In this document: positions 1-64,000 of the stretch, one piece after another
Numbering within the stretch: position 1 is the stretch's first letter
Layout of the letters: the number at the start of each line of letters is the position of its first letter
Origin: Pisaster brevispinus
Lineage: Eukaryota; Echinodermata; Asteroidea; Forcipulatida; Asteriidae
DNA: 64,000 nucleotides
Direction: 5' to 3'
Assembly (NCBI GenBank): GCA_023634235.1
Contig: JAMKCF010000041.1
Coordinates: 310,001-374,000 of the forward strand
Program-made: the position numbers and the translations under genes
Notes under the pieces: model-generated
What the model was told of the DNA's origin: nothing
Seen by the model: the letters and a program-made list of their open reading frames with translations, nothing else
Databases searched by the model: none

Positions 1-692
1 CCTGCCTACAAATTTACATGAATGATTACTTACATCACAAGAAATCTCCAATTGATAAAAAGGTAATTTACAAGCAGGTTGGTTTTGTCATCAAATACCT
101 AAATAGTGCTGTTGAAGGCCTGGAATTTCATCTTTGAGAGGGCGAGGCTATTTTCATTTTGCAAAGGGCACTTCCATTGGAAAATCTCAAAGTTTATGAA
201 AAATTTTGAAGGGGCGCCTAAGCCAAGACCAGGGGCAACAGAGGCCATGGCCTCAGTATAAATCCAGGCCCGAAAGTGATATCGTAAGTTATTCTTTAAC
301 AACAGACAGCAAAACAAGTGGAAATAAAATAGATCAACAGAAGAGTGTTTGAGATACTGGTCTCTTTTTAGGGATACAGAGGTTTCAGTGTAGAGTCAGC
401 ACTGCTCTGATTGGTTCCTCTGAAAGGAGAACTGTGGTTGGAGGGTTCAGGGTTGTTGTGTGGGTTGACCATTGTGTGTGAGTGCCTTGTGTAGTGGGGC
501 GTGTCAGTAGACTGTGGGATATCGGTGAAGTAGGGTGGTAGGATCGTGTGCCAAATATTGCTGATGAAATAGCCTGTGTCTTGAGGAACAGTGTTGTGTT
601 TACAGTTCTTAATAGCTTCTCTGATGTGATGGGTGTACCAGAGTTTCTCAGGAGCTATGATTCGAGTAAGAGGATTATGAAATATTACTCAC
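1..692. other. Intron of the GTF3C2-like gene; one dispersed repeat
   Basis: I found no exon here. Bases about 117-270 are a copy of a dispersed repeat (start GGCCTGGAATTTCATCTTTG), also present at 15914-16072, in part at 32368-32470, and more diverged at about 15595-15692. Its plus and minus readings make short spurious ORFs. Confidence 0.6.
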
Positions 693-3600
693 TTGCTTAG
701 TTGTTGTAGGTGCTCAAAAGCCCACAGCTGGATGGCTCCAGGGCAAGTATACGTCCTACTGACATAATGACACTCATCAAATGATCTATGGCAACCAATA
801 GCAGCGTACTCCGTTACAACGACCTGGCTGGGTGGACGTGGACACCAAGCTAGGCTCCATACTGGACCACCGACATAGAAACTCAGGCTGGATTTGCACT
901 CTGGTTAAACATAAGATATTGCATCTTAGGCAAACACAAAGTTGACATTTAGTACTTGACTAAATGTAGGTAGAGATGTAATCATGTAATTTTGAGAAAT
1001 ATTTGCTAAATAAATTTTTTTTTTTAAAAGTGCATTTACAGGAAAGGCAAATTAAGCATAACTATTCACAAAAAATTTACAGAAACTATAAAACAATGCT
1101 CCATAATGGACCACCGGTGTGTCAAAACTTGGGCTGGACTCAAGACTCCAATCCAACACCTGTTATTGCGTTGGTATTAATTGGGAAAATAAGAGCAAGT
1201 TCAATCAAGGACCAATGGTTAACTAGTGGTTGGTTCGTGATGTTCGCAGCGCATACTCACTGATGTTGAACTATGACCGACTCTAGTCGTGTCATGTCAA
1301 TGTGGTACCAAAAAATGGTGGTCGCCACTTTTTTTACATTTTTTTGACAAGTTCATATACAGATGAAAACGACATGAACGATGCTCAGGATATCAGCTTA
1401 GCTCACAAGTGGTAATGGACTGCGAGGGATGGAAGCTTGTTCTTTGGCCTTTCAGAGAAAGAAAAATTAAGCAAGAAACATTTCATGACTTTAGGTTTAT
1501 GTTTATATTACAATGTTTTAGTTTTTGTTTACCTGGCTGAGAAGGAAGTACTTCAAACAGTGCTAGGGATGAAGGTTCTCTGTCAGTCCAGCCTGAGCCT
1601 ATTGTGAATCTGATTGAGCGCACAACCTCTGGTAAATATTGCTTGGACTCACTGGGGTGGAAAACAAAACAGGGTTGAGCAATAATAATTGTTATCTTTA
1701 AGAACGCTTGAATCCTCGAATCTGATTGGTCAACCCTTAGCAAAAAGAGGTGTGATATAAACCTATCCCAACGGCCCAAATCACACCCAGCTTATTTTGC
1801 AGTTCTAACTCCACGCTTCGTGTTTTTTTTAAAGCCATACACGAAACATACAGCTGTTCCAACACTGCGTATTGTGTTAAGTTGCCCGTCAAGTTTGCTT
1901 GAAGATAAATTCGTCATCATATATACGCTTGATGAATTAAAAAGTACAGCACAGGTCATTTAAGATGAGCCCTGCTTTATTGTTAACCCTCACAAATTGA
2001 AAACACATTGTTTATCCTACCTTGAGGTCAGGTGGTTCCAGGATGACCAATCAACTGCAATCTCTTGACTTACATGAGTCTGGCCATCTGACAAACCAAA
2101 CCTCCTTCTTCTCCTAGAAAGAAGGACAAATCTCATAAATACAACCATTTGGAAATTTAACTCTGTCTAGATTATTCATATATCTAAAGTCAACACAACA
2201 TGGCCAGACATGGCTGATACTCATGATATAGCCCTACATACCTTCTTTTTTTCTTCCTTTTTTGGGGGAGGAATTGGGGTGGGGGTGGGGTCGGGCAAGT
2301 TGTTAGAATCAGAAGTTCAAATGAAACATATCATGAAGCTCTATCCTGTTTATTAAAAGTGGACGTAACCCCACTGTAAGCCCCGCCCACTGCACACAGA
2401 CTGGCTCCACTGATTACCAGAAGCCCATAGGAGTCACATGAAGCTAGTTTTTCAACAAATATTTCTGCAAGAAATATTTCAATTCAAATGCAACTTCTTC
2501 ACATATTGCTGTCGAGTATAGCACACCCTGTTTCATAAAGACACATGCAATTGCGAAGACTTTAAGGACAGCTATCCGTCAATGTTTTTTTACTCAACCA
2601 AACTTCAGAAAGTTGAACCAAAATCCTTCAAGTTCATTTGAGAATTATGACTTTTGTAAAATAGAGTAAACAGCATTGGTAGAATAAAAAATTCATTGTT
2701 TAATTTTAGTCTGAAAGCTTACTGATTATGAAGTAGAACCATTAGTAGAACCATTTTTGCTGAAAAAAAAAAAAAAAAAAAAACGCAACAACTGATTTCA
2801 GTTGTTAAAACCCACATTAAGGAAAATGTTCTACATGTACATGCTGAAAAGTGTGCATGGTTTTTCACTATTTTCTCCTGACTCACACAACGAATTCAGC
2901 CCAATTTTTACATGCTTGTTATTTCCTGTATATGATTGATCACACAAAACATGATCACGACTATTTTGTCAGCTCTACCAATCCTGTGTAATACCTTTAA
3001 TAATTCTTTTAAAAAAATAAATAAATAAAATGTATTTTTTGTTTTGCGTGTTAGCCCACAGCTCTTGGGGAGGACCCTGCCTGAGGTAGAGTTGTACTTA
3101 GTACTTACTCATTGTAGGCAAGCTTCATGAAGTGTGGTATGTGTGATGGGCTGGTGCTTTTGATTTCTTGTTGACATTTCTCCACTCTTGCTGATACCCT
3201 GTCTGTTTCATGAAGAAAATGACAATGAAAGCAATGTTAAAGTTTTTTTTTTTTTTTTTTTTATTGTTTTAGAAAGTATTATCCATTTTGGCCTCATTTT
3301 TAAAATATGTAAATGTGGTTAATTGCTTTTTATCACAAGTGATATTTAGCCCTCAAAAAAAATGAAGGTAAAGGGAATTGTAGACTTCCTAGGCCATTTT
3401 AAAATAATGGTTTTGTTGATTTTTCAGAGTGCACACAAATCAGAAATCAGATTAAAGTAGGAAGAATATCAATATCATTTCTGTATAAGTATACATTTAA
3501 CTATACTACTACTACTAATAATAATAACAGGTTCTTACAATGTATATAGCCATTTATCACACCCCTAGGGGCGTAACAAAGTGCTAATTATTTGTTTTTT

Positions 3601-4239
3601 AGCAGGACATGCAGACCTATCTTTTAAATTATGAGACCCATTTATGTAGCATCTCTAATGGTTTACAAGGTGCTGCGGCGATTTCAGCAGCCACTGCCAG
3701 AAACACCGGGGCAAACCCCTCCCCTTAGCAATAAGTGTAACTGGGTTCTTTTATGTGCATTACACAACACATGGAACCTACGGCTTGTTGTCCCATCCAA
3801 AGGACGAAGCAATAATGGTTAAGTGTTTTGCTTAAGGTCACAAGTGTCACGACCAGGACTTGAACCCACACTCTGCTGATCAGAAACACCGAAGCTTGAG
3901 TCCAGTGCCTTTGACCGCTCGACCAAGACACGCCACGGAAAACTATATGGAAAAACATGGGCTAAAAATATGAGTGGCGGCAGTTAGTGCAGTGTCCCAT
4001 TCCTTGAGAGATTCAAGATGGCGGAATTCATGAAACAGCTTATGCAAAAGTGCCAAATCACATCGTCTGTTCTTATTATGTATAAATATAATAAGAATTT
4101 GAGATTCACCTTTGGTACCTGGATTAGCTCCAGAGGTTTTCCTGCGTTTGTCACCTTCAAAATCGTCAGAATCCTCCTCATAATCCGTATCGTCCTCACC
4201 GTCATCAAAATCATCGTCACTTGATACATCTTTTATTTT
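693..4239 (-). CDS. GTF3C2: GTF3C2-like exons 11-14: acidic linker and start of the WD40 domain
   Basis: Exon 4110-4239 is an Asp/Glu-rich linker (SSDDDFDDGEDDTDYEED). Exon 3109-3202 encodes RVSARVEKCQQEIK and LAYNE. Exon 2021-2113 encodes RRRRFGLSDGQTHVSQEI. Exon 693-887 encodes LSFYVGGPVWSLAWCPRP and, at its end, GAIQLWAFEHLQQLS. The last exon aligns closely with human GTF3C2 around SFFTGGPLWALDWCP and LLQLWGLGTLQQ, which is the first WD40 blade. The exon 14 acceptor at 888-890 (CAG) was chosen because it keeps the reading frame of exon 13; an upstream CAG about ten bases away would break it. The rest of the propeller must lie left of base 1; I found no further exon in 1-692. Confidence 0.88.
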
Positions 4240-7200
4240 CTGTGAAAATCAAAAGTTATTTCTCTCATCATGTAAATTTTTCACTCTTGATAGAGAGACT
4301 GAAAAGTATGAAATTAAATGATCAGAAAAAACACGACAAAACCATTTAAAATTTGGAAGCCTACCATTTTACTGAAACTTGATAACACTGTTAAAGTTAG
4401 GGTCATAGATTGGTAAAGACTCAACAAATTAATGACCATAAAAACTTATAAAAACTATAAAAACCGCTGCTAAAATATAGGATTCGAACTGCCTGTAGCT
4501 ACTGGGCACTGTTAACAGTTCCTATAGAATTATGGGCAATTTCAGAGCCGTAAATTGAGAGAGTTGGGACATAGACAGATAGAGGGACCAGTTTTCAGAC
4601 TGGTCTGGCACCCTGTATTCGCCCATGCCTTGTTTTGTTTTTTGGGACACAAAATTACTTTTAATCGCAAGTTGTCGCAACTCTCCCAATACACGGCAAT
4701 TTACATACAGTGCACCCTCTATAGTTTGCCCAAGAGAGCCCATTTTGGTGGTGTACCAAGGGAAAAGTTAAGATTTGATACCTACCTGCTTATGTTTTTT
4801 GATGATATGAGCTCGCATTGATTTCCATCGTGTCATCATTTTACCGCACACCAAGCACAAAAACTGCCCACTATCAGCGTCTGGATTCTGGTGTGCAGAA
4901 TAAAAATATGCAACTCTTACATTCTGAGTTATCACACAAACACTCTTGGAATATGGAAATTAAATATAGGGCTTCTGCAGCCCTTATCGAAAAAAGGCCA
5001 AAGGCAGAGTTGGGTATGGGATGCAGATGTGCTATGTTCTTCCATATTCCACGAACATGCGTGTGATAATGAATATATATCTTCAAGCAAACTTGATGCA
5101 CCAATTAACGTAATACACAGTGTTGGAACAGCCATAAGTTTTGAGTATACTTAGCTTAAGATAGTACAATACGCGGAAATAGAACAGCGAAATACGCAGG
5201 GTGTAATAAGGGCTGTGTGATATGGGTCATGCAATACATTCTGCAGCATAGTCTGCAATATATTCTGCAGTATAGTCTGCAGTATATTCTCCCTTCCCCA
5301 AAACCCTTCAACATTACCTTGTAACACAGTATGCAGTATATGATCTGCAGTCCATTCCGCAGTATAGTCTGCTGTATATTCTGCAGTATATTCTGTTCTA
5401 TATCTGCAGTATATTCAGAAGTATAGTCTGCAGTGTAGTCTGCTGAATATTCTGCTCTATATTCTGCTGTACATTTTGCACCATAATCTGCTGTATAATC
5501 TGCTGTATATTCTGCAGTATATTCTACAGTATATTCTGCTGTATATTCTGCTGTGTATTCTGCTGTGTGTATTCTGCAGTACATTCTGCAGTATAGTCTG
5601 CTGTATAATCAGCAGTACATGTATATTCCCCCCTTCCCAAAATCCCTGCTATATTACCTTGTAACACGTGGTGTAATGGGACCTGAATAAAGACCAGCTC
5701 CTGAACATTTGGTGACATCCTTCCCAGGTGCATTCAACCTCTTCCCCATTCTCAATGGCAAGTCTGCATTTCTCAGTCATCCTACCAGTTGGCATCACGG
5801 ATGGAGTCCTGTACAGGGCCTGTTTGGGGCCAAGAATAAGAACTTTATCAACCTCCATGATTAAACCACCATTTTTGTAAAGTTTCCGTGTCCAGCAGTA
5901 ATGATGTCTACCGGTGTTCATCATACAACAGAGGAACCATACTATTTTTCCCCCTGCCTCAATTTGGCTGCATTGCTCTTGATTTGAAAAAAAAACCAAG
6001 ATGGCTGCACCATGTAAAAAATGTATGTTTTGCAGTGGCACAACAAGAGGGGGGAGCAGGCCCAAGTGAGATTGGAAAAACTAAACAAATGAATGGTTCG
6101 ATACACTAAATAACCCCCCCCCCCCCACCCCACAAAAACACAAAATTGTCATTGCCCCACTTCTCCCCAAAATGAAAATGTCTGGTAACGCCACTGCTGT
6201 TTTTTAACTACAGGTTGGACAGAATGTGGACCATTTCTTTTTGCCTTCACGCCTGCTTTACTTCTTATAAGAAAATTTGAAGGCACAACAAGATTTTGAG
6301 GAAATCCTGAAGTCAGGAAAAATCTGGAAAAATCCTTAGAAATCACACGCCTGCTAGTTAACATAAAATAGAGCCCTCTTGTGACAGCTATTGGTTTCAG
6401 CCACAATTTGCTCATTCACAATTTTGTTACAGGTTATTAAAGAAAAAGTATGATGTCCAAATTCAAAATGGTGTACCCAAAAGACAACCAGCTGCCCCAC
6501 TAGCTTAACACAACGCCTCTAGCAACTGGGCAATCTCGTCGGTCTAGTGGTAAGACATCTGCTCTAGAATTGCAACGGTCGTGGGTTCGAATCCCACCCA
6601 ATATGCCTGTGAATTTTGTCTTTCACAGGACTCTGGAAAGTACTGAGTAAACAGCGCTTCACACATTGGTGTATGGGTTAACCAATAATACAATGTGTGT
6701 AACTTACCTTTATTTTGTCGGTGAGGGTCCTGCCAGTCTGGGTGCTGCCCTCATCGTCCTTTAATTCCTTTGTCATGTTTTGCAGGTTGCTTATGGCTCT
6801 GCACATGAAGAAACACTAATTACAGTTAGTGAAAACTTAAAACTTGTGAATATGAATGGTTTCTTTCCCTGCCTTTCACCTCTGTGAGCCCCAGTTCGAA
6901 TCCCACCACAGATCACAGCCTTGCAAGTGGATTGGGTTTTCAGTCCCTACCTGATTGCAGGGGTGAGATTCAACAAATGTGAAAATTCCTGAACAAAGAA
7001 AGATTAGTTTATTTTCAGGAAACTTTTTGCAGAATCAGGGAGCTCTGTATTGATACAATAATATTTACCTCTGGGCTGCTTTTCGTTTGCCCCTCTCAGA
7101 GCCCTGGTCAGTCTCATCTGGCGTCTTAGTCGGAGTGACTTCCTCAGGAGGAGGGCCATGGCTGGCTTTCATGTGATAAATCAACCCCGCTTTACTGTAG

Positions 7201-10200
7201 TATACCTTGGCTGTAATTGTAGTTTCACGCACAAACTCGTCATCAATAATGTCAACGATTTCTAGGTGTATTAATTGCATCCGAATTAAAGGCAAAGTAT
7301 ACCTTTGGTTTTTGAAACCGTTCGATTGTTCTAATCCTATATAAATATAGACAAATACAATCAAACTAACCTGTGAAAACTAACCTGTGAAAATTTCATC
7401 TCAAAAGGTGGTAGCGTTTATGAAATACCACTGAATATCTGGAGTGGTTATCTTTGGCAGAAAGAATGATCCGTAATTGGAATACACCATCTGGGAAATG
7501 TTTCTGTCTGAGAAACATTTCATGCCTCAGATTGAAATGTTCTTGAATCCCTCTCTCTCCTTAGAAGAGAATTGTTTCTCACCATGTTACAAAAGCTGCT
7601 GTATTTCTTACCAAGTAAGTTTTTATTGCCATTAATTTTTGGAGTGCTTACCAAAGGTATACCCTCCCTTTAAACGAATATTCATTTTGGTTTTTCCCAA
7701 CACTGAGTTGTGATTGGCACTAAAAATTTCAGACATTTAAAGAAAACTTTCAATCTTGGCATTTTCTCTTTCCTTTAAATAATTCAAGTGACTTGTGACT
7801 TGGACTCAAACTCCATCTTTGTGATTGGTGACTCGGACTTGACCCAAACGACTTGTCGAAAGTTACCCAAGGCATTTGATATAATCAAAGTCAGTTCTTA
7901 TAAAATATTTTATCACACTCGAGGGCATCTCAAAGTGCTCATTAACGTTTCTCAGATTTTGGAATCCATTTCTTTAAAAACACATTCCTTAGGAGGGAGT
8001 CATTTCTCAAAATGTTGTTTATTGTCAACAGCTGCAATGCTTCTTTGCAATTAGTTTTTTTAGGTCATGAACTGTTGAATTAATAATTCTACAAGGTATG
8101 CAGAGCTATGTTTGAAATATAAGACCCATTACAAAGCAACATGTAATTGTTTACAAGGTGCTGGTTCAATCTGCAGCCAATCACATCAGAAAACACCAGG
8201 GCAAACCCCTTCTCTTAACAAAGTGTAACTGGGTTCTTTTACGTGCATTAATACACAACACATGGGACCATCCGAAGGACAAAGCAATAATGGTCAAGTG
8301 TCTTGCTTAAGGACACAGGTATCAAGACCGGGACTCGAACCCACACCCTGCTGACCATAAACACCAGAGCTTGAGTCTGGTGCCACTCGGCCACGACACA
8401 CCAAATGTGCATAACCTCACAAATTGACATACCACATATTTCACAAGTGAGTGCTTCAGCTTCTTTGCCGCATGATTTCTGATGATACTGAAAGCCTTGG
8501 TAGGTTGTGAAAGTCTTGGAGCAGCCTTCGTTCCGACATGCTAACTTGCCCATCTTCTTCAGTATCATCTTCATCTCAGCAGTATTAAGCTCTGTAGAAT
8601 CTGTGGCACTATTGTCTGAACTGGGCTGTGACAAAGACGAGAGGAAATCATAGAAGAAGGATTTTTAAATACAATTGGCAAACACTTCCAGGCCTGCAGC
8701 CTAAATCTGCCCTTTCCCAGGTTGTATCGTAAACTTATATATATAATGGCTATTTATATAGCGCTCATATCCGTCACTCAGTGACGCTCAAGGCGCTTCA
8801 ACATTAAATATTTTCCTGCAAGGTATTTGGGGGCTACTTTTGAAGTATGAGACCTACTCCTTTACATAGCACCATGTAATGGTTTACAAGGTGCTGTGGC
8901 GCAATATGCTGCCAATCAAACTTGGGTGAGACCCCCTGGCTATACAGCAGTTACAGGTAACTCCGAGCAAAGATAATGACAAAATAGGGAGATCACCAAT
9001 ATTAAGGCTTGATGGCTCACTTGGTAGAGCACCGGCCTGTAAATCCAGAGGTTGCAAGTTCAAGTCTCGCTGTAGTCAATTTTTCTTCGTTAACACAAAA
9101 TTGTTTGAAAATTAACAAAATGCTGGAGCCTTAGCCAAAGCCGTAATTTGGAAAAACAGGGTATCTGCACACTTTAAAAAGTCAAATTTAAGTCTTTTTA
9201 AGACCCTTTTTATGCTACACCAAAATTTAAGACCAAAAACAGGTGAATAAAGCTTGGGGAGAAACAGCTACAACTTCTCAGATTTGTTTACTTTTTTTAC
9301 GTGCAGTGTTATTTGATTCTCTTTGAGCTGATAGGAAATTCATATGCTTTGGCTAATTTTTTTAAGACCTCAAATGACTGTATTTAATACTTTTCAATGC
9401 TTTTTAACCCTCCTAAAATCGATGCCTTTTTGAAACAAGTTGATACACCATTTGAAACCATTCAAGTGAATGGTTTTGAATGGTGAGATAACTGTGCACA
9501 CAGTTGGTTCCCCAAATGGTTTTGAATGGTGGTGCAGCTGGTACAGAATCCTATGAGGATTGTTTTAAGTGGTGCATCAAGGATCCCACTATGTCATGAC
9601 TTTGAGTGATACCAGGCGGTGTGGGGTTGATCGATCTGACCCTGGCTACGAGGTTACCATACACTATGTCATAGACACTACAGGATTTGTTTAACAGCTT
9701 GCTGACCATCTGAAACCATTCGGCTATGGTAATGCAAACAGGTACAGTGTATGCACAGCTCAAAAGCATCTGAATGGTTTTGAGTGGTAGTACAGCTTAT
9801 AATCAACACTGCTCAAATGGTACAGCCATGTGTGTACAAAAACGATGGGGTTGTCAAAGTTAGTGAATTTTGAATGGTTTTGAATGGTGTATCAGTAGAA
9901 GGGTTAAGGCCTTAAATTTGCATAGTTCAATTTAAGACTCTTTAATACTTTTTAAGGATCCGCAGAAACCCTGAAAAAGGCATAAGATTGGGGCCACACC
10001 GTTGTACATACATACCATGTCATGATGTGAGGTCATGAGGTGGTACTTCATTCCAGACGCGGATTGGAGTTCTTTCTGACAATGACGGCATGTATAACTG
10101 GAAGGCTGAAAGGTCAAAACACATACCGAGTACAGAGGTCAAATGGGAAAGTCCACTGTGACTCACATTTCATGAAGTAAAACAATTTTTGTGTGTGCAT

Positions 10201-13200
10201 GTTACATATGATAGACAAATATTGGATGCATGTGAGTGCATTGTCGCAGAAGATAATCACAGAGTGAGATCTGGACTGTTCCAGATGGGAAAGCCAGATT
10301 TCACTGAGTGACATGTTTTGTGACAATGCAAGAACGAAATGCATTCAATATTTCTTTTATATAACACACTTGGATCTTTGTCATTAAAATTTGTTTTCAC
10401 AATAAATAGAAAATAGACACAGACACTCATCCACTCTATACTCTGAAAATTCTAAAAACCCTTGAAAATTGTTAACAACCTCGACGACTCCATGTAGACA
10501 CCAACGGGCAGGGACGATTATTTTGAAAACCACAATGCGAGGTTTTGCTGCTAAGTTTCTTAAGTGTCCTATATTTAACAGTATAGGACTCCAATATTAA
10601 ATTTTGAAATGCCTCGCATCACAGCAGTAAATATATGGCAAAATAAAGTATGACATGTGGCGCGTGTTCCACCGATGGATGGATAGCACACGACGTCATT
10701 GACCGCCATCTTTGATGACAAACAATGGAAAAGTGCACGTGTGTACGCACTGCGCATGACTCTCAGCCAATGGTAGTCGTTCACGCGAGCACGCTTAATC
10801 AAGGATGGCGGCCAATGCAAGGGGCAAATCAAATGACAAGAATCTTTTTGGTGGTACATAAATGTATTTATTTTGAATTCAGATAAAACTTTACTGACCC
10901 TTTTGGAGGAGCATTGTTTGAAGTGTGCCAGCATAGATTCCATATAGCGTCGTCTGCAGTAGCACAAGGAGCACTTTGCAAAGCCTCCTTCTCGGAACTG
11001 AACTTCCCACAATGCAATCTGAACTGTATACTCTTTCTGGTCCGCTTTACCTGTTAGTAAACATAATAAAAATAACTAGACATAAGTTTTTATCGAAACA
11101 AAAACAAGGTGTTTGGTGTAGACATGTTCAAATTAGCAGAATTGGTGAAATGCATTGAGAATATTTCGTAAAAAAATTATTGTAGGAAATATTGGGTGTC
11201 GTGGCCTAGCGGATAAGAGCACCGAACTCAAGCTCTGGTGCTTCTGTTCAGCAGAGTGTGGGTTCGAATCCCGGTCGTGACACTTGTGTCCCTGAGCAAG
11301 ACACTTAACTATAATTGCTTCTCTCCACCCAGGGGTAAATATGGGTACCTGTGAGGGCAGAGATGGTTCTTGTGATTGATTTAGCCGAGTAGCGCATTAT
11401 TTGTTGCACAGGCTGTATACTCCCCAGGGAGCTGAGATGGTTTAAGGAATGAATTAAGGCCCAGTGACCAGGGATAATAATGTCAGAAGCGCTTTGAGAC
11501 GCCCTTCAGGTGTGAAAAGCGCTATATAAAAACGGGTTATTATTATTATTATTATTGACATAAGAGTTTAGTTAATCGTGGTTCTAAGTATTTTAGTTTT
11601 TGAAATCAGAAACTTTGATTAAGCCTAATTTGAAAACCAATGACTAGCTAAATTCTAATCCAGACATTGAGACTTATAAGTATGTGCTTAGTTTCAATTT
11701 GTTTAAAGTTGCAACAGATTTTCAGCAAAAAAGTACATTTTTAAAACATGTCACAAGAGGGCAGTTAAGAATGATGACATCGTTATAATAATACTTGGTT
11801 CTTATTTCACAAAGAGTTAAGATTGATCTTAAGTGCAAATCAATCTTAATTGCTAAGCAAACTGTGATGTCACAATACAAATCACCATGGTAATACTAAC
11901 AACTCATCTTAAGACGAATCTTATTGCTTTGTGAAATGGACACCACATACCCTAGTAGCTAGATTAAGGTGCTTTACAAAATGTTTATCCCAGTTCATCG
12001 GGCATACTTTTAGACCAATCCTCAAACTTTCTCAACTCCCTGGGGAGCATACACCCCCAAGATGTTCAATTTAGCACTAAGGGATTAATCCAACACAATA
12101 CTGTATCTGCCTTCCCAGGTTCCCATTTATACACCTGGGTATGAGAAGCTTTATATAATACTGATGGGCCTGGAGGTAGCAGGGGGCTTCGCTCCTCTTC
12201 TGATGTCACCCGGCTGATTGTTCCGTGCTCCAAAAGGAAGGCTGGGGACAATTCATTCTCTGTTGTTGCCCCCAGATTGTGGAACGAGCTACCATGTGCT
12301 ATCAGGGAGGTGGCATCTACTGCGACCTTCAAGCGCCAACTTAAAACTCACCTATTTCCCAGCTTATGATATGTTTGTTTTAATGCATTTTCTTTATTTA
12401 TTTGAATTTAATTTATGATGTTGATTGTGAGGCGCTGTGTTCTTTGTAGAGCGCCAATTAAATGCCTTGTATTATTATTATTATTATTAGAGCGCATATC
12501 CTAGTAGCTAGATCAAGGAGCTTTACAACAGTATTATCCCAGTTCATCTCGCATACTTTTAGACAATTCCTCTAACTTTCTCAACTCCCTAGAGAGCAAA
12601 CAACCCTAAGGGGTTAATCCAATACAATACAATTTCAACCTTTTGGGTTCTTATTTCCACACCTGGGATAAGAGAAGCAATTTGTTCACCCATTTTTGAC
12701 TCAAAAAATGGCAGACCAGATAGGCACGTGTAAGTGCGCTGCGCATTGTGCAAGAGGTCTAGATATAAAAACTAGTTCTCATTGTTGCTGTTACTAACTG
12801 ACTTACTCAGACTAATTGTTGTGGGAGTCTTGCCCTGAGACTCAATTTCCTCTTCAGTTGAGTTTTCCTCCACCTCTGCCTCAGCTTGTCTCGTCCGCCT
12901 TCCTGTCCGTCTGCCTGAACCCATCGTCTTATCTTTGCATGAAATGAAGAACAATGTATAACAGATTAGCAGTTGTGTCATGTGATAATATTTTCTTTTG
13001 TATTGCTGTGGGTACGTTTTTCGCGGCTGTAACCAGGGCCCAATTTCATAGAGCTGCTTAAGCATACAAATTTGCTCAGCACATTAAAATTTTGCTTACC
13101 AGAATAAGGTTACCAGCCAAACTACCATGTCACGTGTACAATTTGTGACTTGTATCCTGCTCATTTCTGCTTAGCAGGAAATTGTTAAGCACTATTTTCT

Positions 13201-16200
13201 GCTTAAGCAGCTCTATGAAATTGGGCCCTGTGATTAACCAACGGCCAAGGCAACCGAAACAGTTATTGGTTACGACCGCAAAAACGCACCCTGAGTAAAT
13301 TGTTCTTATAGGAATGGGAGGGGATACCTTTGGTAATTACTCCAAAATAAATGACCATAAAAACTTACTTGGTAAAAAGCACGGAGAGCTGTTGATATTT
13401 TAAAACATTGGTAGAAACGACACCCTTTGTAGCAAAGTAGTTTTAGAGAAAGAAGTAATTTTTCACCCAAAAATCTGATTCTGAGAAAGTCTTCAAGCAT
13501 GAAGCCCTTCTCAAGCTATTGCAAGCACACAATTCTATGCAACATGGATTTTTTCTGTTTTTATTGTTTTGCAACCTCGATGGCCAGTTGAGCCCAAATT
13601 TTCACAGGTTTGTTATTTGATGCATACATGTATGTTGGGATACACCAAGTGAGGATACTGGTCTTTGACAATTACCAAAAGTATACCCTGCCTTTAATTA
13701 TCAACTGCTGTGGAGTAGACTGGGAATTGGAAAACTACTGAGTTCACAAAAGATACAATACAGCACAGTGACTTCCATAGTGAGTTACTTTCGTTAAACT
13801 GTAACTTAACCTACTGTTTTTGGTGTCTTTTCTCTATGAGCAGGTGCATTTTGCTAGTTTTCAAAGTTTGCATTTTGTTAGCCACTCACCGAAGGAGAAA
13901 ACTGATCGCAAGATATGAAATCCAGCAAATAAGTAAACAGTGATGAAAAAAACTCACTTAGGGGTAACTTTCATTACATGGTCTTGATACCAACTTCAAG
14001 ATATTCCATTCACTTCTATGAGCTAGAGTACTAAAAAAGTTACCCTGATATGAAAGTTTAAACAGACACTTGAAAGGCTAGTATTTCCATTAAATATTAA
14101 AAAAATGAAGCAAAGGATGAGTTCATAAATTTGCACTTCTTAAGCACAATAGTGGCGAGTGCTGTGCATCAAGACAATATTTATGAAACCAAATTCAGAT
14201 GAGAGATAAATTTGACAAATAACTGTCTGTTTCATATGCCTTGGGGTTTACGCAACATCAGATGATGTTTAAAGTGTATTATGTATTTTCACATTTTTAA
14301 GGCCATGTCCATGTTTTCGTGTAATTACCCTTAAATTGTAGGTATTTTTATTGAATCCTATATTGAGTCCTAAGCTTAAATGGCTTCCGACTGGCACCCC
14401 TCAACAAAGATATTGACAAAACAGGGAGACAGCCAACTAAGGGATACTAGCTTAGTTGGTAGAACCCCAGCACGTTAATCCGGAGGTCGCAGGTTCAAGT
14501 CCCGCTCTAGTAAATTTTTTTTAGTTCAACTTAAGATTATTTGAAAATTTACCCAGTTTCCCTTGTGGTTTACTACTTCAGTACTGTGTGTAGGGTGTCA
14601 TGTGGCCGAGTGGTTTAGAGCATCGAATTCAAGTTTCGATGGTTAAGTCATCGGGGTGTGGGTTCGAATCCCGGTCGTGACACTTGTGTCCTTGAGCAAG
14701 ATGCTTTACTATAATTGCTTCTCTTCACCCAGGGGTATAAATGGGTACCTGCGAGGGTAGAGGTTGATATTGTGTTTGAAAAAGCCTTCAGAGCGCCACG
14801 GCAGCCCAGGCTGTATACTCCCCAGTGAGCTGAGAAAGATTACAGGAATGTTATTGGCCCAATGACCAGCAGCCGATTTCACGAAACACTAGGATTAATC
14901 CTATCTCGAGTTAGGACGAGTAACTAGTCCTAACTTAGGATTAATCTTAAGGTTTACATGTTACAGTGCAAGGCTGGGACTCGTCCCAAGTCCTAAGAAT
15001 AATCCTAAGTTAGGAAGAGTTTGGTGAAATCGACGGCAGGGCACTAATGTAAAGCGCATTGAGACGTTATTGTGAAATGCGCTATATAAGAACTAGTTAT
15101 TATTATTATTATTATGTGTACATGTGGATAAAGAATCATACTGTGCTCACCTGACTTTCCTCTGCCTCCACCTCTACCTCTGCCCCTCCCTCTTCCTCGT
15201 CCCCGCCCACGTCCTCGACCCCTCCCTGGTGTCTTCCTTTGACCTCTCTGTCGACCTGCACTGCCTCGTTGTGTGTCTGTGTACTCTACGTCACTTCCAG
15301 ATGAATCCTCAGAATAACTGCTGGCTGGAAACAGAATAGGTCCAAAATGAAACTGGTTTGCTAAGAGTAAAAGTACAGCGAGTTCTAAGATTTGACCAAT
15401 GGCTCAGATGACTTTTTGTGACGCTAGGTGGCAGCAGACTTACCACGTAAATTAATTGTTCTCAGAAAACGCACATGCTCAGAACTACGTAAACAAAAGA
15501 AATTAACCTGGCAAGTCTGCTGCCACCAAGCGTTCCAAAGTCTCCCATTGCCTCCACAGCCTAGAACTTGGAACCCAAACAATCTGGATTTCTAACGGAA
15601 ACACCATTTTTAAAATATAAGCCTCAGTTCCACATCGAAGGGGCACTACGCTCAAGACCAGGGCAATTGAGGCCAGGGTCTCCGTGTAATTCCAATCACT
15701 GCTCATTTTAATGAAATATGGAATTGTGAAAAAGCTGGTGGACTAGTGAAATGACAAGGTAATTGGTCCCAATGAGCATACTTGCACTAGGAATTTAAAT
15801 GTAAGTTGATGTAATGTATAAGACAGCATTGCCCAGTGGTCTGCTGGCTTGACGACCAATCCAAAAAAAATAGGCCAAGTGGTCCAGCTGGACCAATTCA
15901 AGCATCCTCATTCAGGCCTGGAATTTCATCTTTGAGAGGGCAAGGCTAATTTCATTGAGCAAAGGGCACTTCCATTTGAAAATATGAACGATTTGAGAAT
16001 ATATTGAAAGGGCACAAAGGTCAAGACCAGGGCAATGGAGGCCATGGCCTTCGTATAATTCCAGGCACTGCTAATTTTAAAGAAATATGGACTTTTTAAA
16101 GTGGCCTAGTAAAATGACAAGCTGGTTCCACTAGCTAGTCACTGAAAAAGCTTTAAGAGCAAACCCCGATACTCACGTTGTTCCTCATCCTCTAGAGTAG

Positions 16201-16597
16201 CATCTTCATCAACTGGTATCCTTCTTGAGATTTGTCTTGATCTTCTCCCTCGTCTTGGCTCAGTTCCTTGCCCTCCTCTTAATCCCCTACCCCTGTTCCC
16301 GCCCCTCCTTCCCCTTCCTCTCCTTCCACTTCCTTTGTTTCCTTGGTCTCCTCCCTCATTTTCCTCAGCAATGTCTTCCGTGTGGTCATTGGCATCAGGT
16401 GCTAAGACTCCATCACTTTCTCCGCTGTCACTTTCTGCATTGTGGGATGCTCCGTCTAAAGGAGTTTGGTCTTTGCACAAAGTTAGGCTTTGCTTCTCGG
16501 AAACTTTATCGTCTATCCTGCTCTTTTTGCAAGGCTGATCACCAAACTTAGAGGGCGCCCTTGTCTTCCTCTTGGGTCTTGATGAAGGGGACTCCAT
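693..16597 (-). CDS. GTF3C2: GTF3C2-like TFIIIC subunit with N-terminal ZNF512-type zinc fingers (3' end outside window)
   Basis: Fourteen exons in transcript order: 16177-16597, 15151-15324, 12807-12932, 10899-11050, 10016-10105, 8433-8625, 7069-7210, 6708-6798, 5658-5819, 4786-4887, 4110-4239, 3109-3202, 2021-2113, 693-887. All have AG acceptors and GT donors, and every junction phase agrees, giving 721 residues before the left edge. Layout: acidic and RG-rich N-terminus (1-240), six zinc fingers (267-549), acidic linker (about 552-594), then the beginning of the GTF3C2 WD40 domain (about 657 on). GTF3C2 (TFIIIC110) belongs to the factor that recognises the internal A/B-box promoters of tRNA genes and acts in the nucleus. 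The start at 16597 has a good Kozak context (AGG before ATG, G after). Vertebrate GTF3C2 lacks the fingers and vertebrate ZNF512 lacks the WD40 part, so this is either a fused gene or the ancestral form. Homology assignments are from memory of the human proteins. Confidence 0.9.
3508..3937 (-). mobile_element. tRNA-derived SINE (family S1), reverse orientation
   Basis: Read on the minus strand it starts with a tRNA-like head whose B box is the complement of CTTGAACCCACACTCTGC at about 3859-3880 and ends in an (ATT)n tail (3508-3530). The same family is seen at 8093-8402, 11195-11556, 14594-15113, 43478-43737, 49958-50216 and 60896-61232. Confidence 0.75.
4786..11050 (-). CDS. GTF3C2: GTF3C2-like exons 4-10: six-finger ZNF512-type array
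   Basis: The fingers alternate in type. F1 (267-287, exon 10899-11050) is C-x2-C-x12-H-x3-C. F2 (297-318, exon 10016-10105) is C-x2-C-x12-H-x4-H with the core SGMKYHLMTSH. F3 (351-373, exon 8433-8625) is C-x4-C-x12-H-x3-C. F4 (382-403) is C-x2-C-x12-H-x4-H, split by the intron between 8433 and 7210. F5 (493-515, exon 5658-5819) is C-x4-C-x12-H-x3-C, and F6 (528-549, exon 4786-4887) is C-x2-C-x12-H-x4-H. Human ZNF512, as I remember it, has the same six fingers in the same order with the same alternation of CCHC and CCHH ligands, and the same leader before F3 (ILKKMGKL here). Between F4 and F5, exons 7069-7210 and 6708-6798 encode RKAAQRAISNLQNMTKEL, a motif found in both human ZNF512 and human GTF3C2. 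Confidence 0.9.
4927..5074. mobile_element. Short MITE with inverted ends
   Basis: Left end TTATCACACAAACACTCTTG and the right end, read on the other strand, TTATCACACGCATGTTCG are inverted copies; both continue into GGAATATGGAA. No coding content. Confidence 0.6.
5222..5625. repeat. Degenerate 10-bp tandem array beside GTF3C2-like exon 9
   Basis: About 40 imperfect copies of a roughly 10-bp unit (ATTCTGCAGT) on the plus strand, interrupted near 5280-5330. The interruption repeats the sequence that follows the array (CTTCCC, then CCTTGTAACAC), including the start of the exon-donor sequence at 5651-5670. Reading the array on the minus strand gives the repetitive peptide TAEYTAEY, which is not a gene. 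Confidence 0.8.
6533..6690 (+). mobile_element. tRNA-derived SINE fragment (family S3)
   Basis: A-box-like TCTAGTGGTAAGACATC and B box GGGTTCGAATCCC stand at tRNA spacing (6539-6595). There is no acceptor-stem pairing and related copies (reverse) lie at 45880-46025 and 61440-61640, so this is a SINE rather than a tRNA gene. Confidence 0.65.
7280..7676. mobile_element. MITE family M1 copy
   Basis: Ends are inverted copies: AAAGGCAAAGTATACCTTTGG at the left and ACCAAAGGTATACCCTCCCTTTAA at the right. Other copies are at 13311-13698, 26045-26425 and 44468-44858, with degraded relatives at 2690-3000, 32915-33230, 33280-33860 and 34325-34545. The family's internal sequence contains TTACTTGGTAA and TGAGAAAC blocks. 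It starts about 70 bases from GTF3C2-like exon 7. Confidence 0.75.
8093..8402 (-). mobile_element. SINE family S1, reverse copy next to exon 6 of the GTF3C2-like gene
   Basis: B-box complement GGGACTCGAACCCACACCC at 8331-8349 and the family text GGACACAGGTATCAAGACC mark it. It ends about 30 bases before the donor of exon 8433-8625. Confidence 0.7.
8705..9085 (+). mobile_element. Composite of SINE pieces (family S2 with other SINE sequence)
   Basis: Begins with CCCAGGTTGTATCGTAAAC, has an internal insert carrying TATATAGCGCTCATATCC and GGCGCTTCAAC, then the tRNA-like head GGCTCACTTGGTAGAGCACC and B box GGTTGCAAGTTCAAGTCTC. Cleaner S2 copies are at 14395-14520, 25310-25520 and 59420-59605. Confidence 0.6.
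9157..9973. mobile_element. hAT-like non-autonomous element with a nested MITE
   Basis: Ends CAGGGTATCTGCACACTTTA and, on the other strand, CAGGGTTTCTGCGGATCCTT show the CAGGG start typical of hAT transposons. The inner part 9404-9907 has its own inverted ends (TTAACCC near 9404, GGGTTAA at 9901-9907, with GATACACCATT inside) and repeats GAATGGTTTTGAATGG. I could not find a clear 8-bp target duplication. Confidence 0.6.
10380..10670. repeat. Dispersed repeat, second copy at 58590-58895
   Basis: Shared blocks include GACTCCATGTAGACACCAA and TATTAAATTTTG followed by GGCAAAATAAA. The order of blocks is the same in both copies; no protein is recognised in it. Confidence 0.6.
11195..11556 (+). 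mobile_element. Full-length SINE family S1
   Basis: The head GTCGTGGCCTAGCGGATAAG has an A-box, GTGTGGGTTCGAATCCCGG is the B box, then the family body (CTTGTGTCCCTGAGCAAGAC; GTACCTGTGAGG; GCGCTTTGAGACG), the end GCGCTATATAAAAACGGG and a (TTATT)n tail. The best reference copy in the window. Confidence 0.85.
11806..11943. mobile_element. MITE family M2 copy
   Basis: Inverted ends ATTTCACAAAGAGTTAAGAT and, on the other strand, ATTTCACAAAGCAATAAGAT. Other copies: 31456-31602 and 47641-47791, and a fragment at about 46783-46905. Confidence 0.75.
12181..12369 (+). pseudogene. LINE (CR1/L2-like) ORF2 C-terminal fragment
   Basis: A 62-codon open frame ending in TGA encodes FSVVAPRLWNELPCAIREV and FKRQLKTHLF, the conserved C-terminus of CR1/L2-type reverse-transcriptase proteins. 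The rest of the LINE is absent (typical 5' truncation). The 3' end runs to about 12485 with GCGCCAATTAAATGCC and an (ATT)n tail. Confidence 0.85.
12807..16597 (-). CDS. GTF3C2: GTF3C2-like exons 1-3: charged, RG-rich N-terminal tail
   Basis: Exons 16177-16597, 15151-15324 and 12807-12932 encode residues 1-240. No folded domain is visible. The first exon begins MESPSSRPKRK, is rich in Lys/Arg, then has a long Asp/Glu/Ser stretch and an Arg-Gly segment around residues 88-120. Exon 2 has a short acidic Ser stretch and then a nearly pure RG repeat (about residues 169-196). Exon 3 has GSGRRTGRRTR followed by a glutamate-rich run. Human GTF3C2 also has basic, low-complexity N-terminal sequence of AT-hook/RGR flavour. 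RG repeats of this kind usually bind nucleic acid and are arginine-methylated; that role is inference here. Reverse-strand readings of these exons make leucine/serine-rich shadow ORFs on the plus strand. Confidence 0.85.
13036..13228. mobile_element. MITE family M3 copy
   Basis: Starts GGGCCCAATTTCATAGAGCT and ends with its inverse; the next bases (GCTTAAGC) are palindromic. Other copies at 24057-24288 and, degraded, 50505-50693. Confidence 0.8.
13311..13698. mobile_element. MITE family M1 copy
   Basis: Left end GGGAGGGGATACCTTTGG, right end ACCAAAAGTATACCCTGCC; the internal text matches 26045-26425 block by block. Confidence 0.75.
14594..15113 (+). mobile_element. SINE family S1 split by a MITE (family M4)
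   Basis: The SINE head (14594-14690), body and tail (GCGCTATATAAG then TTATT repeats) are all present, but the body is cut at 14870-15040 by a MITE with ends GCAGCCGATTTCAC and, inverted, CCTGCCGTCGATTTCACC. Another M4 copy, not nested, is at 60361-60522. Confidence 0.8.
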
Positions 16598-18087
16598 CCT
16601 ACTAAGTTCTTGTGATGGATTGTGATTATCTGACTATTACCCTCTGTTGCTTTCTTTTCCTTCTTGAGAACTGGAATCTGACACTTTGATCTGTTGCCGT
16701 TTTTGAGGCCTTCCTCTTTATCTACAAGTGGTAGATCAGTCCATCACTGGTAGAGTTTCTCTGCATCGTGTAACTAATGAAAAACGTGTGTTGTTATTTG
16801 GGTCTGTTGGTGTTAGCTGCGACTGCAGCGTTCTCCCTTAACAGTGGTCTGTTGGCCAGTTAAACCACCCAAGGACCAGTCAAACTTTACTCTTTAGTGA
16901 TCCAGCTAGCAAGTCAATGTTGAATAGCTTCCCTATTTAATTTGAAATATTGATCTGTGGAAAAGCTTACGGAGTAGTGAAATGACAAGCAAACTGGTCT
17001 TGCTGGCTAGTCAAGCTTCACAAAGAAGGCCACAATGCAGGGTTACCCTTAACTTTTTTAGTGACTGGCAACCAGGACCAGTTAGCTTGTCATTTCACTA
17101 GTCGGTCAGCTTTTTCACTAGTCAATATTTCAAATTACCAATGTAAATAGGGAAGCTATCCAACAAACACCGAACAAGCCAGCCAGACCACTTGGAGTGA
17201 ATTTTGACTGGTCCTCATGTGCTTTAACTGGCATTTGGCCAGCGGTATCTATTTTAATTTATTTTCCTGCAACTTTTCATTTACCATCTGTCAAAACTAG
17301 TAAGTATCATATTATTAAAAAATTTTCAAGAAATAGTGTTCTTTCTTTTGAAATACTCGACAACAAAAAAGGTAATTCTACCTTAAACCACAAAATATTG
17401 AGCAGCCTCCAAGAAAGGACAGAAAATGTGAGGTGCAGCAGGCGAAATAAAGTGGCCCTCAACACATGCTCAATATAAAAAATATGTGCAAATCCTTCAA
17501 ATCAATGTATTTGGGTTGTGACAAGAAGAGGTGCGGGTCAAAGAAATTTGGGCCCCATGAACAAGTGGCTAAAAAAGGTGCTTTGCAGGCCATTGGAAAC
17601 ATTCTTTTTTGATTACCGCGATGATATGACTGAGACTCTTCTCCAGATTCACACCGCGCATACGCTCACAATGATCAGACACTTCGTCAACAAATTTAAT
17701 CAGACAAACGATGTATGGTTTTTTATGTGAAAGTGGAAAGTTATATATTTCAACAACAACAATAATAACACTAACCAATGTGCACTTTGCACAAGTAGGT
17801 AAAGGTTGGTGAACAGTGCATCTAGAAACGTGCATAGCACTGCGGTATATTATTGGGGATTCCATCCTTCTTTTTTTACGGCCGTCAACTCACACTCAGT
17901 GACTCACAGTCCCAGTCTCACTCTCAGTCAAAATTTGCAGCGCCCCTGTTACTGGATCTAGCTAAATACCAAAAACATTACATAGCTCCATGATTGGAGT
18001 CAGCTTAAAACTCGTGAATCGTCATTTTAAACACTATTTCTGATGTGCAGTACGGCACAAAATACCAGATACTTACCATGTTTACAG
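16598..18087. other. 5' flank of the GTF3C2-like gene
   Basis: No coding exon seen. A splice acceptor just before the ATG (TTAGTAG at about 16599) suggests a non-coding first exon further right. Two inverted copies of a dispersed repeat (ACTAGTGAAATGACAAG type) occupy about 16830-17215; similar sequence is at 15720-15900 and 46312-46505. Confidence 0.5.
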
Positions 18088-21000
18088 ACCGGACTGAAGC
18101 TAGCCGCGTATTGGCCAGATTTCCCATCCGCGTATTCAAGGGCCGGCCAGCCGCGTATTCAGGAAAAGTAGAATCCATGCAGTAAAAGGCGGTGAAGTTT
18201 CTGTCTCCCTTCCGTTTTAATTTTAACGAATTTTTTAAGAATCTTGCTTTATCAGTATAGTTTTTTCAATATTTTTCACTAACATATCGATGAACAGACT
18301 CTTAGATCAAATTGGCTCATTTGGCTGCATAATTAGTTCGTAATTAGCCGCCACAACCAAGACCTCATCATCAAGACCATATTATGCAACTGCTAAAAAA
18401 CTTCCACAAACGCCAAAGTAAATGTACCTTGTATAGTATGTAAAAAAAAAACGCCAGGGTTCGCACCCGGATCTTTTGATTTGCACTACCTTAAACTATC
18501 CAATTCTGTTAACTGTCCAGCTCGCAAAGGTAGCTGTATGTTTACGATACAATTAATATGTTACATTAATTAACAGTTAAATATTAAAAAAATATTTATA
18601 AAAAATATAAAAACATGCTGAGCTTCGAACCGGGGTTTTGCACTTTGCACTACCACGAACGACCTACTCATCGTATTCAGTTGCGCTGACTATCTTCCCG
18701 GTAAATTTGTTGTTGTTTGTTTATTGGAGAACGTTACTTTTTATACTAAAGACAAATTGCCATACCAGTATACACCAGGATTTATACCCCGGTCCTGTGG
18801 TTTCGGAGTACGTCAACTATCACATTGCGCTAACTATTCTCGGCAAAATAAGCATTCCTTTTTAAAGATGTAATAAATTAAGCTACTTTTATAGTAAGAT
18901 AACAAATGACATACGACCATACTCGGATTCTAACCATCTCCGTCACACAAGTTACACAAGTTACATCAAATTTTAGGTACCTGATGTAGAATGAGTTCAT
19001 TTCTAACAATATATTTATATCTATAAATTTAAACAATGGCGGACATCAAACGTGTAATAGCTTTTACGTTAATGTTTTTTTAAAGATGGATTCTTTTAGA
19101 AGAGTAGCCAATGGCCTGTACGCAAAATTGGTTCTTGTGTGCAGTTTTTGGGGAGCTGCTTTAGCAGAATGTGGGTCTATGTAATACCGATTTTGTCCGT
19201 CCGTCCGTCCGTCTGCATTGAGACTTGTTGATAAAGTTTTTGCCTTAGATAGGTTGTTGTGTTATGTAATTGTTTTTGTGTGAATAGATTCACTAAGTGA
19301 AAATAAATGGAAATTGTGGTCTAGTTATTGTATTGTTTAAATATGTTAAAGTTTTCTGGGTACATTGTTACCTTCTGGAAATTATACAGCTTCTGTCCGG
19401 CCATCCGCATTGAGACTTTTTGTTCAAGTTTTTGCCTCACGGTGTTAGATAGTTTGTTGTGTAAAATAATTGTTTTTCCCTTATTTGCAGTTCATTGGTC
19501 TTACAGCCAAAATTTGGTTTGATCCACAGTGTGGAAATTGTTTTAAAATGTTAAAGTTTTCAGGGTACATTATTACCCTCTGGAAATTAAACAGCTTCCT
19601 TCGAGTAATCTTAATGGTTTTGCAATGAGCTTCGAATAAGAATGCTTTTAAATGGTATATTTATATTAACATAAATCAGGTTTACCATTGCAACTATATT
19701 TTTGGGTACAACCAATAAAAACAAACTTTATAAAATGCAGAGTATTTTTCAGAAGAGCAATTTTTGTGGAAGGGAAGATTTCTGGTACATGTGTAACATG
19801 TATCACTGACTAGTTCAATGAATGTGTGTGATGTGCATTGAATTGGACCAATGCATGTGTGGGTTTTCTGGTGGCACAAATGTTGTGGGTCTAATTCAAT
19901 TCCAATTGTAATACTTTAGTTTCTCTGTTTGACACAAAGGAAGGTTTTAGGTCATTTTGTAAGTGGCAGAGATGCTGTTAGGTTGGTGTCTCATTCAGTA
20001 CAATTTCAGAGGGCAAAGAGGTAAGTCATGCAGGCTGGGACTGTATGCATCCTGTAACATGCATCTATAGGGTGATGTCTTGGAAGGTTCAGTTTATGAT
20101 AATGTGGGTTCTTATGGTGTTTAAATATCAGTTAATATATATAGTGGTTACATTATGTGTTTGAAATTACCTGAAATTTGGGTAGTATCGATACGGCGAC
20201 AAGAAATGCTTTTGGGTTAACATTTGGGGGGGCGGAATAGAACTAGCTTTTGCAAATTAACTACCGATTAACAACCCTGCAAAACATATTTTTAGTGGTG
20301 TCGTACTTGAGACGCCCTAGCATGGTCTCATGAAAGCTGTAACAGTTGGTTGGGGTTAGATGCAGTCTGGTTTAGGTGTTCCCTGATACATCATGCCTTC
20401 TCCTATTGCTCTCATATACTTTAACACACTATTTTCCTCTTGTAAAGAAGACCCCCCCCCTACCACCACCACTGCTCCTATATTGAACTACTGATATTCC
20501 AAGCACACAATCAATATACACAATAGGGGAGTACATCACTAGCCCCATCATATTGAGCACGAATCGTTCCTGATGAGAGGTGCTTTCACACCATGGAGGT
20601 AACTGCGGGGTTACATCTGAATGAAGCTCATTTGCATTTAGGGCAATGCTGTACTAATACAATTGAACAATCAGCTAATCACTGCCAATTTCAGTAGTGG
20701 CTTAACCACACACTTCGAGGGGGGGGCATGGGTAAAAAGACGTACTTGAGGGAGTTATTTTAAGGATAAAACCATTTATTTCTTCATTTTTAAGATCTCA
20801 TTTTGGGAGGGGGCGAGAGGTGGTGGCGGGGCAAGAGGTGGGGCGGAGTAGAGGTTTTTATGGGTGTGGGGTGGTAATGCATCACTGGATTTATTGTATG
20901 TTATCCTACGGTGATTATAAGGTGTCGTGTATTAATACATTTTCTGACCACTTCCAGGGTTCAAATCTGGGGGAAGCTACCCGTGAAGGGAGAGACGTTA

Positions 21001-22275
21001 GAGAACGAGTCAGACAGGAATAGCTATCCACTTCAACGGGCCTGCACAGACCTCAAAAGCACCGCACCCCAAGAGACCCAACCTGCTGAGTATATGTTGC
21101 GTTGAACTAACCAAAGTACTTCACCTTCCACCGTGTATAAGGTTGACAATGATTGAAAGTGTTCGACTGAAACTTAAGATTAACGTAAAACTAATTTGAG
21201 TTGATTATTCAGCTGATTATTTATGTGAATGCTCATGATCAGATCTGTTAATTAATGTCTTGTAAATATTATAAGTCTTGTAAATAAATGTACTTATCCT
21301 TCATTTAAGAAATGGTCAAAGTGTTTTGATTCTAATGTCTCTCAGTGTGTGTGTAAAGAAAAACTACAGAAGGTTATGTCCAGTTTTTGATAACTAAAAT
21401 TCCTGGATGTGACATCGTTGTTATGGACAGTTTCGCCGTCATGGCCGACCAGCCCATTGCAAGGGATCGTCACACTCAACAAAATAACACAAATCGACCA
21501 CTGGTTTCCTTTTACTTCTACAGCTTACTTATTTACTTTACGACGAGTGCAGTCATAATAGTAAGTATTTGTGACAAGTGCCATACATTATAACGTATGG
21601 TCGAAAATGGCGTGTATGAGCAGCTAATTAGGTGTTAATTAGTAATCCCAATTAGCCACCTCCAAAATTAAGTGTGCCCAGTAGTATGGTCTATTGGATT
21701 ATGGAATAAAATTCCATATTTTTTGCAACATGAAGGGTACATTTACTTTACGGCGAGTGCAGTCATAATAGAAAGTATGTAGTGTAATGTGCCACACATT
21801 AATGTATGGTCGAAAATGGCGTGTATTGTAGCGGCTAATTAGGTATTAATTAGTGATCTGAATTAGCCACCTCCAAAATGAAGTGTGCCCAGTGGTATGG
21901 TCTTTAAGATTATGGAATAAAATTCCTTCTTTTATGCAACATCAAGGGTACATTTACTTTGGGGTGAGTGCAAGTTTTTTTAGCAGTTACGATGGTCTTG
22001 ATGATGAGGTATTAATTGTGGCGGCTAATTACTCACTAATTATGCAGCCCAATGAGCTTTTTTGGTCTACGAGTCTTGTCATTGATATGTTAGTACAAAA
22101 TATATACTTATAAAGCACAATTATTAAAAAATTCGTTAAAACTAAAAAGGAAGGGAGACGGAAATTTCACCGCCTTTTACTGCATGGATTCTACTTTTCC
22201 TGAATACGCGGCTGGCCGGCCCTTGAATACGCGGATGGGAAATCTGGCCGAATACGCGGCTAGCTTCAGTCCGGT
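18088..22275. mobile_element. 4.2-kb DNA transposon with ~340-bp terminal inverted repeats
   Basis: The left end (18088-18429) and the right end (about 21947-22275, inverted) match; the first 150 bases are nearly identical, beginning ACCGGACTGAAGCTAGCCGC. The insertion is flanked by GTTTACAG at 18080-18087 and 22276-22283, an 8-bp target duplication (9 bp, TGTTTACAG, if the outermost base of the inverted repeat is not counted). Each terminus contains three spaced copies of CCGCGTATT within 65 bases, possible transposase sites. Inside, 21533-21960 holds two-plus copies of a 208-bp unit. No transposase is readable, so it is non-autonomous or badly decayed. An 8-bp duplication fits hAT, a 9-bp one fits Mutator. 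Confidence 0.85.
21533..21975 (+). repeat. 208-bp tandem subrepeat inside the 4.2-kb transposon
   Basis: Two full units begin ATTTACTTTACG.CGAGTGCAG at about 21533 and 21741; a third, partial, unit at about 21952 runs into the right inverted repeat. Confidence 0.75.
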
Positions 22276-22283
22276 GTTTACAG

Positions 22284-23198
22284 CACCACTGATAGTGATA
22301 GAGATCAGTGGTGTACAGCCACTGATAGATCAGTGGGTACAGCACCCCTGCAAGTGGCACTAGCAGTAGTAAGTGCAGTAGTGCAGTGTATAGGGCAGTA
22401 GTGCAGTGTGTTCTCTTTTTCTGCATGATCGTCGATGCCAGGGGTCGATGCCTGCTCTGTTGAAAAAGCGCCCTCAAGTGTTTGTTCAATGACACCCAGC
22501 TGGACAAGCACAACATCAACTTCCGTCTACCAAGCACCAAATACATGTACTAAAGGCTGGCTGGCCTGACTAAAGTAAGTCTTAGAAGGCCTACACAACG
22601 CCACAGTTTGGTCATAATACACCGGAACAAAGCTGAGCTGAGGTAATTGTGCTGAACTTTCTGAAGTTCAGGACGTGTGTTACACTGTTAGTGTCAATAG
22701 TAATACTCGGCTAACTAGACCACTTCTACTCTAGACTAGACAACTGTGTGTGTGACTGTGAAGTTGTACTGCTAACAATCAATTATCAATATCATGCCTC
22801 GCTCTGTAGAATGTAAAAATAAATAATATATATAAATTTAAAATATAGACCCAGTACCCAGTAACTGGGGTGCTAAAGCTTCTAGCAGAGCGAACCAGAA
22901 GGCTACCCTCTATGAGGATAGCGGAACGAACCTCTAGTCTTTAGTCTTAGTTCTAGGACTAAGGCAGTAAGGAGAGTAGTACAGTCAGACAGTAGTTAGT
23001 TGCGATAATCGTAACCCACCATCTTTATCGCAACTCTACGGGTAGCACTTAGTAGTAGCAGCCAGAGGGTCACCTTTTTAATATTTTATGTCGGTGACTC
23101 ACTTTTCATGTCTCTGTTCTTTAACCATCGAAATGCTTGAAGTTGAACTGAAGATTTAAATGTTTTGAGATTTCAGATGACTGGATGGTTAGTCAAGA
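22284..23198. other. Upstream region of gemin7 with a perfect-arm hairpin
   Basis: No coding sequence. Bases 22998-23035 form an 11-bp perfect stem (AGTTGCGATAA / TTATCGCAACT) with a 16-base loop. The stem and loop sequence recurs at 36504-36531. The 22290-22420 stretch is made of short repeats of CAGTAGTGCAGTG and ACTGATAG. A non-coding first exon of gemin7 is likely here. Confidence 0.5.
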
Positions 23199-23516
23199 AT
23201 GGATGAGACCAAACAGCAGGAGGACAGGACTTTCCTCAGAGAGCGATTTATAAAGACTCTCCTTGCAATGTCAGGATGTAAAGTGACCTTTGACCTCCAG
23301 GAGCGGACATCTGTGCGAGCTTCATTTGGCACATCTGATGTGGACATTCTACGCTTTCAAGTGTCGGACTTGGAAACACCGATTGGAGTACAGGAGCAGG
23401 CTTTACTGAGATGTTCAGACATTCTTTCCTTGGAATGCGAGATGGGGCCACAGCGAGAAACATCCTCAAGAGACGACTCATTGTCCAGTTCGAGGACGAC
23501 AGAAAATGTTGGATGA
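23199..23516 (+). CDS. GEMIN7: Gemin7, Sm-like subunit of the SMN complex
   Basis: A 105-residue intact ORF in one coding exon. Residues about 14-80 match human Gemin7 strongly: LRERFIKTLLAMSGCKV, SVRASFGTSDVDI and TPIGVQEQALLRCSDIL correspond to the Sm-like fold. Gemin7 pairs with Gemin6 as an Sm-like dimer and helps the SMN complex load Sm proteins on spliceosomal snRNAs in the cytoplasm. The protein is shorter than the human one (about 131 residues) because it lacks the long proline-rich N-terminus; the C-terminal Ser/Glu tail is its own. The start is fixed by an in-frame TAG at 23190-23192. A likely 3' splice site (TTTCAG, ending 23176) precedes it, so a 5' non-coding exon lies upstream, probably near 22900-23060. 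An out-of-frame ATG at 23177 opens a nine-codon uORF whose TGA overlaps codons 2-3 of the gene. The gene is divergent from GTF3C2 and convergent with the ABHD gene. Confidence 0.93.
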   Translation: MDETKQQEDRTFLRERFIKTLLAMSGCKVTFDLQERTSVRASFGTSDVDILRFQVSDLETPIGVQEQALLRCSDILSLECEMGPQRETSSRDDSLSSSRTTENVG

Positions 23517-23989
23517 ATTTTTATGCTCTTGAAAATAACTTGGCCTTTTAATTTTGAAAAGTTTACTGGCTAATTGGCTATGGCTGCCTCTTCAACAGTG
23601 GCGTGACCAAGGCGGGCAGGGGGCAGGCAGGGGCGGTAGCCCCCCCCCCCCCTCAGAACCCTCCCCCAGGAGATTAAACAAATGCACAAATGAATGGTTC
23701 ATTTGTGAAAAAGTGAAAATGGTTATTGCCGCTGTCTTCAGTCATACAAAAGAAGTCTTGGTACTAGACATTGATGCTGTAGTGTATTGACTTGCCATGG
23801 GAACAGTGCCCTCCATCGGAATGTAGACATCCTAATGTAGGATGCATGTTAAAAAGAACATTTCCTTGTCGAGGAACAAATTTGAAAATTTTCTCACTTT
23901 CATTTTATTGTTGTTTCCGATATGCCCAGCTGATGAATTTTCTGTGTAGTTCTGGCAGTAAGCATCTTCAAGAAATAAAATCTTACTGC

Positions 23990-24360
23990 TCTAGTGGGTA
24001 CAAATCATTTTCCGTTGTTGCGCCACGTCTTTGGAACCAGCTATCTTTACACATCAGGGCCCAATTTTATGGCTCTGCATACTGCCAAATTCTGTGATCA
24101 CCATTCTTCACAAGTGATGAATTTCTGCGTTAGCTTTGTAAGCAAAGAATGCCTAGTAACGTGGAATATGCACAGACACAAATTCCCAATGCTAACCTGT
24201 GAAATATGCTTGATGAACGTGCGGAATTCCCTGCTTCCCTAGGCGCTGATTCTTTGCTTCCAGTAAGCACAGCCATGAAATTGGGCCCCGTACCTCACTA
24301 ATGCAGTCTTTCGACAAGTATTATATCTCTTGTTTACTGTAAATAGTGCCCCAAGCACCT
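23990..24360 (+). pseudogene. LINE C-terminal fragment interrupted by MITE M3
   Basis: FSVVAPRLWNQLSLHI (about 24010-24056) is the same conserved CR1/L2 C-terminal motif as at 12181-12369. It stops where an M3 element (24057-24288) begins, and plausible LINE sequence (SLMQSFDKYY) resumes after it. Confidence 0.65.
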
Positions 24361-25309
24361 TGGTGGTCACAGGTGGATTGGTGAGCTTAATAAAACTCTG
24401 TCATTGATGTAAATGTATTTTGAAAAAGTAAATTCCCAACCCCTCCTTTACTTCTTTACATAAATATTGGATCAGTTTTTGAAGAAAACAAATTTTGACA
24501 CATGCAGATATTTCCAAAATGATTTTTATTACAAAACAATCTGTATAATCTCTCTTTTATATATATCTTTTATAAAAAGCAACTTTTACGCCGATTCCCA
24601 GTACAATATTCCAATTTGAAGGTCAAAAATAAATTTATGCATAGCAGTGACGTCCTAATCCGAATACCATAAAATAATTATTATAACAATTTATATTGCA
24701 CCCCTTACATAAAAGCGCATAAAACACATAAAATCCACATAATAGAAAAAAATATAAAGAAATAAACACATATAAATTAGCCATAGTTCCAAGTATAGGC
24801 CACTTCAATAAAAATCATCATTATTTCACATAAAATAACAAACGAAGATCTTTCAAGTCTTTTTTTATTTTTGGAAGACAATTTTGTTCCGGTCTTTGGA
24901 AACTCATCGTGATAGCCTGGCAACTGTGGAAACGTCATCAAATACTTCCTTCTGATGTCTTTTTAACCAATTTTAAGAAAAGTAAAAATTGCGTTGCTTT
25001 AAATTTGGCTTTGGCATTTTTCTTCTCATTCAAAAAATATTCCACTATCGTTTTTGTTTTTAATACTTGGAGAGACACATTTCTCAGGGTGAGAATTTTG
25101 GCTATGTCCAAGACCACTAATTAAAATGTTTAATAGAAGTGCTAATTAATACTGGCAATAAGTGTCCTGAGAATGGTTTCGCTTGTCATTCTACATGTCA
25201 ATTGTCATTCCCCCCACCAAAAAAAAAACCAAACATATATTATAAAATATATCCCCTGTGATTTATTATTCCCTACTTGAAATAATACATTGCATCCCCT
25301 TAAGGTGAT

Positions 25310-25520
25310 CCCTCTGCTGCCACTTCCCAGGTTGTATCGTAAACTTGGGGATGATTCCTGGCTACACGGCAGTTAACGGTTGAATACTTCTGACTGGCAC
25401 CTCGAACAAAGGTGTTGACAAAATAGGGAGATCACCAAAATAGGGCTAGACAGCTCAGTTGGTAGAGCGCCAGCGCGGTCATAGGTTCAAATCCTGCTCT
25501 AGTCAATTTGTCATCGTTTA
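25310..25520 (+). mobile_element. SINE family S2
   Basis: CCCAGGTTGTATCGTAAAC body, the tRNA-like head GGCTAGACAGCTCAGTTGG (A box) and GGTTCAAATCCTGCTC (B box) at 25443-25500. Confidence 0.7.
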
Positions 25521-26044
25521 ACCCCAAAATATTGGTCAGATTGTGGGCGGAGTTGCTTTAAGCTAATATTTCTCGAAGGTGTAAGCTCATTGGTTAAACA
25601 CATATCATTACGTCATAGCGAGAGTTTATGATTGGACGATTATCCGCCCAGTACAGGAAGTGAATATTCAATATCCGATTCCAGCATACGTAATTAGCGC
25701 TGGAATCCCTGCGCAATGATAAAGAAAAACGAAAGCTGCCGTTTACAATGGGAACAAGGCTCTGTTTCGGCCTCTTTTTTTGGTACGAGGTTGAAAAACC
25801 ATGCTTCGACCCCACTGTATACTGTATATCAAGTACTGCAGTACCGTGCCAGTGTTGTTATGCTTCCTGGTGAATTCAAAGCGGGGTACTTTCGTAAAGG
25901 CTACAAAATATGAGCAAAACTCTTCATTTTTGAAAAAGAGCACAGCTTCTATAAATAGATTCACATTTGCTGTTATAGATTAATGAGCTTAAATGCCTAA
26001 TTCTCAACTCCAAACCAAACTGAACATTTAGTTTTGTTGAATTA

Positions 26045-26425
26045 CACTAAAGGCAGGATATACTTTTCGTATTACTCTACAAGTTGTTGACCATAAAAGC
26101 TTACTTGGTAAGGAGCACTGAAGAGCTGCTGATACTATCAAACATTGTGAGAAACGACTCCCTTTGAAGTATTGTAGTTTCAGAGAAAGAGGTAATTTTC
26201 ACCCGAATAATTTAAATCTCAGAAAGGCTTCAGGCATGAAGCCTTTCGGGGGCATCTGAAAGCACACAGTTCTATGCAACAAGGGTGTTTTTTTTCTTTC
26301 ATTATTGTCTTGCAACTTCGATGACCAATTGAGCCCAAATTTTCACAGGTTCGTTATTTTATACATATGTTGTGCTACACCAAGTGTAATTTGACAATTA
26401 CCAAAAGTATACCCTGCCTTTAAAC
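26045..26425. mobile_element. MITE family M1 copy
   Basis: Left end AAAGGCAGGATATACTTTTCG, right end ACCAAAAGTATACCCTGCC; a well-preserved copy with the TTGAGCCCAAATTTTCACAGG block. Confidence 0.75.
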
Positions 26426-27079
26426 ACTTGATAAACCTTTTCATGGTGCAATAACACGGTGATTGAAAACCTATCAGAGCGCCCCCAACACCCTTTACCC
26501 TTAATTCACCTTACTCTAATTCTATCAAATTTAAATACACCACATATATCATTAACTTACATGAACAACTGCCTAATATTTCACCATTATACTATTTCAA
26601 ACTTTACACCAAATTTCTCACAATTAACGTGATTATTACAGTATTCTCACATGCCACAACATTAACTAATTAAGTACTGACATATTTTGACATTTAAAAT
26701 TACTCTTCTTAAAATAAAATTATTCACTGAAAGACGTGCGTATACAAGCAATTGATTGAAGTGGCTGATTTTTGAAATGAATTTAGAAAAAATAATTCAT
26801 CTCGCTTATTTTTGTTGACTGCCCCAAAAAGATTTCCATAGACTTTTAAATGTAATTTTGTACCCCACAGTGATGACGTCTTTAACAAAAATTATCCTGC
26901 AGTCACAACTTATAATACATTTGTATGGAATCCTCAAACAAATTTGGTTAAAAAGACCTGGCAATCAAAAATCAGGGAAGAGAAATGTCAGACTTTTATC
27001 TCAATTCAAAAATGTTCATGTCTGCCTGGTGAAAACCCCCAACGATTTCCTTCGGTGACTGCCCTACATGTATGTTTCA

Positions 27080-27300
27080 ACAGTTACACCCCTATGTTAC
27101 CACACCCCTACTGTATTTTCCTCATCCAAACCCTTACCCTAGCCCTAGAGTGTAGATTATTGGAAAATAGGATTGGAAGCTCTAACATAGAGCGGTCACC
27201 TTTCCGACAGCCCCATGTTCCCATAGCCCATGATCGACGCGCTAGGGTGAGGGTAAGGATGAGGAACACGCACTTGTAGGGGTGTCGGAACATAAGTCTA
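27080..27300. mobile_element. Inverted-repeat element
   Basis: CCTCATCCAAACCCTTACCC (27120-27139) faces GGGTGAGGGTAAGGATGAGG, with CACCCCTA/TAGGGGTG outside. Both strands give spurious Arg/Val-rich ORFs. Confidence 0.6.
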
Positions 27301-27808
27301 GTGATGTACCATCCCTTATGATTAAGTTTCTATTGGAGTAAATATACTTTCCTGGGTTTTATTAGTAACATACATTTTTTATGTTGGAGTGTCGGAACAC
27401 AGGGGTGTCAGAACATAGGTGTGACTAACCATTTCCTTTAGATATAAACAAATCCCGCTCTTTGATCTACTTTTCTAGAGCCGAGTATACCATTTTCCTG
27501 AAGCTCCTTGTTATCTATAACTCCAGGGGTTACTAAACGGTGGCAATAGACCTTTATCATGCTGTGGTCATTTGTGTCGGGTAACCTGAATGCAATAATT
27601 ACAGAGGCAGTTCTTAATCACACATCATGAAAGGAACCAGACTAACTTTTCCGTCCAGCCTCGATTTGGTTACATTGAACCGAATAGAAGAAAAGCAAGA
27701 TGGCCACACCATGGTAAAAGTCATTACCATTATTTTAACAAAGCTCCTAATATTTGTTTCAGACATTTTGTTAGCAATAAGTCTCGTCTCTTTAAAAAAT
27801 TAACACTT

Positions 27809-27988
27809 AAGCCCGGTTCATACTTCCTGCGAGTGCAAATGCGATACAAATTTTTTCGTCACAGCTCTGTTTTCGCTGCGAATGTTTTGCTGGAGTTGAG
27901 CACATCTCAACTCTTCCAAATTGTTCGTTGCAAATTTGTGACATGAAAATTCGTACGGTGTAAATCGCAGGAAGTAAGAACCGGGCTT
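27809..27988. mobile_element. 180-bp MITE
   Basis: Ends AAGCCCGGTTCATACTTCCT and, inverted, AAGCCCGGTTCTTACTTCCT. It lies about 100 bases past the ABHD stop codon, probably in or near the 3' UTR. Confidence 0.75.
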
Positions 27989-28094
27989 TATACTGCTTCG
28001 AACTTTCGTTCGGCGTCGCACCTAAATTTTGGAAGTTAATAGAAATACAAAAATATGCAAATTTGTGATGTAACCCACTATATGCTAATTTATG

Positions 28095-31000
28095 CTAATT
28101 TTTACTCATCAATACCTCTCTAATACCATGCTGAAAGAAGCCATGAATAAACTGGTCAAAGAGTCTCAGCATATACCCATTACCCTTCGGTACAAAACCC
28201 TCCGTGAATCCAACATGGCCGCCGTGTGATGTTACCACAAGAGCAATGTTGCTTTGTTTCTTGGCATCGTCCATCGGAATAGCTGCAGGAAGTAACACAA
28301 AACGAAAAAAGTTACTGCAGGTTTGTGATTTGTCACGTTATTTCAATTAGTGCCGCGCTTCAATTTGCCTCAACAATTTTTCTTGGGGAGATATGCTAGA
28401 AAAGGAAAATAGCAAATAGTGTGCCACAATTGCCCCTAAATTGATTGCACCAAGATTCAAATCCTTTTTTGAAACATTAAAAACCTAAACTCCCTTGGGT
28501 GAATTACATGGTCTCGCTTAGAACAGCCCAAATGTACACACACAAGTAAGATCGAGATACAGTGTTTTAGCACAGAGTATTTCCGTGTGGGCTACAGCAT
28601 TTTTGCACTGACGTGACGATATGATAACTAAATATATCCAAACAATTGGACTCCGATTAAACCAAATCTGTTTACTAGTGTAGTCCTCAGTCTAGCAGAA
28701 TCGAACAAAACGCAGTTGGATTTTGAAGGTTTGGGGAAGGTTGTTCGGGTTAACACGTTGACTGCCGGTCATAGATTCGTAGGGCGTTCCCATTTGCCAA
28801 GTGTGGTGCGCATGCGAACAGCAAAAAAAAAATTATAATAATTTGAACATACAAATTCTAAGGATGTATGTCCTCACCACTGCCAGAAGCGTATTTTTTG
28901 CATTCTTAGTGATGCCAGTGTATTCAATTAACAAAACAAAAACCTTTCATTCTCTACGAGTATACTCGTAGTGGCAGAATCCGTTACACCTGTTACTACG
29001 AACATACTCGTAGGCAGCAGTCAATGTGTTAAAGATTGTTCTTACTCTCTAGTGGGGCGAAGGGATCGTCACCAGCGCTCAAGCACAATGTTGGTATCTC
29101 GATGCGATGTACTTTGTTATGTAGAGTGGCCTCGCTGTAGTAATGGTCTACATCATGGTAACCAAACACCTTGGTTGTAAAACGCTCATCAAACTCCTTG
29201 ATGGTTTGCGACTAAAATAAAATAAATTTTTCATCGTGAAACCTTTTTTTTTTACATTCTCGTAACAGCAGTGGAAAGAAATCTTTACTGTATGAACCTT
29301 TCTATTGTCTGATCATTCTTTATCATCCACTGTGATTTTGAATGAGGGAATAAAAGAGCCGTGTTGAGGTCTTAAACGGCCGTTTAAAACCGGCAGGGCC
29401 GTGGCCGTGTGATAAAGGACCAGTCAAAGGACCGAGCCAAACGGGAGGTCCTTTATCACACAGCCATGACCCTGCAAGGTTTAAATGGCTGTTTAAGACG
29501 AAGTCACCACTCGTTTATTCCCATTTCTAAATACCAACTCTGCGTTGAATTTGTATCCATGTTGAGCGCTAAGTAGCTTCTCGCACAAGTTTCAAAATTT
29601 CGCACTTAAGTTTCAAACTATCACATTGAAGTTTCAAATCATTGCATGCAAGCTTCAAACTTGCGTGAGCCAATTATGTGACCCACCAAATTAAATTGGG
29701 CTGAGAAATTTGCGGACTCCACCTTATCGTCTTGTAGCGCCTTCTTTTGCCTCAATCTCAACAGGCTAGTTTAAACACTTTCACCGTGTTTATATCGCAC
29801 GTTATTAAACATGGTCATGTGATGTCCTCTCAACCAATCAGAATGGATAAACTGTCCAAGGTATTAATGAATGATAGCTAATCTATACAAGTCTGCAATA
29901 TGATATCATGTGGTGATTGAGTACACACGCACACACACACACACATACACACACAAGACTTCTCTTTGTTCTCCCATTGTTTGAACTTAAAAAATAAAAT
30001 AAAATTGCCGCGCCCCCATTGGCTTTGTACACGAAAGCAAAGCGTGGATGTCCTCGTTCTGTCAAACACCCGGATCCCTTTTGTTAAAGCCCTCGGTTTC
30101 AACGGGTAGACAAGCTCACACATAATTATAAATTCCATAAATCAAGGACTTCTCTTTATTCTCTCATTGTTTTTTTTTTTTGTTTTTTTTGCGACGCCGG
30201 AATTGGTTTTGTTCACGAAAGCGAAGCGAGGATGTTCTCGCTCTATCAAACATCCGGATCCCTTTTGTTAAAGTCCTCGGTTTCAACGGGTAGACACGCT
30301 CACACATGTTTATCAACTCCGTAAATCAAGGACTGCTCTTTATTCTCTCATTGTTTTGACTTGGTTTTTTTTAGCGACGCCCGAATTGGTTTTGTTTACG
30401 AAAGTGAAGCGAGGACGTCATCACTCTGTCAAAACACCCGGAACCCTTTTGTTGAAATCCTTGGTTTCAATGGGTACAGACCTACTGAGTTCTGCGCAGA
30501 TTATGCCACAATACACAACCCATACAGCTGAATGGTTTTAAATGGTTCAACAACTCACTGGAAAATGTTACCGAAAGTCTGAGGGTTAAAATGATAATAT
30601 AACAGAGATGCATGGACATACCTGCATGGCATAGTCTGTGTCGACATGGCCCTCAAATATGTGAGCATTCCTAGGACAGAAATAAACATTTTAAAAATCA
30701 AAATCTGAGGCTCCACATCTACCAGTGATTTTTTAGCACCAGGCCAGTAAACTTATTTTAAATGCTATTGTGTTTTTTTTAATTGAATAATGGTTCCTCG
30801 GTGTTAATTATGTTCAAATTTTTACTTTGAGTCTGATGATAATATTCTAAATCTGTTGAGTATCAAAGTATACTCCCCGAAATAAAAAAAATGGGGGGAA
30901 TATACCACTCATTCCAGGCACCCTAGTGAGCCAAAAAGTTTGATCGGCAGCAGGGAGAGGTGTTGGGAGCCGCAGAACCTAGCACAGGCTGTAAGCAAAG

Positions 31001-34000
31001 AACAGATGGATACACCTTATCTGAAGGTTAGATCAAGGTAGGTCTGTATGTCTGTACAATTTTGTGCACAAAGTTTAAGAGCGAAAATATTTTTCAGCCC
31101 ATCCAAAAAAATTAACCTTCACAACTCTGGGGCCTGACCCCCCTCCCCAACTTTTTTTTTGAAATGTGGAATGCTCCAGTCTATGATTTCAAGGACTTTG
31201 AAAACAACAGCTTTTTTTTCCACAAGACAGACATAAAAAGTCAGAATTCAGATAAAAGTCAGAAGTTTCTCATTCCTGTAGGTGCAAAAAAACTGCGCAA
31301 CAGTCAAGTATACACAGCACTGCTATGGTTACCCTGAACTTCCAATCGCAGCAAGCTTGTGCTTTGGGAGCCCAAGCAAGGTCGGACCCAAAGAGGTCAA
31401 GGTCACCTGACCTATGTGGACATACTACGCAGGGACACCGACATTGCGACAACAGGGGCCGATTTCACAAAGAGTTAAGATTGATCTTAACTGTGCATCA
31501 ATCTTAATTGTTAAGCAAAGTGTGATGTCACAATAGAAATCACTATGGTGATGCTGACAACTCATCTTAAGATGAATCTTAGTGCTTTGTGAAATCGAGC
31601 CCAGTTGAAATATCTACATGCATGAAGGACAGGGAGATCTAGGGACACTTCTCCCGTGACATCTTTGGCCGAAGACACCTCTCGAAACAGAAGGAGTAAG
31701 ACTTACTTGGCCAACACCCGTGTGAGTTCTCGAGTCAAGAAGCGATTGAAGAGGATGAGATTCACAGGAGTCTCGAGTGACTCTGTGGACTTCATGGTGT
31801 TCCAAGCCACAGACACCGTCATGGCTGCCTTCAGCGGTGTCTCCCTGCCAACTTTAGCCAGGTAGTTAAACAAAATGATCCTGGAAAATAAGAACAGAAA
31901 TGTATTATTGGTCATGCTGATGATGACTGCTCTATGTTCTGACGACCCTGTGCTCTGACCATTGGCATAACCAGAGGGGGACAGGAGGCCACTTCTCCTT
32001 CCCTCTGTCCGGTAGCCTGGATCTTCCTGTCAACAAGTTACTCACCCCCCAATAGAGATGCCAACAGCTATGATTGGTGCCTCTGGATATAAGCCGTGGA
32101 CATGTTTGATGACATACTCTAGGTCCTCAGTGTTGGCAGCACAGTAGGTCCTAGGTGTCTAAAAACATAGATCAGAAACACAACTCTCGTAAACTAAATT
32201 AAGCATATTTTATATTTTTCTGTTATAGACCTTATGCATATGACGTCATTTGAGTAGGGCGCCCTCTCCTAGAGGTCAAAAGGACGTTGTTCATTGGCCA
32301 ATTCTGTGCACCGCTCGTACAAATCTGTGCGTTTTCCATTGTTTCATCACCAATTTACAACTAAGATGCCTGGAATTTCATCTTTGAGGGGCAAGGGTAT
32401 TGTCATTGTTCAAAGGGCACTTCCATTGGGAAAATCTAATAGTTTCTGGGAAATCTGAAGGGGCACTTGAAATACAACCAGCGGAACATGCAATCCGCCA
32501 TTTCGCGGAGTCCAAAATTTGGTTCTACAAAACAGTGGGCCGTGTCATGAAATTACACAAAAACCATACAATTTTAAGAAACATTTATGTGAATCATTAT
32601 ATTCTACTTTTGAAATATCTTTCCAACCATATTCATTCATAACAAATGCTTTTTATAGCCCAAAGTACCCAATCCGAAGGCAATGTGACCTTTAATTGAT
32701 TGCACATCATGGGAGTGGTGTTTCTCACCTTAATAACGGCACCACCTAGGCCTCTGTAGTTGAACACTACAGACCGGTACCCATGTTTCATCAATGCCTT
32801 GTTCATGTTCAGGCAGTAATGACTTTTACTTGACCCTAGAAAAGAAGAAAACAATCATCCAAAGAGAAAAAAAAGACAATGCTGTAAAACAAGAGAAGTT
32901 CATCTTTGAAAAAAAAGCTTACTGAAAGCTTACTGATTATGAAGTTCATACTAGAACCATTTTTCTTTGAAAACATTTCCCTCTGAAAGGAAGTCACACT
33001 GGAGAAAACTGTATCTGAAAACTTTTATTAAGAACAATGTGTTTACATGGCTGTAAATTGTGCAAGGTTTTCTCAAAATTGCCTCCCGACTCACATAAAC
33101 GGATTAAGCCCAAATTTTCACAAGTTTGTTATTTCATGTATAAAGTCAATCAAACAAAACGTGAACACTGTCCATGATGTCTGTGACTATTTTGTCAGCT
33201 CTACCAATCCTAGTACCTTCAACTGCAAGGTCACATGTTTTTACTGACCATCGGAGCCCAGGATCTAGGGTTAAATGTTCTGCAAGCCTTACATCAACAT
33301 AAACAAATGAACAAAGTAAATGAAGAAATTAAAGTATTTCTGTTCATAGACACCCTGTTTCATCAGTCATTTACATGTAAGTGTACTGTCAGTGGACAAT
33401 TTGGATAATGAGTTTTTAAATTTCCAGCAAATTTGACCCTTTTACCAAATCATTGCTAAAACCTTGTTTCTGTTCTCACAACAGTGTGCTTCACCTGTTG
33501 TGGTAAAAACTTTAAAGATTCAGTTTTGCCTTAAATTCAAAGGATGTGTGCAATATTGATCAGAATGAAGCTTTAAATGTCGACAGATTTGCACTTGACT
33601 TACACGGTATGAAAATGTTCACGGTGGGAAAACTGCCCTTGAAATAGTTTTGCTTGAAATTCTTCAAGAAACAATTAGTGTTGTATTATGAGTCCAAAGC
33701 CTTGGATGTTTGAGAGCAGGTTTTCACTATTTTCTATTGACTCCAGTGACCGATTGAGCTTAAAACAATCACAGATTTTGTTAATTCATGTATATGTTGG
33801 GTTACATGGTAAAATGCAGATAGTAGTCTTTGACAATCACCAATATTGGTATTATGGGTATCTACGGTTTTTTTTATTGGAAGAGAGACCAAATAATTCT
33901 ACTCCACAGTTCAGACACTGTCGTGGAATGATTGACAGGGGACTTGACATGAACGCCAAGGCGGTCAGGAGAAAAACCGAACTGATTTACCCGTTATTCC

Positions 34001-37000
34001 AGGCAGTATGAGAACGGTTGGGCGAGTAGACTGGCTGTGTTTGACATCATCGTTATTATCCATCCAGTCAATGACAATCTCCCCTCCATCTGACAGCTTC
34101 AACTTCTCACTTTAGCCCAAGAATAAACAAATATGAGTTTATAAGACATTTCATTTTTATCTCCTGATGTAGTCTTGAGTGGCCACGTTCATTTTTGTTC
34201 GCAGCCGCCGATATCGCAAACTGAATAACCGGAGCCAGTTGATGTTGCGCCCTCTATTAGTGACTACTACAAAAACTAGCGTCGCCAATCAAGACTACTC
34301 CTGATGATGACAAATATTATTCTTTATCCCTAATTTGCAAATCGACACCAACCCTTAGAAATCTGAGAAATTATCCATGCATGAATCATTTCTCAGATTC
34401 AAATGTTTTTGGGTAAAAAAATTTTTTCAAACCATATTACATCGATGGAAAACTTTCTCAAAATAGTGTATACTATCAACAGCTGCAGTGCTTCTCACCA
34501 AGTAAGTTTTTACGGTCACTAATTTTAGGGTTTTGCCAATCTATGATCCGACCTTTTAGGACATAAATGAACAAATTAATTAATTGTTTTGGGAGGAATA
34601 AGGCCTTTTCACACTACCTGCATTTCAAAACCGCGTTGAAACCTACCCGGGTCCTCTCCGGTTCAGCCTCGCTTCTTTTCGACACGGATCAGAGATAAGC
34701 AACATTCACACTGGTCTTTACGTGAACCGGCTAATGCGTGAACCGTATAACGAAAAATGCAATTTCGATCCGGATTGAGATTTTCAACCGCCAGGGTTGA
34801 TTTCTATCCGGCTAGAGCATGCTACCCGTATCGGAGGCGGGTTGAAATTTTTAGTGTGAAACGGGGTGAACAAAATCTCCGGGTCGGAACCGGTTCCGAC
34901 CCTGAGATTTTGGACAGTGTGAAAAGGCCTATAATAGTTTCAGTTTAAGAATAGACTTGAAGTAGATTCGTACAAACACACATTCTCAAAAATGCATCCT
35001 TGTGGAGCATTCTTTTGTTCTTTCCTTTGACCCTGCACTTAACAGTTTACTATCTAGACTTTGAACACAAATTACCTTGTGAAGCACCCTGGTCTTTAGA
35101 ATTTCTATGTAGAGATCTTTTGTTTGTCCCTTTTTAAAATGAGCCCATTTTATTCGCCTTCATCTTGCACATTCTGTGTGTGAATTTACATTTTTGCAGA
35201 TATTCTCCTGAACTTAATGCAATTCCTGTCACTGTAATTGGTGTGTTTTATCTATTCTTAATCGAACAATTATTTCTGTTGACAATTTTATTATTGGTAG
35301 ACACAGAGAGAAAATTTTATGAAACAAATTTGTACACTACCTTAAAGATGCTAGGTCCATTTCTGGCCGATTTGATCCGAAAATTCAGATAAAAATTTTA
35401 AATACATATTTTTACAGATTCAAGAAGGTTACAAACTTTCATTTAAGGTATTGCACACAAAAAATCTGCCTTCGATTAGTGGTAGATAGATAAAAAAGAA
35501 ACAAGAAATTTGCAGGATCAAGAAATTTATTCAACAAGTCCATCAGCTATACAAACAATTTTCCCATGTTACATGCATTTTTTACATTGTTCTTGGCAGA
35601 AATGTGAATGTTTGTGTATGTTTTTCCTTTCAAAGCATCATCTGCCAAAATTCAATCAGAGAGAGAAAAAAATAACAACCAAAATCCGTTTGGCGATAAA
35701 TGAAAAACCATGCAACTTAAAGGGGCTGTGTAGTCATGATCAAAGCAGGCCTGTGGCTGTATATGGAATTATGGACTCTCACCCAGTTCCTGCATGCACG
35801 CGCACTCCGTATGATATCTACAATGATCTATGAATTGCATGCATGCAGGAACTGGGTGTGAGTTCAAATTCCAAGTAGAGTCACAGGCCTGCTAATGATG
35901 GCACAGCATTGGAGTGCTAACTACATTACCTTCGGTACTGAATGGACGCAAAAAACTTCATTACGATCGGACCGATTGTCTGTAGCTGATGGATGAAACA
36001 CCACATGGTAGGTCTGAAGGGCTCCCTCAACATCGGAATGTGCCGTCCAACAAACTGGAGAAACTTCCCATCCTTACCAAAAATTTTGGGTTTCTGTAAA
36101 ATCCAGTGGAAAGAATGGGAAATTTGATAATGACATCAAATTTTTAAAAGAACAAAGTTTATAATTCTTGAGGCTTTGCATGGTGAGGTATCAATGCATA
36201 TTCGGTTTGCGGTAACACCATGTGTAATATCTACTACATGTAGGCTGTGTAGATTTATTCTTTGGGAACTACATGTAGGTCTTGCTTTTTATTCTACCGC
36301 TGTGGAGTAGACATCATTATTCGGGAGACTACGGAGTAGATATCGAAATTCGGGAGAAAAGTCTCCCGAACTCCGATATCTACTCCACGGCAGTAGAATA
36401 AATAGCAAGCCTATATAGCTCTCAAAAAACAAATCTACAAAGCAAAGTAGATACCGCAAACCGAATAATTAGAAAGAATTAAGGAACAAGATTGTGAAGA
36501 GAGAGTTGCGATAATCGTAACCCTCCATCTTCCCCAACTGTCAATCGTAATATCCTACATCTACATCTTTTCTGCTACTTGTCAAAGCCTGTTCAGCACC
36601 CATTGGTCTACGACTGTTGGGAGGAAGGAAGGCTTGAAGGAGGGTTATGATTGTCATATTCATTGCTAAATAAACAAACAGTTGATCAATACAAACAAAA
36701 TGAGTTACAAACGGATGCTTATATTACTTGGTTGGGCCATAATTTTGGTCTAATTTTCTTCCTTCATGGGCATACACATGACATACATGTTGTTCCAACT
36801 ACTTTATAATCTAGCAAAGAAAAGAGCGTTAAGGTAAAAATGGTTTCAAGGTTTCAAGGTTTATTTTGTTTCCTCAGTATCAAATCTTATACAGGCAATG
36901 TATGTTTCAATAATAATACAGTTTAGCCAGGTTGATATAGATTACACTTTGGGATACTGCAAGGGAGCTCACTAAGAAGCAAAGCTTATAAGCGTGAGCC

Positions 37001-40000
37001 CCAAACAGGTACGCTCATTGAGCCCATACCGAAGACCCAACTTCAAATACGTGTACATACATGTAGGTTAAAATAGCACAAGGTAGGGCTCAAGGAGCAT
37101 ACTGTATTACATTACTACAAATATTAAACTACAAAACAGTAGACATACATGTACGAACAATACAGATCAAATACAGATGAGGTCATCAGAACAAAATAAG
37201 TAAGGATATAAAAAATACATGTACTCATATATGTAAGTTATATATGAAATTAAATCAATTATAAGTTTTAGGCCGTGGGCCAAAATCTGTAGAAGACCCA
37301 GAAATTGAAGTTCGTCTTAACTTTTTAGGGGCAATTTGCATTTTAGTCAACTTTACTAATTCGATGGTGCCGATTCCAAATCTGACTGTTCCCATGGGCG
37401 CAGATTGCACGTTAAGCCTATGCGGACTATTTTTGCTCATTTTTGGTCAAAAACAGTATTTTGTGTAGAATTTCTACTTTTTCCAGTCAAATGATTTCAA
37501 ATTTGATTAAAATAGCTTTGAGGTCCTTGTACATGGAATAGATCATTACTCAGTCTTCAAAATTAATCCCCATGGTGCTAAACCAAGTTTTTGTAAAAAA
37601 AAAAAAAAACACTTTTTGGGGGTAAATTTTTCAAAAAATTGTATTTTTCAGTCTTTTTATCTCAAGATCTTGGCCATGTATGATTGGTTTCGATAATTTA
37701 AAAATAATAAAATACATAAATATTTAATACAAATTGCACTAGCAAAATTTCAGCTAGTCATTAATTATGCAAATATGCATGTATGCGAAAGAGTTTATGC
37801 TGAACTGACGCAAGTTAAGGGCAATAAAACCCAAGTGACTACAGATAGTTATACAGTACTGTTATGTCTGGTTTATTAAAACAATGCATTAGTAGCCCAG
37901 GGGCTAACTTGCTACAAAGTTTACAATTTAAAAACAATACAATACTTGTACTGCTCATGATTTAAAGCCTTAAAGGCATATTCTTTTGTTCGATTAAAGG
38001 GTGCACATGTCTTGAGTGTCTTTTAGTTCTAACAATGTTATGTGAGAAAAATTATACAGGACCAGATTATTTCAGATGGACCAGATTATTACAGATGCAC
38101 CATTACATTTTGAGATGCCAGAATTGTTTAATAGACTTTGAAAACTAAAATAAGTGGAACAAAACCTAGATGGCTGTGATCATTTATCAATTGCCTTTAA
38201 CTTCATCTTCTTCTACATCATCATCAAAGTCTGTGAGTGAGTTCTTGCAATCACTGCACTTGCAGAGTTCAGTGCAAGGTTTGCTTTTTGACAAGAGCAG
38301 CTTGAAGTGTTGTAGTGAAGTTTTCCTGCACACACAGTGCACATGCTGCGGTGCTTTCGCAGGAGCTGCAGGCATGGTCATCTATTTAAATGTTAGGTTT
38401 TTTATCAAGTAGCTCCCAGCCATGGCCGAGTGGGCTTGGTGCAGAGATCTACGGAACAAGACAGATAATTGCTTGCTCCTTGCATGGAACTCAATGCAGT
38501 CCTTGTAACAACTTCAGTGGTATCTGACTTCAATTGCGACAATGTCTTCTCTCTTTGATGTCAATCAAAATCTGTTCGTCGTCGAGAATCTCTGTAGCTC
38601 TGAGCAGCAAACCTCCTGTAATAAAAGGGGTATATTTACATGTAGTTTAATCAATGGGAAAATACAGGCACACCATGTTCCTCACTAACTTAGAACCAAG
38701 GAAAACTTAAAAGGCAATGTGAAATAAGAAAATGTATACCAACCTGACTGGTGTTCATAGTTTGACAGTCTTTCCCTTGACCGCTTCCGTGACTGTTTGT
38801 TGGTTATCCTCTTGTTTCTTTTAACATATAATACATCTGGATGGCAGGACATGTGGGTTGCGCTACTGCTGTGTCTGTGAATCTGCTGATGCTAGCTGAC
38901 TAGAATTTCCTGATGGTTCAAGGGTTGACACCAGTGTCCCTTCAACTGCAGTGGAACTGCTTTGAACATCAGTAGCCCTTTTAGCCAAACGTTTTCAGCT
39001 CTTGCTAATGCGTCTTATCTCAAAACCTGTAAACATTACATTTTCAAAAAGTATGTTGGTCTTAAGTGGAGGATACTGACTAATGCACAATACTGGCAAG
39101 CAGTAGAAAAACTACTACACTGTAAACAACTCTGCAATAAAATCTAAATAAATATTGGGACAGATTGGAACAACATTGACAATGTTACTAGCATGAAGAT
39201 ATTGTAGAAGAGACAAAAATTACAGCACCTTATGTGGAAATATGGGTGGGTTGCTGATTGTTATACAACGTTGCTTAATTTTAGTTTAAATTGTTTTAAC
39301 TTGTTTAACAATTACTTTTAAATATTTTATAAAGGTATTTTTGTGAACTGTTTCCCTGGGTGGAAAGACATCATGCTAAAGTACTTGACCCAGAATAGAA
39401 TGACATCCTGTTAAAAATATTAAGTGAGATTATGAAATAATAATAATCAACACAAGTCATGCCAAGTTTGAAAGACACCAGGGTTGTGTGTAAAACCATA
39501 TCAACATTGGAGGATTCAAGTCTATTATTAGCATGGTTAGGGTTAACACACAGTCTTCAGTTTGAAAACAATTTGAAATCTAAAAACAAAACAAAAATGT
39601 TTTCATCATTTGTGTAAAGACCGATTATTTCTTAGACTGAATGCAGGTTAAGAGATTACAAATTCACATCACAAAATTGTCCATGCTAGAACCCACCCTC
39701 TCACCATAATAAAAATGAAACAATTAATGTCAAAGCATTAAGTGGCAGGGCCTTCTGTTAAAACCTACTGTGTAAAAGATATGTCTGATTTTAGACATTC
39801 TCACTCTTTATTTTCCTTGTGCAGGCCTACTAAACTATTATTAATAGTATTAAAAAAGCTTTTTAGAATATAAACAGTAAACACATTGTCAGTAATTAAC
39901 AACTTTAAAACGGTTGCTTTTTGAGGCCTACACTATAAAAGTTGCCCGTTTTTTGTAGTCTATCAAACTTCAAATATCACAGGTGTAACGTTGACATACG

Positions 40001-42282
40001 GTTATTTTTATATAATACGTGCCTACCTTTTTAATTTTAACAAAACACTAACACTTAACTTAAGACTTACTTAGAAAGAATAGGTACAGCATGTGTACAG
40101 TGTCACACCTACAGGACACACACACACAGAGCCGATGGTAGCTGTCAGCCGAGTCTGGCGTTGGGTACATGTTTTTCCACCAAACTTGTATTTGTTTCAG
40201 CCAGTTCTTAGTGTTTCCCATCAAGACGTTTCCATCTGTTATTGCGGTCACGAAATTTCTGCCAACTAACTGCCGTAAATTGGGTTATTTGTCCCCTTTG
40301 ACTCTCAATAAAATGACACACACACATTTCCTCGGGCGCAGCCATCTTGATTTGACACCTCTATTCCAGGTTACATTAATATTTACTGTAGTACGAAATG
40401 GTAATAATGGTTCGAGGTTGAAGAACAGCGCCATCCGCGGCATAACGTCGGCATAGCAACGGCCGGCGCTGCAAAACAGGCGATTTTTCTTGCTTAATTT
40501 CTCATTAACGTGCAAGCAGATCAAATGGGAACAGGTAAAATAATAAATTCTACATTCCAAACTACTTATAAACGAAAAATAAAGTTGCCCCTCGAAAGTT
40601 AAGACGAAAGTGCATGTTACAGGTTTTGGCCCACGGCCTATTTGGATGACAATAGATTTAAATAGTCCCTTGAAAATGGAAAGACTAGACGAAGCTTGAA
40701 GTTGGTTAGTTTTACTTCCAGCCGTGTAAAAGTAAATTACTGAACCAAATTTAAATCTGTTATTTAACAATAATTATTCATGAGTATTTGACAAAAAAGA
40801 CTATGTATTCAGATTATTGATAAAATTTGTAAATAATGATGAAAAATCGAACGTAAGATTCGCATTCAGAAAGTCCGTGCAACCGAAGCGTGTTTTACGG
40901 CGCACCAGCGTGGGAGCTAGCGGAACGTAAACCATGGGGCATATCCCGTACAGCTGGTGTCGTGTCTCGTGGGCTCAGAGAGACAAACCCAGGGGTATGA
41001 ACTCCCCAGCTTGCCGGTCTAGCCGTGAGCTTGGGAGCTTGTCGGAGGGGTAGGGAGCCAGACTAACAATTACGTTTTTTTACAAGGGTTTTAGTCTGTA
41101 CCCCTAGATACAACATGTATTATCCCCTAACTATTGTAACGTGTTGCCTGCGCTACACACGCGGGACGACAACGGGGAATGTTTATCCAATACAGCTTGT
41201 CTGCTTCTATGATAGCTGCACAATGTCCATCAAAAAAAACAACGTGCCGCTTTTGCTGGCTTTCCCTTTGGATTTATTGTGGGATTTTTTTTTTTTTACT
41301 TTTCGTTGGACCACCTTCTAGGTGTTTTTCCTTGCGATGTTTTTTTGTACCAATCTTTGGATGTTGAAGAAACGTTCTCCATTGCAAGTAAGTTCGTCCA
41401 GTTCTCGTACACAGAATACAGGTTGATGTGCGTTTTCACGGTCTTAACCAATAACTCTTTCAATGGCAAGTTCAACCAAAACAGTAATTGGCAGATTGGT
41501 TACGACCGCAATCAGACTTCGGCTAGGGCTGATGTCCGTTTATGTCCGTTTTTTATTTACACGTGAATTTGTGCTTGATGGATATTAAGTCTGGATCCTC
41601 ATGCCCGCCTCGCCATTGAATGTTATAATTAATTCATAAACAGAGCACCAGTCTACTTCATGACCTTACAACATTGCACAACATTGTCACGTAAACTTGA
41701 CAGTTGCAACGGCTGGACAAATGTATAAGCTGACCTTTGACCGCATTTTGTTTTTTTCACATTTTTCGTTAATTACATGATATTTTGATGATTTTTTTTA
41801 CAACCATCTAAAAATTATTGTCTGTCATTCCACATCCATCCCAGACAGTCATCACTAAATTAGGTAAACAGTAAGCCGGTGTGTCCCTTTAATTGTGTGG
41901 AATTGGATGCACGGTGTTTAATTAAAAGGTAAACCTGACAACACATTATAAAAAAAAAGTTTTGCAACATTGATCAATCTATTTCCATCTCCATGATCAA
42001 TCGAAACTGAAAATAAAACCAGTGACGCTCTGTTGTGTTGTTGCAGTAGTATTGGCTAACGTCGTGAGGACCGTGTTTTTTTACATCAATCGGCTCAAGA
42101 TCAAGATAATCTTTGTAAATCGTGCTTTTGATTATTTTGGGTTTGAACTGGATAGACTATTGTTTTACCTGTACGACTCTAAGGTAGTAGTAAGTTGTGT
42201 AGACTCCAAAAACTGCTAAAAGAACCAAGGCATGCGTGTTTTCCTGGAAGAATTGCTGTAACGTGCCCACCGAGTCCGTCAT
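28095..42282 (-). CDS. ABHD3: ABHD1/ABHD3-type membrane-anchored alpha/beta hydrolase, complete
   Basis: Nine exons in transcript order: 42169-42282, 35930-36093, 33991-34109, 32729-32835, 32046-32158, 31707-31880, 30622-30670, 29046-29211, 28095-28282 (stop TAG at 28095-28097). All junction phases agree and the product is 397 residues, close to human ABHD1 and ABHD3 (about 405-409). Residues about 18-35 ([18 protein letters not shown]) form an N-terminal membrane anchor. The nucleophile elbow is GISIGG with Ser203, the acid is Asp328 or Asp329 in SAGDDPF, and the base is His358 in SHGGHVGF. Other family landmarks are LILPGIT (about 125-131), VVFNYRG and [17 protein letters not shown]3 is a phospholipase acting on phosphatidylcholines with medium-chain or oxidised acyl groups. 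The sequence mixes ABHD1 and ABHD3 features (GIS.GG and SA.DDPF as in ABHD1, TPRTYC as in ABHD3), so it is probably the single pre-duplication gene. Confidence 0.92.
28750..29032. mobile_element. MITE ending 8 bases from an ABHD splice donor
   Basis: Inverted ends TTAACACGTTGACTGCCGG and TTAACACATTGACTGCTG. The right end abuts the donor of ABHD exon 29046-29211 (GTAAGA at 29040-29045). An internal palindrome reads CTACGAGTATACTCGTAG. Confidence 0.75.
29369..29499. mobile_element. Foldback MITE, almost entirely palindromic
   Basis: GTCTTAAACGGCCGTTTAAA at the left and its imperfect inverse (TTTAAATGGCTGTTTAAGAC) at the right; arms of about 54 bases enclose about 20 bases. Confidence 0.75.
29923..29954. 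repeat. (CA)n microsatellite
   Basis: ACACACGCACACACACACAC and continuation directly before the 185-bp tandem triplication. Confidence 0.85.
29955..30480 (+). repeat. Three tandem copies of a ~187-bp unit
   Basis: Units start at about 29955, 30144 and 30328 with CTTCTCTTTATTCTCTCATT (variants). Each carries CGAAAGCGAAGCGAGGATG and GGATCCCTTTTGTTAAA. They sit in the intron between ABHD exons 7 and 8. Confidence 0.8.
31456..31602. mobile_element. MITE family M2 copy
   Basis: Ends GGCCGATTTCACAAAGAGTT and, inverted, GGGCTCGATTTCACAAAGC. It lies about 100 bases from ABHD exon 6. Confidence 0.8.
32368..32475 (+). repeat. Dispersed repeat, truncated copy (as at 117-270)
   Basis: CCTGGAATTTCATCTTTGAG and CAAAGGGCACTTCCATTGG are shared with the other copies. 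Confidence 0.65.
34601..34930. mobile_element. 330-bp MITE
   Basis: Perfect inverted ends AGGCCTTTTCACAC / GTGTGAAAAGGCCT; both flanks show ATA at the junction, a possible 3-bp target duplication. It is in ABHD intron 2 and produces a spurious plus-strand ORF. Confidence 0.8.
36200..36466. mobile_element. Foldback element with nested inverted repeats
   Basis: Outer ends ATTCGGTTTGCGGTA / TACCGCAAACCGAAT are perfect 15-bp inverses. Inner pairs include ATTCTACCGC / GCAGTAGAAT-type arms and a central hairpin at about 36335-36390 (TTCGGGAGA / TCTCCCGAA). Confidence 0.8.
36504..36660. mobile_element. Small inverted-repeat element sharing the gemin7 upstream hairpin sequence
   Basis: Left GATAATCGTAACCCTCC faces right GGAGGGTTATGATTGTC. 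Its first 28 bases match 22998-23025 except one base. Confidence 0.6.
37269..40640. mobile_element. 3.4-kb DNA transposon with diverged ~180-bp inverted repeats
   Basis: Both ends read TAGGCCGTGGGCCAAAA inward, a perfect 17-bp match, and similarity continues for about 180 bases (shared TTCGTCTTAACTTT, AGGGGCAA, CTGTTCCCAT, TTGCACGTTAA). If the terminal TA is a target duplication the element would be mariner-like; this is not settled. Inside, 38187-38900 (minus) carries remnants of a cysteine-rich protein. It sits in intron 1 of the ABHD gene. Confidence 0.75.
38187..38900 (-). pseudogene. Remnant of a cysteine-rich transposon protein
   Basis: Pieces in several frames on the minus strand: a basic segment ([19 protein letters not shown], about 38760-38830), [20 protein letters not shown] followed after a frame change by [19 protein letters not shown], and a C-terminal piece [13 protein letters not shown] plus an Asp/Glu tail (38187-38381). 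The RYH..CY and CKC..C motifs recall proteins common in marine-invertebrate transposons. At least two frameshifts or stops show decay. The family is not named with confidence. Confidence 0.45.
42169..42282 (-). CDS. ABHD3: ABHD1/3-like exon 1: start codon and membrane anchor
   Basis: This exon is separated from exon 2 by a 6.1-kb intron and would be missed by homology alone. ATG is at 42282-42280; the exon encodes [20 protein letters not shown], a hydrophobic stretch, and YYYLRVVQ, then a GTAAAA donor at 42163-42168. The phase (0) fits exon 2, which begins KPKIFGKDG at 36093; human ABHD3 has a membrane anchor followed by KKPQ at the same place. A 57-bp palindrome lies 41-97 bases upstream of the ATG, in the likely 5' leader or promoter. 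Confidence 0.85.
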
Positions 42283-42322
42283 GATGATCAAAATGAAGTT
42301 TCCCCTCTTAGTCTTATATATA

Positions 42323-42379
42323 GTCGACAGCAAAGATCGTATAGCGCCGCTACGCGGCGCTATACGATCTTTGGTCGAC
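42323..42379. promoter_or_regulatory. 57-bp near-perfect palindrome upstream of the ABHD start codon
   Basis: Arms GTCGAC.(G)CAAAGATCG and TATAGCGCCGC mirror each other around TAC; arm length is 26-28 bases with one or two mismatches. A weaker inverted repeat (GACTTGGTTCCAAGTCTG... and its inverse at about 42550) lies directly beyond it. As RNA it would form a very stable hairpin in the 5' leader; as DNA a cruciform. Whether it is functional or the core of a MITE is open. Confidence 0.7.
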
Positions 42380-43477
42380 AGTCCTTGTCATCGTAGACTT
42401 GGTTCCAAGTCTGTGATTGTTGTTTTCTGAAAGCAGATACTTTGTTGCCTGAAATAGCGCCCTCTTGTGGATCTAAGGCGTGATAGCCAAATGGAGGCAA
42501 ATCGCGTTTTTTACAGAAAACAACTGCAATCTCAGACTTAAAATCAAGTCTGTCGATCCTAGTCCGGTATTTTTGGACGCTAGTCTCTCTTTGAACAGTA
42601 CTACTACTAGTCAACTTACTCCTTGCTCACCCCAAAACATTATTTTTTTTAAAATGAAACCAAAAGAATGATTACATGTTGCTCAATGTGTCCATACCTC
42701 ACTCCATCTTCTGATTTATTACACTCTGCATTTAAATTTTAACATCATGAGCAAACCTTTGTTTTTCTTTCTTTTAAGTAAATAACCACACTATCCCGTA
42801 AGCTATTATATTCAGTTTTGCTCTGTAAGCTTAATCAAATAACTATATACTTACATATTTTCTTTACTATTTAAATATGGAAGCATTTCTTCAGTTCACA
42901 CACTGATAGAATTCATGATAATAAATAAATCTATTAATTTATAATTTATTTTAATTTTATTTATAATGAATTAAAACCAACCTTACTGAAAAATGGTCTG
43001 GGACCACCATATTTTTCGGCCTCAAATACCATTTTGCATTGTTTTAATTATGTCATGAGCATTCAAGGCATGGCAAAAATGTCAAAAACATCTCATTTTA
43101 CACAATTATTATTCTCTGGGGTTTTTCATAGATAAAATAGATAAAGATACAATCAAAATGAACAAAAATAATAAACAAATAAACTACTTAAAAAATACAA
43201 CAAATAAAACAAAAATTTGAAATAGAAAAAATATATGGTAAACAATGGAATGAAAGAAAAAAACCTTTTTAAAACAGCCTAATTAAGCCTCAAATAGTCT
43301 AAAACTTTTTGAAACTTTTTTGTTCCCAAGTATATGTTAACGTGTGCAGCCAGAAACAAAACAGTTACAGACAGGTCAAATAATGTCAGGGGTGAAAGTC
43401 ACTGCTGACAGAAAAGTCTGAAACTGGGATCGAGACCTTAGGAGGTGCATTTTTTTATTTTTTATTTTTTATTTTTT

Positions 43478-43737
43478 TATGCAAGTCACCAGACACACAA
43501 GGCCTGAAGGCCACTTCAAGGTGTGGGCTACAATCAACTATTGGGTATCATCCATCAGAAGCCTGGCTGGTAGAGCAGAAAGCACTACCTCCCCAACTTT
43601 ACGAAGTAATCATGGTTAAGTGTTAAGTGTCTTGCTTAAGGACACAAGTGTCACGACCGGGACTCGAACCCACACTCTGCTGATCAAACACCGAAGCTTG
43701 AATCCGGTGCTCTTAACTGCTAGGCCATGACACGCCG
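43478..43737 (-). mobile_element. SINE family S1, reverse copy
   Basis: CGACCGGGACTCGAACCCAC is the reverse B box; the copy ends with the complement of GGCGTGTCATGG at 43726-43737. Confidence 0.75.
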
Positions 43738-44467
43738 CATTTCCACCTTTTGGTAACCCCTGGAGTTATAGATTCCAAGGATTTTTTGGGAACAGTATCC
43801 TCAGTACTTGAGAAGTAGATAAAAGAGTATGACTTATTTTGTTGTTGAGAAAATACAGCTTTTTTTTTTACCAGGTAGACTTTAAAAAGTCTGAGTTCAG
43901 AAAAGTCTGAAATTTCTCGTCCCTGAAAATGTTTAAGTTTGAGACTTTTGCATCATGATTGTTTACATACGTGATAATTTGTTGTCATGATAATTGATAA
44001 CAAAGTAAAAAATTACTCAAATTTGCCTCTGCTGGAATTGTTCAACCATAACTGAACTCTATGCAAATTGGAAAAGTGCCAGTGTTAAGGAAATTGAATA
44101 TCATGACTTTTTCAGGGCTATTTTCTGTGATGTCTTCTCAAAAAAAGACGCCTCGTAACTTAATAATATACTCTGAGCTGTGCTATATCGTCCCTAATTG
44201 TTCCTTGAAAACTTACTGAAGATCAAATTAGAATAAATGTACCATTCCTAAACATCATGTCATCCCATTTACCCCCTGTCCTGCTCAAGCTTTACACTAA
44301 GGTGTGCAATTCATTGGCTACCCAAGTTATACTGACCACAGGAATTAGCAATCTACCGGTAGCTAGCTCACTTAACGTTGACTTTGTATTTTGATGAGCA
44401 GTGGCATACCCCCCAATTTATCTCCCTCTCTTGCCCCCACCCCCAAATGAGACCAGTGGTTTTATAC

Positions 44468-44858
44468 ATTAAAAGGGTGGGTATACCTTTGGTAATTACT
44501 CCAAAAAATAATGACCTTAAAAACTTACTTGGGAAGCACTTTACCTGTTGATAAAATGTATACAATTTTGAGAAACAATTCCCTTCAAAGGAATGTGGTA
44601 TTTTAGAAAGAAGGATTCAAAAACATTTCAACCTGAGAAACGTTTCTGCATTACGCGTTTCTCAGATTGTGTATTCCAGTTACGGATTATTCTTCCTGCA
44701 TGGACATAAATGCTCCAGATTTTTAGCATTGTCTAAACAAAAAAACACCTTTTGAAATGAAATGTTCACAGGTTAGTTTTATTGTATATATCTACATTTA
44801 TATAGGATTAAAACTATGGAATGGTCCCAATATCCAAAGGTATACTTTGCCTTTAAGT
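44468..44858. mobile_element. MITE family M1 copy
   Basis: GGGTGGGTATACCTTTGGTA at the left, CCAAAGGTATACTTTGCC at the right. Confidence 0.75.
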
Positions 44859-44929
44859 AGCCCCAAGCATGACTTTGCCCTCTGCCTCCAAATAAAAATG
44901 TCTGGTTATTGCCACTAATGAGGTAACAA

Positions 44930-45420
44930 TGGGTACGTTCACAAAAGTAGCTAACTTCGCTGCTAACTTCGCTGCTAGCTAACAGCGAACAATTTGTGAC
45001 CGTGTGAACGCAAAAATAGTCAACTTCGCTGCTAACTTCGCTGCTAACTCCAAAAGTTAGCAGCGAAAATTTCCGCTGCTAACTTTAGTTTTACGACTTA
45101 GCAGTGAAACTTGATACTTTAACAGTGATATTTTGCTGTGTGAACGCAACTGACCTTAACCACTTTAGACCACTTCCGTTGTTTGTTTATATTACTCACT
45201 TCAGCCATCTTCAGCTAGCTGGAAAAGGTTGGAGTTACGCGAAAACAACCGGAAGATAACGTACTGGTTTTGTGACCTTTGCAGACAGCTATCGGCAGTT
45301 AGCAATCCATGTGAACGCAAGGCATTTTTTAGTTAAGTCCGTTTTTACGAGGATCCCCCGCTGCGAATATTTAGCAGCGAAGTTAGCAGTGAAGTTAGCT
45401 ACTCGTGTGAACATGCCCAA
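44930..45420. mobile_element. 490-bp MITE with repeated inner arms
   Basis: Ends GGGTACGTTCACAAAAGTAG and, inverted, TTGGGCATGTTCACACGAGT. Inside each arm GCTAACTTCGCT is repeated two or three times, so several hairpins are possible. It ends about 48 bases from the stop codon of the SNF gene, in its 3' UTR. Confidence 0.8.
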
Positions 45421-45467
45421 TAAGTGGAGTCACTCAGGGACATTTAGAAAGTAATCAATCTTTCAGA

Positions 45468-48400
45468 TTATTGGGGTGTTTCTGACTCGCCAAATGTTCT
45501 GTACGTTCCATCCTTGTTCTCACCCCCCTCAGGTGAAGGGGGTAGAGGAAGCTCGGTCACGTCACCAGGAATCGGTATCAAATGTCTCCAGTACTTCACA
45601 TACAGGAAATTCAACAGCAAGATGAGCAGGAAAAAACCAATCCACTGGAATAAGAACAGCAGAAATTTAAAATTGATGTCAGGAAGATGTGTGAGGTAAC
45701 ACATCACAATAAAATAAATTAAAAAGATTTAAACTCACAAACTCAAAAGTTAACAGGCGTGAGAAGTGTACACTATTTAAATTAATTTGGGTTTGAACAA
45801 AGAAAAATTGACTGGAGTGGGACTTGAACCAACGACCTCCGGATTAATAGGTACTGCTTTTTTAATTTTAATTTGTTTTTTTCCCTTACACCGATGTGTA
45901 TTAAGCTTTCCCGAGCTCTGTGAAAAAAAAATCCACAGGCAATGATCACTCGGGTGGGATTCGAACGCATGACCTTTGCATTGCTAGAGCAGATGTCTTA
46001 CCACTAGACCACCGAGATAGCCCGATGGCTAGAGGTGGGTTCGAATCCTTAGCAGCGGGCACTGCAACGATTTAATAGATGTAATATTTGCATCGGGATG
46101 AAGAATTTTATATAGGTACTGCTTTATTGTATTGCTGTACCACAATGTGAATATAGGCCTACATATTGTTGTCTGAGTGAAATACAAGTTTTGTCTATCT
46201 ATCTATCTTTGTGTTTGTTTTTTATTGGCACCTCTCCATTGTAAAATATCTGGATCTCCACCCGAGTCAACATTTTATTTCCTAAGATCCAATTTCATTT
46301 CAGTGTTCTCCCATAACAGTGGTCCGCTGGCCAAACGCCAGTTAAAACACCAGAGGACCAGTCAAAATTCACTCCAAGTGGTATGGCTGGCTAGTTCAGT
46401 GTTGAAAAAGCATCCCTATTTCATTTGAAATATTGACTAGAGGAAAAGGCTAACAGACTCATGAAAGGACAACTGGTCCTGCTGGCTGCTAGTCACTGAA
46501 AAGGTTAGGGTTAGGGTTAGGGTTAGGGTTAGGGTTAGGGTTAGGGTTAGGGTTAGGGTTAGGCAAACTCTGTATTTACCTGAGCAATCGTTATCATGAA
46601 GCTCTCAGTTGAGAAACCATACCAAGGGTCGGAGTTCATAATTGTTGTTACTGCCCACCAACCAATTAACGCTACTGCCTCCAGAGGAGCAACAAATCTG
46701 TGGGGGGGGGGGGAACATGTTCAATTAGTGATAGAAATTAGACAATGGGATCTGAAACAAAATGAACCTGCGCTTGATTTTACAAGTTTTACAAAGGGTT
46801 TGAGTGATCATAAGATGCGACGTGAGCAAAGTGTGGCAATGCCACAATGCAAATCACTTTGGCAACATTGACAACTCATCTTAAGATGAATTTTAGGCCC
46901 TTTTAAATAGGGCGGTGTTCCATCGAAGACCGGTTATGTTGATTGAGAGCTCCTAGTATTGTGCTAGGTTTTTGTTTTGGGTGGTCTTCATAATGCAATT
47001 TGTTTACATCACCATCTTCAAGAAACTGTTCTGTGAAAGTACCCTGTGGATCGTGTTTGTGACTATTTTACTTGTTTTAGTGCAAGTAATAATAATAATA
47101 CTAAACCGCATCTGTATAGCGAATATCACTGCTAAGTCCCTATGCGCTGGATAGGAAAAAAGAAAACAACAGGAAAAGAAATACCAACGGAAAAACAACT
47201 AGTGGTAACTGGTGAATAGATGAGTTTTAAGGCGATTTTTGAATTGCCCAACCGTGACTGCTTCCTTAACAGACTCTGGTATGCCATTCCACAATTCAGC
47301 TGCAGCTACTTGGAATGACCGAGCTCCGTAAGATTTTGTGAAGGGGGTGGAAGTGACGAGAAGGGACTTTGATTTGGAACGTAAATTTCTAGAAGGAATA
47401 TATTTGTGAACTAGTTCCTGTAGATAAACTGGGGCTGTGCCTTGTAAAGAATGAAAAGTAAGGAGGAGAATTTTAAACCTAATTCTAGCTTGAACAGGGA
47501 GCCAGTGCAGATTCTGTATGACAGTGTGTTACTCTTGCCAACGTTCTCTTGTTGTACTGCACTGTTTTTTTCAGGGTTTAAATTTATTTTTCAAGGTTGT
47601 CTTTATTTATACCTTAGCGTTTAAAAATTCTACTGTCCTGGGGCCGATATCACAAAAAGAGTTAAGATTGATCGAACTGTGCTTTAATCTTAATTGCTAA
47701 GCAAACTGTGATGTCACAATACAAATCACTATGGTAATACTGACAACTCATCTTAAGATGAATCTTAGTGCGGCTTTGTAAAATCGAGCCCTGTTCTCTT
47801 AAATTAATTTTAGACACAGCATTTTTTTTTTTTTTCAAACTATCGCTTGGGCTTGGGTTTAAGCTCTGTCTGTTATTTATAAGCATGTGCCTTCCTTATG
47901 GGGCTTCAAATAGACAGAAATAGCTCAAGCCCAATTAGCCATGGTTTCAAAAAGGGCCAATTAGTGTCTTATGAATCCGAAACATGAAGGTTTCTTGGTA
48001 CTTAATTGCAAACAAGTTAACTTTGCTAATAAAAGTGACCTTTCGACTTATTTGTTCTTCTCTGTTGCATAGCTGAATATCTTATATCTAGAAATAGTTT
48101 GCCTTCACATGTACATATTATACAGGATTGATAATAAGGATTGAAAACATAATCCAGGTCAAACTATGTTTTGTGACGCACTCATTTTCTGATAGATTGA
48201 ATCTTCATGAAAGTGGGGAAAAATTACAAGAATCTGATCCTGTGTTAAAATGGTGTAAAATGTAACTTTATTTGATTCTCTTTCAGAGCAAAATTTGAAA
48301 CATGAATTCATCGTACATCAAAAAACAAATGGTCTGTACATTTCAAAGAGCAATTTTTGCACAAGTAAAAAGATCAAATTCAATGTTGTTTTGATTGAAT

Positions 48401-51400
48401 ATCATCTAATTCAGGAATGAACTAAACATTCTCTGTACAAAACTGTAAAGACCATATCTTTGAAATGTGACATCAACGAATGTTTTTGGAATTTGACAAA
48501 AATTGCACTTGAAGGGTATCGAACACAGTGGCATTTGACACCATTTCAACCTTAGGTTAGAGAACTGTAATTTTCTTTTCCATTTTTATAAGGACTCTAT
48601 CTATTGGAAAATGAGTGGATCACAAAACTAAATTTGACCTTGGAGCCCCTCTTTAATTGTTGTGGTTTGGTCGCTTTTCTTTCTTTTACGTTCACAATTT
48701 GGTGGTTCTTTAATTAAAATTTTAGCCAATAAAACAGGCCTCACGTTTTGACCATAGCAGTGTCTTTCTCAAAGGCTAAGTGACAACACAACACACACAA
48801 AAGTAAGCTTGTGGAACAGAAACAGTCAAGGAGAAAGAGGATGAACAAAAGTTTACTCAGTACAACTGGGTTTGGGGTTGTTTTGGTTGTTTTTTTGTTT
48901 TTTTCCATGCAGCCAGAAGAAGCTAGGAATGAACAAAAGTTTAGTCAGTACAACTGTGTTTTTGTTGTAATGCATACATGGTTTTAAGGATTTGTGCAAA
49001 ATGAAGCATTTCAATGAATGGTGACTAGCACCAGCAGGGTGTCGAATCTGACAAACAGGATTGGTTCAAATAACAAAGTAAACTGAACCTAGGCCTTGGT
49101 GACTAGTGCAACTAGTGTCAAAGTCACGACTATTAATTGCTATGTCCAAGCATGACTACCACTTTCAACTACCCGGTAAGTCCATGAGAGGCCAAATTTT
49201 ATAATAACTGATCATCCTAAGGCACTCTTACAATAGTTTATAGCGGTCTGGGAAACTACCAGGTTAACCCTTTGGGAAAATGCCAGGACTACTGAAAAAG
49301 TCAAAGTCAAGTCGCCCAAATTGTCATTGTCTGCTATGATATATTGTTGCATCAAAAGAGTTGCTTACTGCAATGGCGTCCATTGCAATGCATACTTCAC
49401 CTTTCAGCCTGAACTTTACCATCTTGTGCCTGCTGTGCTCCGCAATCTTTGGTTTTGAAAACTAGTGTCAAAGTCGCGACTAATCAGGTAGTGAATTTCA
49501 CTATCGCCCAGGCCTAACTAAAACCAAATACTGAGATGAAAAGAAAGAGAATAAGTACGAAAAAACAGACAGAAAAGCAGCATATGGCAACGGCTCTTAC
49601 CTAACAATCCATTCCCAGATAATGGGCAGTGGCCAGTCACTTTCGCTCATTTTATTCACAAACTCTTCACGAAATTTCTTGACTCCATAACGAATGACTA
49701 AATATTGTAAGGCAATTCCTGAGAGAAGAAGGCCAAAACCCCAGACAAAATCCTGTAAAAAAAAATATATATGTATATTGAATTATGATATTATATACTC
49801 AGTATGCCAACATAAGTAGTCTACTATCTTTTCCTTTACTAAACTTTAACCTTGTGTCTTATTATTATATATGTCTGGTAATAAAACCAAGGATGCCTCA
49901 TAAATGAACATAATCACTATAGCTGGCAAGCCTGAGTAAACATGTAAACAAGGGTGCTTGTTATGTGAACCAGAAACACTGGGGTTAACCTCTACTCTTC
50001 CACAATCAGTGTTCTGGGTTCTTAAACTTGCACTACCAACCCTTTCACACCGAACCTATGGCTTAATTGTCCCATCTGAAGGACAAAGCAATTATGGTAA
50101 AGTATCTTGCTTAAGGACACAAGTGAAAAGACCGGAGCTCGAACCCACACTCTGCTGATCAGAAACACCAGAGCTTGAGTCCAGTGCCATTAGCCACTCA
50201 ATCATGACACGCCTTCACATAACATAATAGCCTTAATCTGAAAGAGATAATGCCTCCAATCCCATAAAGCCAGAATCTCACTCAGTTAGCTTAACTTGCC
50301 AGCAACCTTTCAGTTACTTCTTCATGTGTGCAACTTTTTTACTCGCAATTAATAAATAACATCTGATTCTCTGAACTTATAATTTGTTAGTAAAAAATTT
50401 CCTCAGTTCAACCTTTTTTGTGTGCTCCAAGGACATGTTTGGTTTGCAATGATTTACCAACTAGATGCTGGAAAAAACTCACTACTCAGGGCTTTGTGAA
50501 CGAGGCCAAATCTCAAAAAGCTGCTTAAGCACCACAAGTTGCTAAGCACAACAAAATTATGCTCACCAGAATAAGGTTACCACCTAAACTACCATGTCAA
50601 GTATAGTTTGTGACTGGTATTCTTCTCATTTCTGCTCAGCAGAAAAATGTTAAGCAATACTTTCTGAAGCAGCTCTATGAAATTGGCACCGCGCCAAAGT
50701 CCATTGAGCTGTTTAAGCAGAAAGTATGGCTTAGACAATTTCTGCTAAGCAAAAAATAAGGAAGCCAGCCACAGGTGATAACTAGCAAACCATTTCACAT
50801 CAAATCAAAATGGATAATTGTGACAAACAAATGTTGATTGATGGTAAGTTTATTCCTTTTAGTAATTACAATAAACAAAATAATTTATTTAATTTATACC
50901 AGCTGCTCCCTCTCCACGACCAGCTTGTTCAAGGACGCATTCCATTAAAGCTACAATCATGTAATTGAATTGGCTTTTATAAAAAATACAAGAATTAGCA
51001 TTTCAATCAAAAGCACTGAATGCCATAAAATCGTCATCAAAATATCCAATACACAAATTGCTTTAAAAAAAATTATACAAAACACAGACTTTTAGGCAGA
51101 GAATTGACATAAAAATACCAGGAGAAAAACTGGAACATACTGAAGTGTACACAAGGTAAACACTAATTATTATAATAAAAAGTAAATTATTTGTTTGATA
51201 TTTAACGACACATCATTAAATAAAGGCTCATGTACAAGGATTAAAACAGCACAATGCATGCAAACTTTGTGCGTCACTAGGAATGTAAAGCACTCAATTA
51301 AATGTAGGGTCATACTTTGGTGATGACCCTGAAAAAAAAAAGGTGAAATTTCTATTGGAAATCTTACCTGTTAAAAAATGGCAATGGGGATAAGCATCCT

Positions 51401-53837
51401 GCTAAATTATTTCGTCTGAAATGCTCCCGTTGATTAGAAATCAATTAAAGTATGTTGTAAACTTTTAACCTCCAAAACTCCAAGGTGAGTTATGGAGATT
51501 TCAATTTCCCAGGAGTCAGTTTGTGAATGCTGCAGCCAGAGATGCGGTTGGTAGCCGCGTCACCTCGCTAAATGTGAACGGGTTCTTGACGAAAAAAATA
51601 TACTGTAACAGTGCTTTGCTGTTTTCTCAACAAGTAGACACTGTCTTCATCTGAAACTTTCACAGGTGACTTATATTGTATCTTTATTGACAATTTGACC
51701 TATGGATCCTCATTAACTTGACAAAAAAACCAATCTGTGTACCTACTTTTAAGTTTCTGAGCTTGTTTTTTGACAATTTACCTTATTTGCAAAAAAATAG
51801 TTACTGGCCTTAAGTTTCGACCCTGGCAGAGTCTTTCTCAAAGGCTAAATGAAAAGACTACAAACATAAACAGGTATACTGGTGTAACAAAAGCAGTCAA
51901 GTGGAAATACATGATAGAGATGAAATCACAGAGAAAGCAGGAGGATAAACAGAGAGGAGGGTAACAGAAGGGGGGTTATAACTTACCTTATAAGAGACAA
52001 TTAGGGAGTTAAGTAGTCCTACCTTCTTACCTGATTGACTAAAAAGTTGAGGCTGAGAGCTGAGCCAAGGCCAAGCATAAACACCACCAACGCCACAACT
52101 GGAGTAGCTTTTTTTCTAGACACTGTGAGAAACAGCAACATTATTGCAAAAAATGTGCTAGAATTGTTACCCTGTATGTAACTTTCATAATAGTGTATGC
52201 TGTTATCCGGTTTCTGGGAAGTAAACCACAGTCGTTTTTAATAAACATCCTGAAAATCCTAAAATCCTCCTCCTCCAGATGAGCAGAGTAAACTGTTCGA
52301 GACACCACCGGCACTTTTCAGAGCCAACATTCCTCCCAAAAAAGATTTATACATGGTTGTACCCGCAAGTTTACTAGCTAGGCCCTATAGTTACGTCTTA
52401 TTTCAGCTCTAATTTCACATACCTCCAAAATCTTTGATGTTGTGAACGAAGAGCTCTAGCTGAGCAACTAGGGAGCTGAAACCGGCCAGGAGAAGGGAGA
52501 AGAAGAAGAACACCATAAGGACACGCCCAGCGCTGATCCTGTTATACAGTATCGGCATCCTAGAAGAAACCAAGAAGATGACAGACTGTAAAACTGCCTC
52601 AAAGTATGGACAAGTTATGTACTAAAATACATTATATAAAGTAATAAACCACAAGGGAAAATGACTGGGTAGATTTTTAATAACTTGGGTTTGAACAAAG
52701 ACAAATTAACTGGAGCGGGACTTGAACCAACGACCTCCGAATTAACGTGCCGGCATTATGTGACAATACATTATGTGACAAGGCCCTAAACAGGGCTCTA
52801 ATTTGGGGGAAGAATCAAAGAAAAATTGACTAGAGCAGGATTTGAAGCAACAACCTCCGGATTAATGTGCCGGCGCTCTACCAACTTAGTTATCTAGCCC
52901 TATGTTGGCAGTCTCCCTATTTTGACACCATCCTTGTTGGGGGTTTTCAAGATTAATTTTACAAGACCAGAATCTAAATGAGTTGAAAAAGCACTAAGAG
53001 AAAATCCATGTCTGATGTGTAAGTATACTTAAGAAGGCCAAAACCCCAGACAAAATCCTGTCAAAAAATATATACATATATTGAATTATGATATTATTGA
53101 TACTCAGTATGCAAACATAGGTAGTCTACTATCTTTTCATTTACTAAACTTTAAACTTGGTCCTTATTATTATATATCTCCCTAAACAGGGCTCTAATTT
53201 GGGGGAAGAATCAAAGAAAAATTGACTAGAGCAGGATTTGAAGCAACAACCTCCGGATTAATGTGCCGGCGCTCTACCAACTTAGTTATCTAGCCCTATG
53301 TTGGCAGTCTCCCTATTTTGACACCATCCTTGTTGGGGGTTTTCAAGATTAATTTTACAAGACCAGAATCTAAATGAGTTGAAAAAGCACTTAGAGAAAA
53401 TCCATGTCTGATGTGTAAGTATATTTCGATACTCAAAAGGATTAAAAGATATTTATCAAATAAATACAACACTTTTTCACAAAGATATTACACAGTATTT
53501 CATTCAACAGAAAAACAAAACAACAACAGCATTAGTGTCCAGTCTTGAGTTTACTGGCCCAGCACTGAAATCACTGGCCTCCTTCAGGTCTGCAATCCAG
53601 TATTAATTTCAAACCTCAGCTAAAACTGTTATAAGAAAATATGTTCCAAGTAATAAGGGAACCTGACTGGGTAAATTGAGAAAATTTAGGAAAATAAGTG
53701 TTTTCTACCAAATAAAGGTGAGTCCAGTATTTCCAGGTCCATTTTGTTGCAGCAAATTAACAATTTCCTCTGTAGATGATCCGTTCTTTATTTCAGTAGC
53801 AAAAACAGTTGAAAAGGTGAGCATTCCGCACAGCAGG
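45468..53837 (-). CDS. SNF transporter exons 6-11: TM7 to TM12 and cytoplasmic tail
   Basis: Exon 6 (53709-53837) begins with a split codon for Ser266. By eye this is the position of the chloride-site serine in TM7 of eukaryotic SLC6 proteins (Asn262 four residues earlier fits the paired Asn). Exon 7 (52423-52559) holds TM8 with Ala334, Ser337 and Ser338, matching the Na2 ligands Ala351/Thr354/Ser355 of LeuT. Exon 8 (52031-52122) starts at the CAG ending 52123, chosen over a TAG ten bases further in because only it keeps frame (gives VSRKKATPVVAL). Exon 9 (49601-49752) and exon 10 (46580-46697) carry TM10-TM11. Exon 11 encodes a last helix (WIGFFLLILLLNFLYVKYW) and a 39-residue soluble tail rich in Pro, Gly and Glu. 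Confidence 0.85.
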
Positions 53838-56800
53838 CTGAAATATAAGATGTTTAATTAAACGGTTTGGATGACATTATTCACTGAATGAGAAGACGGG
53901 AGAGGGGAGGTGTGAGAATTGAGAGAAAACCATAAAGAATGTTCCAGATTGCACAGTAGAGCTTTTAAAACCAAGATAAACACCAAGTAAAAATCATTCC
54001 AAAGAAGTTGTTTCAATTAAGCTTGCTTCGGCCAAACATCAAAAAATTTGGGTCCAGAATGCCTCACAGTTTTGAACAAACCTGGGGAGACCCTGGTGCT
54101 ATTGTCTTTGCAGACTATTAAAGATATAGTCTTAAGTACATTCCAAAGAAGGGTTTAATTAAACTCAAATTCAATGCTGTTTTCCTAAAAATTCTCTGTA
54201 AAAAAATGTACAGACTATATTTTTAAAACGAGACATCATCGAACATTTTGGGATTTTGACAAAAGTTGCGCTTGAAGGGTATCAAACACAGTGGCATTTT
54301 ACACCATTTTAACCTGAGGTTTTAGACCTTTTTCCCCCATTTTCATGAGACCATTTTCATGGTAAATGAGTACATCGTCAAACTGAATTTGACCTCTGAG
54401 CCACTCTATAACTGAGAGTTACATATCAAATTATTCTACACGGACCTAAAACCTCCTAACATTATTCCTGATTGGTTGATGGAGAGAAACAAAAATGCAG
54501 GTACAGATTATTTTAATATTCATACAAAAAGAAACCTCGTGAATTTCTACATTCATTACATCCAATGGCTTTAAAAAGTGCTGGTATTGTGGGCAATGGA
54601 CCTACACATTATAATCTTATACGTATGCTTCACTTACATGTAACTGAGTAGAATAAAACCCATCAAAAATATAAGCGCAGTCATTATTTAGCCAGTATTT
54701 TAATTGGAAAGAAAATAGGCGGTTGGTGTTATGAGAATCTAATAAGCAATCCCAGTACGATAACTGCAGTTTAAGTCAGGATTAGTACTAGTTGTTTTAT
54801 TAAATGAAAAAATGTATTTGTTTTTATTTTAATTAGGCCTACCACCAATTGAAATATTTCCATCTGGAAAGCTACTTGTTCTAAAGTTCATACCAGTACC
54901 AATCCTCCAGAGAAATATTTCCATCTGAAAGCTCACTGATTCTAAAGTTCATACCAGTACCAATCCTCCAGAGAAATATTTCCATCTGAAAGCTCACTGA
55001 TTCTAAAGTTCATACCAGTACCAATCCTCCAGAGAAATATTTCCATCTGAAAGCTCACTGATTCTTAAGTTCATACCAGTACCAATCCTCCAGAGAAATA
55101 TTTCCATCTGAAAGCTCACTGATTCTTAAGTTCATACCAGTACCAATCCTCCAGAGAAATATTTCCATCTGAAAGCTCACTGATTCTTAAGTTCATACCA
55201 GTACCAATCCTCCAGAGAATATTTCCATCTGAAAGCTCACTGATTCTGAAGTTCATACCAGTACCAATCCTCCAGAGAAATATTTCCATCTGAAAGCGCA
55301 CTGATAACATTCATACCACTACCAATCCTCTTGAGAAATACTTTTATCTGAAAGCTCAATGATTCTAGAGTTCATACCAGTACCAATCCTCCAGAGAAAT
55401 ATTTCCATCTGAAAGCTCACTGATTCTAAAGTTCATACCAGTACCAATCCTCCAGAGAAATATTTCCATCTGAAAGCTCACTGATTCTAAAGTTCATACC
55501 AGTACCAATCCTCCAGAGAAATATTTCCATCTGAAAGCGCACTGATAACATTCATACCACTACCAATCCTCTTGAGAAATACTTTTATCTGAAAGCTCAA
55601 TGATTCTAGAGTTCATACCAGTACCAATCCTCCAGAGAAATATTTCCATCTGAAAGCTCACTGATTCTAAAGTTCATACCAGTACCAATCCTCCAGAGAA
55701 ATATTTCCATCTGAAAGCTCACTGATTCTAAAGTTCATACCAGTACCAATCCTCCAGAGAAATATTTCCCTGAAGATTAAATGTAGTTCATCCTAAATTC
55801 TCTTCATCCTGTGAATTATTATTTGATATGGTCTCTAAGTGCTCGTCCACTTTCAGTAGAGGACCGGCCTCCTTCCCGCATCTCTACATCATTATTATTA
55901 CAACTAAAGCCGGCCTCAGGTCGACCTTGCGTCAACAAAAAACACTCGGCGACTGACTTTTCAGGATCACACTGCGCCTGAGCTAAGACCATCGGGAACT
56001 TTTCAGTCGGCGATTATTTACGACCTGAGCGTAACTGCGATGATTTTAAGACAATCGGAAACAGTCGCCGCTCGAAAAAATTTACAGTCGCAAGAGTAGA
56101 ACAATTTCAACTTGTACGACGTGATCCCGACGGTCGCACGATTTCTCAGTTGCTGTGACCTGAGCATCGTAAGAACATCGTAGGTCGACCTGAGGCCGGC
56201 TTCAGTAGCTTACCTAATAACGTTATTGCACAGTGGTACTAGGGTCCCGTAGCGTACGATACCATTCTTAGCCGTCATATACGCAGCGTAGGATATAAAC
56301 AAACCGGAACCTGCTCCGGTATCAAATGCATTCTGGGTAACAGCGTCCACCCACATTCCAGGCTCTTTGAATTGTTCTGTTGAAGTTGAATTAATATCAT
56401 TTTACTGTGGCTTTTTTCAAGTGCTTAATAAACATAATTTGCTGTTGAAAAAAGCGAAAAAACCTCAAGGATTTCCTAAACATTGCAAAGTACTACCCTT
56501 AAGAAAAATGTTATTAACATTATTCTGGTTTATTTAAAACCACACGGTTGGCAGCCACAGAAGTGGCAAACTCTTCATCAGCCAAAGGTTTTTTATGCAG
56601 GCTGCTCCAAACCTTTGGAACAATCTTTCTTATCAGATACACCATGCCATTTTACTTACTGAATTCAAACATACCACTTTTAAACCTTTCCCAGACTTAC
56701 TGTGCTTGCTTTTTACTTTATTCTCATTCCTTTTTTATTGTTGGTTGTTGTACTATTAGTTTGTTGTAAAGCGTTGTCATACCTTTGGCATAAGAACGCT

Positions 56801-57095
56801 ATATACGCGCTTGAATTGTGATAAAACTACTTTGTTCACTTTGTTTACAAACATACAAAAAGCTCTTTAGACCCCCCCCCAAAAAAAGAAAGAAAAAAAG
56901 AATATAAATATTTTTATTATTATTATTTATTCGACCTCAACAATACAAGAACAACAAGTACAATAAAAGGCATTAAAAGGAACAAAGAAACCAAAACAGA
57001 AACGACAAAGCAAAACAAATATATATATTATATTTTCTTTGTTCAAACCAAACCATATTATATGTATATATAAAATTAATAAATAAAGTAAATAA

Positions 57096-57126
<31 letters not shown>

Positions 57127-60100
57127 TAAACAGATAAACAAATAAATAAGTTTTAAAAAAGAAAACAGAAAAAAGAAAATGGTGATGACAAGGGGGCAAA
57201 TAGAGAGAGCACTGAAAAATGAGTCTTTGAAATAAATAAGAAAATTAACATACAAACATCAAGAAAGAGAGATTGTGTTTAAAATGGTTTTTAAAAAGGA
57301 CATACAGAAGTTCTCATAAAAAGTAAAACCCTCTAGGCTTACCCCAATCTGGAGAGAACATGAACTTCAGCCCAGCGCCTGCATTCTCCAAAGTCATACT
57401 CCAGATGAATGTGAAAAGTAGAAGGACAAGGAAGACTGGAACAACTACGCAATTGGCCAGCTCAATGCTCTTCACACCCCAGGCCACTGAAAATGCTGCG
57501 GTGATAATCGCAATAAAATGGCAAAGAACTGGAAAGAAGGAGTCCTGGAAAAAAAAGTTTCGTTGAGGAGCTTAGAGTTAAGTCTTTTCATTTACTGTGT
57601 GCAGGGTGCATAAAACTATTTCGATAAATTTGAATCTCCAAAAGATCACCTGTGATGACTATACTTTCAAATCCCACAGATTAAAAAACCTACTGCCACA
57701 ATCTTTGTGTAGACTTCAACTTCAGAACTTACCGTACAGCTAAAAAAAGGAGTACAGATAACTTTGAGTTGGGACACGGCTCGACTTTGGGAAAAAAATT
57801 CACAAGATTGCAGGGCTTGGGGCTCCAAATGCTCATAAGACCGCAGTGTTTGTTATTCAACCGGAATTGACATGAGAAAAATACCTGTAGACACAGTTTT
57901 ACATTACATCTGTTTTAGTTTGAACAAGCAATAAGTACAGGTTGATCTCCTAAGTATTCTCTAATAATAAATGCAATTTTAAAGATTGAACATCAAAATT
58001 TGAACAAAAGCACAAGACAACCGGACTCATCCAGTCAAGATATTACTGGCCCAATGCCAAAATCACTGGCCTCGGGCCTGCAGTCCAGTGTAAATTTCAA
58101 GCTCCATGAGACTAAAATTTCAAATGGGCCAAAAGTACATGTAGGCTCAAATGTTCTTTACCTCTGAAAAATTATAGAAGATTGAATTACTCTCAACAGA
58201 TGTTTCTGGAAGCTCGTTAATGAGGAAGTAAAACAAATAGTATAAACACCATCCAACGATGACTGAGTAGTATGCTCTGCAGAAACATAAATCATGTATT
58301 TAAAAAATATGAAACCAATTATTCAGCCAATATCAAAAAACAAGTTTATAAATCACACAAAGTTGCTTAGCTAAGTTAATATGAAGTAATAAACCACAAG
58401 GGAAACCGAATGGGACAATTTTGGGTTTTGGGATTCTGGGATTCTTCATTTTTCTCATCAGCCTGCTATTTTGTTTTTGTTTTTTTCCATTTACTACAGA
58501 ATTGGTTCTGGTTTGACTGTAGTTTTGTTTTATTGAGATGGGGTTATACAATAGAAATATTGGATGCATGAAAAAGATGCAATTTATAGTAATTTGTGAA
58601 TATTGTTTTCAATAAAATACAAAAAAATAGACAAGGAATTCTGTCCAGCCCAAACTCTGAATACACTTTAAAAAACAACAACTTTTGAACAACCCGGACA
58701 ACTCCATGTAGACACCAATATGTCCACCGTGAAACCTTATTTCGTTGGGGAAAACGGGTGGGATTGATTGACAACAATGCTGCAAAGTATCGCTACGCGT
58801 CCCAAGCATCCTACACTTATGAATAGGACTCCTATATTAAATTTTGGAGCATCACGCGTCAAGGCAATTACATGGCAAAATAAACTAAGGCACAAGATGC
58901 AAATTCCACCCCAAAAATGACAACGATCTATGTGTGCAGTATTCAAAAATAAATATTGAATGAATCAAAACTGATTTGGGATCAGAACATATAACACTCA
59001 ACATCTAATCTTGCTGGTGTGCTCCATCAATAGTTGTCACATTTCTACACTTTTGGTTCATGCCTCTATGCCTCAATAAATGTGCAGCTACATGGTTTAA
59101 TATAAATAATGCAAGGAGGCAACTCTTTTGTTATTGTATTTAATTTTATTTTATTGACATTGCAACAGATGGGCCGACTATCTCCATTAACATTTCTACA
59201 TAACATGTAGATACAAACTTGGAGGTCGTATATATTGATTTACCACAATTCCATGCATGGAAGTATGCATACAAAGTCCAGTGTAAGCATCCATACAATA
59301 TATAGCAATCACAGAAACTATGAATGTTGTATGAGTGTAGTTTTTATTATTATTTTTTTAAATACATTTTTACATGATATTTGAAAAAAAAGTCACATCC
59401 CCTTTTAGATGATACCCTGTCTGCTGCTTCCCAGGTTGTGTCGTAAACTTGGGTGTGATCCCTGGCTACAGCTACAGGTTGAATGGCTTCTGACTGTCAC
59501 CTCCGAACAAAGATGTTGACAAAATAGGGAGACCACCACCATAGGGATAGATAGCCCAGTTGGTAGACCGCTGGCAGGATGCAGGTTCCAATCCCGCCCC
59601 AGTGAATTTTTCTTTGTCCAACACTGCATTATTTAAAATTTACCCAGTCAGTTTCCCTTGTGAAATATTACTTGTAATGTTTTTTCTAAATAATTTTTAG
59701 CGGAAATAAAAGCTTGGTAAAATGATCATTCTGCCGTAGAATATCCTCTGGTTTTTGTGTGGATATTTTATATTATAAAACTTGATAAATCCTTGTCATT
59801 TGATTGGTGGAACATGCATCTTGTGTCATCCTTTATTTTGCCAAGTATCATACTGCCGTGACATTTGACCCAGTGTAAACTAAGGTAATTTTCTAGAGGA
59901 GCACAAGGGGGGGGGGGCACCATTTTTTCTATGGGGGCACTTCTGGCAAACAAATTATACCTTTTGCACTCTTTAAAACAACTGGATTTTGATCTACGTA
60001 ATGGTGGGTTCCAAATGGAGGGGGGGGGCACTGACATTATTGGGGGGGGGCACGCACAGGCACATTAATCCGAAGGTTGTAGGTTCACATCACACTCTGT

Positions 60101-62327
60101 AAAATTTTTCATCTGTTCACCCCAAAATTTTAAAAAGTAAAACAATGCAACCCATCATATTTTTTACCACATGTATGAGTGCATACATGAATGTGAACCC
60201 AATTCTCATCATGCAAAACAAGTACACAAACTGTTTTTCCACGCTGTTATTTTTTTTTTAAATTTGTTTATTTCTATACTGATACAAAAAAAAACATACA
60301 TGTACTGGCAGATAAGATGAAACTGTAATTGTGATGCAAGAAACATCCCTCCCGTTGGCTGCAGCCGATTTCACAAAACGCTAGGATTAATCCTATCTCG
60401 AGTTAGGACGAGTAACTAGTCCTAACTTAGGATTTATCTTAAGGTTTACATGTTACAGTGCAAGGCTGGGACTCGTCCTAAGTCCTAAGATTAATCCTAA
60501 GTTTGGTGAAATCGACGGCAGGGGTAAAAAATAATATGGTGAGTTCACTCACACTATCCCAAGAGTTACCAGAGCGACCCATGCACCTCCCCACATATTC
60601 TCAACACCAATCATCCTCTGGAAAGAGACTATCGTTGATTTCTTAGTGAAGCGTCCAACGGCGTATTCTATAATCAGCATCGGGATCGACCAGATGAAGA
60701 GAAATATCATCCATACCATGAGGAATTGAAGACAACCTGTCAGTTAAACAAACGGCGAAACAAAACAAAAAAGTTTTATTTAGTTGTTTTTTTAATTTTT
60801 TTTAATGAGATAACGCCTAAATCACAAGGCCAGACGGCCACCGCAAAATGAGGGCTACACTTAACTGATTTGGGCTGTCACCTTAATCACTACTGTGACA
60901 GCCGTGACACTTGTGTCCTTGAGCAAGACACTTTACCATTGCTTCGTCCTTCGGATGGGACGTAAAGCCGTTGGTCCCATGTGTTGTGTAACGCATGTAA
61001 AAGAACCCAGTGCACTTATCGAAAAGAGAAGGGGTTCGCCCCGGTGTTCCTGGTTGTGGCTGCTTAATGCGCCGTAGCACCTTGTAAACCCTTATATACG
61101 GTGCTAAATAAATGGGTCTCAGAATCCACCACTGCAATAACCTATCTTTCTGAAAGTTTGTATATACTCAGCGCCTTGAGTACCTTGTTTGGTAGATACG
61201 TGCGCTATATAAGACTTCGATATTATTATTATACTGTCACCAGGGGCACATTGCCACCTACTCCTGGGGCAACAGGGTCACACCCCCTTCACAGTCCCTA
61301 AGGATGTAGGCACGCCAGGTATCATCCACTAGAAGCCTGACTGGTAGAGCAGAAGGCACTACTTTCCCAACTTTTTACAAAGGTGACAAAGGTGACAAAG
61401 CCCTTAAGTTATGAGAAAATGTTATTTGATTTTTACCCATACACCCATGTGTGTTAAGCACTGTATACTCAGTACTCCCCCCCCCCCCCCAAGTCCTGTG
61501 AAAACAAAAACACCGGCCTCATAACTCGGATGGGATTCAAACCCACAACCTTTGCCATTATATATATCAGCTGTCTCACCAGTAGAACATTGAGCTTGCT
61601 GCAGTAGCTAGAGGCAGTTTGAATCCTATATTTTAGCAGCGGGTACAGCCACCATTCCTTCACACTGGCCAGTCAGTGTTTTAGGAGAGAAGACATGGTC
61701 AATCAATTAACACACCCCACGAGGAACCACCTTGACCTTGACGGGAATCACAAGAAATGGTACCACTTTGCATCTTTCAATTTTTCCCACTTCTTGTTTC
61801 TTATGAACCTGAAACCACCCAAAAGTGTTTCAACAACTGAATGGACATAAAGGCTCATACTGAAAATAGTTTCCGTTGATTCATTTCATTTAATGTTAAA
61901 AAAGTAATAAATAACAAAATAATCCTTAAATTTCCATTAAAACAATGTACAGAAAAAGTAACTGCCATTTAAAATTTGAGAGTTCCTAAAAAATGAACCA
62001 TTCTAATCAAGTGAAACTATTTTCCACATAAGCCTGCATGTCCATTCACATGTTGAAAACACTTTTTGTTGTTTCAGGTTTCAAAAAGTTACAACCATTG
62101 GGAAAACTGCTAAAATAAAACATTACAAGTGGTATCATTTATTGTGTGTTCTGTCATACTTTACCACCAAGCAAAAAGTTACCTTTTTGGCCGCTATTAT
62201 TGGCTAAAATTCTTGGGAATCTCCAGATGTTTCCGGTTCCAACCACGCATCCTATACAGGATAAGGCAAGGCCAATCTTTGTCTTAAAAGTTCCTGTCTC
62301 TTGTTGTTCTCCATCACTCTCAAGAAC
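45468..62327 (-). CDS. SNF/SLC6-fold sodium-coupled transporter of bacterial type (first exon not found)
   Basis: Eleven exons in transcript order: 62183-62327, 60553-60736, 58162-58276, 57343-57544, 56214-56364, 53709-53837, 52423-52559, 52031-52122, 49601-49752, 46580-46697, 45468-45644 (stop TAA at 45468-45470). Phases agree throughout; 533 residues are visible. TM1 carries GTGNIWRFPR, TM2 has IFLFIWSIPMLIIEYAVGR, TM3 has YYSVIVGWCLYY, TM6 has WVDAVTQNAFDTGAGSGL, and TM8 has LLLAGFSSLVAQLE. The protein sits in a membrane and should use a sodium gradient to import a small solute, probably an amino acid; the substrate is unknown. The stretches DFVWGFGLLLSG, YGVKKFREE and DWPLPIIWEWIVR in exon 9 match the bacterial branch of the family far better than human SLC6 proteins. 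The start codon exon must lie beyond 62327, in 62328-64000 or outside; I could not identify it. Confidence 0.9.
45880..46060 (-). mobile_element. SINE family S3, reverse copy
   Basis: GGTGGGATTCGAACGCATGA is the reverse B box and TCTTACCACTAGACCACCGA the reverse A box. Confidence 0.7.
46503..46563 (+). repeat. Interstitial telomeric repeat (TTAGGG)10
   Basis: Ten perfect head-to-tail TTAGGG units, in an SNF intron. It ends 10 bases before the donor (46574-46579) of exon 46580-46697. In the transcript it reads CCCTAA. Confidence 0.95.
47087..47510 (-). pseudogene. LINE (CR1/L2-like) ORF2 C-terminal fragment
   Basis: An uninterrupted 104-codon frame from 47510 to the TAG at 47199 encodes LHWLPVQARIRFKILLLTFH, then YIPSRNLRS, and LWNGIPESVKEAVT with FKNRLKTHLF, the end of a CR1/L2-type reverse-transcriptase ORF. 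A short 3' tail with (TAT)n follows to 47087. 5' truncated; inserted in an SNF intron. It belongs to a different subfamily from the 12181 copy. Confidence 0.88.
47641..47791. mobile_element. MITE family M2 copy
   Basis: Ends GGGCCGATATCACAAAAAG and, inverted, GGGCTCGATTTTACAAAGCC. Confidence 0.75.
49958..50216 (-). mobile_element. SINE family S1, reverse copy, internal deletion
   Basis: GGAGCTCGAACCCACACTCT is the reverse B box; the 3' part of the SINE is shortened. Confidence 0.7.
50505..50693. mobile_element. MITE family M3, degraded copy
   Basis: AAAGCTGCTTAAGCACC at the left and GCAGCTCTATGAAATTGG at the right match the other M3 copies. Confidence 0.65.
52665..52783 (-). mobile_element. 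SINE family S2, reverse copy
   Basis: GCGGGACTTGAACCAACGAC is the reverse B box, followed by CTCCGAATTAACGTGCCGGC. Confidence 0.65.
52784..53423. repeat. Direct repeats (243 bp) enclosing a copy of an SNF exon-intron junction
   Basis: Repeats A1 (52784-53026) and A2 (about 53180-53423) are almost identical and each contains a reverse S2 SINE. Between them, about 53027-53179 copies 49726-49874: the first 27 bases of SNF exon 9 with its acceptor and about 120 bases of the preceding intron. The unit lies in the intron between SNF exons 6 and 7, in the same orientation as the source. Confidence 0.85.
54851..55772. repeat. 61-bp minisatellite, about 15 copies
   Basis: Unit contains AATATTTCCATCTGAAAGCT, CACTGATTCTAAAGTTCATA and CCAGTACCAATCCTCCAGAG. 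A variant pair of units (with ATAACATTCATACCACTACC and TTTTATCTGAAAGCTCAATG) occurs twice, 245 bases apart, so a four-unit block was itself duplicated. In an SNF intron. Confidence 0.92.
55908..56202. mobile_element. 295-bp MITE abutting an SNF splice donor
   Basis: Inverted ends AAGCCGGCCTCAGGTCGACC on both sides. The right end is 5 bases from the donor GTAAGC (56208-56213) of SNF exon 5. Confidence 0.8.
56214..62327 (-). CDS. SNF transporter exons 1-5: TM1 to TM6, ion and substrate site
   Basis: Counting from the first visible residue, TM1 has Gly26-Cys-Val-Val-Gly30-Thr-Gly-Asn33 and Arg36. Asn33 and Arg36 align with LeuT Asn27 (Na1 site) and Arg30 (outer gate), and Gly26/Val29 with the Na2-site Gly20/Val23. 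TM6 (exon 56214-56364) reads QNAFDTGAGSG, placing Asp230 where LeuT has Thr254 and Gly232 where LeuT has Ser256; bacterial relatives of this branch, as I recall, read QNAWDTGAGWG. These alignments are by eye. Exon 4 (57343-57544) covers TM4-TM5, including an IELANCVVVPVFLVLLLF membrane helix and MTLENAGAGLKF, again the bacterial pattern of LPGAGEGLKF. The donor of exon 5 (56208-56213) is only a few bases from a MITE end at about 56202. Confidence 0.85.
57055..57150. repeat. AT-rich (AAAT)n stretch
   Basis: AATAAATAAATAAATAAATA and flanking simple A/T sequence; reading it backwards gives a FYLFIYLFIYLF peptide that is not a gene. Confidence 0.8.
58590..58895. repeat. Dispersed repeat, copy of 10380-10670
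   Basis: Contains GACTCCATGTAGACACCAA and ATATTAAATTTTGGAGC in the same order as the other copy. Confidence 0.6.
59420..59605 (+). mobile_element. SINE family S2
   Basis: CCCAGGTTGTGTCGTAAACT, CAAAATAGGGAGACCACCA and GCAGGTTCCAATCCCGCCC in family order. Confidence 0.7.
60361..60522. mobile_element. MITE family M4 copy
   Basis: GCAGCCGATTTCACAAAACG at the left and the inverse of CCTGCCGTCGATTTCACC at the right. It ends about 30 bases before SNF exon 60553-60736 and matches 14870-15040 nearly base for base. Confidence 0.8.
60896..61232 (+). mobile_element. SINE family S1 variant lacking the tRNA head
   Basis: Begins CGTGACACTTGTGTCCTTG, ends GCGCTATATAAGACTTCG with (ATT)n. The middle (GCCGTTGGTCCCATGTGTTG) differs from 11195-11556 and matches the reverse copies at 3508 and 8093. 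Confidence 0.7.
61440..61640 (-). mobile_element. SINE family S3, reverse copy with a C12 tract
   Basis: GGATGGGATTCAAACCCACA is the reverse B box; the same flanking text as 45880-46060 (CCCATGTGTGTTAAGC). Confidence 0.65.
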
Positions 62328-62404
62328 CTAGAGCAAATGAAATACAAATATGTAAAAAATACTGGAATGGCTTTTATAAAAATCCCAAGTCCACGGATGT
62401 GATA

Positions 62405-62712
62405 GGCTGTTGAAAGCTTGCGAGCGTGAAAGCTTGAGAGCGTGAAAGCTTGCGAGTGTGAAAGCTTGCGAGCGTGAAAGCTTGCGAGCGTGAAAGCTTG
62501 CAAGCTGGAAAGCTTGCGAGCGTGAAAGCTTGCGAGTGTGAAAGATTGCGAGCGTGAAAGCTTGCGAGCGTGAAAGCTTGCGAGCGTGAAAGCTTGCGAG
62601 TGTGAAAGCTTGCGAACGTGAAAGCTTGCAAGTGTGAAAGCTTGCGAGCGTGAAAGCTTGCGAGTGTGAAAGCTTGCGAGTGTGAAAGCTTGCGAGCGTA
62701 AAAGCTCACGAG
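62405..62712. repeat. 16-bp minisatellite, about 19 copies
   Basis: Unit GAAAGCTTGCGAGCGT with few variants (GAGTGT, GAGAGC, CAAGC). Because 16 is not a multiple of three, all minus-strand frames stay open and give spurious Arg-Lys-Leu-Ser repeats. It starts about 78 bases upstream of SNF exon 62183-62327. Confidence 0.93.
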
Positions 62713-64000
62713 CGCGGAGCCTACTTATATACATTTATCTTTGGTTTTAAGAAGCCCTACAATTTGGGGCACTCTATATGGTTTTATCTTCATTTTTTTA
62801 TTAATTTGATTTTAATTAAAAAATAATTTTTAAATTTATATTTTTATTACTGCTATTTATTTAATTTATTTTATTTTTTTTTAAATTTTTTTTAGATAAA
62901 AAAAAAAAAGAATTTCCGGCATCTTCATTTTTTTTATTAATTTGATCTTAATAATAAAAAATAAAAAATTAATTAATACTATTATTATTACTGTTATTTA
63001 TTTATTTTATTTATTTATTATTATTTTATTTTTTTTTGAGGTAAAAAAAACCCAGAATTTCCGGCATCTTCATTTTTTTATTAATTTGATCTGGACCCCA
63101 TCAGTTTTGTTTGTTAATTTTTTTATTGTTTTTTGAGCCCCCCTGATACAAAATCCTGGGTGCGCCGTTGTGCGCCCTGGTTTAAAAAAACCTGGATCTG
63201 CCCCTGAATTGTAGCAATGTTGTCGTTTCGTTGAAGAACTTCATGTAGGTTGTAAAGACTTTTACTGTACAGTACATGCACAACTGGGGATTATTCCAGA
63301 GTGGTTCAAGGCAAACATTCTCTTTTATTGTCCTCAGGCTTCAGTAAAGATGCTTACTGAGCCATGGGCAGTGAGTGAGCTTCAGTTTTGACTAAACAAG
63401 AAATGTACGTCTAGTGCAGCTGTGCATTGGGGGAACAATTCCATTATATCCCTTTTGACACTCTTTTATCCCTTTGATATACAGCCCTGGGGTGGCTCCA
63501 GTAGTCTGATAATATTGTCAAGCTCTGTTGAGGAACAAAGTACAACTTACTCACAAAAAAAAATCTTCTCTTAGTGCTTTTTCAAATGTAAAAGGTTCAT
63601 ATGTTGTTTAAACTGTGTAATAGATATTTTTCCCATTTTGATTCTGGTCTTGTAAAAATAAACTGGCCCTGTAAATAGTTCTGTTGAGGAACAAAGTACA
63701 GCTCACTCATAACACAAATGAGATAAATCTCCTCTTCGTGCTTGTTCAAAGTCAAAAGTTCATACAGCATAGAAACTGTGTAATAGATATTTTTTCCCAT
63801 ATTGATTCTTGTCTTGTAAAGATAAACTGGTTAAGTAAAGCCTTTGAGCTACATTTCAAGGCTACAATCCAAGCGTTCTTGTTGATTTTTGCCCCAAGTT
63901 CACCCCTGAATTAAAATAATGGTCTGAAATTTCTCATGACTGAGCAGTTAAGAGGGTCGTGTGGTGTTTGTGAACAGTAGTGGAGTGTGTTTGAGTCCCG
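62713..64000. other. 5' flank or first intron of the SNF gene
   Basis: AT-rich DNA. A pair of similar blocks (AATTTCCGGCATCTTCATTT at about 62912 and 63055) and a tandem duplication of about 155 bases (63515-63670 and 63680-63832, sharing CTGTTGAGGAACAAAGTAC) are present. I could not identify the transporter's first exon or any other gene. Confidence 0.6.

Follow-up and report, generated by a model that had tools for sequence, protein, structure and literature searches.

In the sea star Pisaster brevispinus, one continuous predicted reading frame joins a zinc-finger array of the ZNF512 type to the WD40 propeller of GTF3C2 (TFIIIC110). Judging from the sequence, we consider it probable that this gene is the animal's GTF3C2, that it also encodes the ZNF512-type fingers in the same frame and that the vertebrate pair GTF3C2 and ZNF512 came from a gene of this kind.

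The window, by which we mean the whole stretch of 64,000 nucleotides that was analysed (C41:310001-374000, contig JAMKCF010000041.1), belongs to an assembly of 549.7 Mb in 512 contigs, and the adjoining 40 kb were analysed as well. The complete gene model has 23 exons and 3,942 coding bases including the stop, encodes 1,313 aa, stays in phase and ends in a terminal stop. Its in-window part runs from 16597 to 693 on the minus strand and comprises 15 exons with matching phases, 0 internal stops and 765 residues. Read from its N-terminus, the product passes through an RG-rich region, three C2HC/C2H2 finger pairs, of which fingers 4 and 5 flank a basic-helical motif, and an acidic linker, and then covers most of the WD40 domain of GTF3C2 (Table 1). 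The initial annotation had described fourteen exons with consistent phases, leading from an RG-rich N-terminus through six ZNF512-type fingers into the first GTF3C2 WD40 blade; these parts are all present, on the minus strand and in an unbroken frame, and the phases do agree, but the window holds fifteen exons.

Table 1. Exons of the fused gene, in the order of the product (window coordinates; C41 coordinates in brackets where the exon leaves the window).
Feature	Position	Strand	Basis
Exon 1: start codon, RG-rich basic/acidic N-terminus	16177..16597	-	ATG frame after upstream in-frame stop; donor 3.8
Exon 2: RG/GR repeat region	15151..15324	-	phase 1 to 1; donor 6.7
Exon 3: basic/acidic linker	12807..12932	-	phase 1 to 1; acceptor 0.7, donor 1.9
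Exon 4: finger 1 (C2HC)	10899..11050	-	alignment to ZNF512 2ctd and KIAA1196 2gqj
Exon 5: finger 2 (C2H2), ZNF512-type	10016..10105	-	PF21367 ZNF512_zf-C2H2, E 5.9e-6; 2ctd
Exon 6: finger 3 (C2HC), beginning of finger 4	8433..8625	-	colinear with human ZNF512 (provisional sequence)
Exon 7: remainder of finger 4, first part of basic-helical motif	7069..7210	-	best PF00096 stretch spans exons 6-7
Exon 8: remainder of basic-helical motif (AISNLQNMTKEL)	6708..6798	-	common to human GTF3C2 and ZNF512 (provisional sequence)
Exon 9: finger 5 (C2HC)	5658..5819	-	colinear with ZNF512 (provisional sequence)
Exon 10: finger 6 (C2H2)	4786..4887	-	colinear with ZNF512 (provisional sequence)
Exon 11: acidic linker, net charge -10	4110..4239	-	phase 0 to 1
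Exon 12: bridge between finger part and GTF3C2 part	3109..3202	-	sole phase 1 to 2 candidate in gap
Exon 13: segment before WD40 domain	2021..2113	-	acceptor 7.9, best of those listed
Exon 14: segment before WD40 domain	1533..1651	-	aligns with human GTF3C2
Exon 15: first GTF3C2 WD40 blade	693..900	-	score 133 against GTF3C2 381-460, 0/2000 shuffles
Exon 16: start	1..5 (C41:310005-309305)	-	phase 2 to 1; GCIWDMKWCPSG matches GTF3C2 463-482

Exons 16-23 lie, all but five bases, beyond the window, and the model runs to C41:297076 on the same contig. Exon 16 takes over phase 2 from exon 15, and splice sites chain the downstream GTF3C2 matches to exon 15. Exon 17 was started at 308961, which retains a GTF3C2-like stretch (308928 has the better splice score), and exons 20 and 22 were picked by splice score and phase. 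Exons 22 and 23 draw support from their junction, because AIHK on one side and ACYNPNLGTHTWLLSGGQSG on the other together meet human GTF3C2 letters beginning AIHK.

Homology to human GTF3C2 extends over most of the propeller. When human GTF3C2 was compared by tblastn with the 40 kb adjoining the window, residues 463-482, 495-517, 528-578, 575-626, 624-675, 710-737 and 842-869 were matched in order on one strand, and over the whole gene GTF3C2 389-482, 495-737 and 836-869 follow one another in order on a single strand. BLASTP with the full product, in whose model some exons were selected with GTF3C2 homology in view, aligns residues 963-1213 with GTF3C2 495-737 (E 3e-36), 536-796 with 222-482 (E 8e-24) and 1262-1295 with 836-869 (E 1e-8), and it also recovers the motif (E 1e-4). 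For the segment encoded by exons 12-14 against GTF3C2 296-395, 15 of 2000 shuffles attain the observed score. The product matches the Pfam WD40 family (E 2.9e-7) in the part that starts at the end of exon 16; WD40 families likewise match human GTF3C2. Human GTF3C2 (8cli_C) and the sea star protein share the WD40 propeller, the segment before it, an acidic linker and the upstream basic-helical motif, but the human protein has no zinc fingers, whereas in the fused gene the propeller part comes after some 550 residues that include six fingers. A further difference is an insertion that belongs to the fused gene: exon 16 contains a long S/T/Q/A-rich imperfect repeat of KQETTSADAS-like units, which breaks the propeller at a point corresponding to the interval from GTF3C2 482 to 495.

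The six fingers read as three pairs, each a C2HC finger followed by a C2H2 finger. The human ZNF512 sequence used for comparison is a provisional one, of which the PDB confirms only residues 141-224; the motif letters lie outside that range. Against this provisional sequence the fused-gene product gives a pairwise BLASTP E of 9e-43 over 374 columns, colinear across all six fingers. A 524-aa product running from the fingers into the WD40 domain, searched with phmmer against 177,635 PDB sequences, finds human GTF3C2 first (8cli_C, E 2e-12), ZNF512 second (2ctd, E 7.4e-11) and KIAA1196/ZNF512B third (2gqj, E 9.2e-8) among 29 sequences at E up to 1. Pfam recognises three C2H2 stretches in the product, with PF21367 (ZNF512_zf-C2H2) at 26.8 bits, just under its cut-off of 27.

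The fused gene and human ZNF512 have in common three C2HC/C2H2 pairs arranged alike, with the motif placed after finger 4 and before finger 5 in both (the human letters outside 141-224 being provisional). PF21276 (ZNF512_C2HC), which scores 108.8 bits on the provisional human ZNF512, has no match in the window at E up to 1 and leaves finger 1 of the fused gene unmatched, and the N-terminal region of the window gives no signal against ZNF512 61-152 (shuffles reach the score in 1754 of 2000 trials). ZNF512 ends after its finger array in a basic tail and has no WD40 domain, whereas the sea star frame continues into the GTF3C2 propeller. ZNF512B shares the pairing of an atypical C2HC with a typical C2H2 finger but, as described in PMC11602157, the pairs number four and a long internal region carries a NuRD-interaction motif, with no WD40 domain in that description. 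Its finger pairs are reported there to bind DNA and to oligomerise, and the main text makes no mention of TFIIIC or GTF3C (PMC11602157). A scan of viral contigs with fingers 1-4 gave 36 pattern matches and 0 relatives.

The assembly holds, among the matches listed, no second locus comparable in either fingers or propeller. The human GTF3C2 propeller (509 aa) matches five places; three are in the fused gene, the best being exon 15 (E 6e-8), and the other two listed stand at E 0.21, so that the best GTF3C2-type locus of the animal's own genome is the fused gene. Human ZNF512 (318 aa) matches at least 31 places at E up to 10, of which, among the matches listed, the best is exon 6 (E 1.4e-6), the second lies at C1:29918437 (E 0.0019, 27% identity, in a 659-aa open frame), the third is another exon of the fused gene (E 0.0028) and the remainder are weaker. 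With the six fingers of the window (310 aa) as query there are at least 28 places at E up to 1; seven are in the fused gene (9.6e-37 to 1.9e-11), and the best two of the other 21, as listed, reach 5.9e-4, one in a 476-aa and one in a 735-aa open frame. Given the length of their open frames, we read these other finger places as probable ordinary multi-finger genes. Because all six subunits of yeast TFIIIC are described as essential (PMC4490372), a sole GTF3C2 locus would have to supply the TFIIIC function.

The basic-helical motif of the fused gene, ERGKRKAAQRAISNLQNMTKEL, lies between fingers 4 and 5. It is interrupted there by a phase 2 intron, which falls within the R codon that separates KAAQ from AISN. 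That the motif has counterparts in both human ZNF512 and human GTF3C2 had been proposed; alignment finds both, the GTF3C2 sequence being confirmed in the PDB and the ZNF512 letters being provisional. The product of exons 7 and 8 aligns with GTF3C2 1-300 at a score of 72, which 0 of 2000 shuffles reach. The part in exon 7 adds a side stretch against 8cli_C 161-217 that, at 7.3 bits, is not significant alone. In a direct comparison of the provisional human ZNF512 with human GTF3C2, no region aligns better than the motif, with 44.7% identity over 47 columns (E 3.9e-5, against 0.016 for the next alignment), and among 175 ZNF512 tiles those covering the motif score up to 74 against a maximum of 44 elsewhere.

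The yeast counterpart of GTF3C2/TFIIIC110 is tau91 (Tfc6), which appears fifth and sixth of seven with a profile built from the window motif and ZNF512 (E 1.4) and is absent at E up to 10 from both profiles that include GTF3C2. Its segment, picked as a hit, gives scores that shuffles reach in 0 of 5000 trials against the window, 74 of 5000 against GTF3C2 and 568 of 5000 against ZNF512.

If a fused gene is simply cut in two, the motif cannot end up on both sides of the cut; a duplication of the whole gene followed by complementary loss of propeller and fingers can leave it in both products. Since both vertebrate proteins keep a motif that lies here between fingers 4 and 5 of a single gene, we infer that GTF3C2 and ZNF512 descend from such a fused gene by duplication and complementary loss. 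The evidence favours an ancestral fused gene that was later duplicated and split in this way. We lean, by somewhat better than an even chance, towards the wider proposal that in early bilaterians TFIIIC110 carried zinc fingers, and that its vertebrate copies kept the propeller as GTF3C2 and the fingers as ZNF512 and ZNF512B. Cattle ZNF512 and GTF3C2 share a 1.1 Mb island, ten genes being listed between them (PMC9602073), and in human, ZNF512 is described as lying 3' of GCKR (PMC3613411). The proximity of ZNF512 and GTF3C2 fits a local duplication followed by rearrangement, without proving it. In the literature searched, no link of ZNF512 with TFIIIC was found; the papers there naming ZNF512 and GTF3C2 together concerned other subjects only, and none was found that combined ZNF512, pericentromeric and zinc finger.

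It is also possible, though we think it unlikely, that the bilaterian ancestor had fingers and propeller in separate genes, which became joined in the sea star lineage alone, the likeness between the vertebrate motifs being older or accidental. Pfam finds no zinc-finger family in human GTF3C2 at E up to 1, and yeast tau91, a chain of 672-685 aa in the PDB, is not known to have zinc fingers, so fingers and propeller must have met at some point; a joining in one lineage would be a simple event, and the fused state is seen here in one lineage. This history must nevertheless account for a human GTF3C2 that carries the very motif found in ZNF512 between fingers 4 and 5. Two motif-bearing genes, once joined, should moreover leave two copies, and the fused gene has one detectable copy: a second was sought in exons 11-12 and not found there, shuffles reaching the score in 782, 712 and 976 of 2000 trials. 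Human GTF3C2 itself offers no demonstrable trace of fingers, either in residues 206-300 against fingers 5-6 (231 of 2000 shuffles) or in residues 91-165 against fingers 1-4 (1453 of 2000), and its residues 61-165 match ZNF512 61-140 at a score that 107 of 2000 shuffles reach. The interpretation in the initial annotation, descent of both vertebrate genes from one such gene, is partly supported. In its favour are the continuous frame, the shared motif and the lack of a comparable second locus among the matches listed, and the vertebrate linkage of the two genes fits it.

A candidate for such a remnant, the SKAELLLL stretch of human GTF3C2, was considered and is unproven: shuffled fingers reach its score in 417 of 5000 trials as a 14-mer and in 1386 of 5000 as a 20-mer. 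As a 24-mer, which runs into the spacer, it is reached in 72 of 5000. The stretch stands 38 residues before the motif, and the equivalent spacing is 37 in the window and 42 in ZNF512.

Another reading accepts the fused gene as real and ascribes the motif in vertebrate GTF3C2 to chance or to convergence on a basic stretch followed by a helix. We judge it quite improbable. One ground for it is the weakness of the window-to-GTF3C2 match against 5000 locally shuffled decoys, where the window motif gave 0.0056 and the best decoy 0.0094, a narrow margin (for ZNF512 the figures were 0.0019 and 0.043 for its own best decoy). Lone queries are also weak: the 37-aa window motif finds nothing in the PDB, and the ZNF512 segment finds GTF3C2 first of two at only E 0.35. 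Set against these is a leave-one-out profile, made from the window motif and provisional human ZNF512 without GTF3C2, that ranks human GTF3C2 first among 177,635 PDB sequences (E 2e-4; next 0.23), and in the shuffle tests of the motif 0 of 2000 shuffles reached the score in each of four comparisons.

In the joining of fingers and propeller into one gene, exon 12 is the weakest piece. No other exon in the 2 kb gap fits in phase, frame and splice score, against a chance expectation of 0.1-0.3, a figure based on 40-kb counts of 2 and 6 candidates for the two strands, with splice-score thresholds set after the exon's own scores were known. Exon 12 shows no significant homology and its codon score is neutral; it rests on phase and splice score. 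From the sequence, we would expect a single transcript to span the junction. That two neighbouring same-strand genes, a ZNF512-like one followed by GTF3C2, were wrongly joined seems very unlikely. Such a reading could point to exon 12, to AATAAA at 3265 and 4237 and to a pair of very short pieces, 3128-3109 and 2546-2527, as alternative starts. Against it, phases agree over 23 exons, exon 12 is the sole bridging candidate, exon 13 begins at the best acceptor listed, and exon 11 (charge -10) is acidic like the part of human GTF3C2 that follows the motif (-13), whereas the tail of provisional ZNF512 is basic (+11). Human GTF3C2 carries the motif, and a GTF3C2 gene standing apart here would be without it.

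TFIIIC is a basal factor of RNA polymerase III, and from these homologies we infer that the product of the fused gene is a TFIIIC subunit in which the fingers have a role. In the human complex, the WD40 propeller of TFIIIC110 is described as packing on TFIIIC90 and holding DNA beside the B-box (PMC11811891). Through its WD40 propeller the 1,313-aa product would take a place in tau-B of TFIIIC, and its three C2HC/C2H2 pairs may add contacts with DNA or nucleosomes at tRNA-type promoters, so that a protein with both propeller and fingers could anchor TFIIIC more firmly on DNA or chromatin. If this is right, a TFIIIC110 with a built-in finger array would give TFIIIC a new means of holding on to DNA or chromatin, and would account for the origin of ZNF512 and ZNF512B, little-studied chromatin proteins. 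On the wider proposal these two would be estranged TFIIIC subunits, and their binding to chromatin may derive from, or even now involve, TFIIIC sites at tRNA genes, SINEs and extra-TFIIIC sites. Whether vertebrate ZNF512 proteins meet TFIIIC or its sites thereby becomes a testable question.

The surrounding sequence holds several further features. A probable GEMIN7 gene adjoins the fused gene (open frame 23193-23513, plus strand; Pfam Gemin7 PF11095, E 2.6e-28). Exon pieces of an alpha/beta hydrolase lie at 32045-34111 on the minus strand (PF00561, E 2.7e-8 on three joined pieces with one letter added), which we take to resemble ABHD1/ABHD3. The cattle island that holds ZNF512 and GTF3C2 also includes ABHD1 (PMC9602073), so the linkage may be old. 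At 38190-38381 (minus strand), a cysteine-rich piece weakly resembles the Tesmin/TSO1 CXC domain (PF03638, E 0.087, below the cut-off).

Four tRNA-Leu(CAA)-like sequences, at 3844-3934 (minus), 11196-11283 (plus), 14597-14683 (plus) and 43648-43736 (minus), are probably tRNA-derived SINEs; three of them lie in introns of the fused gene, and the intron where fingers and propeller join holds one of these three. A tRNA-Ala-like sequence is found at 45944-46019. In intron 9, at about 5340-5620 on the minus strand, ATACAGCAGA-like units form an imperfect array with more than one open frame, and a tandem repeat of SHSQAFTLASFHARKL-like units at about 62255-62734 is open in all three minus-strand frames.
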